A stretch of 64,000 nucleotides of DNA, taken from NCBI RefSeq assembly GCF_016097555.1, contig NC_054704.1, positions 29,156,018 to 29,220,017 of the forward strand. Reading direction: 5' to 3'. Below, piece by piece: positions 1 through 64,000 of the stretch. This DNA is from Gigantopelta aegis (lineage: Eukaryota > Mollusca > Gastropoda > Neomphalida > Peltospiridae). A model generated the notes under the pieces. That model had not been told where the DNA came from. It did no database searches and saw only the letters and a program-made list of their open reading frames with translations. The position numbers and the translations under genes were made by a program. Position 1 is the first letter of the stretch, and each line of letters opens with the position of its first letter.

Positions 1-2
1 GT

Positions 3-422
3 GGGAAAACATTTTTGGTGTACAAACTACTGAAGAATGATAGAATCAATCCACCTCACCAACGGATTATCTGGCTCTACAAAAGATGGCAACCGCTTTA
101 CGACATCATTGGGGCAACGGTTCGAGTGGAATTCGTTCAAGGCATACCTAAGAATTTGGAAAACGACCATTATTTGGATCCCAGAATTAGAAATCTCATC
201 GTGTTAGATGACCTGATGTCTACGGCCAATAAAGATTCTCGTATCACGGACCTTTTTACAGAAAGTAGTCATCACAGAAACCTCTCCGTGACTGCCATCA
301 ATCAGAATCTCTATCAGAGTAAAGACCCGACGCAGAGAAGAAATTGTCATTACCTGGCGCTGTTCAACAATCCCATCGACAAGCAACATGTTTTGACATC
401 GTCATTTCATGAAATATTTTGA
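3..422 (+). pseudogene. Endogenous viral/Maverick-type packaging ATPase, 5' fragment
   Basis: The reading frame is open from the window edge and begins with G-K-T, the end of a P-loop (bases 3-11). About 60 residues further in is a Walker B-like hydrophobic strand ending in V-L-D-D. After that comes a sensor-like strand with an N-Q-N motif, followed by a segment rich in R-R-N and N-P. This order is that of HerA/FtsK-type genome-packaging ATPases of Maverick/Polinton and adintovirus-like elements. I recognise the family from these features and from general resemblance, not from a search. The frame ends in TGA at 420-422, while the homologous continuation lies in the +1 frame from 409, so the gene is broken by a small deletion or frameshift. 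The N-terminus lies outside the window. It is probably an inactive integrated copy. Confidence 0.6.
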
Positions 423-732
423 GGGAGCTACCCATAGGCCCTTTGGACACCTCATGGTGGACCTCAAACCTACCATGCCCGAAATGTTACGTCTTCGACC
501 TAACGGCCTAGAGACGGGAACCTGTGTGCCTGAACGATATAAAAGCGTAGACGCAACAGCGAATATCCCAGACGACTTGTCACTAGCATCGGGAAAACAG
601 CTCCGCGAGTGCAGCTACTACAGTCGATCTAAAATCATGCAAAGCGGTGCATTTAAGAGGAAGTTACCAGGCATACCCGCCTACGAAAGTGCTGACGACG
701 AAGACGATGACGTAGAGCCATTTTTGAAATAG
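409..732 (+). pseudogene. Packaging ATPase, 3' fragment in a shifted frame
   Basis: This frame overlaps the previous fragment by 14 bases and continues the same protein family: an aromatic/acidic start, then a segment with V-D-L-K-P and L-R-L-R-P-N-G motifs, and a lower-complexity acidic tail ending in TAG at 730-732. The offset from the upstream frame and the apparent loss of about ten residues at the junction show a disrupted gene. Nothing suggests a host promoter or an intron that could bridge the break. The assignment as one ATPase gene rests on continuity of the two fragments; whether the TAG is the original stop is unknown. Confidence 0.5.
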
Positions 733-1240
733 GTCAAGAAATTGCAGTCCTGCGATACGTGTGAGGTCGTCTTTAAAGATGGGAGAAACCTGCAGCTTGA
801 AAACATGTGAAAATGACGAGGACAAAGGAGAGACCTCTAATGATCTCGAAAACGAGGGCATACGTCAGATGATCGATCGTGAATACGATATAAATCGTGA
901 CTATTTTGAAGACAAGAAACAACGTTTCCGAAATAGGAATATGTTTCAAGATGACATCGAAAAACGACTGAAGGCTCTAAAATGGAAATTGTTTAAAGAA
1001 ACGTACTCTCGAGTTTTGACATACATGTATTACTTTGACAAAGGCATGAACTCGAGAAACATTCTACAGTCGGTGGATTCCAAGACAGATGTTAGACCAC
1101 AAATTCGTTCCAGATTAAACAAATATCGTTCCTGGATCAGTGAATATCTGGACGAAGCAGACAGTACCAACGACGATGATGATGATGATACCAGTGGTGA
1201 TGAGGACATTGACGATGACAATATACTAAATAAACAGTAA
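733..1240 (+). pseudogene. Small viral-type ORF with CxxC motif and acidic tail, frameshifted
   Basis: Directly after the ATPase stop, the same frame encodes a short C-D-T-C zinc-ribbon-like stretch and then stops at a TGA at 808-810. A second frame, open from 761 to 1240, continues with about 130 charged residues, rich in D, E, K and R, with a Y-x-Y-x-D-K-G-M-N-like segment. It ends in a run of aspartates and a TAA. The two frames together look like one gene of the same element, broken by a frameshift near 800. I do not recognise a function. The highly acidic C-terminus is only descriptive. The neighbouring ATPase suggests a structural or accessory gene of the integrated element. Confidence 0.4.
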
Positions 1241-1745
1241 TTGTATTTTGCCTTAAGACCTCTGTATGTGACCTTCTGTATATGTGTAGCTTATGTTCAC
1301 AGGACAGTGGTTGTGAAATAATAAAATCAAGATATGACTCTTACCTTTCTTTTAATTTTTTTCATCTTCAGAATGTGTTGGCATAAAGTTGCATTTTAAG
1401 TAGTTATTAATACATGTTATGAAGGTACACTATACAGTACATAGCCGTAAAACATCATCTTCAAATAATTTCACTTTTTTACTAACGTGATGCTTCACCG
1501 GGTGGGATTTAACTCATTCGTTAGAACACTCAACTGAGATCGAAGTCCCCCTCGGTAGCTCATTCTCAGATCTTTCCAACCAATAACCCATGATTGTTTT
1601 ATTGGTATGTGCTGTCCTGTCTGTATGAAAGTGCCCATAAAAGATAGCGGGTTTCCTCCAAGACTACCTGTCAGAATTACCAACTGTTTGACATTCAATA
1701 GTCAATGATTAATATCATGGAGGTCGTGGACCCAGTGTTTGACAC
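1241..1745. other. Intergenic, SINE fragment at 1497-1715
   Basis: 1241-1495 is AT-rich with no recognised gene. 1497-1715 resembles a plus-strand SINE: a diverged tRNA-like head that starts GGTGGGATTTAACTC, then the shared body (a gtgctgtcctgtctg-like block) and tail B, ending near the AATAGTCAATGATTAAT stretch. The final GTTAAACAAAAC part of the tail is missing. Confidence 0.6.
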
Positions 1746-2000
1746 CACTTGACGTTTTTAATGAACGCCCAGATGATTCCGGCTGATCTCCGCCTCCGCC
1801 ACGACACGCCCCCCGCTGTCCCGCCCGCGCCATTGCGTCCCCTCCGTGCAGACGTCTCGTCCGTCCCGCCGCGACATTCCATCGGTCTTGCCGCGCGCCG
1901 CTTACCGCAGCCGTCCCACCGCGACATCTCATAGGTCTTGCCGTGCGCCGCTTACCGCAGCCGTCCCGCCGCGCCGCCCCCGCTTCAAACTTACAAAATA
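1746..2000. repeat. GC-rich island with a 50-bp tandem duplication
   Basis: A sharp GC-rich patch in AT-rich surroundings. A roughly 50-bp unit beginning GCGACAT occurs at 1871 and again at 1921, with a further partial unit upstream and downstream. Open frames here are a by-product of the base composition and have no recognisable domain. It could be a remnant of a GC-rich repeat or a CpG-type element. Confidence 0.5.
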
Positions 2001-2125
2001 TGGAGTCAGACTGCATTTGAAATGTTCGTGTCAAACATTGTACTAAGAAGTGATTCATTGACGGAATATATTATAAATTTGCATATAACAAGTAATTCCA
2101 ACTTGGGGGGAAATCATGGGGGAGG

Positions 2126-2128
<3 letters not shown>

Positions 2129-2189
<61 letters not shown>

Positions 2190-2211
2190 TGTGTGTGTGT
2201 GTGTGTGTGTG
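2129..2211. repeat. (GT)n microsatellite
   Basis: An almost pure GT dinucleotide run of about 80 bases with one interruption. Confidence 0.95.
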
Positions 2212-2869
2212 CTTGAACAATATATTACTTCTGGTTTTTATATCGAAATAACCTGTTAAAACCCATACACTTATATTGTATCATAACAGAAACATTCACG
2301 GATCAGAGTTAAAGATGTTCAATGCACACATGGTCTTTGTTTTGTTTTTCTTTCCTTCCCTTCAGAATTGCTTCTGGTTTTTATCACGTCTAGAGTTCAA
2401 ACGTAAGTGTGAGTATCCGGTTTCAGTCTCACTCTGTAAATCATTTCTCAAATTCTTTAAGTGGTCAGATATTAGGGCCAGAGCATCAAGCAGTAATGAA
2501 TATCATAAAACACGATCCATTCAGCGTATACAAACGTTGTATATAATCACCCCCTCCATGACAGACCCTCTTGGACCTTTAGCACCATAATATGATACAA
2601 TTCAGAATCGGATGTTTCAATTGCATTTTTCTCTATGTTAGCATAAGTGTATGACATATATTGTGATAGACAGTGTATTAAGGAGTGGATTAAAAATGCA
2701 TTATATGGATTTACTTAAAGATGTATTGTATCTTCAAAAGTACGAATATATTATATTAAGAAACAAAAATCATATTTCAAATAAATAAAATATGTACGTT
2801 AGGGGCACTCCGCTCTCACACACTCCCCCTCCCCTATCCGTCCCCTTCCCTTCCGCCCCTCCCTCCGCC

Positions 2870-2914
<45 letters not shown>

Positions 2915-3490
2915 AATCCAACACTATATATATTATCGTCATCGAGATGTGTGTCTGTGTGGGGTAAACAAAATTCAAGTGGGCTCACACATAGTTTAGA
3001 TTATAAGGATATCAGATGAACTGAACGATTCACAGCTGACAGATATCGCATTTCAATTTGACTCCCGGACTGTGGCGCCTTATAATATAAGTTATATCGT
3101 ATAAGATTAGTTGCTAAAATCATTCTCACAAGTAAGCATCTATGTGGATTTTTCCTATGGATATTATTCTAATATAGGTGAATGTGGCAAGACTTCCAAA
3201 CGTTCCAGCATCCAGTTTCATTCAGGACTGCATCATAACGGTCGGTACCACACACACCTATGAATCATGTGGGTTTTTTGTTATTGACTGAATATGTTAC
3301 ACTTTTTTGGAAATACGAAACAAGACTACATAGGAATGGTTTTGCTGATAAATGTATAATACAAATATCAATGTATCATTTATTAACGTTTCACATCCAA
3401 ACATTACTTTTTCTTCTTCTCTGGGATACTGGTATTCAATGTTGGGTATGATGTCTTTAATAAGCTGCTATATAATATGAAAAAAGGGGG
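2212..3490. other. Intergenic; poly-C tract near 2872-2913
   Basis: No gene is recognised. The stretch is AT-rich except for a C/T-rich block at 2818-2913 ending in a homopolymer C run of about 40 bases. The long proline or glycine frames over it are artefacts of this run. Confidence 0.6.
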
Positions 3491-3496
3491 TGGGGG

Positions 3497-3770
3497 TATT
3501 AATTAACATATGTCTTTTTTAGTAATCATTGTCTTCAAATACGCATTTAGACAAAATACTGTATTGAGCATTACATCGTTTCTTAAAATAAAAACTGGAA
3601 TGTACACAGTAAGAGTGAAAAAAAATGGGTGGGGAATATTAATTAACATATGTCTTTTCAGCAATCATTGTCTTCAAATACACATTTGGACAAACTACTG
3701 TATTGAGCATTACATCGGTTCTTAAAATAAAAACTGGAATGTACACTGTAAGAGTGACGTCAATATTACA
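3497..3770. repeat. Two diverged direct repeats, period about 140 bp
   Basis: A segment starting ATTAATTAACATATGTC at about 3498 recurs at about 3638 with the same order of blocks: a TCATTGTCTTCAAATAC-like block, an ACTGTATTGAGCATTACATC block and an AAAATAAAAACTGGAATG block. Similarity is roughly nine bases in ten by eye. Confidence 0.75.
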
Positions 3771-3900
3771 CCAATTCTTAAAATAAACGTGTCCACACCC
3801 TTCTGGGGGGGGGGGAGCGGGGCATAGTGACGTCAGTATTGCATCAGTTCTTACAATGAACACGTACGCACCTTTCTGGAGGCGGGGCCTAGTGACGTCA
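3755..3900. repeat. Three TGACGTCA octamers in short diverged repeats
   Basis: The palindrome TGACGTCA occurs at 3755-3762, 3828-3835 and 3893-3900, each followed by a variant of a CAATATTACACC or CAGTATTGCATC block. The octamer matches the CRE (CREB/ATF site) consensus, but its repetition inside duplicated DNA makes a repeat origin as likely as a regulatory role. Confidence 0.5.
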
Positions 3901-4239
3901 GTATGGCATCATCCCCCTACAGCGCAGATTGGCGGCCATCTTGGATGTGAACTATGCAATAGTGAACTCGATATACCCTATAGTGAGGCCCTTACTACTG
4001 TTTCATATTATTGTTATTTATGAGAGCAAACAGTAACGGCACTACGTTTATTGACATTTAAGCAAACATACTGCGGTGACACTCCATAACTCACGTATTC
4101 ATTTATAGTCGGCAAACAAAAGCATTTCAGTAGCAACTTTACGCTGAAAGCCAGAGGCGCGCATAATACAATTTATATTCCTAATATATATTAACGATAC
4201 TGAAATACACCCTGGTAATAACCTCTATTTATATATACA

Positions 4240-4425
4240 ATCAGTGCCCCACGATTGGTATGTTGGAATGTGTCACCCTGTCTGTGGGAATGTGCATATA
4301 AAAGACCCCATGTGGTGGGTTTCTTCTGAGACTACATGTCAGAATTACCAACTGTTTGACATTCAATAGTCGATGATTAATAAATCAATGTGCTCTAGTG
4401 GTGTTGTTAAACAAAACAAACTTTT
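4240..4425 (+). mobile_element. SINE 3' part (tail B), headless
   Basis: It contains the body with CAGTGCCCCACGA, a GTGCATATAAAAGA block and the tail-B end (TGCTCTAGTGGTG, GTTAAACAAAACAAAC). The tRNA-like head is missing, as in 5'-truncated retroposons. Confidence 0.75.
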
Positions 4426-4434
4426 CCCCCACTC

Positions 4435-5085
4435 ATGGTCAGGTCAGGTCAGATTATAGGGTTTTACGTGCACATTCAGAACAAGCTGTTGAAGCGCACG
4501 CCTGTGAAGGGGGGGGGGGGGGGTACAGCGCTCGCTCGCTGTGCGGTCGGTCTGGGATCGATCCCCGTCGGTGGGCCCATTGGGCTATTTCTCGTTCCAA
4601 CCAGTGCACCACGACTGGTATATCAAAGGCCATGGTATGTACTACCCTGTCTGTGGGATGGTGCATATAAAAGATCCCTTGCTGCTAATCGAAAAGAGTA
4701 ACCTATATGGTGGCGACAAAGGGTTTCCTTTATCATTGTCTGTGTGGTCCTTAACCATGTGTTTGACGCCATATAACCGTAAATAAAATGTGTTGAGTGC
4801 GTCGTTAAATAAAACATTTCTTTCTTTCTTTGCCTGTGATGGACGCAGATGCCGGCTCCTCCGTCTAGGGCAGGAAAAGGGTTGGGGTGGGTGGGAGAGG
4901 GGACCGCCCGCGCTGGCAAGTGCAAGAGAGCACCAGCAGCCCGACAGGGATCGGTAGCGGGTGGGGGTAATTTTGGTGCTATCGAATTTTGAATATCCCA
5001 TAGAATTAAGTCAAAAAGGAAAATATTTTGCGCATTTATGAAGTGATTTTGGCGCGTTTTGGAACGGTTCATCAAAAGACAAAGA
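4435..5085. mobile_element. Interspersed repeat beginning with GGTCAG repeats, split by a SINE
   Basis: The element starts with GGTCAGGTCAGGTCAG, then a TTTTACGTGCACATTCAGA block and CAAGCTGTTGAAGCGCACGCC. Its second half (4840-5085) holds GGCTCCTCCGTC, AAAGGGTTGGGG and GAGAGCACCAGCAG blocks. The same blocks occur uninterrupted at 16196-16520 and partly at 15586-15705, so the SINE at 4508-4831 was inserted into it later. Confidence 0.75.
4508..4831 (+). mobile_element. SINE, head 1 + tail A, nested, with TSD
   Basis: A tRNA-like head 1 (degraded at the extreme 5' end, where a run of 17 G stands) is followed by GGGATCGATCC, the body and the tail-A end GTCGTTAAATAAAACATTTC with a TTTC-rich 3' end. 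An 8-bp direct repeat, GCCTGTGA, flanks it at 4500-4507 and 4832-4839. That is the target-site duplication expected of LINE-mobilised retroposition. Confidence 0.85.
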
Positions 5086-5715
5086 AGAGCTAGTGCTTAA
5101 TTTAAACTTAGTTTGCCGAAAGTAGCTCTTATTGGAACCTAGCCTATTCGTGGCCGTCGTTGTTAACTTCCCGTGGTTGCTTCAGCCCTTAAAATGGCTT
5201 GATCTGACGAGGGATCATGTTTTTTTCCCCCGGTTCTGTCCTTAAAAGGACATGGCTGGTCCGCAGGGGCAACTCGTGAGAGACTCGTTGTTAATTTGCA
5301 ATTGTGTATATATGTATGTACGGACCAAAAATAAACGAGACAAAGAAGAAAGGATTGGACTATTTAATAATACCAAAAAAAAGAATTAATTTGGACAAAA
5401 AAACTTCGAATGAAGGTCGTAAAGAAACCCCTAGAGTGACAGTCATTAGATGTGGAAGGTGTAGTGGTGTGCTGAAATACAGGTCCTTTTGAGAAGCTGG
5501 ATACGCCTTTTTAAAAAACAATATTTATTCAAATAACTGAAGTGGATCTGCAAACAGGCGATAAGCCTATATAAATGCCTCTTCACGAGATGTTACATAC
5601 TGTATAAATGTCAATGAATGACATAAAATATAACATTACAAAATATAATTTCAGCCATTACAACTGCCCCCCTCCGCCCCCTCCCCCAGGGGGTACGGCC
5701 CTGTGAATTATATAT
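5086..5715. other. Intergenic, nothing recognised
   Basis: AT-rich sequence with a short C/T block around 5665-5690. Open frames are short and carry no recognisable domain. Confidence 0.5.
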
Positions 5716-5717
5716 AT

Positions 5718-6028
5718 ATAGTCAAACTTCGATAACTCGATATTGAAGGGGGACGAGGAAATAGTTCGAGTTTTCAGGGAGTTCGAGTTTTCGAAATTAA
5801 TATATAAGAGTTCAAATTTGTAACTACATTGCAGCTGGTTGATTTCGCATAATATTGTAAGAAACGTGCGCTTCGCTGCCTACCTCTGAACTATGCATCC
5901 CCAGTTATTGTCACCATACTCCCACGCCACCCAGTCCCATCCGTTATTAGTAGTTTGTATAGCAACTCGGCCGAAACCGTCGCTTCAGATCGAGATATCG
6001 AAGGGGGAGTTATCGAACTTCGAATATA
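5718..6028. mobile_element. Possible MITE with TTCGATAACTC inverted ends
   Basis: The left end, after a TATATATATA run, contains TTCGATAACTCGATATTGAA. The right end contains the inverse order (a GATATCGAAGGGGGAGTTATCGAA-type block in opposite orientation), again next to a TATAT tract. About 300 bp with inverted ends and no coding potential fits a non-autonomous DNA transposon. Confidence 0.5.
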
Positions 6029-6767
6029 TAATTAGAATTTTGAAGCGAAACATGCAAATGGTGCACCAGACTAATATTATAACAGCATAGTAGAACATGC
6101 ATAATTTATAAAGTAAACCGCTGTGATAAGATGATGAAATTGTGTACAGATTGTACTATCTGAACAAGAACATGACACTAAGGTATAGTTCAGTCGTTAT
6201 GGCTGGTATAGTGGTATTAAAATGTAAATATTTGACTATCTGTTGAAAAGATAAGTGGAAAGTGCTGAGGTAATTTCACCTCGTAAAGGAACCTGTGTGT
6301 TTAAACAATCGTATTATTATATATCAAAGCTTATCTCACTTTGACACGTACATATTGTCAGATGAACGATTTACGCGGCGAGTGAGTCATAATTTTATTT
6401 TCTGTACTAAAACGAGAATAATGAAAGTAAAATTATAGGCGTTATTTTTTGTATGAGTCGATCAAGTCACAGAAAACAATGTTTGTTTGGGTGTTTTTTC
6501 ATAAATCTTTTACAATAACTCATATTTATGCATCTTTACCTGGATAAACAAGGAAGGTAGGCATATTTGATATCTTTTTATTTCCCGTTCTTTCTTTTAA
6601 ACAATTAAAACCCACGATCACATCTAACATGTTTTCCCCTTCTTTTTCTTTCTTTCTTTTTAGAAGGGGCGGGGGAGGGGGTAGTTGCTTTTAACAGTTT
6701 ATTAGTGAATAACGGGGTTTAAAAAAGAAAAGAAGAGTAATATGAAAACAAAACCATTGTTTAGTTA
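6029..6767. other. Intergenic, AT-rich, nothing recognised
   Basis: No open frame with a recognisable domain. A short G-rich stretch stands near 6665-6680. Confidence 0.5.
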
Positions 6768-7052
6768 TTTTGTTCTGTTTAACGGCACCACTAAAGCATC
6801 TTGATTTATTAATCATCGGCTATTGCATGTCAAACATTGGGTCAATATGACATATAGTCCCATTAGCAGCAAGGGCTATTTTACATGCACCATCCCACAG
6901 ACAGGATAACACATACCACGGCCATTGATATACAAGTCGTGATGCACTGAATGGAACACGAAATAGCCCAAATGGGCTCACCGATGGGATCGATCCTAGA
7001 CCAACCGTGCATCAGGCGAGCGCTTTACCACTGGGCTACATCCCGCCCCTCC
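6768..7052 (-). mobile_element. SINE, head 1 + tail B, minus orientation
   Basis: Read on the minus strand it has head 1 (GTAGCCCAGTGGTAAAGCGC), the GGATCGATCC-like box B, the body and tail B. On the plus strand the tail appears first as TTCTGTTTAACGGCACCAC. Confidence 0.85.
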
Positions 7053-8396
7053 TGTGTTGTGTTTAAAATACATTTTCAGTGAGGCATTATATTTAATGAT
7101 TTTGCAATTACTTTAGTTTTCACTCCTTTCAAACTTGAAAATAGATTTAGAAGTTGAAAAGGCAATTCACAATTAGAAAAGACATCTCCTTTCATAAAAT
7201 GCTTTATTTTAAACAAGCATTGAAAAATATAGTACCAAAATAATAATCTTATTCAGCCATTCTGCAATGCAAAATTGTTATTATAGCAAAGCATAAATAC
7301 ATCCCAATAATGAGTTGGTCGTGGAAACAAAGAAAACGCATTGTGAGCCTATTTTTTAAAAATCACATTATAACCAAAATCTGATATGGAGTTTGTACCC
7401 GATCCGTCAGTGCCCCCCCCCCCCCCAACACTCCCAGATTCGTTCCTACGAACCTGTATCTGCTAGTTTCACACAAAAGACTATGAAAACTTAACCCTAG
7501 TATACTCAAAGCAATCCGTAATGTTGATGATGAAATTAATGATAAATAATTTCCATACATAAAATGTTGTTTAAATTAAATTTTACTTTTGACAAAGTTT
7601 TGGAAAATCTTCGTTTATATAGTCAGTTGAAACTGGCGAAGAGATGCAAATGCTAGAATATATTTATTAGCTGTCCAACTCAACAGTTATGTAATAGTTC
7701 ACTATATTAATTAGTTTCATTATTGTCTGAAACGTTTTGGTTCCACGTTAAACGTACCGACAAATGCATATTACTTTATATAATTCAATAATTGTGTTTC
7801 TTGATGCTAAATTTAAGAACACATTTTTTTTAACGACAGTGTGTTTATAATAACAAATAGGAGCAATAATGCACGCGACTATATAAATAAGTGACATGGA
7901 ATTGGTCAATCACCTGATGACGTTTTTGGGTATCCCTTTCCAGTTTCTCACACCAGGCCTGGTGGTTATAAAACGTTAATGTCATTAATGTCAGTTGTAT
8001 AAGCACGGGCCCTAAACATGTTGTTTTCAGTTACCTGGGGGATGTGGACCTGTAAACCGGAACTCTGCCGTAGGTCCGATAGAGGGAGAACCTTTGTTTG
8101 TCTGTTAATAACACCCTTTGCTACTGCTGAAGGTTCTATCATCGAACAGTTCTTGTGTATCGTTGCATCCAAGTGCGATTTTCACGAGACAGATTTAACA
8201 CTTTATATAGTCCGTATGCTTGAATTTCACGTATACGTAATAGTTACATGGGCGTCCTCAGCAGAGGTGGGAGCACACCTGTTTCTGGACTTCAAAGTAT
8301 ATGTTGCTATGGTGAATTTTAATTGTAAAATGCAGGGAATTGCGTCGTAGAGCATCAATCATGTTTTCACACTTTCTGCAAGAGGATGCCCCCGAA

Positions 8397-8397
<1 letters not shown>
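7053..8397. other. Intergenic, upstream of the OAS-like gene
   Basis: AT-rich sequence with a short C run at 7417-7428. A fragment at about 7955-8012 contains TATAAGCACGGGCCC and resembles one arm of the foldback element at 23090-23208. A 5' non-coding exon of the OAS-like gene may lie here, but I cannot identify its donor with confidence. Confidence 0.4.

Positions 8398-8461
<64 letters not shown>
8398..8461. repeat. (AT)n microsatellite
   Basis: An uninterrupted AT dinucleotide run of about 60 bases, shortly upstream of the OAS-like coding region. Confidence 0.95.
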
Positions 8462-8463
<2 letters not shown>

Positions 8464-8597
8464 AACGCCACAGATTTCATATAGGTTCATATGGATCCAT
8501 GTTAGACCCATTTGTGTATGCTCAAGTCCCGTCACTGGCAAAATAAGGAATAGGGGTAGACGCGTTTATTTGATATATTCATCTGCTCTTATTTCAG

Positions 8598-9234
8598 ATG
8601 TTGATTTTAATGCAACAGTCCAACTATGGATGAAGTAGAAAGATACAAACAATCCAGAAACAATGGTTGCTGTATGTATGAAGATTGTCCTTATCCATTT
8701 AACGGTGATGTCAGAACACATATGGAAGAGTATCACAAGTGTTACGAGTGTGATATGTGCGATCGATCTTTTTTTCTTAAGCAGGCTCTAATCGACCATA
8801 CGAATTCAATGGGACACAATGTTGTATGTCGTGCTTGCAATGAAACATTCTCCACCAAATTAGACCTTCATTTACACCTAAGGGAGAACAAACATTATCG
8901 CCGGCAGCAACACTTCTCTGAATCGTTTCAAGAGCAACCTCATTCGACAGAATACTCTTGCATTGACATTTCCATTAACTTTTTCTCATCAGAGTCACGT
9001 GAAGTTTCATCACAACCAGACATTGTTATTGAAAATGACGAGTCTCCAGTTTCACTTAAAGGAAGATTCCCACACATCTTCAAAGGAAGTCGGGAAGGAG
9101 AATCACTAAATAAGTTCATGGAGAGACTTGTTCGGCCTAATGACGAGTACATCAGACGGTGTGAAAATCTGGTGAACAGACTGAAAAAGTTCATGGAACA
9201 CAACACTAAACTCCACGTGAAAAAGGTGTTTGTG
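8598..9234 (+). CDS. OAS-like gene exon 1: three C2H2 zinc fingers
   Basis: A good acceptor (CTTATTTCAG) ends at 8597, so there is probably an upstream 5'-UTR exon. The start at 8626 is preceded by an in-frame TAA at 8608. An ATG at 8598 opens an 11-codon upstream ORF whose stop overlaps the main start. Fingers: C16-x4-C21...H32-x4-H37; C42-x2-C45-x12-H58-x5-H64; C68-x2-C71-x12-H84-x5-H90. The second and third have classical spacing. After a Ser-rich linker, the last about 50 residues (L-N-K-F-M-E-R onward) match the N-terminal helix of OAS proteins. The donor GTTAGT at 9235 is in phase 0; a weaker phase-0 alternative (GTGTTT) lies at 9226. Confidence 0.8.
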
Positions 9235-12200
9235 GTTAGTATTAAAATACATTTGGTCCTCATGGTATTTATGTCCAAAACGTAGTAAAACAAAAATTTG
9301 AAATAATTAATATCTAACACCTAGCCATCTAACATTTATTTCGAAGGGCCCATAAATTCGCTCGGCACTCTATATATGCGGAGGGTTATTTCTCGTTCCA
9401 GCCAGTGCACCATGACTGGTATATCAAAGGCCGTGGTATGTACCACCCTGTCTGTGGGATGGTGCATATAAAAGATCCCTTGCTGCTAGTCGAAAAGAGT
9501 AGCCCATGAATTGGCGACAGCGGGTTTCTTATCTCAATATGTGTGGTCCTTAACCATGTCTGACGCCATATAACCGTAAATAAAATGTGTTGAGTGCGTC
9601 GTTAAATAAAACATTTCTTTCTTCTTCTTTTTTCTATATATGCGAAAGTTTTCAAACATTTTATCAATATTATATCAATTATATATATCAATGTTTGTCA
9701 ATACATTTATCAATGTTTGTTTGTTATCAATAATTAAAATGTTCTGAATTGTCACACCCTGACGACTTCCTATGGTGTATCTTTAAAAGGTCCTCACAAG
9801 ACCCAGTATCACAAAAATCCTGGCGCATGCCGAACCGTCAAATGACTTGTTAACGCTTAACTTTGGTTTTTAGGCTGGCTCGATGTTATTGAAAGACTTT
9901 TTAATGACCAACATTTCAAATATTTTCAGCAGAATATATTAGTGGCGATATATTAAACTTTGGTCGTTCTAATATTTGTACTAGGTTAAATTTAATTTAA
10001 TTTCCTACTGGACAAAATCCATGAAGGAGTTTGGGCTTCTTACAAAACTAAGACGACCAGAAAACAATTGAATATACGCCACTGTTTTCTAAACAAGAAA
10101 ACATATCTAATATGTAAATATAAGAGTCGGAAACATCTTACAATGCAGCAAACTCAGAAATGTCCCTTTAACTTTGGTTTTCAGGCTGGCTCGGTGGGGA
10201 AAATGACCAACATTTCAAATCATTCAGATGTCGATCTTATTGTGTTCATTGATGACTATTCTACCATGAAGGAGTTCAAAACTAATCTTGGAAGTGTTTT
10301 GGAAAAGTTAGAGCGACATGTACGAAATGATTTAAATTGGGCAAAAGAGGTGACACACAAAAACACTACGCCTCACGCTGTTCAATTCGAAGTAAAACTG
10401 AAAGGATACGATGATGACGACGATGACGTGATTCAAGTGGATCTGTTGCCAGCACTGGATCTTTTTCCAGCATCAGACGAACTTGATGAACGAGGTACAG
10501 GTTATCAATCAGTCCATCTACCGCTAAACTCAACCTGTCGTCAACGGTTACGACGGTTGTGTTGTAATTTCCCAAACTCTCGACTTACGATGGGTGCGCT
10601 CTGATTAACAACTTACAGGTCGTACGAGAATCAAGTTGTAAGAGCGCTCAGACTAGCAACTGAACAGTCATAGAAGTCGTGACAGTGGAAAGTTAGCCAA
10701 ATTAGTACTTGCAGTTGGTAGTCTGAACCGAGCATATCAGTCAACCACTTGAAACATAATTACACCCACTGAAGGTTCAAGCACATATGTCTTGGACACG
10801 CCTTCAGAGTTATCAGCGAAATGACAGGTATTAAGTTCGATATGTTGCCCATTGTTCTGATAACCAATTTCGTTTTGCATAACCTGTAAATTATATCCTA
10901 AATTTAAAAAAAGAATTTTGTTTTGTTTAATGACATCACTAGAGCACATATATTTATTAATCATCAGCTATTGGATGTCAAATCTGGTAATTTCGAAATA
11001 TAGTCTTAGAGAGGAAACCAAGTACATTAGTAGCAAGGGATCTTTTATATGCTCCATCCCAGACAGGATAGCACATACCATGGCCTTTGATATACCATCG
11101 GTGATCCACTGGCTGGAACAAGAAATAGCCCAATGGGCCCACTGACAGGATCGAACCCAGACCGACTACACATCAAAGCAGGTGCTTTACCACTGGGCTA
11201 CGTCTCGCTCCTTTCTAAATTTAATGCGAGAATGAAAATAATCTCTTTTTTTTTGCAAACTTGGAAGTGTTGACAATTATATGTAGCTTATAGCTCGAGG
11301 GTCCTCAAGTCACATTCAGTTTAAAAATGTAAAAATATGTGCACTCTATGCAACAGATTTCCCCACATTTTTCGACAGCCAAACAGTCGACACATAGTCT
11401 AAAATACAAGTACACATACTTTCCTGAATCTGATGTCATAGTGATTTAGTGTGATTGTTTTTAGTTTACTCATAACATTAAAATTATGTTATTAATGACT
11501 AGAACTAATGCTACAAGAGGGGCGAGATGTAGCCCAGTGGTAAAGCACTCGCTCGATGTATGGTCGGTTTGGGATCGATCCCCGTCAGTGGGCCCATTAG
11601 GCTATTTCTCGCTCCAGCCAGTGCACCACGACTGGTACATCAAAAGCCGTGGTATGTGCTATCCTGTCTATGGGATGGTGCATATAAAATATCCCTTGCT
11701 GCTAATCGAAAAGAGTAGCCCATGAAGTGGTGACAGTGGGTTTCCTCCCTCGATTATCTGTATGGTCCGTAACCATATGTCCGACGCCATATAACCGTAA
11801 ATAGAATGTGTTGAGTGCATTGTTAAATAAAACAATTCTTTCGTTTTTTAATGCTACAAGAAAGCCCCACCCCACCCCACCCCTATCTGAAACCAGCCAG
11901 GTTTCTTCTGCATCACCTGTACAGAAATATATAAATTTAATGTCATAACTGAACTCCAAAATAATCAAACTAAAGGTTTGTGGTATCAAATTTACGAAGC
12001 TGTGTGTATTTAAGACAGAGTACTTAAAAATCTTTTGGATTAAAATAGACAGATTTCACGTATAAATACAATACAGCTCAAAATTGACATATTTCACATA
12101 TAAATACAATACGGCTCAAAATCGACACATTTCACATATAAATACTATAAGGCAAGACTATACTCGAGCTATGTTATATGATGATTTTAAACAAATAAAA

Positions 12201-15200
12201 TAATACAGAAAACACAATCACTGTATTTTTAGATCTCATGGAGGAATGTAAGCTGATCTATAAAGACATGAAGTCAAAATCTTCCATAGAGAGAAGATAC
12301 TATTCTGTATGTTTTGCCGAGATCCAAACAGAATTTGTGAAATCCACTCCAAGCGATGTTAGGGATTTGATTAGACTGCTCAAGTATTGGAAATATGTAT
12401 GTATGATGTACATATTTATGCAATATTTATCATCTAATTCTATATTAATTTTTTACCATTATTTACTAAATATAGGATATATTGTCATTAAAATGATTAT
12501 GTCAATTTTAAATTTGTTTTGTTAATTTTAATACATATATTATTATTATATATTTGTTTAGTTATAACGAATAATAAGCCATGAACGTTCTTCAGTAAAT
12601 ACTTTAGGGAGGTGTAGTATGCATATTTATGGTCATAGTTTGGTTCATATATTATATTAACCATGTATGTTAACATTGTCATCTATATTATTCTATTTGG
12701 CAATGTGCATCCTTTAACAGTTTGCTAATAGTATAGTCAGCTATTTTGGGATGGGATGTGAAGAATGATTAGACGAGTAAAATTAGCTCTACTGGTCTAC
12801 CAGTAAACAAAAATTATACAAATGATTTTGCGATTAAATGATGTTTATTAATGACAGTATGATTCATATGATATTTTACACTCTTTTATTTGCGCAATAG
12901 CTCGATGTGGCCCCTAACTCTTACCAGCTTGTACTTAAAATGCTTTATGGTGTAATATTTTTTGAAAATGTTTCTTGCTAAACAGAAAAGAAAAATAATG
13001 TTTGTGTCACAACACAACATATTTTAAAACTATTGCTATTTGGAAGGAAATGTTTTATTTAATGACACACTCAACACATTTTATTTACAGTTATATGGCA
13101 TCAGACATAAGGTTACGGACTACACAGATATTGAGAGAGGAAACCCGCTGTCGACACTTCGTGGGCTACTCTTTTCGATTAGCAGCAAGGGATCTTTTAT
13201 ATGCACCATCCCACAGACAGGATAGTACATACCACAGCCTTTGGTACACCAGTTGTGGAGCACTGGCTGGAACGAGAAATAGCCCAATGGGTCCACTGAC
13301 GTGGATCAATTCTAGACTCGCTATTTGGTGTCTAATGTATGGTTATTTCAGCACTTGGTCTTAAGAACAAGAAAAGAAACCTGTTGCTACAAAAGCTATG
13401 CCTACCAAATAGCAGCAAGGCATCTTTTAGTTGCTTTGTCAGACAGGAAAGTACCTTTGGCATACCATTGGAAAGGCACTGGTTGAGGTGGGGAAACATT
13501 AGGGAGATACATGTGCACCCGTCATCTTCCCTAAAAGATTGTGTATTTCATTAGCTCATTTTATTCTAGTATTCTTAGCTCACTTTGGTGTGTGTGTATG
13601 TCTCTGTGTGTATGTATCTGTATGTGTCTCTGTGCATGTGTTTGTTTTGTGTGTGTGTGTGTGGTGGTTGTGGGGGAGGAGGGTTAAAAAAAATTCGTCT
13701 AGACCTCTTATTAAATTAAGTGTAAATGGATTTCCATTAAAGCTGAATAAGATAATAATCAGCTAATAAAAGTAGACCTTTTACAGGATTCATGTGATTT
13801 TCAGACTGAACATGTTCCGGTTACATCATGTTTCCTGGAGTATTTGGTTATACACTTATGGCAAAATGAATGGGATGAAGCTGAAGAGCTGGATGTTCAT
13901 CCTAAGGTTAAAGAGGTTGTTTGTCAACTGAAAAACATTCATGAACTGGAGATAACATGGCCAGACAGGTACACATCTACAGAGTATAATCCTCTACGGT
14001 AAGTATTCCACATACTTTATATTCAGTTTTCTCATTTTTAAAGGAAAGGAATGTTTGAAAAAAGAAATTTTGCTTTGTTCAACGACACCACTGGAACACA
14101 TTCATTAATTAATCATCGGATATTGGATGTCAAACATTTGGTAATTCTGGCTTGTAGTCATCAGAGGAAACCCACATGTTTTCCTAATGGAACAGGGAAT
14201 CTTTTATAAGCACTTGTACATATGTACATGTTTATATAGAAATGATGTGAACCACTTTATGCACTGTTCAGAGCAGATCGACCACCACTGATTGGGTTTT
14301 TCTCATTCCAACCAGTGCACCACAACTGGAAAAAGGCGATGGCATGTGGTTGGTTTCCTGTCTGTGGGAAAGTGCATAAAAAATATCCCTTGCTGCATTA
14401 AGAAAAATGTAGCAGGTTTCCTCTGATGACTACGAGTCAGAAATACCAAATGTTTGACATCCAATCACTGATCATCAATTAATCAATGTGCTCTAGTTGT
14501 GTCGTTAAAAACAATACTTCTTTTTTTCTTTTTTTTTGTTCAGAGTATTGCTAGAACTTTGTATTTTAATCACATTCACAGATAATTTTCAAAGCCCAGT
14601 AGTAAAGTGCCCTCTTGATGCATTGGGCTATTTCTCATTCCAGCCAGTACACCAAGCCCGGTATATCAAAGGCTGTGGTATGTACAATCCTGTCTATTGG
14701 ATGGTGCATATCAAAGATCCCTAGCTACTAATGGAAAAAATGTAGCGGGTTTCCTCTCTAAGCATAGATGTCATAATTACCAGATGTTTGACTATTGCCA
14801 ATGATTAATCAATCAATGTGCTCCAGTGGAGTCGTTAAACAAAAAAAACTAACTCTCTTGAATAGTGATGTAATTTGTATAATTTCTAGTGTAAGATCCT
14901 TTTCAGCACTTACATGAAAACAAAAGTAATAATAACACTTTTTACACATTATTGGGAATACAAAGTGTACAGTAAAATAAATTCATAGATCATAATTTTA
15001 TTATAAAGTTAACCTTGAACTCATCCTGAAGGCTAACTGAGCCTCTGAACCTCTACATATTATTTCAACCTGTTTAGTGTTAAAACCTACCAGTACAGCA
15101 ATAACACCATAAATAGTCACATTTTCAAATAAGTCAAACATTTCATTGCTGAAAGCAATTGTTTTGACTGGTAACAGGGACAGAAATAAGCAGAATTTTT

Positions 15201-16120
15201 CCCTAGTCCACCAGACAAGTACATCTACAAATCTACTTGTCTAACAATATTTTTACTTGTCCAAATAAGTTGTTAGGGTTTTTTCATGTGCAAGGACAAT
15301 GTTTTTCATTATGCATTATGCATTTTTACTTGTTCACTGGACAACTGATGTACATTTTGCTTATCCAAGCAGATTATTACTTGTCAGGACAAACGAATAA
15401 ATGCTTACTTCAAACAATGGATAAAACTTTCCACAGTCTTCTACTTTATTCTTCTTGTTTCTCTGGTTCTAATTTATATACAAATATTTATATTTTGATT
15501 GGTTAAAAATGCAGTAGTTTTACTTTTCTCAATATTCTTTTATTTTATCTCAACATATCCATGTTGCTGATCAATTGTATAATGTAGGTCAGGTCAGGTC
15601 AGAGAGTTTAACGTACACATTCAGAGCAAGCTGTTGTAGCGCACGCCTGTCCTGGGCGCAGGTGTCGACCTCAGCGGGTTCCTCCGTCCAGGACAGGACA
15701 TAATGTAGGAAAAGGTCTTTATATAGGCTATGCCTGTTGATCAATCCCATCTGATCTGTAAATATCATAAACAGAAATAAATATTGTTTAAACCAATACT
15801 GTTCATATTCCGTCTTTGAAATATTTCACACATATTTTAGGAAAAAGCCAGTTCTGTTGGATCCTATGAATCCCCACATCAATGTGTTGTCTTTTGGTAA
15901 TGATGAGTTGAAAGACATTGTGGAGAAATCAACTGAACTTCTTAACAGAATGAATACAAAGAAAAGAAGAAGAAGAAGGAATAAACAGAAGCCAACAACC
16001 CAAAGGCAAATTCAGAAGCCAACAACCCAAAGGCAAATTCAGAAGCCAACAACCCAAATGCAAATCCAGAAGCCAGAGAAAGAATCCAAGAAATCATGTT
16101 GTAGATGCATTATAAGTTAA
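8626..16120 (+). CDS. C2H2 zinc-finger / OAS-family nucleotidyltransferase with CaaX end (5 exons)
   Basis: Exons: 8626-9234, 10185-10494, 12233-12396, 13787-13998 (13805 is an alternative acceptor) and 15841-16120. Their phases (0, 1, 0, 2) fit exactly, and the total is 1575 nt, or 524 residues plus TAA. OAS-family enzymes sense double-stranded RNA and make 2'-5' linked oligoadenylates from ATP. Here the nucleotidyltransferase signature G-S-x-x-G-K is followed by S-D-V-D-L, and a third Asp stands in V-D-L-L-P. The OAS1_C hallmark K-P-V-L-L-D-P opens the last exon. The N-terminus carries three zinc fingers. The C-terminus has basic tandem repeats and ends C-I-I-S. All three catalytic Asp residues (D218, D220, D289) are present, so activity is plausible. 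Fusion to zinc fingers is unusual for OAS. SINEs and MITEs fill the introns. RNA data would decide the exon 4 acceptor. Confidence 0.85.
9384..9628 (+). mobile_element. SINE, tail A, headless, in OAS intron 1
   Basis: It begins inside the body (TATTTCTCGTTCCAGCCAG) and ends GTCGTTAAATAAAACATTTC with a pyrimidine-rich tail. Confidence 0.85.
9856..10045 (+). pseudogene. Decayed duplicate of OAS exon 2 start with its acceptor
   Basis: TTAACTTTGGTTTTTAG followed by GGCTGGCTCG mirrors the real exon 2 boundary (TTAACTTTGGTTTTCAG then GGCTGGCTCG). Further down, ATGACCAACATTTCAAAT and ATCCATGAAGGAGTTT match exon 2 text in the same order. Insertions and frame loss between them show decay. It lies 330 bp upstream of the functional exon. 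Confidence 0.75.
10075..10172. mobile_element. MITE remnant (TTAA type) abutting OAS exon 2 acceptor
   Basis: It ends with GCAGCAAACTCAGAAATG then TCCCTTTAA, the same terminal sequence as the complete element at 63131-63529. The blocks CTAAACAAGAAAACATAT and ATCTTACAAT are also shared. Only about 15 bases separate it from the exon start at 10185. Confidence 0.65.
10185..12396 (+). CDS. OAS-like gene exons 2-3: catalytic core
   Basis: Exon 2 is 10185-10494 (acceptor TTTTCAG, donor GTACAG, phase 1). Exon 3 is 12233-12396 (acceptor TTTTTAG, donor GTATGT, phase 0). Exon 2 encodes the G-S-V-G-K-M-T loop (residues 205-211), metal-binding D218 and D220, and D289 in the strand V-I-Q-V-D-L-L-P. An extra run of six Asp precedes that strand. 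Exon 3 encodes the L-M-E-E-C-K and S-V-C-F-A-E-I-Q-T-E-F segment and the L-I-R-L-L-K-Y-W helix, both typical of OAS. In vertebrate OAS1 the corresponding loop reads G-S-S-G-K-G-T, so the second G of the loop is replaced by M here. Confidence 0.85.
10911..11213 (-). mobile_element. SINE, head 1 + tail B, minus, OAS intron 2
   Basis: Tail B is at the left (TTGTTTAATGACATCAC) and head 1 at the right (CCACTGGGCTACGTC). Both box regions are recognisable. Confidence 0.85.
11515..11841 (+). mobile_element. SINE, head 1 + tail A, OAS intron 2
   Basis: A near full-length copy: GATGTAGCCCAGTGGTAAAG, then GGGATCGATCC, the body and the tail ending TTAAATAAAACAATTC. Confidence 0.9.
12397..13045. other. 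OAS intron 3, unique AT-rich part
   Basis: AT-rich intronic sequence with no recognised element. Confidence 0.5.
13046..13318 (-). mobile_element. SINE, tail A, minus, OAS intron 3
   Basis: GTTTTATTTAATGACACAC at the left is the complemented tail A. The head is truncated after the GGGTCCACTGACG region. A second, more diverged fragment seems to follow to about 13520. Confidence 0.75.
13588..13665. repeat. Impure (TG)n tract
   Basis: A run of TGTGTGTATG-type variants. Confidence 0.8.
13787..16120 (+). CDS. OAS-like gene exons 4-5: OAS C-domain, repeats, CaaX
   Basis: Exon 4 (13787-13998) encodes the helical part with F-L-E-Y-L-V-I-H-L-W and a T-W-P-D-R-Y strand. Exon 5 (15841-16120) starts in phase 2 with K-K-P-V-L-L-D-P-M-N-P, the OAS1_C signature. 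It is followed by a helix, a stretch of Lys/Arg (K-K-R-R-R-R-R), three 9-residue repeats (K-P-T-T-Q-R-Q-I-Q, encoded by 27-bp units at 15986-16066) and the end S-K-K-S-C-C-R-C-I-I-S. The last four residues fit a CaaX box, with Ser favouring farnesylation. Two nearby Cys and the basic stretch would help membrane binding. Compared with vertebrate OAS1, the segment between exon 4 and the L-L-D-P motif is shorter. Confidence 0.8.
14060..14850. mobile_element. Cluster of three SINE fragments, OAS intron 4
   Basis: A minus-strand tail-B fragment (about 14066-14215), a plus-strand tail-B copy (about 14280-14512) and a plus-strand head 1/tail-B copy (about 14590-14850). Each ends near a GTCGTTAAA-type block. 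Confidence 0.7.
15165..15410. mobile_element. Possible DNA-element remnant with repeated ACTTGTC motifs
   Basis: TCTACTTGTCTAAC, TTTTACTTGTCCAA, TTTTACTTGTTCACTGG and TTATTACTTGTCAGG recur at irregular intervals, in a style seen in short inverted-repeat elements. No clear termini were found. Confidence 0.3.
15586..15705. mobile_element. Fragment of the GGTCAG-type repeat
   Basis: It holds GGTCAGGTCAGGTCAG, AACGTACACATTCAGAGCAA and GCGCACGCCTGTCCTGGGCG, the same order as 4435-4507. It ends soon after a CCTCCGTCCAGGACAGGA block. Confidence 0.75.
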
Positions 16121-16195
16121 ACACATTAGAAGTCTGGTACTGACATATCATGTAGTAATTAATTTATCATCCATAAGTCAACGTGCCACCATTTG

Positions 16196-16520
16196 TCATG
16201 TCAAGACCAAGACCAAAGTGTTTAACGTGAACATTCAGAGCAAGCTTTTGTAGTGCACGCCTGTCCTGGGCACAGGTGTCGGCCTCAGCTGGCTCCTCCA
16301 TCCAGGACAGCAAAGGGTTGGGGAGGGAAGAGGAGAGACCGCCTGCATTGGCAGGTGCAAGAGAGCACCAGCAGTCTGGCAGCAGCCAGCAACAGGCGGA
16401 GGGTGGTATGGTGCTATGTAATTTGGAATATTTTCCGTAGGATTGAGCCAAAAGGAAATGGGTGCGCATTTTTGTGAAGGAAATTTTGCGCAATTTTGAA
16501 CAGTCAGTCTAAAGACGGTC
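16196..16520. mobile_element. GGTCAG-type repeat, uninterrupted copy
   Basis: The block order is AACGTGAACATTCAGAGCAA, GCACGCCTGTCCTGGGC, AAAGGGTTGGGGAGGG and GAGAGCACCAGCAGTCTGG, ending in a TTTTGAACAGTCAG stretch. It shows what the copy at 4435-5085 looked like before its SINE insertion. It lies just downstream of the OAS-like stop. Confidence 0.75.
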
Positions 16521-17130
16521 AGTCTCTATTTGCTGTAGCAGCTTAATATAGTCTGGGTTAAAAAAATAGTTCCTCATAAAAAAAAAATAGTTTCTCATAA
16601 AAAAAAAAACACCTACAAAATTCTGATATGCCTTTTGAAATCTTTCTTTGATGATTACAATCGTAGGTCAACCTCTGTAGTATTTAAATAACCCATTGGT
16701 TTGAAGTTACTTATTATAATGTAGTACTAAATGATAACAACTGTGCAAGTCGTATAGCTCCACTCGTATAACAGCAACACAGGGCGGTACTCTGACTGAA
16801 AATATTTAGTGGTCGTCCCATGCTGATTTTTTACACAGTACTCGTCAGTTGAGAGCACTCCCTAAAAATAGTCATGTGACCCTCTCGACAGTGTTGTATT
16901 TTTCACAGAATATATTCTAACATAGAAATTGCATTGAATTGCATGGAGTTGGTGTGCAACCTTAACGAATGTGTTAAATTCAAAAAGTGGTATTCCTGAG
17001 AAAACATTTTAAAAACATTTTTATGTGATGCTCAGTTTGTACTTATATTTTCTGTTCTATCCAAAATAACATGAATCTTATGTAACGGTCACATTATAGT
17101 TATTTGAAAATGCTTAAGGCATTAAAACAA
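16521..17130. other. Intergenic, nothing recognised
   Basis: AT-rich; two short A runs at about 16577-16608. Confidence 0.5.
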
Positions 17131-17132
17131 CA

Positions 17133-17790
17133 TGTCGAGTGAGCTCTGAGGTCTTGTGGATAAGCTGCTGGACAATCAAGCTGATGACTGTGGTTCAAAT
17201 CCCATCAAAGCTGGCTCACACATTCATTCATCTTTCTCATCTATCACCCTCTGCCTATCATTCTCATTATCTTAATATAAAAAAACATTCCAATTTCTCC
17301 TACGATTTTAATCTTTTTTCCATCCTTTCTGTCAGTTTCCTCTGACTCCATCACCCATCTGTCTCAACTTCCTCCATGGTTGCAGTCTCTGTGTATTTCC
17401 TGCACCCACATGGCATCCTCGTCCTCTGCCGCTAATAAAGCTGGTCTGACCCATGGCACTAACAATGCCAGAAGTAATTACTGAACACTCCCTGAAGAGG
17501 TTAGACTAAGCCCACAGCTAAAAGCTGATGGAGAATGGCAGGTGTGTGGCACATATAACCACAAGAGACAAGCACCTGTCGTGGTTGGAAAGACAAGGAC
17601 TGGGATGTGGAGGTGGACAGCGAAAGAAGTTGAAAGACAGGAATTGCCAGATCGGGAAGAAATGAGACGGAATTCAAAGGAGAGAAAGGAAAGGGGGCAG
17701 TGGGATAAAAAAAAAAGAGCCAAAAACCAAACAAACAAAAAAACAAAAAACCCAACAAAAAACAAAACAAATGTCATATAATAATGGTAA
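17133..17790 (+). mobile_element. tRNA-headed SINE of a different family
   Basis: A tRNA-like head with box A-like GAGCTCTGAGGTCTTGTGG and box B-like GTGGTTCAAATCCC, spaced about 40 bp, is followed by pyrimidine-rich DNA. Body blocks follow (CAACTTCCTCCATGG, GGCAGGTGTGTGGCAC) and then an A-rich end near 17780. The length of about 650 bp is long for a SINE, so two adjacent elements are possible. Confidence 0.55.
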
Positions 17791-18124
17791 GTATTGAGTA
17801 ACTGATTTTAATTTTTTAATAGGTGGAATGTAGTTTACATATGTCAAACTAAGTGGACAATGCAATCTGATGGATATTGTTTACTTATACCAAAATGTGT
17901 CGATGATTTGAAATGGCCACACCTTTGGTTTGTTCACTGGTTTTCATTAATATATAATATTTGTGTTATTTTAGGCTATTATGGTATATCTGGAGTATGC
18001 AATTTGGTGTCTAACATATGGTTATTTCAACACATGCTTGAGAGAGGAAATGCTTTTGTCACATAGGCTACTATGACCAAAAAAGCAGCAAGGGATCTTT
18101 TATATACCTTTTTTATTGATATAT

Positions 18125-18955
18125 CTGGGTGGTGGGACAAAGCCCAGTGGTAAAGAGACCGTCAATGGGCCCATTGGGCTATTTCTCTATTTACCACTGG
18201 TATCAAAGGCTGTGGTATGTGCTATCATGTAAATAATGATGCTGGTAATGTTATTTTCAGCAGTGTATTGGTAAAAAAGACGACCGTCTTTTTGCGAAGT
18301 GGACGTTGTTCACAGCAGGGTGGGATCTAGCTCAATAAGTATTTACCACTGGTATCAAAGGCTGTGGTATGTGCTATCATGTAAATAATGATGCTGGTAA
18401 TGATGTTATTTTCAGCAGTGTATTGGTAAAAAAAGACGACCGTCTTTTTGCGAAGTGGACGTTGTTCACAGCAGGGTGGGATCTAGCTCAATAAGTATTT
18501 ACCACTGGTATCAAAGGCTGTGGTATGTGCTATCATGTAAATAATGATGCTGGTAATGATGTTATTTTCAGCAGTGTATTGGTAAAAAAGACGACCGTCT
18601 TTTTGCGAAGTGGACGTTGTTCACAGCAGGGTGGCATCTAGCTCAATAAGTATTTACCACTGGTATCAAAGGCTGTGGTATGTGCTATCATGTAAATAAT
18701 GATGCTGGTAATGATGTTATGTTCAGCAGTGTATTGGTAAAAAAGACGACCGTCTTTTTGCGAAGTGGACGTTGTTCACAGCAGGGTGGGATCTAGCTCA
18801 ATAAGTATTTACCACTGGTATCAAAGGCTGTGGTATGTGCTATCATGTAAATAATGATGCTGGTAATGATGTTATTTTCAGCAGTGTATTGGTAAAAAAG
18901 ACTACCGTCTTTTTGCGAAGTGGACGTTGTTCACAGCAGGGTGGGATCTAGCTCA
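18125..18955 (+). repeat. Five-copy 155-bp tandem array with SINE-derived sequence
   Basis: The block TTACCACTGGTATCAAAG starts at 18191, 18343, 18499, 18654 and 18809, so the period is 152-156 bp. Units also hold GTAAATAATGATGCTGG, GACGACCGTCTTTTTGCG and a GGGTGGGATCTAGCTCAATA block. The last of these is a SINE head of type 3; the first is SINE body. The array ends by running into the full head-3 SINE at 18938. Confidence 0.9.
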
Positions 18956-19215
18956 ATAAGTAGAGTGCTCGTCTGAGCTGCTTGTGTCGCAGGATCGAAC
19001 CACCTCATTGGACCCATTCTCTGATTGGGTTTTTCCCATTCCAAGCAATGCACCATTACTGGTATATCAAAGACTGTGGTGTGTGCTGTCCTGTCCATGG
19101 GAAAGAGCATATAAAAAAAATCCCTTGCTGCTAATGGAAAAATGTAGCGGGTTTCCTCTAAGACTATGAGTAAAATAATTACCAAATGGTTGACATCCAA
19201 TAGCCAATGGTTAAA
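18938..19215 (+). mobile_element. SINE, head 3 + tail B
   Basis: Head 3 (GGGATCTAGCTCAATAAGTA ... GCAGGATCGAACC) is followed by the common body and a tail-B like end (ATCCAATAGCCAATGG). Confidence 0.8.
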
Positions 19216-20250
19216 GGAATGCTTAAGCAAGGCTTTTGGACTGGTATGCATAGTCAACGATATATAATGCACATTATTGCTTAATATCAACAAGTATATT
19301 ATTATATTTAATTAATAAAACGGTTAAATGTGATGGCTATTATATATAACGGGTGCAGCCATTTTGTTCCATTCCAGTGAATATGCCCTCTGGCGGTTAC
19401 ATAATACTTAACTGTAACGGCAGGAATGAGTCTTAGAACTAGAGAAACAAATCTACCTGCTTTTTGCGGAATGATAAAATAGGCATGCATTGCAATGTTC
19501 TGTAATAATATACATCCCAGTAAGCCAGCAATAAGTATATATTATTTTTCAATACAAAATAAACCACCATTGTCAAAGTGGCTACACAGCAAGAAAAATA
19601 ATTATACCATGTTTTGTCCATGCATTAACATACATACTGAAATGATACACAAATTACATACTGGTATTGTGTAAGATTACCTGTCGCCCCTAAAATGGTA
19701 ATGGGCATGGTTTATTACTGTAACAAGTTCTGTAAAACTATTGATTAAGTAGACTTTTCCATCTAAAATCAAAGAACTGACCAATTACATAGTTCCAAAG
19801 AATAGAAAATTATCACTTGGGTATCGTGTATTGTCGTTTTTGCTCCAAAGTAGCATACCAATAGGCCTAATAGTGTACATTTTTCCTTTGGATTATTTAA
19901 CAGAGAAAATACTATAACCCTGTTTCGTTCAGTTAATGTAACTTGAAATTAATTTAGTTAAATAGTTTATTACATTATCACGTCATTTATGTTGTTTTAC
20001 AAGTCAGGAGAAGCGCCTTGTCGTAAATTATTGCTTTTGTTTACACTGTGCATACAGGAGTTGGGAGGAGCTGACATCACTTTGCCCCAAGCTAGAGTAC
20101 CGAACGCCTCGAAATAAAAGAAAATGGCTGCCCCCAGTTAGCAGGAATAATCACGTTTTTTTATTAACTCTAAACTTTCGTGTTTTTCATTTGTTAAAGT
20201 ATGTGTTGGTGGTCCGGATATGAATCTTTCCAACACATAAGGCTTATGTT
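19215..20250. mobile_element. About 1-kb interspersed repeat, copy 1
   Basis: It shares an ordered series of blocks with 34064-35765: AAGCAAGGCTTTTGGACTGG at the left, then GGCTATTATATATAACGGG, TAAACCACCATTGTCAAAG, AAGCGCCTTGTCGTAAATTA, GGCTGCCCCCAGTTAGCAGG and CTTTCCAACACATAAGGCT at the right. The ends are weakly inverted relative to each other. No coding capacity was recognised. Confidence 0.7.
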
Positions 20251-21188
20251 TGAAAGGAAGACATGTTTTATTTAACGACGCACCCAACACATTTTATTTA
20301 TGCTTATATGGCATCAGACATATGGATAAGGACCACACAGATATTAACTGACAGAGGAAGTACACACTAATGCATTTCCCACATTTCTAGCACATACTAA
20401 AGTCCTAATAAAAATTATACCACACCATGTTTTAATGATCCACAGACAGGACAGAACATACGAAGGTACCATCATACCCCAGGTTAGCACCATACAAATG
20501 AAACTATCCAGCCACCTTATGCATAGAGATACATAAGGGTATTAGATGGGTAACTAACCCACAATTAGGAAATTATGGATTTTTTAAAAAAAATTAGGAA
20601 AAAAGGCTGAATGCTTTTTTGTGATATAGGATAACACATCATGACTGATTTCTATAACTTTTGCTGTTTTATGCTTTGTGAAATGATTATGTCAACAGAA
20701 GAGAATCCTCAAAATTTCAGGACCCTACTCCCCACCCAGCCAGCTCTGATAGTGTTATCCCATGTACATATGACCTGTCACATGGTAAAACCTACAACTT
20801 TTGGTAAATAACAGGTAATATTCATAAAAAAATAAATCTCAGGTATTTGGGCTCTATCTTAATTATATCTTGTAAAAATACAGCATCAATGACATCACTT
20901 TAGATGACATCAAAATGAAATTTCAACATTATTACCATATTCTAGGTTACTTCCTGCCCAATTTCAGTGAAATCAAAGTTTTTGGAATCAGTACTCTTTT
21001 TTTTATTTTCTGTTTACCCAGTATTTTAAGTTATATATTCCGATTTAAAAAAACTAATTAAAAAATTTAAAGTGATATATTCTGATTAAAAACAATAAAA
21101 TGTACAGATCCCATACATGAATGTAATACTAAGTAGTGACAGATATGAAATTTAGGGAACTACATTTCACCCCACTTTATTCAGATTC
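20250..21188. other. Intergenic; minus-strand SINE tail-A fragment at about 20255-20355
   Basis: GTTTTATTTAACGACGCACC at the left is tail A in reverse. The remainder is AT-rich with no recognised gene. Confidence 0.55.
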
Positions 21189-21568
21189 CACCGGCCTCGG
21201 TGGCGTCGTGGCAGGCCATCGGTCTATAGGCTGGTAGGTACTGGGTTCGGATCCCAGTCGAGGCATGGGATTTTTAATCCAGAGACCGACTCCAAACCCT
21301 GAGTGAGTGCTCCGCAAGGCTCAATGGGTAGGTGTAAACCACTTGCACCGACCAGTGATCCATAACTGGTTCAACAAAGGCCATGGTTTGTGCTATCCTG
21401 CCTGTGGGAAGCGCAAATAAAAGATCCCTTGCTGCTAATCGGAAGAGTAGCCCATGTAGTGGCGACAGCGGGTTTCCTCTCAAAATCTGTGTGGTCCTTA
21501 ACCATATGTCTGACGCCATATAACCGTAAATAAAATGTGCGTCGTTAAATAAAACATTTCTTCTTCTT
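21189..21568 (+). mobile_element. SINE, head 2 + tail A
   Basis: Head 2 (CCGGCCTCGGTGGCGTCGTG, then ACTGGGTTCGGATCCCAGT) is followed by a longer insert with AACCCTGAGTGAGTGCTCCG, then the common body and tail A (GTCGTTAAATAAAACATTTC). Confidence 0.9.
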
Positions 21569-21671
21569 ATTCAGATTCCTGTATTCACCATGGAGTAATT
21601 TTATATTTTGTTGGTGTTGTACTATCGAACAATATCGTTTCATTCTTAGGTTGGTAGGGGACATGTTGTAT

Positions 21672-22012
21672 CCTGGAGTGCGGGATGTAGCTCAGTGGTA
21701 CAGCGCTTGCCTGATGCGCGATCTATCTAGGATCGATTCCTGTCGGTGGGCCCAATGGGCTATTTCTCATTCCAGCCAGTGCTCCACAACTGGTGTAACA
21801 AAGGCCGCTGTGGTATATACTATCCTGTCTGTGAGATGGTTCATATAAAAGATCCCTTGCTGCTAATCGAAAAGAGTAGCCCATGAAGTGGCGACAGCAG
21901 GTTTCCTCTCTCAATATCTGTGTGGCCCTTAACCATATGTCCGACGCTATATAACCATAAATAAAATGTGTTGAGTGAGTTGTTAAATAAAATATTTCTT
22001 TCTTTCTTTTTG
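21672..22012 (+). mobile_element. SINE, head 1 + tail A
   Basis: GATGTAGCTCAGTGGTACAG keeps a tRNA-like box A, and GGATCGATTCC is box B-like. Tail A ends TTAAATAAAATATTTC with a TTTC-rich end. The most complete head 1 in the window. Confidence 0.9.
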
Positions 22013-22683
22013 TATCCTGGTAATTCGAGCGGACAAAGGGTCAAATGGTTTTTTATATATATATATATATATAGTTTTCTTTCTGTTGTGACAAATGTTC
22101 TCGTTACTCCATTTAAGCAGGACGGCCGACCTGCTATTGCATTTTGCTGCCCCACTTTCATGTTTTGCCGCCCCTTTATTTTTTTAACCACCTCTCTTTA
22201 TTTTCCCACATACAACTATATTTTACAGCACCCAGCTCCTTAATTTCATGTTGCACTTTTTTTCCACACTGAAAAAAAATCGATCAGTCTACATCAAAGA
22301 AAACAAGCCAAGGTGTGGAAAAACTTCAGTAGCTTATGATAGTTACCGTAAAGTAATTTAACACTATTTTAACAGCCTCAGTTGTGCCCCATAGCAGTAT
22401 TCATTTGTATGTTTGATACACACAATTAAAGTTATATTTCATTTGAGCAATAACAACACTTTATTTTTATTGTTTTATCATTTATGGCATATAAGATTAT
22501 CTGTCCTATTTGCTTACAAATTAAAAATATTCTAAAGATGACAGCTTTAAAATAATGCAGGACAGCTTTAAGTAATTGTATCTGCAACTTGAAGATGTGT
22601 TTTGGTACAACTGGGATATTTGGTACAATATCTATAAAATTAATATGTGCATGTGGTACTTATTTATATAAATGAACAAAGTT
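22013..22683. other. Intergenic, (AT)n at 22054-22072
   Basis: AT-rich; nothing else recognised. Confidence 0.5.
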
Positions 22684-22972
22684 AAAAGTTTGTTTTGTTT
22701 AACAACATCACTAGAGCACATTGATTTATTAATCATCGACTATTGGATGTCAAACATATTATAGTCATAATGGGGAAACCTGCTACATTTTTCCATTAGT
22801 AGCAAGTGATCGTTTATGTGCACCATCCTACATGTAGTTATGGTCTTTGATATACCAGTCGTAGTGCACTGGCTGGGACAAGAAATAGCCTAATGGGCCC
22901 ACCGACGGGGATCTATCCTAGACTAACCATGCATCAGACTTGCACTTTATCACTGGCTACGTTCCGACCCAA
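22684..22972 (-). mobile_element. SINE, head 1 + tail B, minus
   Basis: GTTTTGTTTAACAACATCAC at the left and the head complement near ATCACTGGCTACGTTC at the right. Confidence 0.85.
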
Positions 22973-23087
22973 TAAATGTACAAATACAATTTGTTTGTAA
23001 ATATATTATAAAAAATATTATACAATACATATATTTTATGTTAAGATTAAATTGAACAAATTGATTAACTATCTGATTTGCAGATCT

Positions 23088-23210
23088 GGGCCCGTACTTA
23101 TAAAACTTTTAGAGTCCAGACTCAATCTCAAATGATGTCACATGACATTTATGTCTCAGCTTTTATTAGTCTCGAGTCTAGACTCCAAAAGTTTTATAAG
23201 CACAGGCCAG
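23088..23210. mobile_element. Foldback (hairpin) element just downstream of the RTEL1 stop
   Basis: The left arm has ACTTATAAAACTTTTAGAGT and the right arm has ACTCCAAAAGTTTTATAAGC, so the element folds on itself around a centre near 23150. The plus-strand TTTATT at 23162-23167 reads AATAAA on the RTEL1 strand, 170 bases past the stop, and could be its poly(A) signal. Confidence 0.6.
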
Positions 23211-23335
23211 AATGTACAATAGATTTTGATCTGCTTAAAAATAAATTGATCAACTATACAATAAATATATATTAATCAAAAATATATTATCCACATTACA
23301 ATATCACATCAAATTATTATTGAGCAAAGTATGTT

Positions 23336-25277
23336 CTACTCCACATTAGGACCTGAGGTAAACAGAAGCTGCTTTAAATCCCTCCTCCTAACTGGAGCTC
23401 CACAACCAGGACACATCTTGTTGCTCTGAAAGTAAAATATATACTGATCAATCTATAGAAGGAATTGTCTTATGCAATGTCAATCTTAAAAACATTTCAG
23501 AAACAAGACTATTTTCTTTTAATCTATGGTTTTACACTGTGCATAAAGGTAACCAAAAACAAGAATACCAGTGAGGTACATGATACGCCTGTAATACGGC
23601 TGTCAAAAGTAGGTCGCAGTGACCTTGTTATGGTACCTAACACACCACTATCCCAAACTGTACCTGCATGCAAGGTTTGATGATCCTATATGAACTGATA
23701 AGGAAGATATGACCTGGACACGGATTTCCTTTAATGTGCAGTAATGCATGAAAAGTAGTTTGGTGACCTAATTATGGTATGTGATACACTGCCACCCCAA
23801 GTTGTAGTTGTATGCAAGGTTTGATGATCCTATATGAATCAATAAGGAAGATATTCAAGGCTAGTAGCTCTGGGTAAGAAGAAAATTTTACTAAATTACC
23901 TATTAAATTTTTTAAAATGCAGAGATTTGTTTTTTTAAATATCAATTACCTTGTACTAATAATCAGGAAAACTTTGCAAGGTCTGCAAAAGTAGAGGCTC
24001 ATTGTGAATTTTTCATTAATAAGTACAGCAGCCTTATTATTTAGATAATTCATAACTCCTCTTAGAGAGTTGGTTATGCTATTATTACCCATTGTTACTT
24101 TTAAAAAATTGTGCTATCTAACCATTAGTCATTACATCACATAACTATACATACATTACACAATAAGTAAGCTGCATTTTTTTATAGCCAAATGTTAACA
24201 ATACAAAATAATACAACTGTGATTTTATTAAAAAAAAATTAAAAAAAATAAAAGTTATGAAACAAATGAGTCCAAATTTTCCTCCAAATGTTTGTAGATC
24301 CTATAATGTGTATGTTTGTGTAATCTGACTCATGAATGGAAACATTAAATGAATGAAAGGGAAGTTCAGACTGTAACGAACAACCAACCAAATGTCATTG
24401 TTTTTAAGCCAGCCAAAGTGTGCAATTATCGAAAAACATATTACCCTGGATATTTTAACCCATATGGCAGGGAACATATTTTAACCCATATGGCAGGGAA
24501 CATTTTGTTCAGTATCAGAAAATGCCACAGGCGTACAAGCTCCCATTTTTTAAAGGGGGCAGGCTGGCTTATGCCCAAATTAAAAAAAATGCCCGAATCT
24601 GGATAACAACATTTATTTATATTACCATTACTACCAAACAGCTATATAGGTTTGCAAACAAATTACTACGCATTTTTACAACTAATTTTGAGGGTAGAAT
24701 TATGGAAATACATGGCAAAAAAGGTTTCAGGTTAGCACATTTTGCCCGAATATCCAATGATATGAATTATTGGCATTTTAATAAAGGGATGATAATAGGA
24801 ATTGTATTAGTGCTCAGCCTCGTATCTATGGTAACCAGGGGTTCGATCTTAACAATGGCACCAATGGTAATTGTAGTCGTTGATATATACCGTCGGCAAA
24901 GATCCTCAATGATGACAAAATGTATATACCTGGTGTACATTATCTGCCAGTGTATCACATTTGTATATTTGAAATATGTCTACATACAAAAAAATAACCT
25001 TTCAGTCATGTTTATTTGCTGCAAAAATAACTTTAAAAAAACTGTCGTCGGTGGGTCACTTCACCCATGACAATCTTTTTTTTTTAAATTGCTGTGGGAG
25101 AAATCTTAAATTCAAGTCCTGTACATGGGTTACCAGGCACTAAGTTTTACTTCGATGCCTGCTGCTTTCAACAACTGACCTTGATCACTTGTTTCCAGCA
25201 CAAGTAACAGCAGACGTGAGAACAGGACGCTTCAAATGGGATGTGAGCATCAGAACCACATCGACCACAAGTGTAAC
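23336..25277 (-). CDS. RTEL1: RTEL1 exons 32-33: C-terminal RING
   Basis: Exons 25180-25277 and 23336-23425. The first reads Y-T-C-G-R-C-G-S, then [11 protein letters not shown]; the second reads [10 protein letters not shown] and ends with TAG after 29 codons. The pattern is C-x2-C-x11-C-x-H-x-C-C-x2-C-x10-C-x2-C, a zinc-binding RING as in the long vertebrate RTEL1 isoform. The exon 31 to 32 junction restores G-Y-T-C exactly in phase 1. Confidence 0.9.
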
Positions 25278-28200
25278 CTGCAAAAACAAAAGTGAAAGAA
25301 ACATGCCCAGGGATTTATTCAGGATTTTTCACCATGCTCCCATGTCCGATATATGGGGAATTTTCTGTGCCACTTTTGAAAAGTGGTCTTACAAAAAGGA
25401 TTTTGAAACAATCGAAGAAGGAAACATTATTAAATTGAGATGTTATAATATTTATTTTTATTAATCTAATCATGCACCAGTGAATTGCATATCAGTGTTT
25501 TATAGTTAAGAGGAACTGGACATTTTTTTTTTTTTTGTAGGTTTTTTAATCTGCTATATACCAAATTTTACATATTATCAGTGCCAAATGGTAGTCTTTA
25601 TTTGTTGTTATTAATGTATTTTTTTATTAGTCTAATCAAGCACCAGTGAGTGTTGTGTGCTATTCTTCACTGGAACGAGGGAATGAACATTTTCCCTCCA
25701 AATCTATGTATTTTGTTTCAGTACTGGGGCTGATATTTAGTCCTTTTACAATGTTGTTAACTTTAGCAAGCATTAAAGAAACTGTTTTAAAAAATGTTTT
25801 CTTTTGTATTTTGTGTTAACTTTATGTTTGAGCTAAAACTTATGTATTTAAAATATAATTTCAACGCAACTTTGAGGTAACCGATCAGTGTTACCTATGG
25901 GTTATGCAAATATAATTCACATAACCGAACAATTTGTTACCTAGGTAAAAACCACGTGAACCGACTTCCGGTTATCTCAGATTTCGAAATATTGTCCCCT
26001 GCTATTAAATATCATTATATAATTACATTACAATTATATACTGCAGACAATGAAAAACCCTGAACATACCAGACTTGGAAAAATTTACCATTGTTTTTGA
26101 CATCTGTATTGCATTTTCATTTTTTACAATTATTATTGAAGTAAAGTTTGTTTTATTTAACGCCGCCACTAGAGTACATTGATTTTTGATTTTATCATCG
26201 GTTATTGAATGTCAAACATATGGTCATTATGACACTGTTTTTAAGAGGAAACCTGCTGTCACCACATAGGCTACTCTTTTACGACAGGCAGCAAGGGATC
26301 TTTTATTTGCGCTCCCCACAGGCAGGATAGCACAAACCATGGCCTTTGTTGAACCAGTTATGGATCACTGGTCGGTGCAAGTGGTTTACACCTACCCACT
26401 GAGCCTTGCAGAGCACTCAGCGTTTGGAGTCAGTATCTGGATTAAAAATCCCATGCCTCAACTGGGATCCGAACCCAGTACCTACCAGCCTGTAGACCGA
26501 TGGCCTAACCACGACGCCATCGAGGCCGGTGCAATTATTATTATATCATATGACAATTATATACTGCAAACAATGAAAAATGTTGAACATACCAGACTTT
26601 GAAAACCTTGCCGTTGTTTGTGACATCTGTATTGCATTTTCACACCTCTCAACATCATTACTGAGATCACATGCAGCTGACAACTGCAACTTTCCATCAC
26701 CTGAACACTTTTCACAATTTTCAGACAATGTTTTATCACTGACAGCCGAGACCTGTACAGAAGTGACTCCTGGTTTAGTCTCACAGTTAGTATCAGTCAA
26801 TCTGTTGTCAGTGAACAACACAGAAGTTGATGGTGTTTTGGGAGAATTAATGCTTTTTTTAACTTGTGTCTTGGAAATGTTGTTACTCTCTTTGAGTTGT
26901 GTCTTAGAACCAGAGTTATTGCTCTCTGTGATTTGCGATTTGGAAAAGACAATGTTTTCTATGTCTTGTACCCTAGAAGGGCTATTGTTTTGTTTGAATT
27001 GAGTCTTAGTGCAGTCTTTGCTTTCTTCGACTCGTGTAGTAAAACAGACTTTGCTTTTTGTGTCTTGCATCTTAGAACAGTCATTGTTTTCGAGTCCATT
27101 TAAAGTCACTGAGCTGGGAATGCAAGTCAGACCTGTGCTAAGTTGCTGAATGGTTTGTTTATCACTGGACTCCACATTTGGTTTATTCACTTCAGAAGCA
27201 GACGTCAATTTTGAACGAGACGTGCCAGCAGTAATGCCATCACATCCAGAAATGTTTTTATATTCTGATGATGAATTTGTTTTACATCGCTTCCCAGCAG
27301 GTTCTGAAGTGGGTCAAAAGATATCCTCAGTTAAAAAGAACTAGTTACTGCTTTTGGTGTTTTCAAACAATCAAAAAAACAATTTTTACTTAAAATATTC
27401 ATAAAAACATTTTTGACACAGTATATCTGGATATAGTATTAGGGTCTAAAAGAGACCAATAAGTAATAAATTTATGCTTTGACAAAGATACAAAAAAAAG
27501 ACTTGTTTAAGCATGTATGTAATGGTCAATAAATGGGATACCCTAAAGTCAGTCTAAAACACCCACCAACAACATGAAAGGAAAAGTTTTCTTTTTTATC
27601 TTAATTTCAAACCATATTGCATTTCCACTTATTACCATCATCAATTAACCAATTATATTTCTGTTTTTGATTATCACTCTTGTCCAGTTTTAAAATTAAA
27701 AACATTTTTACTTCACATGGATTAATAGCCAACATATTTCCTAATAAAACTAACCTGCTATCCCAGAATGCATCAGTCTCTTTGCAGCAGAATGTTCTGG
27801 AGTGTAACCACAGCTCATCCCCGTTAGGTTAACACATATCTCATCAAACTGCTGTTTGTGGTGGGGCCTTGCAAAATTGTAGAATTCTGACAATAAATCA
27901 TACTCATTCATTTTAAATGTTGTTTCCTCAGGTCAACATGATATTGTTTCCTGTACTCTGATTTAGTAAACAAGCATTCTGAGTACTGATACCAAACCTA
28001 AGAATATTTTGTATCTCTTAAGTTCCAAGGGCCATAACTCCGTCAAATTTTTTTTAAATCGCCATGAAAGTCAAACTTGATCTGTAACAGTACATGATAA
28101 AGCTATAAATAAAATTTCAGTTGTTGTAAGAAATGTCTGTTGCCATTTTGCCAAAATGCAGTAAGCAACACTCAAAAACAAGTGACACACTGTACCATTG

Positions 28201-31200
28201 CCAATATAAAAATAAAGAATTGAAAAAAAAAAACACACAAAAAAAACACACAACTGAACAAAGCCTAGAAAAAAAAAAAAGACTGCCAACTGAATTGTAC
28301 AATTATTACAATGTCAAATCAACTTAAAACATCCTGATAAAACGTCTCACTTCTGAACAGATGATGGTTGGCAGGATCCTCTGTGAACAGATCAGCAAGA
28401 ACACTGGAAACCTTTTCCAAATTCTCCATCTTGCGATATTCAATCAAAGCTTTGGAGAAAACTTTATAAGACTCTGCTTTCAAGATCTTTTTTACCTATA
28501 ATATAAAATAAAAACATGGTGGAATACAGTCATTTAAAATCTGCAACAAGATAAAACTTTAAAGGAAATCAAATGGGACAGGTAAAAAGGAGAATTGATA
28601 TAATTGATAGAGCTGGGAGGCATTGAAATTTGAGCTTCAGTATCAATATCGGTATTTTTGGGGTGATTTACCTCAGTATCGGTATGGTATTTGGTACTGA
28701 CACAGTACCAATACCGATACCGATATCGAGCAGTGTTTTCGGTTTTCTTGGCTATAAATGCATGCCCGAGTTAAGCCTCATTTAAAAGGCTCATTTCATC
28801 TAAATAAAATTAACTTCCATATTCAAAGCTCTCATCTGATTTATACCCAACCCATTTTACATTTGTCAGATATATTGTTAGTGTTTTACTAAATGGCGGG
28901 AAACATTTTTCAATACCAAACGTTTAGGTATTTTGAAATTTGTTTGATATGGTAAATCGGTACTGACATAATACTGTGACCGAACGGTATATACGGTATA
29001 CTGCCTAACTCTAATAATTGATGCACAAAGTTTAACTGGGGCACATAGATGAACAGACCTAAAGCAGGGCGTTAGACTGTACCCAAGCTGAGGCAATAAA
29101 GGGTGTGCCCAAAATAAGTATAAGCATGCTAATCTAAGAATCAGAGGTGGGAATTGGTTAACTGTAAAAAAGAGGAAATCTCGAGGGGTCCCAGAAATTC
29201 TTGAAATCCTAGGTTAAAATCTGTGCCATGTGACACATTTTGGAGGAAAGGAAGATTAAAATGCGAGGAAACGTAATGTTCCATGAGAGGAAAACAGCGG
29301 ATCCAAAGAGAATTCCCACCCCTGAAGAACATTTCACCTCAAAATCAATGGAATGTTAAGCTGTAATTAGATTAAAATAACTTGAAATGCATTTCTGAAT
29401 ATGTACAACTCTCTACCAGCTATTATTAACATTACTACTCCAAAAAAGCCTTGGTGGCTCTGAAAGGACAAAACACTTTTTGCGTTGAAATGAGTGACAT
29501 CTAAAGCCTAAGGCTCTATTTTCTATGAAGAAGAAATTTGTTTTGTTTAACGACACCACTAGAGAACATTGATTTATTAATCATCGGCTATTGGCGGTCA
29601 AACATATGATCATTTTGACAGTTATAGAGGAAACCTACTACATTTTTCCATCAGTAACAAGGGTTCTTGACAGTCATAGAGAGGAAACCCGCTACATTTT
29701 TCCATTAAAAACAAGGGATCTTTTATATGCACCATCGCACAGACAAGATAGCACATACACGACATTTGATATACCAGTCGTGGTGCACTGGCTGGAACAA
29801 GAAATAGCCCAATGGACACACTGACAGGGATCGATCCTAGACCAACCACACAACAGGTGTGCACTTTACCACTGGGCTACATCCCACCCCCTATTTTCTA
29901 TGACGAAACCAATCACCTCTTTGATGTAATCCTCTGCTTTGTTTACATGCACACTGGAGATGGGTTTTGTCTCCACCATCACGGAACATGATACAGTCTG
30001 TTCATTGGGCTTCTGAAAATAAAGAACCGTTACAATTCCATTTACACAAAACAATAAACTTGATACACGCATCTTAAAAAAAAAAAGGTACAACCAAAAC
30101 ATATCTCATAAACTGATAAATTGTCTCAAATTTTTAAAGAATAATAAAGCAATTAAAACTTTTCAACTATTGAGCTTTCGCAATTTTAATTTTAAAGTAT
30201 AACTATCTGACCCGGGCCAATATTTTCAAAGCTATCTTAACATTACGAAATCGTAAACCCACCGTAGGCTGTGACGTCACTATAGCACATGCCATAGTGA
30301 CGTCACAGCTTACGACAATTTTACGATTTCGTAGGCTAAGACTGCTTTAAAAATATGGGCCCTGGAGGTAGACTGATCTTCAGGAAGCAATATATCACCA
30401 CCCTTGGGTAATGTTCTTAAGACAGGATTAAAATAGGTTGGTTTTTTAAATTACAGTTTTAATTTTAAAAAGATAGGTTTAAAATAGGTTGCTTTTTTAA
30501 TTTACAGTTTTAATTTTAAAATACAGTGAAACTTCTAAATCGGACACCTACAAGACACCCCCCCCCCCCCCCCCCCACCCCCAAAAAAAAAGTCCAGTTA
30601 TAAGCGCTAGGTATCCAGTTTTGAGAGGTTCTGTTTTGTATTGTTTGTATTGATATTTCAAAAGGGACTGTAAAAAAAAACCCATCTGGTTTTAAAGGAA
30701 TTCCTGTTTACTGAGGATCCAGTTTTGGGGGTTTCACTGTGCATGTGCATTATTATAAAAGTAGATTTGTCAACATTTTTGGTAACTAAAAAATTGCAAG
30801 TTCTTGATCAAATGTTCTTGGGACTAAAGTTTAAAAGGTCTGTCAACTGAATGGGCTTTCAGAGCAAAACAACAATCAAACACTCATTAAGCCAATTATC
30901 ACAATAGTTCTTAAAAAATATAATTAATACAACTGAAAATGCTTTATTGGGGTTTTTTTTATATACCTTTATCACAATTCTTCTTCTCTTTGGCTGGTTT
31001 GTCTTAATAGGTTGGTGAGATGGAATCTGTAAGAACAAAACATGATTTTAAAGGTGCTATATGCCATAGATACATTAGCTATTTTTACATGTGTAATAAA
31101 TAACTACAAATTAATCAATGCCACACATAATCTTTGCAAAAATAACGTGTAAATAAAAAAATGTAATCTGTTTATTCACCATATAAACAGTCATGCTCTG

Positions 31201-34200
31201 TATGAGCTGCACAGCGTAACACATTTGATAAAATTGACAAATCCACAAAATCTAGGGAGATGACTAGAGAGGGCCACCAGAGACAGATAATTTGCACAAA
31301 GACAGATATTTTGACATCATCCACCTGGCATAAAGTTACAGTGTATTTGCTTCAACAGAAGTCCAGTTATAAGGGGTATCCGAGGTACTCAGTTCTGTTG
31401 TCCACTAAAGATTTTCCAGTAAAAATATTTTGATGGTTGTATATCCAAAGGTATAAAGCTTACATTTTAAAGCAGAAGTTATTAAATTATGTGACTTTAA
31501 GACAGCACCTTTAATATAATAATAAATAATAATAATAATAAAATTCTTTATTTTCAGAGGGTAAACACATTCAGTACAAGGTGACTGGTCTCCCACGAGG
31601 CCCTCTCTAATCTATACATGATATTATACATAAATACATTCAAAGAAACAACATCAACATACATGTAATATGTATAGCATGAGGAACAATAGCACATATT
31701 ATGAATATATAAATAATATTTAAATCAATTTGTTAAGAAACTTGAGTCAGTGATAACTCAATACATCATAATTATTTTAATAAACACAAAATCAACAACA
31801 AAGGTATATCTTAAAATTGATTATTATTTGAATAGTGCTTAAAATAACTGGATTTGAATGAGGCGATGACTAAGAGTTGATAGTATATATATCCCCCCCC
31901 CCCCCCCCCCCCCCCCCCCAATTACAATGCACTACATTGTTTATGTGCAGGACATTGAATTTTACTTTGGAAGAAGAAAAAAACAATAAAGGAAAATAAA
32001 ACATTGTACATTTTCCATTGGTTTCAATTATAGACATTGCAAAAATATTACAGGGTATTTCACCAGAATCAAATGTCTGATAGGATTCAAAATATTAGCA
32101 CCAGCAAATCATACTTGGGATAGGTTTTCAGACCACTGAAGGATGCAGTACACCACTGTTGAATTAATATATTAGAACAGTCATTATTAAATATATATAA
32201 TGGGAATTTTTCGTACAGAAATTGGGAATTTTCAGTGCCATTTCCTTTTGGGAATGGGTCTATGTTCTGACCCACAGAATGCCTGGATAAATCCCTGGTT
32301 AACTACATCTAACAAACAGATGACACATATTTCCTATGAACAAGACATAGTTTATGAAATCAATATAACAGCAGAGGGGTATAGCAATTATTGCTTTAGA
32401 TGGGCATGGGATAAGGAGGGCATCACAGCAATGTGGAGGGCACACTTGGGGCACAACGGCAAATTAAGATGATCTTAATGGGGCACGAAATCACACAAAA
32501 AATTAATGAATAAAAATTAAAATTAAAATAGAAAACAATTAAATTAAATTAAACAAATTTGCTGGAACGAGAAATTATTTATCTTTATTATTTGTAAGAT
32601 TAAATGGGTATGTAATAAAACAAGATCAGAGATCACCGAGATTGCATCAACACTAGATGTGTAATAATATGGCATGAGGTTCACAATATGATACAGATTT
32701 TAGGTAGCTGCAGCACAACAAATACATCTCTTAAAGTCACTGTCAGAACTCAGCTTCATGCATAGCTATCTTATTTTTGTTTTGAATACAAAATAGGGAT
32801 GACCAAAAACCAAACACATTAGATTTGCTAAAATTTATAACTTAAGCAAAATTTTTTAAGTTATATATAATTTAATTGTAAAAAAACCCTATAATTCAGA
32901 AAATATTTTGCACTGCCTAATAATCAGGGTCAGTATCATTAAGTATCGCACTATTGTATGACGACCAGTGTAATAAGAAATGTATCATACTACGACCTAC
33001 CCTTGTTTTTACACCTCCAGTCAACACTTTATTTCTGGCCAGATAGATTATTATTGTGTTTTGATTGTTGAATAAAAGATTATCTGACTTGGTTTTACAC
33101 GGATCTATTAACACAAATCTCCAGGACAATAAAATCCAAGTTTGGAGATATTTTGACTATGTTTCGTAATCAACAATAATATGTATTTGTTAATTAATAT
33201 GCAAGGTGTTTATACATACCTGTGTTTCAGAGAGAAAATCGCTGTCATCTGAGGTTTTCTAAAATATAAACAAATACAAGTAACAAACACTGTCCATTTT
33301 AAACAAGAATTAAAAATGTACTTATTTCAGAACTTGCGTAACTGTATTCCTACACATAATCATGGCTAAAATATACTGAGCAACAAAAGAAACACAAAAT
33401 TTTAATATATTTATGTTTTCATGATACAATAAACAGACTGTCAAAATGAACCTCAAATGTTCACCGCCTGCTATTTAGTTTTTTATGGAATACTCTTCAA
33501 GAAGGGTGGAAGTCATTATTATGTCACATCCTTCCATCCCTCTTGGAGAGTATTCTATTAACAAGCAAAAAGCAGTTGGTGAACAAAAATTGTATGCTTT
33601 TTGCTCTTGGAGATCTTATCGAAGTCGATATAGGTGACATGGTTACTATCTAGTATGTGGAATCTGTGTCACTGTAATGGGATTTTTTTACAAATTCTGT
33701 TTGAACAAAATGTGTGGGATATCTATTGGTAATTAAAGGTAGGAGAGTAAATTTTTGTAGTTGTTAACAATGTGTTTTGAACTTTAGAATGAGCTTAACT
33801 AACCTCAGAAAACTCCAGAGCTTGAATGAGTCCTTTCTTCTCGGCTTTTTGCGATGGTCCCTGGTTATAAACTCTGCTCAATCTTTGCTGCTCCGATAAT
33901 TCATTACCTATTGTCAACAAAATTCCAACACAAAATCTTAAGTTTTAATCAAATAATTATACTGACTTACCTTTGATTTGAATTTCTTTCCCAGCTTAAA
34001 TTGTTTTAATAAATACAATCAAACCTGCTCAAACAGTCACCTCTATCAAGCAGACACCTGTTTTAAAAGAATGCTAAAGCAAGGCTTTTGGACTGGTGTG
34101 CATATTCAACGATACATAATGCACATTATTGCTTAATATCAACAAGTATAATCGTATAGTTAATTAATAAAACGGTTAAATGTGACGGCTATTATATATA

Positions 34201-37200
34201 ACGGGCGCAGCCATTTTGTACCATCCCAGTGAATACGCCCTCTGGCGAGCTGGTGGTTACGTAATACCTAACGTGTCACGTCAGGAATTAGTCTTCGAAG
34301 TGAAGAAACAAAACATACCCGATTTTTGCGGATGCATCGCAATGTTCTTTAATAATATCTATCCCAGTAACACAGCAACGTGTATATGTGGTTTATTTTG
34401 TATTGAAAAATAAACCACCATTGTCAAAGTGTTGAAATAACTATTATATTTTGTATATAAATTAACCCACGTACTTAAATAATAGTCGGGAGTGTTTTCT
34501 TGCTTAATTGGTCTTTTCTTTTCGTGGCCTGTACTTGTGGCTCTTGATTGGCAGGTGTATATTTAGACGGTCCCCAGACACTGTGTCTAGACACACTAAA
34601 AAGATGTGCCTCTTTTATTAAGATCACAGGGTATTGTGTAATAACCTCAAATCGTAATGGACTTTACCAGCTTTATTACTGTAAGTAATTCTGTAAAACC
34701 CTTGATTAAGTAGACTTTCCCATCTAAAATCAATTACGTAGTCCCAGAGAAATTTTTTTTATCACTTAGGTATCGTGAGTGGTCGTTTTTGCTCGAATGT
34801 ATCCTACAAATAGGCCTAATAATATGCATTTTGTCTTTGGATTTTTTAAAAGAAAAAAATACTACAACTCCATTTCGTTATATTGATGCAAATTGAAATA
34901 TATTTAGTTAGATAGCCAATAATCAATAAAATATTTACATGCTCCTATACCACGAAGGTTTCGAGCATGTCTATCCCAGGTTCGGCCACCGGATGCCAGT
35001 AGTCCAACCTGGGACAGAACAATTACTGGGGCAATTTTGTTATTTAAACAAACAGGGAAAAAGGACTTTACAATAAATAATTTTGTGCGTTATTTTCCCA
35101 AACAATATTTAATATACAGCAAACAACTAACAATTTGTAACGCAAATTTAGATCGGGCAGTCCTAAATATAAATATATTTTAAAATGTTTTTTAAATATA
35201 TTAATTAGCCCTCAAAATAGGGGTGGCAGGTGACTAGGAGGTTAGGCTTCAGCCACAGGAGGTTTTTTTTAATAGGGAGATATGTTTTACTTAGGGGTAC
35301 CCATCGTATTGGGGACTTCGGTGTGGCCGAAACCGGGGAAGGCTCCAGAAAAAAAAAAAAAATAATAATAATAATAATAAAAAAAAAAGTATTTAAACAG
35401 GGAAAGTTAAGCGTCTGGTGAGTCTGGCAATGTAAAAACGTATCCTGGCGAGTTAGATAGTTTATTATTCTATCAAGTCATTTATGTGGTTTTACAAGTC
35501 AGGTTGATGAAAGCGAAGCGCCTTGTCGTAAATTAGAGCATTTGTTTACACTGTGCATAATAGAAACGTTGGACCTGAGCTGACGTCACTTCGCTCCACG
35601 CTATACCACCGGACGTCACAAAAACTAAACAAAATGGCTGCCCCCAGTTAGCAGGAATAATCAAGGTTTTTTATTAATTCTAAAATTACGCGTTTTTCAT
35701 TTGTTAAAGTGTCAGTATATGTTGGTGGTCCAGGTATGCATCTTTCCAACACATAAGGCTCTTGCTGGAGTTTACTCTACCTTTAAGGCCACCTTTTTAT
35801 TCAGTCAAATCTAAAAATGTTTATTTTGTTTAACAACACCACTAGAGCACATTGATTTATAAATCATCAGCTATTTGATGTCAAACATATGGTTATTTTG
35901 ACAATCATAGAGAGGAAACCCTCTACATTTTTTCATTAGTAGCAAGGGATCTTTTATATGCACCATCCCACAGAAAGGATAGCACATACCACAGCCTTTG
36001 ATATACCAGTTGTGGTGCACTAGCTGGAATGAGAAACAGCTCAATGGGCCTACCGACAGGGATCGATCCTAGACTAACCCTGCATCAGGCGTGCGCTTTA
36101 CCACTGGGCTACATCTCACCCCCACCAGTCAAATCTAATAACAGTACAAACCAGCCACCTTTTTATTCAGTCAAATTCTCTCAAACAGTACAAAATTACC
36201 TGTATTAAGCATCTATCTAAGGCCTCATAATTTGAAATGATAATAATTTCAGCAAAAACAAATTTGAAATAAAGTAGAGCAGTCCCACATGTCAAAAAAA
36301 GAAGAAGAAAGAATGAAATAAAGAAAGAAAGAAAAATGACGAAAGGCAAGTGCAGAAACAGTCATCACTTTAGCATATTTGGGGGAGTATGCGAAGAGTG
36401 CAAGTCATGAAGAGGTCTGTACATGTCTTAAAGTGGCAGAGCCTAGATTCAACCTGTAAAAAATGGACACTAAGTTTGGTGAATCTACAAATCTGCAATA
36501 CGTTGGGATACAGTTGCATCAGAGAGAAACAAGAGTCTGTGATGTTACAGACGTACATGCATTTTTTTTAAATATGAAAAATGCATTTTGTGGTATTATA
36601 AATACCAGGATGACCAGAACCACTTCGGTAGTAGGGAAACTGATATTCTAAATGATAAAAATGTCATTTCAATTATCAAAAACTGCTCTAATAGTTAAAA
36701 ATATGCTGTAGTGTTTAGGGTCTGTCCCTTTAATAGGCCATCTTTTGGTGCTCTGATCGGTTATGGCTTGTTAGAGGTTTGACAGTGTTAACACATGCAG
36801 TCTCCAGGACTACTTACTGTGATCCTGTCTAATGGTGGGTACATGACAGACCACCGTGCTCTGATCGGTTATGGCTTGTTAGAGGTTTGACAGTGTTAAC
36901 ACATGCAGTCTCCAGGACTACTTACTGTGATCCTGTCTAATGGTGGGTACATGACAGACCACCGTGCTCTGATCGGTTATGGCTTGTTAGAGGTTTGACA
37001 GTGTTAACACATGCAGTCTCCAGGACTACTTACTGTGATCCTGTCTAATGGTGGGTACATGACAGACCACCGTGCTCTGATCGGTTATGGCTTGTTAGAG
37101 GTTTGACAGTGTTAACACATGCAGTCTCCAGGACTACTTACTGTGATCCTGTCTAATGGTGGGTACATGACAGACCACCGTGCTCTGATCGGTTATGGCT

Positions 37201-40200
37201 TGTTAGAGGTTTGACAGTGTTAACACATGCAGTCTCCAGGACTACTTACTGTGATCCTGTCTAATGGTGGGTACATGACAGACCACCGTGCTCTGATCAG
37301 TTATGGCTTGTTAGAGGTTTGACAGTGTTAACACATGCAGTCTCCAGGACTACTTACTGCGATCCTGTCTCATGGTGGGTACATGACAGACCACCGTGCT
37401 CTGATCGGTTATGGCTTGTTAGAGGTTTGACAGTGTTAACACATGCAGTCTCCAGGACTACTTACTGTGATCCTGTCTAATGGTGGGTACATGACAGACC
37501 ACCGTGCTCTGATCGGTTATGGCTTGTTAGAGGTTTGACAGTGTTAACACATGCAGTCTCCAGGACTACTTACTGTGATCCTGTCTAATGGTGGGTACAT
37601 GACAGACCACCGTGCTCTGATCGGTTATGGCTTGTTAGAGGTTTGACAGTGTTAACACATGCAGTCTCCAGGACTACTTACTGTGATCCTGTCTAATGGT
37701 GGGTACATGACAGACCACCGTGCTCTGATCGGTTATGGCTTGTTAGAGGTTTGACAGTGTTAACACATGCAGTCTCCAGGACTACTTACTGTGATCCTGT
37801 CTAATGGTGGGTACATGACAGACCACCGTGCTCTGATCGGTTATGGCTTGTTAGAGGTTTGACAGTGTTAACACATGCAGTCTCCAGGACTACTTACTGT
37901 GATCCTGTCTAATGGTGGGTACATGACAGACCACCGTGCTCTGATCGGTTATGGCTTGTTAGAGGTTTGACAGTGTTAACACATGCAGTCTCCAGGACTA
38001 CTTACTGTGATCCTGTCTAATGGTGGGTACATGACAGACCACCGTGCTCTGATCGGTTATGGCTTGTTAGAGGTTTGACAGTGTTAACACATGCAGTCTC
38101 CAGGACTACTTACTGTGATCCTGTCTAATGGTGGGTACATGACAGACCACCGTGCTCTGATCGGTTATGGCTTGTTAGAGGTTTGACAGTGTTAACACAT
38201 GCAGTCTCCAGGACTACTTACTGTGATCCTGTCTAATGGTGGGTACATGACAGACCACCGTGCTCTGATCGGTTATGGCTTGTTAGAGGTTTGACAGTGT
38301 TAACACATGCAGTCTCCAGGACTACTTACTGCGATCCTGTCTCATGGTGGGTACATGACAGACCACCGTGCTCTGATCGGTTATGGCTTGTTAGAGGTTT
38401 GACAGTGTTAACACATGCAGTCTCCAGGACTACTTACTGTGATCCTGTCTAATGGTGGGTACATGACAGACCACCGTGCTCTGATCGGTTATGGCTTGTT
38501 AGAGGTTTGACAGTGTTAACACATGCAGTCTCCAGGACTACTTACTGTGATCCTGTCTAAAGGTGGGTAAATGACAGACCACCGTGCTCTGATCGGTTAT
38601 GGCTTGTTAGAGGTTTGACAGTGTTAACACATGCAGTCTCCAGGACTACTTACTGCGATCCTGTCTCATGGTGGGTACATGACAGACCACCGTGCTCTGA
38701 TCGGTTATGGCTTGTTAGAGGTTTGACAGTGTTAACACATGCAGTCTCCAGGACTACTTACTGCGATCCTGTCTCATGGTGGGTACATGACAGACCACCG
38801 TGCTCTGATCGGTTCTGGCTTGTTAGAGGTTTGACAGTGTTAACACATGCAGTCTCCAGGACTACTTACTGCGATCCTGTCTCATGGTGGGTACATGACA
38901 GACCACCGTGCTCTGATCGGTTATGGCTTGTTAGAGGTTTGACAGTGTTAACACATGCAGTCTCCAGGACTACTTACTGCAATCCTGTCTAATGGTGGGT
39001 ACATGACAGACCACCGTGCTCTGATCGGTTATGGCTTGTTAGAGGTTTGACAGTGTTAACACATGCAGTCTCCAGGACTACTTACTGCGATCCTGTCTAA
39101 TGGTGGGTACATGACAGACCACCGTGCTCTGATCGGTTATGGCTTGTTAGAGGTTTGACAGTGTTAACACATGCAGTCTCCAGGACTACTTACTGCGATC
39201 CTGTCTAATGGTGGGTACATGACAGACCACCGTGCTCTGATCGGTTATGGCTTGTTAGAGGTTTGACAGTGTTAACACATGCAGTCTCCAGGACTACTTA
39301 CTGCGATCCTGTCTAATGGTGGGTACATGACAGACCACCGTGCTCTGATCGGTTATGGCTTGTTAGAGGTTTGACAGTGTTAACACATGCAGTCTCCAGG
39401 ACTACTTACTGCAATCCTGTCTCATGGTGGGTACATGACAGACCACCGTGCTCTGATCGGTTATGGCTTGTTAGAGGTTTGACAGTGTTAACACATGCAG
39501 TCTCCAGGACTACTTACTGCGATCCTGTCTCATGGTGGGTACATGACAGACCACCGTGCTCTGATCGGTTATGGCTTGTTAGAGGTTTGACAGTGTTAAC
39601 ACATACAGTCTCCAGGACTACTTACTGCGATCCTGTCTCATGGTGGGTACATGACAGACCACCGTGCTCTGATCGGTTATGGCTTGTTAGAGGTTTGACA
39701 GTGTTAACACATACAGTCTCCAGGACTACTTACTGCGATCCTGTCTCATGGTGGGTACATGACAGACCACCGTGCTCTGATCGGTTATGGCTTGTTAGAG
39801 GTTTGACAGTGTTAACACATACAGTCTCCAGGACTACTTACTGCGATCCTGTCTCATGGTGGGTACATGACAGACCACCGTGCTGGCCTGCTCGTAGTAA
39901 ATTGCCTTTCCACTAGTCTGTTTCTGGGCTGTTCTAGACAATGTAGACTGAAAATGTGCCCCCTCACAGTTCTGGTTGGTTCGTCTTTTGTTCGTAACTT
40001 GCACTGGCATCTAGAAAAATCCAATCAAGTTGACCAATGAAATAAATGAATGGATGAATCAATGCAGGGCTAGTTCTGGCATTCACCTAATTTGCATATT
40101 GCAAATTTTAAAAACAAAAGGGCGAATTCTATTTCAATTTGGTAAAATAATTTATTGTAATGATTGATATTTTGTTGGAAAATAAGAAAGTTTCTGCAAT

Positions 40201-43200
40201 TTTTTAAAGCTGAATAGGTAATTTTGCAACATTTTCTGCTCACCCAGAGCTACCTTGCAATAAATCAATGAATTACACACAAATATATTAGGTATTGGGA
40301 TGTTGACCAAAGATATATAATTAATGTAGGCTATATATAAAAATGAAAGTCACTTTAATGGCACTTCAAAATATTATTTAATAAAACTGCAACACTTGGT
40401 CTAAAGAATAAAAGAAAAAATCTATTGTCATTATATCTGCTTTAAATGGACACCAAAGAGTAAAAACAACATAACTTCAAGAAGTACATGAATGTACAGT
40501 GTTGTTATGATGCCACTTTGTCGATACTTGTAAAAACATTTTCTCTAAATTTTGTGAGTTGGACAGTATTTTATTTATTTAAAAATTATTATACTGGCAA
40601 AAGGAAGGAAAAAATGAAAGCAGCTATGGCTGAAAAAGTTAGCAAGTTGCATTACTTAAAAAAGTAAATTTTAAAGGTTAGGATTTCTGAAGATGCCCTC
40701 ACAAAACGATTTCCATGTGGGCGAAAAGCTACTTGCCACATCATATGTGGATATTGCTAATTTACCGTATTAAAAATTACTGTAAATTTGACACAGAATG
40801 ACTTCTCTTTTCTCTTTTCCATAATTTCATGAGAGTAGTTTATTACTCACTATCAATTTTCAAATCATAAGCATTGTTAGCCATACCAGTTTTTCTGTAT
40901 TCTTGAAAAATGCCATCACATCACGCATTACATGACCAAAATTGTCATGCTTGATGATATATGGTCGAACCCACACAGGAAGCTGTGATATGAAATCAGA
41001 GGATGAAAACCTGTTGACAATAAAAATAGTACTACAGGAATCACTTATTTAACACAATAATTTTGAATAACCTGCCAATATAACTCAGAGGCTGCAAAAT
41101 GCATTACACTGGCCATTGAATTATCAGTTATAGAGTACAAACTGGTATTATTGGGAACACACACGAGGTTGATGCTGTATCACAGACTGCTAATTTTATA
41201 CAATCTAAATCTGCCAGTTGCTAAACAAAAGGGAATACATACTTAATTCACAATACAAGGCGAATCAACAATTTGCAAATACAAATACAAGTCTGCAAAA
41301 CTAAATAAATCTATTATATAAGGGGAGTCAATCATTTGCAAATACAAATGAAATAACCTTTACAAAACAAAAGGGTTCTGCCATTTGCATTAAAATAAAA
41401 TTGTCTATCTACAAAACAAAACGTCTGCCATTATAACACAAGTAGAATCATCCTTTTAATTAATAATTTTGTGTCTTAAACAGTTACCTGAGAATAGAAA
41501 TAATTACATCCAATGATGTTAATTATTTTTGCTTTCAGTAAATAAAACAAAATTTGAAAAAACAGGAGACACTATTAGCTATGTACCGTGTATCACAGAG
41601 AATAATTGCTCCGAAATCATCTTTGTGTCTGATGACACGCCCAATTGCCTGATTGACAGCTCTTGATGCCTGCTGACGATACCACTCATTTCCACTAAGA
41701 CCCTAGAAAACCACCATCAGCAAATTAAATCAGTCATGAATGGTAGAATAACCATAATATTGTACAACTTGTATATAACATGGAAGAAATCACAAATGAT
41801 TCCCTCACTCTGAACTGGTTTACTAAAAACTCACCTCAAATAAAATAAATACATATACTAAGAAATTATAAAAATGGAGACCCCAGGGTTTTATTACCCA
41901 CCTGGTGAACGTCCGAGTGTATCATACAAATGTTTCTAAATGACATCATTTCATCAATAGGAGTAAGGTTGGAAGCAATTGTCTTATTTTACATTATTTG
42001 ATAAATAAAATACCACTTGTTTTCACTATATAATACGAAACTTGCGACTTCCTATGGTATCTGACCAAACGAAAGAGAGGGTCAGATACTAACATGGGAA
42101 GTTCTCCTGTTTAGTAAAAATGATATCTAGCAAAAACTTGTGTAGTATTGCCCCATTTTGCTCAGAATGCTGGAAATGCCATATATGATATGACCGTCAA
42201 AATGTTCACGAGCACTCAGGTCTCCTGAACATGCCACATGAGTTCTACAAAACCATATAACTTTTTCATGTTTTTAAAATCTCATTTCAGTACTGTAAAA
42301 CAACTGTTGCTCTGCTAACCTTTCTCATCTCGTTGAGAAACTGCATCTTGAGTAAGACCTTGGGGTCCATGCGTGGTGGGTACGGGAGACCGGTGATCAC
42401 CACCGCTCGCCCATTGATGTCAGAGAAATCCAAACCTTCACTAACCTGACAAAACAAAATAGAACTCTCAATGTCAGTATCTCCACAGAGGTATTCGAAA
42501 TATATATAACATTTGTGTTTTACGAGATAATAATACACATACATATTTATTCATTTAATGTACCTTTAGCACATTTTTAACTACAACTATTTGAAGCCTA
42601 ACATTTGGCTATATAGTTAGAGAGAATATCCATTGCCGACAGTTTATGCCACAAACGGTTCTTTTTTTAATGTGTGTTACAGCTAAAACAGTAAAAATAT
42701 TTATGAACTGCCCTAAAGAAAAGACAAAAAAACACACACCCAAAAAGGAGCTTTTTCTTTATATACATTTTTAACTCACCTTTCCACGACAAACTGCCAT
42801 AAATATTGCACCATTTAGAGTTGTATCCTGTATTTTATTATAAAATTCATCCATCACCTAGAAATTAAAAAGATTCGATTAACAGTAATTTTTAATAAAA
42901 GGCATTAGTTCCTCAAATGATTTAAATAATTATAATTAATGAAATTTATGTTTATGACAAACTTCCTGCCATTATACCACTTACTCTATTCAGATTGGAT
43001 TATGTCATTTAAAAACCTCAGAAGATGACATCATTACATCAAACAGGTCAATGAAAGGATATTAGAAACTGGATTTTGTGTATTTTTAACTAAGTAGAAG
43101 TATTGTTTGTAATTATAAAAACTGTTTGTAATGTTTTTGTGAATTTATCAATGTAAAACAGTCACAAATTCAGTGTACAATTTGTGACTGTTATACATTG

Positions 43201-46200
43201 ATCAATTAGAATTTTAAAAAAATAAATTCTTATATGAATACGCACATTATTAAATGCAACTTTTCCTTTTGGCTCCACCAGGATGGCCTTATACTGGGTG
43301 ATGCGATTCCAAATATTTTTATCCTGAAATGTACAAAAGTTAGATTGATATATATATATTTTAAATTGCTGGATTGAAAAAACTAACTGACGTATATTTT
43401 AAAATGATTAATATTACATAATTATATCCATCGACAGTTCAGGCATGCACAAAACTCAACTATTTCCAGAACAGAAGTTAACGATATAGTATGAGAAAGA
43501 AAATTCAATCCTGATGCATAGGGTAAAGTTAAACTGCAGAAACATTTTCAAGACCCAGAATAACCAGGCTGAAGATTTTAAAACCTATCCTAGTGCTATA
43601 TCAAAAAACCGTCATAAGCTATGTTACTACAATACACGTGATATTGCAGAGATGCCAACCCTAGTTGGAGTGCCATAGGAATCCAGGCCTTCAAAAATAG
43701 CAATCCCCCCCCCCCCTCCCAAAATAGGAATGTTATCAGTGATGGCTCAGAAGCGCATTTTTCACACTTTTGGTAAAGTCAAGTTCAAGGCCGTACCCAA
43801 TCAGCAAACATCGGGGCTATTCAGAAGACCGATTGCTAGACTGGTTTATTCTATATTGCCACGCTTGCTATGCTCGCTATTCGGAATCCATAAGTTTAAA
43901 GAACAAGGCAGAAAACCAGTGTACGATTGTTGACGGTGAAGAGGGAAAAAGTTCCATTTCTCCAGAGTTAACATTTGTGCCTTCCAAAATACAATCCGAC
44001 ACCAAATACACAAAATTACGATTTTTTGTTATAAAAATCTGAATTTCGAACAAGACAATCGTAATAATGTAATCTATGCTTCAAATTCGTAATGATTCCA
44101 CGAAATTCGCAATGGTTGGCATCTCTGGATATTGTAGATGGTTTTACAACATTGTAGCACTAAGACAGCTTCGAAAATATTAACTCAGAATTGTGGTTAC
44201 ATTGTTTCTTATCCACATAACATACCCAGGTCTTACTTGATCATTTGGTTACATCAATTACACTTGCATAATTGGTTATTTTAAACTAACATGAAAATCT
44301 GAAACACCAAATTAGAAATGTTTTCAATATTTTTAATAACATTTCTATGCAGAGTAAACAAAATACTTACTTTCCAAAATTCAACACATTTGTCCATGAC
44401 TGGGTAAGATGGGAAAAAGACAAGAAGACCATTTGGAACAACACGGGCAAAGTTCACTGAAAAATAAATAGAAGAATGTTTTAACAAGGCGATCATAAAA
44501 AAACAAACCCTGTTTGGTTTACCGGAGACCGAACTCATTTCACCAGCTGTTTAGTAGTAGTCATTTAGACACTGAATGAAAACATTAGGGTGAACTAGGT
44601 CATACATGGGGTAATTTTTTTTTAAATAACATTATTATAATAAATACACAGTGAATTAAAATATCTGCATGATTAATATACTGTAACATGCATGTGTAAG
44701 TTGAAAATTTCGCCAAATCAAGTATTTAAAGTTAAAAATTGCAAAAACCCAGTTGTTTTCTAATAAAATAGAAATTATTACATGAAAAGTATTCACCAAA
44801 TTAAAATAAAATTTGCCAATTGTTTTTAAAATTCGCAATTGGCGAATTTGGTAAGTGCCAGAGCTAGCCCTACATCCTGTAAGGTTCACCATGTCCATTG
44901 CCAAATTAATCAACTTCTAATTTTTATACAAAGTGGCTACAACATTTAGTCATTATTCTTTAAATTAACATCATTTTAAAATTTGTTCCAGCACAATCCC
45001 TAATAATCTGTGGGAGCATAACATATTGCTCGTTCAGTTTTGACCTACAGTCAAACCTGCTCTAGCAGCCACCTCAGTTAAGAAGCCACCTGGGTTAAAG
45101 ATTCCAGACTTCAATTCTCCCAAATCGTCTAATACAGTTTAAACTTACCTGTATTGTTGTTGTTGTTGTTCAATTTATTTTCATGCTTATATCCAATTAA
45201 AGTTCAAGCATGCTGTCATGGGCACACACCTCAGCTATCTGTCCAGAACAGTCGGTTAGTTGTTAGTGGTTAGTGAAAGAGAAGAGGGTGTAGTGGTCTT
45301 ACACTTACCCATTGAGTTATGAGAACTCACTCTGGGCGGCAGTCTTATGTCTGATGCCACTACACCACCAAGGCCGGTATTACCTGTATTAAGCTGAAAC
45401 CTGTTTTAAAAGGCCACCTGCTGTTTCTGGCTGTTAAAGACAGGTTTGTCTGTATTTATTTAAGGTAAAACCAGAAAAAACTTTTCATGCAAAAATATAC
45501 TCACCAATGGAATTTCCTAGAGAAGATTGGTATGCAGGATCAAACCTGAAAGTTGAACAATGCCTTAAATCTAGTGTGAAATACTACCAGTAAGGGAGGT
45601 AACTCAACATAAATATTACAGTAAATTTACATCCCTTTCTTCTACCACAGACAAATATTATATCAAGCTGAAAATGTTTGCCAGACAGTCACTGGCAATG
45701 GTGCTTAGTTATTCTTGTTATTACATCTCTTATTGTCCGTTATTTATTTTATTTTCATCATATTGTTAATCTCAACCAGGGGCACATAATTTGACAAAAC
45801 ATCGTAAGTTTACGTCTGCAACTAGCAGTTATACCAGACATTCATTTTACATGACATCTTTTTTTATGCAGAAAATTACATCATTACAGAAGATGGAGCA
45901 TTTTAAGGACAAAAGAAAGTGAAATATGAGTTCTTCTTACTATATTTGTTGTACTATAATAGTAATGAGGATTGTGGTTTAGTCATAGATTTATGTTTAT
46001 GTGCAAAACTAGGCTTACAATGTTTTATGAAATTGGGTCCAAATATTTGTTAATGAGTTTCATACCGTGTTTGGTAACTTGAGTTTAGAACTGTTCCATC
46101 TGGACCTTTTCCAAGTAAGTTTACAGACACCTGGTATTTCTGTATCACATGTGGATTCTCCAGTGTTACGGGAAATGGACTGAAAGTAAAACAAGTTTTG

Positions 46201-49200
46201 TAAAATGAAAAAAGACACAATAAATAGAAAAAACCCCAGCAACTACACAGTTTTCTCCATTAATTTAATCAGAAATCAATCACCATAGATTTTATTTTTT
46301 AAGATATGAAGGTCACCCACTGTACATATAAATATTTTTATGCTGCAACCAGTTTCTATTCACCAATTAAGATGACCAATTAAAACAAAGTTATAAACCT
46401 ATACTAGCAGATTATAACTTTTGATGTTATGCATGCATGACATCATATGCATAGCTACATTACAAAATCATGGTACAGTGTTGCTGAAATAACAAAACTA
46501 ATAGCATTTCCCCTTAATTGTTTTGGAGTGCAGGATAAAAAAAAAAAATAGTTATGACATAGGATATCAGCTTTATTCTGTTCAGGTTGAATGGAAAATT
46601 CTGCTCAACACGATTTGCAGAATGTTCTATTCTAACTTTCACATGATACAGACGATATACTACAAGTAGCTCAACACACGTTCTGAAATATCACAAACAA
46701 AATATACTAATTACAGCTCAACACACTGAAATATTACTAATACAAGATCTTTCATACATTTTTTTTTTTAATTTTTTTTTTTTTTTCATTCTCTATTTTT
46801 CAATCTGATGCAATTATCCTGTGTCATACAACTTGTTTCTTTTGTTAACTTGACATATAGCATGGGACGTACGTTTTTGGCAAGCAGCCAGTTGCAATAA
46901 TGACAAAAATTATTTTATGCATTTATTCAACCAAGATTCTAGCATGTTGTCATGGGCACTAAAAATGTAGTGCAGGCTATCATCTACTCTGCAGAAATTA
47001 ATATATCCTTTACTGCTGGTTCAGCTAAACTGGAAAAACAAATTAAGAACTGAAATCCTTTATTTACACAACTGTACATTAGAACTTATCATGAATGTAA
47101 AGGCACATTTGTGTATGTATTTATGGTGAAAACTCACATCTGCATTTCCATTGAAAATGAAGAAAGCGGTGAGAGTGTGCCACTCGTTAGAATGATGGAC
47201 TTTACTCCATGAGCCTCAAGATCTTTCATACTGTGACCAGGGCTAAAACACCAGTAGCTCAACACACGTTCTGAAATATCACAAACAAAATACACTAATA
47301 CAAGATCTTTCATACTGTGACCAGGGCTAAAACACCAGTAGCTCAACACACGTTCTGAAATATCACAAACAAAATATACTAATACAAGATCTTTCATACT
47401 GTGACCAGGGCTAAAACACCAGTAGCTCAACACACGTTCTGAAATATCACAAACAAAATATACTAATACAAGAATTTTGATACTGTGACCAGGGCTAAAA
47501 CACCAGTAGCTCAACACACGTTCTGAAATATCACAAACAAAATATACTAATACAAGATCTTTCATACTGTGACCAGGGCTAAAACACCAGTAGCTCAACA
47601 CACGTTCTGAAATATCACAAACAAAATATACTAATACAAGATCTTTCATACTGTGACCAGGGCTAAAACACCAGTAGCTCAACACACGTTCTGAAATATC
47701 ACAAACAAAATATACTAATACAAGATCTTTCATACTGTGACCAGGGCTAAAACACCAGTAGCTCAACACACGTTCTGAAATATCACAAACAAAATATACT
47801 AATACAAGATCTTTCATACTGTGACCAGGGCTAAAACACCAGTAGCTCAACACACGTTCTGAAATATCACAAACAAAATATACTAATACAAGATCTTTCA
47901 TACTGTGACCAGGGCTAAAACACCAGTAGCTCAACACACGTTCTGAAATATCACAAACAAAATATACTAATACAAGATCTTTCATACTGTGACCAGGGCT
48001 AAAACACCAGTAGCTCAACACACGTTCTGAAATATCACAAACAAAATATACTAATACAAGATCTTTCATACTGTGACCAGGGCTAAAACACCAGTAGCTC
48101 AACACACGTTCTGAAATATCACAAACAAAATATACTAATACAAGAATTTTGATACTGTGACCAGGGCTAAAACACCAGTAGCTCAACACACGTTCTGAAA
48201 TATCACAAACAAAATATACTAATACAAGATCTTTCATACTGTGACCAGGGCTAAAACACCAGTAGCTCAACACACGTTCTGAAATATCACAAACAAAATA
48301 TACTAATACAAGATCTTTCATACTGTGACCAGGGCTAAAACACCAGTAGCTCAACACACGTTCTGAAATATCACAAACAAAATATACTAATACAAGATCT
48401 TTCATACTGTGACCAGGGCTAAAACACCAGTAGCTCAACACACGTTCTGAAATATCACAAACAAAATATACTAATACAAGATCTTTCATACTGTGACCAG
48501 GGCTAAAACACCAGTAGCTCAACACACGTTCTGAAATATCACAAACAAAATATACTAATACAAGATCTTTCATACTGTGACCAGGGCTAAAACACCAGTA
48601 GCTCAACACACGTTCTGAAATATCACAAACAAAATATACTAATACAAGATCTTTCATACTGTGACCAGGGCTAAAACACCAGTAGCTCAACACACGTTCT
48701 GAAATATCACAAACAAAATATACTAATACAAGATCTTTCATACTGTGACCAGGGCTAAAACACCAGTAGCTCAACACACGTTCTGAAATATCACAAACAA
48801 AATATACTAATACAAGATCTTTCATACTGTGACCAGGGCTAAAACACCAGTAGCTCAACACACGTTCTGAAATATCACAAACAAAATATACTAATACAAG
48901 ATCTTTCATACTGTGACCAGGGCTAAAACACCAGTAGCTCAACACACGTTCTGAAATATCACAAACAAAATATACTAATACAAGATCTTTCATACTGTGA
49001 CCAGGGCTAAAACACCAGTAGCTCAACACACGTTCTGAAATATCACAAACAAAATATACTAATACAAGATCTTTCATACTGTGACCAGGGCTAAAACACC
49101 AGTAGCTCAACACACGTTCTGAAATATCACAAACAAAATACACAAATACAATACAAGATCTTTTATACTGTGACTGGGGCTAAAACACCAGTAGCTCAAC

Positions 49201-50083
49201 ACACATTCTGAAATATCACAAACAAAATACATTAATACAAGATCTTTCACACTGTGACCGAGGCTAAAACACCAGTAGCTCAACACACGTTCTGATATAT
49301 CACAAACAAAATACACAAATACAATACAAGATCTTTTATACTGTGACCGGGGCTAAAACACCAGTAGCTCAACACGTTCCGAAATATCACAAACAAAATA
49401 CACTAATACAAGATCTTTCATACTGTGACCAGGACTACCTTTTTTGTCTGAATCACCAGATGTGGCCCAAGAATCAATCTTCTTTTTCTTGGCAATTTCC
49501 TCCTTAAAATGAATATGAACCTGAAATAATAATCCAGAATATGCTATACACTGCTCAAAGAATAGTGACCTCACAACAATATTAACAGTTACAGTACCAC
49601 TTGATGTTGCTACCATTGTGGGACCTGCACAATTTTTTATTCAGAGTCCTCAACAACTCAAAGCCAGACATTATTTTTTATGGGGAGCTATCACTCTCGC
49701 TCCTCATTGATGGCTCCTTTGAGACTAATAGAGGTATTTCACATTCCTATTGCGCATGCGCGCGAAGAGTAACGTCCCTTGACAAAATAGACTGAAACTA
49801 GTCTATTTACAAATTGGGGGGCGTGACAGACAGGTTGTTATGGGCGACTTGAGTAGCTTCGTAGGAGACTTTTAAACTTTGGCAACTAACATGTACATAT
49901 TTCGAATTAGATGGTATAATGGCCGTAGAAAACGGTCCGCTGAAATTTACAGCGGAATGGTTCAAATTAAAAAGCAGTGCAACAACTTGGACAAAGTCTC
50001 TGCGACTTTCATCCGAGGGTTTTGATAACGCCAGATTAAAAGACTATCTCGTAAAAAGTATAAACAAAACATTTGACAGACAT

Positions 50084-50131
<48 letters not shown>

Positions 50132-50809
50132 TCAAACCTGTCTTAAGCGGCCAAACAAGGGAGTAGATAAACGTGGCCGCTTAAGACAGGTGGCCGCTGA
50201 GTACAGGTTGCCACATATATAGTCTTTAAAACATTTGTTGTTGTTTCTTGTTTTACCGTCTGTACTGCTAATTAACGGATGTGTGCTTCATAGTTGACTA
50301 TAAATCAACTTTTGACATGTTGTCTCCTTCAAAAATAATGCAAATAGAATATATTAAATTAACCGTTTTCCACAAGTTTTTCTTTTTCCATTTAATTATT
50401 TAATTCCGACTTCATGCGATGTGTTGTTATAGTAAGTGAATCTACAAATGTCAAGCGTAGCCTGCCCAGAGGCAATTCAGATTGTCAGATTCATACTTCC
50501 TTAATTGATACACAGTGGAGATGTCGGGATTGAATGGGTACTATTATTCCTGAAGGTGTGAAGATCGGTTATTTGCTGCACCTATCGCTGTTGTTAAAAT
50601 ATCCCTTTTATATAAGAGTAAAACTTTACTGTGGCCGCTTAATGCAGGTATTTTAGCGATTTGGGATCAGATTTAGGTGGCTGCTGGCCGCGTTAGACAG
50701 GTGACCGCTTATTACAGGTGCATTTACATTATAAATCGTTTGGGAGGAAAAAAGTGGCCGCTTAAGGCAGGTGACCGCTGAGTACAGGTGGCCGCTAGGA
50801 CAGGTTTGA

Positions 50810-50907
<98 letters not shown>

Positions 50908-53900
50908 AGGTGTTTTATTTCATTTTTCTTAGTGTCTATCTAATTGGGAAAAGTTAAAAAAAAAAAAAAAAAATTATGCTGTTACATGTATATCCATAAA
51001 GTGGGAATTTAAAAAAGGGGGATTGGGGGGGGGGGGGGGGGGGTTGAAGGTAGGTGCCGTTCTGTTTACCCATACACACGTTTTTATACAGTGTCAACAT
51101 GAACGCATTGAGTATTATACAAAATATATTTATTTTCTTTACTGTTAATGTGTTTTCCACCATATCTAAGTATATAAAATACTAGACGGACCTGTGTAGG
51201 AACGTCCTGTACAGAGCCGTCATCACTCTATATATATATTTATGTATCATTATTATTATTATTATTTAAGGAGTGTCTGTTATTTCTTTTACGTTCATCG
51301 GGGTATGAACAAAATAAATCATCCGTAAATTTTGTGAATCGGCGAAGCCGTTCTCACATAAGTTTGTGGATGATTTTTTTGTTCATACCTAGATGAACGT
51401 AAAGTAATAACAGACAATACTTATAATTAAATTTGAAACATACTGAGTAATAATAACATTAAAAGTTCATATATATATATATATATATATATTCTGTTGA
51501 GTATTGTCCGAAATATACATATATTTTCTGTATATACAAAATAGATATTTATTTTATTTTATTTACTGTTGACTACCATATCTAAGTAGAGAATACTAAA
51601 CCGCCCTGTATAGGAACGTTCTGTACAGAGCTGTTCTGACTACATATATTTTTTATATATTTACACACGCACACGTTATATATTTTATTGAGTATAATCC
51701 GAAATATACATATATTTTCTTTATATACAAAATATATATTTATTTTCTTTACTGTTAATGTGTTTTCCACCATATCTAAGTATACTAGACCGCCCTGTGT
51801 AGGAACGTCCTGTACAGAACTGGTAAGGTTTTGGTCCCTTATGCGTTCACTGGCTTCCCTCCTACAAAATGTGCCGAACAAACCCTCGTACTTAGAGTAA
51901 CATTAAAATCGTTTTCTACGTGAAACGATTACCCACAATCGTTTCCGATATCCATTGGCTGGATATCGATGGAAGGATAACGAATTTCCCGGACATATGC
52001 GGTTGGAACAGTTAATAATTTAACAATGGTCGTGGCCTCCCATTGCTTTTGCCCCCCAATTTGCAGATAGGTCTATTTTGGCGAGATCTCGCGGTTTGCG
52101 TCCTCGGGTAACTCCACAACGGGCACATGCGCAGTGGAATGTTAAAGAAGTCTATTCAAGGAGAATAATTTTAGCTCCCTTAGCATGGTGTCAGTATGGT
52201 AATATCTTAAATGGCTCCCCATGCTCTAAGTTAGGGGAACAATTAATCATGCCCATCAAAAAAAAATTCACAGTAAAGTCTACAAAGAGTGCAAAATAAT
52301 TCCCAACAAATACGTTTAGCATATGCTACATTAACACGTGATTTTCCAATTTCAAATGTGACTAAAAATCTGAATCATCATTTCCTACTGAACAATATAA
52401 CAACTAACAATTTTTTTTCTTTTGACACAATAAGGATACCAAAGTTGACTAAGACCTAAACACAAAATACTGTGAATATATTCTAAAACTACAAACCTTA
52501 TAAAATTTAGCGATTCTTTCTTGATGCTCTGGGAGGGACGCACCAATAGATGGTTCTTGGCTAAACACGATCTACAAACCAAAACAACTAGATTAGTGTC
52601 AAGATTATGCAATAAACGATAAACTGTAGAAAACCTAAATAATGACATCCGGAAAGTACCGTATTTCCCCGTGTATTATGCGCATTTCCCCCCCAGAAAA
52701 TACAGGTTAAAAATGGGGGTGCGCACTATACATAGCAATAGAAAAAATATCTTTTAAAAATGTCCAGCGATCACCCATGAAAAATCGCCGATCGGTAGTT
52801 TACGGTACTTTACAGGTTATTGACAGTGTTCATTACAATGAAACGCCAAAACCCTCTTAAAAATCGCTTTTCACTTGTGATGGTTGTAATAAATGCAAAA
52901 TAAATCTACAAAAGTATCCATACCTCGCCAAAAAGTGCACTAAAATGACAAAACTGGACCGTAAATATTTTTAATTTCCATGAGATTTAATTCGACCATT
53001 TCCGGCCAACCGGAAATATACCACACTATTATAAATTTAGAAATCTCGCGCATTCACGTTAGCCACGAGAACGAAATGTATTATGCTATATTTTTGTTTT
53101 CATATATTTATTAGTCATTTACAGTGTATGGGGTATATAACTTTGTTTTGATTTATGCACGTGTGAGTCTGTGACATGTAAGTACACAAGTACTAGCCTT
53201 TGTTTAATGTGACATGTAGGTCTATGTACTCAAATACCTAACTTAAGTTTTGTTTCTTGGTTTCTTGAATATACCGCTTCTTTCGCTTTTCGTTAATTTT
53301 GGTGACGGGGGAAAAGCGGTACATCTTGCATTCACTGTCGATTTTGTGGTTTAAAAAAACGGTGCCCATTATATTGTGGTTCATGTTTTTTTTCTTGGAA
53401 TAAACGTTCAAAGTGGGGGGTGCGCATTATACACCGGTGCGCATAATACATGGGAAAATACGGTAACAGCAAAGGAGAAAGAAGGAAGTTTCAGTCGTCT
53501 GACTGAAAGAAGAAGCAGAGGACTCGTCGGAAGATTTTAAGCCATCTCATTGGCTGATGGGATGTTTGGGCCAATCTACCAACATAGGGGAAAACATCAT
53601 TAGTAAGGCTATGTTAAAAAGATAAAATATTCTGTATTTTTGGAATCCGATACTCTGTAAAACTGTATTCACCACCTGTTTATATAAAACATAACTATCA
53701 GAAATTTAAATCAAAATCAATCAAACATTGAAGTGTTTAAAAATTTAAGTTAATGTAATTAGATACATTAACTAAAACACTGTTGACAAGTATATTCTGT
53801 TTAAATGTTTTAAATTTTAATGATGAATAAAGTTATTTTAAAAATACTGTGCTGCAATTTATGGTATGTGACTGTCAAATTCAAGTTACATTTGTGTAAT

Positions 53901-56900
53901 TGAAAATAAAAGGTACTAATTATTATTAAATACAAACACATACCCTTAGGATCTCATTGAATTTCCCAAGACCAGCTCCTTTGGTGTGCAAAACACTACC
54001 AGCACCTTTAATACAGAAAATAAAACTTGATTATGATAAAAATAAACTAAAACAGAAAACACTAAAAAAAAAAAAAAATTAGTAGTGATTTTAATCTGCT
54101 GTCAGAAATTTCATTATAAATTTTTTAAATATGCAATCAAAAGTTTTATTATCAGGTTGCAAACATTCAGTCAGCAGATTCATTATCAATTTTCTGACCT
54201 GCAAACAGAAATTTTATTATCAGTTTTCTAATATGCATCTAATATACAGAGAGAAGTATGCTTCATAAAAAATAATGTTAAAGGCAGATTATATTTAGAA
54301 ACGTGCTACTAGCTGGGAAAGCTGAAAGCCGATTCCACTTGTCTCACTGGTCAAGTATTAGTTTTTAATCCTACATCTTACTTACCTTCATTGGTCAGAT
54401 ACGACACAAGTTTCTCCAGCAAATCCAGAAGGTAGTTCTTGCTTTCAAATGTAATACCAACTCTTGACAACAATTCAAATATAAACCTGATAAACAAAAA
54501 ACAATACAGTTAACAATTTAAAAATGTAAAAACAATTACACCTTTAACAACAATGTAGGGTATTTGTTATGACAACTTAGTTTTTTGTTGAAAATATAGA
54601 TATTTTTTAAAATATGTTATCCAGTGAAATTTATTTTTGAGTTTTCAATCTGTAAAGCATTCCTTAATCCAAATTTTTCAAGGATATCTTTAAAGTCACT
54701 GCTCCACAACTGGTGTAACAAAGGCTGGGGTATGTACTATCCTGTCTATGGGATAATGCATATAAAAGATCCCTTGCTGCTAATAAAAAAAGGAGACCAT
54801 GGAGTGCTGACAGGTTTCTTCTCTAATTATCTCTGTGGTCTTTAACCTATGTCTGACACCACATAACCACAGTTAACTCTGTTTTTTTCTTTCTAAATTT
54901 TGTGTCGACTATTCTGTAAACAAAACAAATGTTAGTAACAAATCATAGTTTTGTATAAAGACGACAAAAATAAGACATACATGCCAGGCTTAGTTAATCC
55001 TGGTCCATTTTTAGGAATTTCAACTGTATCCAAGCTGTCTTCTAAATCCTTCAGAACAGCTGCAATGGTAACAAGCAATACATTGAAAATAGAAAACTCA
55101 AATACCATGTCATGTACTAACAATACAGGAAAATAAAATTATTAACTCATTATTACATTTCAGTTTCAGTTTAGCAGCTTAATATAGTCCAGTTTAGAAA
55201 ATGCATGAAAACTATAATATAACATACAGAAATACTGTTCTGAATTTGTCTTTGATGATTATAAATAGGGTTACCGTTGCAGTATTTCACTTATTCAGTT
55301 ATTTGTTAAACAAACTTGAAAAACAATAGCAAACTGAATATCCCATTTATTATCATGTTTTAAACAATATGGCTTTGTGAAATTATGATGAAGAATGGAC
55401 AGTGTATATGTTCAAATCTGATAAGTTTGTAATGTCAAGAACAGCTGCCATGGTATATATCATTACCTAGTGGGATGTATTACTTTGATAACAAACATGT
55501 TATTGAATTCTATTGAGTAGTGATATAAATTATCAACTAAAGTACATCTCTTGAAGTCAGAAAATTGTACAAGAAGTAAATCTTGAAATAATTTCAACAA
55601 GAAGCTACAGTAAAAATCAACTGATATTGAACAGATTCAAATATGATCTAATTTACCAAGTAATACAAGAACACAAAATTCCATACTTTAGACATCATAC
55701 CTTTCAACTTGATGAGATCTTCCAAAGTAAAATCAGGTTCTGAAAAAGAAAACAAGTCAACTCACTCCATACGAGCCAAATATCTTTTCATGAAGTGGGG
55801 TAGAAGGCAATCATTGCTTCTCAGATTTCAAGATGGAAGCAAATGATATTTGAGGAATTATTTTCAAAATTAGACTGGTACTGTAACTTTTTTAACAGCG
55901 ATGTGCAATACTTAAAATAAAAGCATAAGATTTACATTGTCATTGTTGAAAACATATTATGCATTTTGACAAGCATTTGCTGCTCGTTTCATGTGACTAT
56001 CAAGCCTTGCTTTTACTGCACTAAATTATGTGAATAGCATTACTGTCATTCAAACATTATTTTGTGTAAGACTAACAACCTACCAATGGCAGTAGAATCA
56101 CCAAATTCAGTAACTTGGTTTTCTATTTCACTCAAGTCAATGATTTTCTCCATCAGTCGAGTTGTCTCCTCAATAGCAGTTGCCAAGTCAACAGAAGTCA
56201 GGTCAAAAGAAGAACTCTCTTCACAGATTTTTTCCTGTAAAACAGTGATAATGTGATAAGCAGATTTTTAAAAAGTAATGTACATGTCATCCTGAATACT
56301 TTATACCATTCACAGAAATGGAAGTAAAAGATATTACAAAGGTTAACGTCATGAAATCCTAAGGGCAAACCTTTAAAACATGGCCAAAGTTGCAAAAGGT
56401 TATCATTGCACATTTATTTACGTAATAGTTTAACATAGACAAAAAATAATGTATGCAAATGGATAAACAACTGCTTCAGTCATGTGACCCAAACAGGAAG
56501 ATGAGGACTCACTCAATGGAAGCTTTAAAGCCATCCCATTGGGGTTGGCATGTTTGGAACATTCTACTAATATAGGCAGGGAACATTTTGTTTTCAAAAT
56601 CTTGATAAGAGATATTTCTAGTCAACTGAAACCTAATTAGCAACTACTGTTTAACATTTTTTAATTTGTGTAGTGATCTCTGAAACTTGCATTGCAAATT
56701 GTTCCTTGAAAACACAATTAGTTATGGTCAGGCCAAATTGAAAAGAAAATTCCTGCTATTTACAAACGTTACACATGAATAGTGTTTAGATAAATCTGAA
56801 CCAGAGTTCAAACTTGACTGACTCATAAAAGTCACCATGATGTTTTTTCTTCTAAAAAAAAACAAATTCAAACTATCTTGAAATTTATTTATTTTACCAT

Positions 56901-59900
56901 CCTATGTTCGTGCCAATGAGATTGCACTCTCAACTGTAACAAGCACAAGAGTTGAAGAAAGATTTTAAATGGCTGTTTTAAGTACACACCAAATTATGGG
57001 CTTCATCCAAAATGAGAATATTTCCTTGAAGTTCAACACCGTGAGCACGTCGAGACTGAAATATAAGTTAAAATCTCTGTTTTAATTCTTAATGATTAAA
57101 CATACTGCTAAAACAATACATGCCCCTTACCGGGCTCAACAAATTTTTATATTTCCTAAGTTCAATGGTAATAAAATTGAAATAATTGGTGAATTGCCAC
57201 ACAAAAGTCCAACAGTACATGATAAAACTATATGTCAGCTATATGTCACAAAATTTTAGCTACGTATATTGAGGCATTGATAAAAAAAAGTCTGGAATTT
57301 TATTTTGTATCTCTTACATTCAAGGGCCATAAGTCATAAAAATGAGTAAATTGTAATGAAAGTCAAGCTTGATCTGTAACTACATGATAAAGCTACACAC
57401 AAAAATTCAAAAACAATTTTTAAATTACAGACCTCTTACTAGAACCTTTAAACATAGGAGAGAAAACATGTTTAGGATGTTCTCCTTTGTTATAAGAAAA
57501 AAAAAAAAAAAAAAAACATTGGAAGTTAAAACTCGCTAGTATATTTCATAAAAAATATACATGTACCCAAAACAAAATTCAGGAATGAGCATGCAGCAAA
57601 ATTATTTTTCAATTCAAACTGTTAATATTGTTATTTATGCAAATACCTTTGGATCTAAGAGATAGTTGTAAGGCATAAATATAATGTCTGCATCTGTTTT
57701 CAACTCCCGAGCCAGGTAATATGGACAAACTCTGAAAATAGAGTTTATTATATTTTTATTTTGTGAAACACTTAAAGCTGGGTGGTATACCATATATACT
57801 GTCCAGTATCGGTATACTGTCAATACTGAACAAATATCAAAATACAGAAAAAAAAATTGAAAAATTGTTTCCTGCCATTTAGTAAAACACAAACAATATA
57901 TATCTGAAAAATGTAAAATAACTGAACAGAAGAGAGAGATGAGGGCCTTGTGAATGGAATTTAATTTTATTTAGAGGAAATTAGTGGGTGAGCCTGAACT
58001 CGGGCATGCATTTAAAGCCAAATATACCAAAAATACCGCTTGGTATCGGTATTATATCAGTAATGAATACCGCTACCATACCGAGGTAAATCACCTCAAT
58101 AATACCGATAACGAACCTCAGAAAGTCAAACAATGGCAAAAGTTGTAATTAGAATATTTGGCTAGTAATTCCAAATGACCAAAGTCGCACTGACCTAGAC
58201 CTTTATATTAAGCCCAGTAGTAAAGCGCTCGCCTGATGTGTGGTCTGTCTGGGATAGATCCGCAGCAGTGGGCTCATTGGGTTATTTCTTGTTCCATCCA
58301 ATTACCTATTGTTTGACATCCAATAGCCAATGATTAATAAATCAATGTGCTCTAGTGGTTCTGTTAAATAGCTTTTTTAGACATTTATATTTTGTGAGAT
58401 TATAGCACTAAACCTGAAATTTTAACAATTCACAAGAATGAACAAATTCACAAAAGTAAAACATACATCTCACCAATCAATCTTGTGGTTGTAAAATGAA
58501 AAGAAACAATAGAGAGATCAATAAGTTAATAAGGCTTTCAAAGATGGAATAATTTTTTTAATTCTAGAACACCCACCAATCATTAAAAAACCCAATTATG
58601 ATAACTTTGTGAAGATGTCTTAGTGTCTGGTTAAAAAAGAAAAAGAAAAAAGAAAATATATTTTTTAAGTTTTGTACAGCATGTATGGCTAGTGACCGGC
58701 CTCGGTGGCATTGTGGTTAGGCCATCAGTCTACAGGCTGGTAGGTACTGGGTTCAGATCCCAGTTGAGGCATGGGATTTTTAATCCAGATACCGACTCCA
58801 AACCCTGAGTGAGTGCTCCGCAAGGCTCAGTGGGTAGGTGTAAACCACTTGCACTGACCAGTGATCCATAACTGGTTCAACAAAGGCCATGGTTTGTGCT
58901 ATCCTGCCTGTGGGAAGCGCAAATAAAAGATCCCTTGCTGCCCGTCATAAAAGAGTAGCCTATGTGGTGACAGTGGGTTTCCTTTAAAAAAAAAAGTGTC
59001 AGAATGACCATATGTTTGACGTCCAATAGCCGATAATAAGATAAAAAATCAATGTGCTCTAGTGGTGTCGTTAAATAAAACAAACTTTGTATGGCTAGTG
59101 TGCGCAGCATTTCATCACTTACTTGGTCTTCTCTCCATGTTTGACAAGATCCTCTATATCAACCACATTTCCCACTCCACTTCTAGGGTCTCCAGTTCTC
59201 TTCTGATCTGAATCATATTATTATTAAGTTATACTAACCTATCTGCAGTATTTATGACATGAACATCTTTAAAAAGTAACATGGTCCACAATGTTTTTAA
59301 AAAGTCACACATAATAATTTTGAACATTTTGCATATTAGTCAAAAAGTATGTCATGAGACAACAATTTGTATATACAGAAGATTAAAAATTAATAATATA
59401 TAAGATTTTATAATGAAACTACAAAGTTACTTGGTGACTTCCAGTTCAAAAATCAAAGATAATCAACCACGTATTTAACTTTTAACAGAGGTGCTTTTAT
59501 TATGAAAGAAGGATTTACAACCCTTCAAAAGGTATACTAAAATCAATAATAAATAAAATACAATTTGTGAAACTATGCACAGGTCCCCCAAGCTAAGTCT
59601 ATACATCATTGCTTTTAAACACTGCTCTAATCTAGAATAACAGTATTAAATTTTGTACTGAATATTATTATTAGGAGTACTTAATGGTTTCCTCATTCAC
59701 TAACAATATTGCTACTACAATAACCTACCTTCCAAAGTATTATAAAAGAAGCATCTCCGTGTTTGTACTTTAGCTCTGCACATGTGCACCTGAGAAGAAA
59801 AAAAAGACTGTCATTAAAATGAACATTAAAGGTTGATTCCATAATAAAATGGGTCACGTTGAAGTACAAAAAGGTTTTAAAAATTGTTTCTGCAATGCAT

Positions 59901-62249
59901 AAAAATTTGGGTATGGTCAAGTGTCATCTTTATCACTCTTTTCACCAAAATAATATATATACATATATACTGTGTACTAGTATAATTCAAGACAGTAAGA
60001 GAGACGAGGCAGTCTTCCTTTGTTTAGGGGCAGAGTATGTGGGCGTGGATAATTTTTGGCATGCTTCCATCAGAGAACTGGTCAAGCATGCCTGTCATGA
60101 GCACAACCTCTGAGTTCTGTCCATGACAGGGAATTAAGGGCAGATTTACCCGGGAAGTTTTTAAGTAAAACTTAGCACCTGACCGAAAAATCAAGTGTTA
60201 ATAATAAATTAACGGTGATGGAACTTCTTGTGATATTATTACAGACAGACCTGTAACAAATTGCAATTATTTGCAGGGCTTCTAGACTGTTTACAAAATC
60301 CACTAGCCATGGGATCAGTGATTTTAAAAATGTACTAGCCATGATTAAAACTTCACCAGCCCTACTTTACTTAATATAATTTTACTAATACATTGTAGTA
60401 ATCATCACATATATTAACTAAAGAGGGAGATAGCAATTAGTAACACTAAGATTGGGGGGGTTTAATTGGGGGGCAGGATATTCATATTTACAAAACAGAC
60501 TTAAATGCAACATTTGACAACTTTTTTTTCACTAGCTGTTGGGCATGGCAATATTAGTTATTTACTAGCCCAACATTATATCACTAGCCATGGGAGTGGG
60601 GCTACCATAATATAGAAGCCCTGTATTTGGTATGATCGCCAGCAGTAGTACCAAAAATAATTTATTTAACTTATTTGATTACACATGTACATATATGTAG
60701 ACATAATCCTATAATATAGTTTACTTTTGGTAAAGCCTGGAATGGCCAATGTGTTTTTGTCAGTGGTGTATTTCCATATATTCCGCTATTACCATAATAT
60801 TTAACCCTACGTACTGGTCAATCCCTCTTCCCAGGTTGGTATTTAGAGACTTAAAATGTTGATTAATACAGTGATATATGATAAAGATATCTGTTTCAAT
60901 AATGTCTCACCTTTGCAGTGTTGTTGGGTTCTTTTCTAACCTGGTCATGAATGCAGAACTGTTCTCGTGATCCCAACACACAAGCTTTTACACTGTAAAC
61001 AAAATGAAAAAATGCCTTATAAAAAGTTAAAACTGAAAAATAAGGTAATGCATGAATGAATCAGTCAATTAATCAATTGAATGTTTAACAACATTTCTTT
61101 CCATTACATGTATACCCATTTAATTTTACTATAGTAATGAACATAATTCTGACAGTGTAATAAAAAAGTATTTTATTCATCATGTGTGAATAAATACAGA
61201 ACCACATCAGGGCCGTAGCTAGCAGGGGGGCAAGAAAAAATTTATAGAAACTTAAAGAAAATTGTCTTCTTAACTGTTTAAGGAGTTTTAGACTATTAAC
61301 TACTCAGTTGCCCCCACCCCCCCCCACCCCCAACAAAAAATCCTAGCTACGGCCCTGCACATACCAGTTATTTTGCTATTTATTGCACTTGTTTATATAA
61401 TGCGCAAGAACTTGTGCAATAAATAACATGGCAAGACAACTTGTATGTAGTTCTGTCTATATATTATATGTGATAAGATATCTGAACGAACCTGTTGTAT
61501 GTTGTTCTTTTGAGCTCCTGGACTGCCTGAGACAGCTGGGAGTGAGTCCTTGATGCATAAATGATCTTGGGAACAACTGAAATAAAATAAAAGTTTTGTT
61601 AAAGACTGATGAAAACTAGTACCAAATTCACTAGTTTACAATGTACTTCTTAAGGACTGCTGAAAACTAGTACCAAAATCCTTTTGTTCTTCTTAAGGAA
61701 TCTATCAATAACTACCATCAAAATCTCTGTTCCGCATTAAAAAAATAATTAAAGAAAAAGGAAGAAAAACAACAATTACAAAATTCACTATTACCATAAA
61801 ATATAATATACTCAATTGTTTTGTTAACTAAATTAACAAATTCACAACTACTCTACATACTTCTTGAAAATTGCTGAAAAATAATAGCAAATTCCAAATG
61901 ACTACTATCGTGCAGAAAAACCAATTAAAAACGGTTATCAATTCACTAGTGACATGTACCGTACTCCAAAGGTACTATTTAAAAATTATTTAACCAAAAA
62001 ACACAACAGAAAATTGTTACCAAATTCACTAGTGCCCCAGGTACTTCCCGAGGACTCCTGCAGTTTTGATGCCAGTCTCTTGAGTGTGTCATCATGTAGA
62101 TTGTCACGATCCTGCAGAACACTACCAAGTCCCGTCTGCTTCTTAAACTCTACCGCAGCCTTCTTTCCCACAAGCCAGGCCAGACTGGAACACAGCAAAC
62201 ACAATGTCTTCCCAGTTCCAGTGGGACTTTCCAAGATTCCATTCACTCC
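23336..62249 (-). CDS. RTEL1: RTEL1, regulator of telomere elongation helicase 1 (33 exons found; first exon(s) not found)
   Basis: RTEL1 is a nuclear superfamily 2 iron-sulfur (XPD/FANCJ group) 5'-3' DNA helicase that dismantles D-loops, T-loops and G-quadruplexes. On the minus strand I placed 33 exons with GT-AG borders and matching phases, totalling 3822 nt, or 1273 residues and TAG at 23336-23338. The sequence shows Walker A S-P-T-G-T-G-K-T, four Fe-S cysteines, D-E-A-H, the [12 protein letters not shown] region, the G-L-D-F-S-D and Q-A-I-G-R-V-I-R-H motifs, one harmonin-like domain and a C-terminal RING. Vertebrate RTEL1 is about 1220-1300 residues, so length fits once about 35 missing N-terminal residues are added. 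Two minisatellites arise from its exon borders. A PIP box was not seen. The gene spans over 39 kb because its introns are packed with repeats. Confidence 0.95.
24340..25075. other. RTEL1 intron with a 26-bp tandem duplication
   Basis: ATTTTAACCCATATGGCAGG occurs twice in tandem (about 24450 and 24476). Open plus-strand frames across here show no domain and are interpreted as chance in repeat-derived DNA, since this is inside the final RTEL1 intron. Confidence 0.45.
26020..26125 (-). pseudogene. Duplicate of the RTEL1 exon 31 end with its donor
   Basis: ACATACCAGACTT at about 26064, with ACATCTGTATTGCATTTTCA after it, repeats the text at 26587-26645. On the sense strand this is about 50 nt of exon 31 3' end, the donor GTATGTTCA and about 50 nt of intron. 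The copy lies 523 bp inside the next intron, beyond a SINE. Confidence 0.8.
26143..26531 (-). mobile_element. SINE, head 2 + tail B, minus, with 11-bp TSD
   Basis: Head 2 at the right (complement of CCGGCCTCGATGGCG) is joined to tail B at the left (GTTTTATTTAACGCCGCCAC). CAATTATTATT stands on both sides, at about 26127 and 26532. The element sits between the two copies of the exon 31 end. Confidence 0.85.
26593..27303 (-). CDS. RTEL1: RTEL1 exon 31: long low-complexity linker
   Basis: 711 nt, phase 1 to phase 1, between the harmonin-like domain and the RING. It is rich in Ser, Lys, Thr and Asn, with irregular repeats of an S-K-T-Q-L/V-K type and no recognised domain. In vertebrates the equivalent stretch holds a second harmonin-like domain, which I do not see. 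The donor is GTATGT at 26592-26587. The 3' end and donor are duplicated about 520 bp downstream. Confidence 0.8.
27755..33907 (-). CDS. RTEL1: RTEL1 exons 25-30: linker and harmonin-like domain
   Basis: Exons 33804-33907, 33220-33258, 30967-31026, 29917-30012, 28351-28495 and 27755-27886. The first ends [12 protein letters not shown]; the third holds a basic K-R-R-R-I-V-I-K that could serve as nuclear signal. The last two encode the harmonin-N-like fold: [24 protein letters not shown] and L-T-G-M-S-C-G-Y. Vertebrate RTEL1 carries two such domains; only this one was found. The small exon of 39 nt rests on good splice sites and phase only. Confidence 0.88.
28614..29015. mobile_element. About 400-bp repeat with GGTATCGGTA-type ends, copy 1
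   Basis: It shares GTGATTTACCTCAGTATCGG, TATAAATGCATGCCCGAGTT and TTTACTAAATGGCGGGAAAC blocks, reverse-complemented, with 57775-58135. Both copies are in RTEL1 introns. Non-coding; probably a non-autonomous DNA element. Confidence 0.65.
29530..29891 (-). mobile_element. SINE, head 1 + tail B, minus, with internal duplication
   Basis: The tail complement GTTTAACGACACCACTAGAG is at 29545, and the head complement CCACTGGGCTACATCCC is at the right. A segment with AGAGGAAACC and ACATTTTTCCAT is present twice (about 29622 and 29682). Confidence 0.85.
30216..30364. mobile_element. Near-perfect hairpin element
   Basis: The two arms, about 70 bp each, pair around 30288. ATTACGAAATCGTAAA pairs with TTTTACGATTTCGTAGG, and TGTGACGTCACTATAGC pairs with CATAGTGACGTCACAGC. 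The ends are GGGCCAATATTTTCAAAGC and GCTTTAAAAATATGGGCCC. Foldback MITE without coding capacity, in an RTEL1 intron. Confidence 0.8.
30523..30738. mobile_element. Small TIR element, CAGTGAAAC ends
   Basis: Left end CAGTGAAACTTCTAAATCGG, right end GGGGGTTTCACTG. It contains a poly-C run at about 30557-30577. About 215 bp. Confidence 0.55.
31027..33219. other. RTEL1 intron, mostly unique AT-rich, poly-C near 31893-31919
   Basis: No SINE was recognised. A TAA-type microsatellite lies at 31517-31541. The open frames in it have no recognisable domain. Confidence 0.5.
33480..33562. repeat. Short imperfect hairpin
   Basis: TGGAATACTCTTCAAGAAGG pairs with CCCTCTTGGAGAGTATTCTA around a short centre. 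Confidence 0.5.
34064..35765. mobile_element. About 1-kb interspersed repeat, copy 2, with a nested insertion
   Basis: The same ordered blocks as at 19215-20250, but split after a TAGTTAGATAG stretch by an insertion at 34916-35450. The 10-bp repeat AGTTAGATAG at 34906-34915 and 35451-35460 is the target-site duplication. Copy 1 shows the empty site. Confidence 0.75.
34916..35450. mobile_element. 535-bp insertion with 10-bp target duplication
   Basis: Not recognised as one of the other families. It contains ATTGGGGACTTCGGTGTGG, an A-rich tract with ATA triplets (about 35350-35390) and no open frame of note. Confidence 0.6.
35812..36124 (-). mobile_element. SINE, head 1 + tail B, minus
   Basis: GTTTAACAACACCACTAGAG at the left, and the head complement with CCACTGGGCTACATC at the right. 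Confidence 0.85.
36125..36749. other. RTEL1 intron between SINE and 108-bp array
   Basis: Nothing recognised. A phase-compatible RTEL1 exon was looked for and not found; exon 24 is at 39842-40010 instead. Confidence 0.5.
36750..39881. repeat. 108-bp minisatellite, 29 units, derived from RTEL1 exon 24 end and donor
   Basis: The unit start GCTCTGATCGG recurs every 108 bp from 36750 to 39774 without a single length change, giving 3132 bp. On the RTEL1 strand each unit holds a copy of about the last 42 nt of exon 24 (GTACCCACCAT, AGACAGGATC), a donor GTAAGT and 66 nt of intron. Units near the real exon mostly carry ATG and CGC at two codons. Most distal units (36.7-38.6 kb) have ATT and CAC instead, with interspersed exceptions. 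Plus-strand reading frames here are artefacts. Confidence 0.95.
39842..40010 (-). CDS. RTEL1: RTEL1 exon 24, parent of the 108-bp array
   Basis: Acceptor TTTTTCTAG, then M-P-V-Q-V-T in phase 0. It is 169 nt long and ends ...[10 protein letters not shown] with a GTAAGT donor in phase 1, which joins exon 25 exactly. Vertebrate RTEL1 has a comparable M-P start after the helicase core and an H-V-P-S-L-K-like segment, which supports the call. The last about 42 nt and the donor are the portion repeated 29 times immediately downstream. The peptide sequence is otherwise poorly conserved. Confidence 0.8.
40020..40880. other. RTEL1 intron; possible MITE at 40064-40250
   Basis: GCAGGGCTAGTTCTGGCA at 40064 and the blocks after it resemble, in reverse, the segment at 44700-44880 (GTGCCAGAGCTAGCCCTAC). 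They also resemble, in the same sense, 62290-62400. The family is interspersed in three RTEL1 introns. Confidence 0.45.
40887..46179 (-). CDS. RTEL1: RTEL1 exons 16-23: second helicase domain
   Basis: Exons 46066-46179, 45505-45545, 44371-44456, 43246-43323, 42780-42857, 42320-42445, 41587-41702 and 40887-41010. They encode [55 protein letters not shown] and motif [11 protein letters not shown]. The last exon ends [10 protein letters not shown] with a phase-0 donor. These are the C-terminal RecA-like domain motifs, and none is missing. Confidence 0.95.
41703..42319. other. RTEL1 intron, nothing recognised
   Basis: AT-rich with no clear element. Confidence 0.4.
43140..43212. repeat. Small inverted repeat, 23-bp arms
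   Basis: TCAATGTAAAACAGTCACAA pairs with TTGTGACTGTTATACATTGA around an 8-nt centre. It lies in an RTEL1 intron. A regulatory RNA hairpin cannot be excluded, but a small MITE is likelier. Confidence 0.5.
43324..44370. other. RTEL1 intron, C run near 43705
   Basis: No recognised gene or element. Plus-strand open frames at 43730-44042 lack domains. Confidence 0.45.
45155..45390 (-). mobile_element. SINE-like element, head CCGGCCTTGGTGGTGTAGTG, minus
   Basis: The head resembles head 2 in sense but has a different body, with ACTCAATGGGTAAGTGTAAG and a TTGTTGTTG end at the left. The ATGACAGCATGCTTGAACTT block also occurs near 60075-60120. Confidence 0.6.
46664..46757. repeat. Isolated degenerate copy of the 84-bp unit
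   Basis: ACAAGTAGCTCAACACACG, ATATCACAAACAAAATATAC and ACAAGATCTTTCATAC follow in unit order but with internal deletions. It lies about 380 bp downstream (RTEL1 sense) of exon 15, outside the main array. Confidence 0.8.
47138..49520 (-). CDS. RTEL1: RTEL1 exons 14-15, separated by the 84-bp repeat array
   Basis: Exon 14 is 49439-49520 (V-H-I-H-F-K-E-E to D-S-D-K-K), donor GTAGTC, phase 1. Exon 15 is 47138-47270 when the last acceptor (GATATTTCAG) is used. It encodes [13 protein letters not shown] and then [11 protein letters not shown], a conserved helicase motif, with donor GTGAGT in phase 2. The intron between them consists entirely of units copied from the acceptor region and the first 53 nt of exon 15. 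Any of the inner acceptors would keep the frame, so the spliced form is uncertain. Confidence 0.9.
47220..49433. repeat. 84-bp minisatellite, 26 full units, derived from RTEL1 exon 15 acceptor
   Basis: GATCTTTCATACTGTG recurs exactly every 84 bp from 47220 to 49068 (23 units). It then appears at 49157, 49241 and 49330, with 5-bp insertions and a 2-bp loss, followed by a partial unit at 49412. On the RTEL1 strand each unit is 53 nt of exon 15 start, the 31-nt intron end and its acceptor TTTCAG. Units are 28 codons with no stop; the frame is kept through at least 47134-49143. Two units have GAATTTTGATACTG instead, eight units apart (47472, 48144). Confidence 0.95.
50129..50811. mobile_element. 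Tc1/mariner-type MITE inserted in a TA repeat
   Basis: Left end CAGTCAAACCTGTCTTAAGC, right end GACAGGTTTGACTG. Both ends flank a (TA)n tract, so the expected TA target duplication is consistent but cannot be seen separately. The inside carries several GTGGCCGCTTAA and ACAGGTGGCCGCT repeats. Non-coding, about 680 bp. Confidence 0.75.
50813..50903. repeat. (TA)n microsatellite
   Basis: A long pure TA run that, with 50096-50127, flanks the MITE on both sides. Confidence 0.95.
51108..51830. repeat. Three diverged copies of a roughly 120-bp segment, with a hairpin between
   Basis: TTTACTGTTAATGTGTTTTC and GTAGGAACGTCCTGTACAGA-type blocks occur at about 51136-51220 and 51740-51830, and more diverged at 51560-51640. 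A near-perfect hairpin at 51277-51415 separates the first two copies: ATTTCTTTTACGTTCATCG pairs with CTAGATGAACGTAAAGTAAT. Confidence 0.6.
52497..56234 (-). CDS. RTEL1: RTEL1 exons 8-13: Arch-domain region
   Basis: Exons 56084-56234, 55701-55739, 54981-55059, 54386-54486, 53944-54005 and 52497-52571. They encode [10 protein letters not shown], a short L-E-D-L-I-K-L-K exon, G-L-T-K-P-G, an [11 protein letters not shown] helix and I-V-F-S-Q-E-P-S. All have counterparts in the same order in vertebrate RTEL1. This part is less conserved than the helicase motifs, as expected of the Arch domain, which gates DNA entry. Exon ends have normal GT-AG sites. Confidence 0.88.
52661..53461. mobile_element. 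DNA-transposon-derived element with CCGTATTT ends, TA target
   Basis: Left end CCGTATTTCCCCGTGTATTA followed by TGCGCATTTCC. Right end TGCGCATAATACATGGGAAA followed by ATACGG. TA stands on both sides. About 800 bp without a recognisable transposase. Pogo/Tigger-type ends are the closest analogy. Confidence 0.7.
54700..54885 (+). mobile_element. SINE body fragment, headless, related to tail A
   Basis: CTCCACAACTGGTGTAACAA, GCATATAAAAGATCCCTTGC and a degraded 3' end (ACATAACCACAGTTAACTC). Confidence 0.7.
56990..60992 (-). CDS. RTEL1: RTEL1 exons 3-7: Fe-S cluster domain and DEAH box
   Basis: Exons 60911-60992, 59729-59789, 59123-59207, 57647-57731 and 56990-57055. The four cysteines expected to bind the 4Fe-4S cluster are all present: in [21 protein letters not shown] and K-V-C-P-Y-Y. 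They are followed by [12 protein letters not shown], then motif II (Walker B) I-L-D-E-A-H-N. Phases 2, 0, 1, 2, 0 at the entry of each exon agree with the previous donor. A TIR element (60265-60625), a 400-bp repeat (57775-58135) and SINEs lie in the introns. Confidence 0.93.
57775..58135. mobile_element. About 400-bp repeat, copy 2, inverted relative to 28614-29015
   Basis: TTTCCTGCCATTTAGTAAAA, CGGGCATGCATTTAAAGCC and ACCGAGGTAAATCACCTCA blocks are the complements of those in copy 1. Confidence 0.65.
58207..58374 (+). mobile_element. SINE, head 1 + tail B, with a central deletion
   Basis: AGCCCAGTAGTAAAGCGCTC, then tail B (CAATGTGCTCTAGTGGTTC). The body between the second box and the tail is mostly lost. 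Confidence 0.75.
58696..59090 (+). mobile_element. SINE, head 2 + tail B, plus
   Basis: CCGGCCTCGGTGGCATTGTG, then ACTGGGTTCAGATCCCAGT, a body with AACCCTGAGTGAGTGCTCCG, and tail B ending TGGTGTCGTTAAATAAAAC. Confidence 0.9.
60265..60625. mobile_element. MITE with CAGGGCTTCTA / TAGAAGCCCTG ends
   Basis: The inverted ends are 11 bp perfect. ACTAGCCATGGGA occurs near both ends in direct orientation. About 360 bp in an RTEL1 intron. Confidence 0.7.
61209..61360. mobile_element. Short MITE with AGGGCCGTAGCTAG ends
   Basis: The inverted ends AGGGCCGTAGCTAG and CTAGCTACGGCCCT are perfect over 14 bp. A poly-C stretch lies near the right arm. About 150 bp. Confidence 0.75.
61492..62249 (-). CDS. 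RTEL1: RTEL1 exons 1-2 found: Walker A and motif Ia
   Basis: Exons 62021-62249 and 61492-61576. The first begins in phase 0 after a CTGCAG acceptor with G-V-N-G-I-L-E-S and the ATP-binding loop S-P-T-G-T-G-K-T, then T-L-C-L-L-C. Its second half is a diverged linker ending S-T-W-G-T-S-E-F. The second exon encodes [14 protein letters not shown], motif Ia of the XPD-type helicases. The upstream coding exon, expected to hold about 35 residues with the Q-type motif, is not recognisable up to 64000. A possible donor (GAG then GTAGAG on the minus strand) sits at the very window edge. Confidence 0.93.
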
Positions 62250-63105
62250 CTGCAGTTTAAAAAATAGGTATATGCCATAATGGAATGGATAGGGATTCAC
62301 GCCTAACTCTGACACTTGCCAAATTTGCCAATTGTGAATTTTAAAATAATAATTGGTTTCCTACAAAAAAAATTAAGTTTTATACATATATGAGCAAAAT
62401 GTTTTGCTCATTCAGAAATAGACCTGAGATTTTTCCAGAGACAGGGTTTCTGCCAGAGAATAAAATGGGTATGGCGCCATACCCAATTTTTTTTTCAGAT
62501 TTGATATTTTTAAGTTAAACTTTTGACAAAATTAATGACTCATATCATTACTCAGGGCACAATATTTCACAAGAACTGTTCACATGTCGGTTACGCAACT
62601 TTAAAATCACGAGAACTGCCAATCGGTTACATGGTGAACAATTACATTCTAAAATTAAAAGTACTATATATCAGTAATGAAAGAGAAAATCAGTTTGATT
62701 TTAAATACATTTGAACCACCAATGTAGCACAGAACCGTAGTCCATGTGTTTTAGGATTAGGTAGGTCTAACTCATCGATTAACAGAACTATATTCATGTA
62801 ACCGAATAATCGGTTACCTAAGTAAAACTCATGTGAACTAACTTCCGGTTACCCAAGATTTTGAAATATTGTCCCCTGATTACTGTATGATTTTCTGAAC
62901 CGTAACCCTAAACTTAACCCAACTTCTTTCTGTAGGAGACCCCCATACTGGTTGCATTCAATTCCACAGTGCCATATCCAAAAAAAAAAATTCTGGCAAA
63001 AACATTGAGAGGGTAAAAGTCAATATCCTACTCTTTTTAGAAACGTAACCTCAAAATTTGCAAAGTGACATAACTTTTAAAACATTTACAAAGTAGTGCT
63101 TTGTA
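62250..63105. other. RTEL1 intron or upstream region
   Basis: A short repeat at 62290-62400 is related to 40064-40250. A block at 62790-62880 (AACTTCCGGTTACCCAAGAT) resembles one at 25920-26000. No coding exon recognised. Confidence 0.5.
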
Positions 63106-63111
63106 AGGAAG

Positions 63112-63809
63112 GAAGGAAATGTTTTATTTAAAGGGACATTCCTGAGTTTGCTGTATTGTAAAATATTTCCGACTAATAAAATATTTGTACGATTAAACTT
63201 ATATATTAAATACATTTTCTTGTTTAGAATATCAGAGTCTGTATATTCAATGTGTTTCTGTCCTAATATCTGTCCTGTCTTAAGAACCCTAAACTGGATT
63301 TTATCTTAAAAATAATTTTGTACGTATGAAAAAAAACAATTTTAGGAATAAAATTAAATTAAATTAAATTTACACTAGTACAAATATTACAACGATCAGA
63401 AATATGTTTAATATACAGCCACTGATATGTTATGCAGGAAAATATATTTGATATGTAATTACAATCGTTAAAAAGTCTCAGTTAATCAATAACATCTTAG
63501 AAATTGCAGCAAACTCAGGAATGTCCCTTTAACGACATACACATTTTATTTACAGTTATATGGTGTCAGACATATGGTTAAAGACCACACAGATATTGAG
63601 AGAGGAAACCAGCTGTCGCCACTTCATAAGCTACTCTTTTCGATTAGCAGTAAGGATCTTTCACATGCACCATCCCACAGCCTTTGTTACACTAGTTGTG
63701 GAGCACTGGCTGGAACAAGAAATAGCCCAATGGGTCCACCAACGGGGATCGATCCTAGACCGACCGTGCATCAAGCGAATGCTTTACCACTGGGCTACGT
63801 CCCGCCCCT
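63112..63809 (-). mobile_element. SINE, head 1 + tail A, minus, with nested MITE
   Basis: Tail complement GGAAATGTTTTATTTAA at the left. The head complement CCACTGGGCTACGTCCCGCC lies at the right, with the box-B-like GGGGATCGATCCTAG. The nested MITE occupies 63131-63529. Confidence 0.85.
63131..63529. mobile_element. piggyBac-type MITE, TTAA target
   Basis: Left end AGGGACATTCCTGAGTTTGC, right end GCAAACTCAGGAATGTCCCT. TTAA flanks it on both sides, inside a SINE tail that elsewhere reads TTTATTTAACGAC, so the target site is the SINE's own TTAA. About 400 bp and non-coding. Confidence 0.88.
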
Positions 63810-64000
63810 GCTTTGCAAGGAGTCTGTGACATATAGTAAGTATGCCAGATTAATCATCAGAAATGCAGGTGATACTCTTCCAGGATCGTAATAAAAACAA
63901 TAAAGGGAATCATTGAACTCTGCACCATCAAAACACTAATTCTGGCCAAAACCCCAATTGATATAGCTTAATGCAAAGTGTTATGGGTTCACTCTACCTC

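Follow-up and report, generated by a model that had tools for sequence, protein, structure and literature searches.

Minisatellites that copy splice sites in the RTEL1 gene of the vent snail Gigantopelta aegis resemble the mirages of amphioxus

Mirages are little known and, to our knowledge, have been described from amphioxus. In this chordate, minisatellites lie across exon/intron boundaries of the globin genes BflGb6 and BflGb9 and of Adh3, with 3 or 6 units of 150-160 bp in BflGb6 and units of 10-72 bp in Adh3, and the excerpted text of the study reports regular splicing by RT-PCR (PMC3087553). A further account of lancelets, which adds PGBD5 and cites troponin C, states in its excerpt that copies of splice sites give no aberrant mRNA. 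In PGBD5, repeats of 60 and 108 bp occur in 2-7 imperfect copies, and one annotation made them into extra residues, a version that the authors judged less plausible (PMC3902484). Finally, an intron-exon structure duplicated in tandem with its branch site, acceptor and part of the exon is described in the excerpt of PMC4974935, where the duplication created a new intron and exon.

Analysis of a 64,000-nucleotide stretch of the genome of the vent snail Gigantopelta aegis (hereafter the window) revealed two comparable arrays in RTEL1, termed A and B. Their boundary anatomy is the same as that described for the amphioxus mirages in PMC3087553, but this gastropod gene holds both types at once, with 26 and 29 units, and array A fills its intron and is open in frame. 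As in lancelet PGBD5, tandem repeats abut or overlap splice sites of a conserved gene; unlike array B, PGBD5 has no single-copy relative in the excerpted description (PMC3902484). The snail arrays share with PMC4974935 the tandem duplication of an intron-exon structure, whereas the RTEL1 gene model is unchanged. Since they display the anatomical features of mirages, arrays A and B were filed as putative members of this known class. A search of open-licence papers found no mollusc mirage among those listed, judged by title and start of abstract, and as far as this literature reaches the two arrays would be mirages in a new phylum.

RTEL1 lies on the minus strand of the window. A protein query built from the window's open frames retrieved an NCBI predicted protein of 1307 aa, "regulator of telomere elongation helicase 1-like [Gigantopelta aegis]" (P0001), as top match at 1561 bits, the next reaching 708 (best 120 of 4667 matches). 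Its residues 35-1307 were placed exon by exon on the minus strand by tblastn, the exon cores agreeing at 100% or close to it and exon 1 falling just outside the window. Splice refinement against P0001, in which exact agreement was required around each junction, recovered 32 introns, all GT-AG and none shorter than 334 nt. Exon lengths range from 39 to 234 nt, plus a single exon of 711 nt. The exons on either side of array A, numbered 14 and 15 in an earlier note made from the letters of this DNA, are coding exons 15 (49439..49520, minus strand) and 16 (47138..47270, minus strand, 133 nt) on the NCBI protein. Intron 15, which separates them, measures 2168 nt and is made of array A (47271..49438, minus strand).

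Array A is an 84-bp minisatellite of 26 units on the minus strand (47217..49437), for which TRF gave 26.3 copies with 97% matches. TRF and the division into units agreed with the earlier note that each unit joins the acceptor to the start of the following exon: 31 nt of intron end are followed by the first 53 nt of exon 16. The array had also been said to occupy the intron from the donor on, and by TRF it indeed extends from the second base of intron 15 to base 54 of exon 16, leaving only the first intron base outside. Twenty-six acceptor-like ends are thereby lined up on the minus strand, the last of which, between 47271 and 47270, is the real acceptor. AG is kept in 25 of these 26 ends, the outermost (49379) reading CGG instead of CAG. 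Units 2 and 4-25 are 84 nt long, while units 1 and 3 measure 87 and 89 nt.

Over positions -20 to +3, the real acceptor is identical to 22 of the 25 decoys (23-mers within 47268..49138, minus strand, the real one included, with first bases from 49138 down to 47290 in steps of 84). Over -31 to +53 it is identical to none of the 25, and at position -23 units 4-24 carry A and the real acceptor G. The interior of the array is homogeneous, with 19 of 25 units identical, and units 1-3, near exon 15, differ, a combination that is found in tandem turnover. Units 15 and 23, 8 units apart, carry the same three substitutions, which points to block duplication. Diverged outer units are a usual edge effect in tandem arrays, and those of array A, suggested to be relaxed from selection, do not support selection for a modular protein.

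Two features escaped the earlier note: the donor-side array B (36748-39884), described below, and scraps derived from array A in the next intron (46636..46757, minus strand). The scraps stem from inner-type units and contain one more identical 23-nt acceptor core (first base after AG at 46682). A transposon-borne repeat was considered and rejected: of the 24 exact matches that a 33-base segment of the unit finds in the 1.149-Gb genome, 23 lie in array A and 1 in the scraps.

The published G. aegis genome, presumably the assembly used here, was built from PacBio reads with wtdbg2, Racon and Pilon, so that some smoothing of copy number and unit identity is possible and the figure of 26 copies could be wrong. 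That the assembler inflated a few real copies or stacked reads might be suspected from a wtdbg2 assembly with short-read polishing that returns 19 identical inner units. However, the edge units of array A are diverged, the array contains indels and two variant units, scraps of it lie in the next intron, and POLE and PRPF8 hold independent arrays whose units have diverged as well, which makes an artefact of this kind very unlikely.

We also considered whether intron 15 was itself gained by tandem duplication, a process described in the excerpt of PMC4974935 and set out as a mirage model of intron gain in that of PMC3087553. The near lack of intron 15 sequence outside array A and the donor GGTAG at the array edge would suit such an origin. 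Against it, each unit already has 31 nt of intron-like acceptor sequence, which means that the acceptor predates the array, and eight other boundary arrays, in RTEL1, POLE and PRPF8, sit in introns that have non-array sequence too; we consider a gain at this place unlikely.

RTEL1 thus holds both mirror forms, with acceptors repeated before exon 16 and donors after exon 25. Array B (36748..39884, minus strand; TRF) comprises 29 units of 108 bp, in which the final 43 nt of exon 25 are joined to the donor GTAAGT and the first part of intron 25. Exon 25 (39842..40010, minus strand) ends in the NCBI protein at the first of these donors, and intron 25 starts at 39841. All 29 donors, including the real one, read GTAAGT, preceded by GCA in 14 and by ACA in 15; the search pattern required GTAAG, and its count agrees with the 29.0 copies of TRF. 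In the units nearest exon 25 the exon part is identical to the exon, and most later units differ from it by 1-4 nt, some being identical again. Nine unit types occur among 28 units, without a diverged edge comparable to that of array A. Reading past the first donor leads immediately to an in-frame TAG stop (after residues SK).

Besides the exons, a genome search with P0001 returned a second set of five matches at 29117-29124 kb of C6, the contig to which the window belongs. They belong to a partial duplicate of RTEL1 (C6, about 29116000-29124050), which contains exons 20-25 with their introns, lies 55 kb past the 3' end of the gene and has its exon 25 at 78 kb from that of RTEL1. The duplicate aligns piecewise to window positions 36324-43337 at about 72-92% identity and does not span array A. 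Behind its exon 25 end come a donor-like GCAAG, with GC replacing the GT of the exon 25 donor, an insert of ~344 nt resembling window 60274-60623, the remainder of one unit and the post-array intron. This copy of the gene is probably decaying. The array-B segment is present in it once, with no further exon copy behind, which suggests that array B expanded inside RTEL1; growth after the duplication is the simplest and probably the correct reading of the two sequences, although the array may instead have been lost in the duplicate. The breakpoints of array B in RTEL1 share AGCAC, as expected for short-homology duplication.

Our preferred reading, to which we assign a probability of roughly 0.87, is that array A is a mirage, that splicing to its last acceptor gives normal RTEL1, and that the inner acceptors are decoys and the open frame an accident. 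Such an array would be founded by a tandem duplication across the exon-intron boundary and would then grow by slippage or unequal exchange, a mechanism that we infer, as we do the choice of splice site in the cell. First, the copies sit on the intron side, so splicing from exon 15 to the last acceptor still gives the normal protein, as had been anticipated. P0001, itself a prediction, makes this junction and no other within array A, and it likewise uses the first donor of array B. Secondly, as 22 of 25 decoys match the real acceptor over -20 to +3, the local core cannot make the choice. Exon 16 has its own donor, and among identical acceptors, definition of the exon from this donor would favour the nearest, that is, the last one. 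Earlier acceptors would give exons of 217 nt, 301 nt and so on instead of 133 nt, and in array B the first donor would yield an exon of 169 nt. The donor of exon 15 (AAG/GTAGTC) scores third lowest of the 32 RTEL1 donors with a leave-one-out matrix. A processed copy of the mRNA, which would reveal the junction used, was sought by way of the joined exons 15 and 16, allowing up to 3 mismatches, with 0 matches.

Because 22 decoys cannot be told apart locally from the real acceptor, mis-splicing is likely to some extent and, in array A, would leave the frame intact; use of the inner acceptors would be low-level at most. GT sites in the array A unit score up to 5.62 with RTEL1's own donor matrix, so pseudo-exons may arise inside the array. 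Introns of 31 nt between units, already thought too short in the earlier note, were rejected: the smallest of the 32 mapped RTEL1 introns is more than ten times longer, and the pseudo-donor CTT/GTATTA scores 0.17 against 2.6-12.1 for 31 of 32 real donors and -0.2 for the remaining one.

The earlier note had counted up to 22 in-frame modules, and on paper the count holds. Acceptor 3 (49119) would add 1848 nt, or 22 modules, without a stop, and a 681-aa open frame stretches from 49179 to 47134, leading into exon 16. Acceptors 1 and 2 run into stops. What does not follow is that the open frame marks a selected modular protein. Of the other RTEL1 acceptors, 15 of 31 likewise have an open frame over 31 nt or more of upstream sequence, which renders the open 31-nt intron piece unremarkable, and any unit length has a 1-in-3 chance of being, like 84, a multiple of 3. 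Moreover, splicing at the adjacent internal site would cause a stop or a frame shift in 8 of the 9 boundary arrays found in the three genes analysed, and array A alone escapes this. We infer that its open frame of 28 codons is accidental.

If inner acceptors were used purposely or often, RTEL1 would come as a series of proteins lengthened, at the end of the ARCH domain, by 1-22 modules of 28 residues. The 22 modules in open frame and the 22 decoys that match the real acceptor in the core would allow it, and the array A acceptor, with a score of 12.59, is the eighth highest of 32 in the gene. Yet P0001, the predicted protein, is without any 28-residue module, and no module protein was found among the best 120 of 817 database matches to the 681-aa frame (proteins up to about 1190 aa). 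These 120 matches are of RTEL1 type, most aligning to 6-10% of the frame and a few, of lower identity, up to 16%. The module peptide occurs in 0 of 333 proteins examined. The modules would be inserted after residue 461, within the ARCH_RTEL1 domain (285-472), whose interruption would probably harm the helicase, and exon definition would favour the 133-nt exon over the longer ones. With eight of nine comparable arrays breaking the frame as well, the case for a modular helicase is weak, and a regular series of such proteins appears very improbable.

POLE and PRPF8, two conserved and exon-rich genes, were picked as controls before their repeats were seen. In POLE (region C2:42402001-42462000), 48 exons were placed with gastropod and bivalve proteins; PRPF8 (region C3:66768001-66808000) has 38. 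The exon edges of both genes were assigned manually on the basis of tblastn with relatives, and outside the array regions they are approximate. POLE carries acceptor-side boundary arrays at region bases 16637-16905 and 20004-20266 and donor-side ones at 37213-37797 and 56248-56522. PRPF8 has one acceptor-side array at region bases 7069-7238 and donor-side arrays at 25991-26323 (7 donors including the real one) and 30560-30795. In each of these arrays the outermost copy is the real exon by homology. Four acceptor and five donor arrays are thus present in RTEL1, POLE and PRPF8, and at the level of sequence boundary arrays are recurrent in G. aegis genes.

To quantify this, minisatellites with a period of at least 40 bp inside the three genes were counted. 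Overlapping TRF rows were merged by hand, the GT-rich PRPF8 stretch 14795-17693 was taken as one array, and rows with a period below 40 bp as well as two arrays that precede the first POLE exon mapped (43 bp in 2 copies, 40 bp in 6 copies) were left out. Nine of the 15 arrays so defined span an exon edge (RTEL1 2/4, POLE 4/6, PRPF8 3/5). Under a null model with a random founder unit, units wholly within exons being set aside, P was 5.6e-6 for all arrays, 3.4e-5 without array A, the array that prompted the analysis, and 8.1e-5 for the two control genes. When whole arrays were placed randomly, with exon-swallowing placements set aside, the corresponding values were 0.006, 0.020 and 0.037, and by gene 0.058 for POLE, 0.065 for RTEL1 and 0.32 for PRPF8; only the pooled founder null is strong. 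Adding the two largest shorter-period arrays of POLE (30 and 20 bp) gave 4 of 8 spanning an edge there (P 0.14). Self-comparison of RTEL1, low-complexity sequence excluded, revealed some 8 additional families of local duplicates (within 3 kb), of which one, at the end of exon 32, spans an edge, and none falls within the count of 15. Copied splice sites amount to 9 of 232, about 4% (32, 47 and 37 introns). An excess of arrays at exon edges is likely, a judgement tied to these three genes, to the null chosen and to the arrays counted.

It is possible, though doubtful, that tandem duplication in the snail is drawn to splice junctions, through edge-linked mutation or through selection for spare splice sites. 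If so, an edge-linked process or spare-site selection shapes the genome and feeds intron evolution.

What is new here is the commonness of boundary arrays in the G. aegis genome and not a modular helicase. That all three genes examined carry them, in up to 29 copies, suggests that the phenomenon crosses animal phyla and lends itself to genome-wide study. Each array is a natural experiment on the choice made by the spliceosome between identical sites, and RTEL1 by itself offers 26 acceptors and 29 donors. Reed and Maniatis reportedly engineered duplicated beta-globin splice sites as identical competitors for testing proximity and exon context; the RTEL1 arrays differ in being natural and in their 26 and 29 copies. 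Boundary arrays may serve as raw material from which introns are gained and exons altered, and gene predictors can make false exons from them.

Several smaller repeats accompany these arrays. The end of RTEL1 exon 32 with its donor (original 26533-26642) has a single extra copy in the following intron (26007..26119, minus strand; 85%, 113 nt), and the two copies, 526 bp apart, possibly represent the founder stage of a boundary array. A weak, marginal copy of the end of exon 2 may lie in the following intron (61623..61662, minus strand; 77.5% over 40 nt, E 0.003). In POLE, a 61-bp array of 5 copies (region bases 17666-17977) ends ~4 nt before an exon and was counted as non-spanning, and an intronic 20-bp array of 223 copies (region bases 22579-27033) has an acceptor-like unit, TAGTTTTTGTGTTACAACAG, without exon sequence. 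Elsewhere in the window, an array of 155 bp in 5 copies (18188-18962) includes a short stretch, probably part of a mobile element, of which copies at 80-92% occur in about a dozen other places on both strands. Open frames on the plus strand at 3-419, 8611-9282 and 9996-10601 resemble by eye a viral or mobile-element packaging ATPase, a zinc-finger protein and a nucleotidyltransferase.
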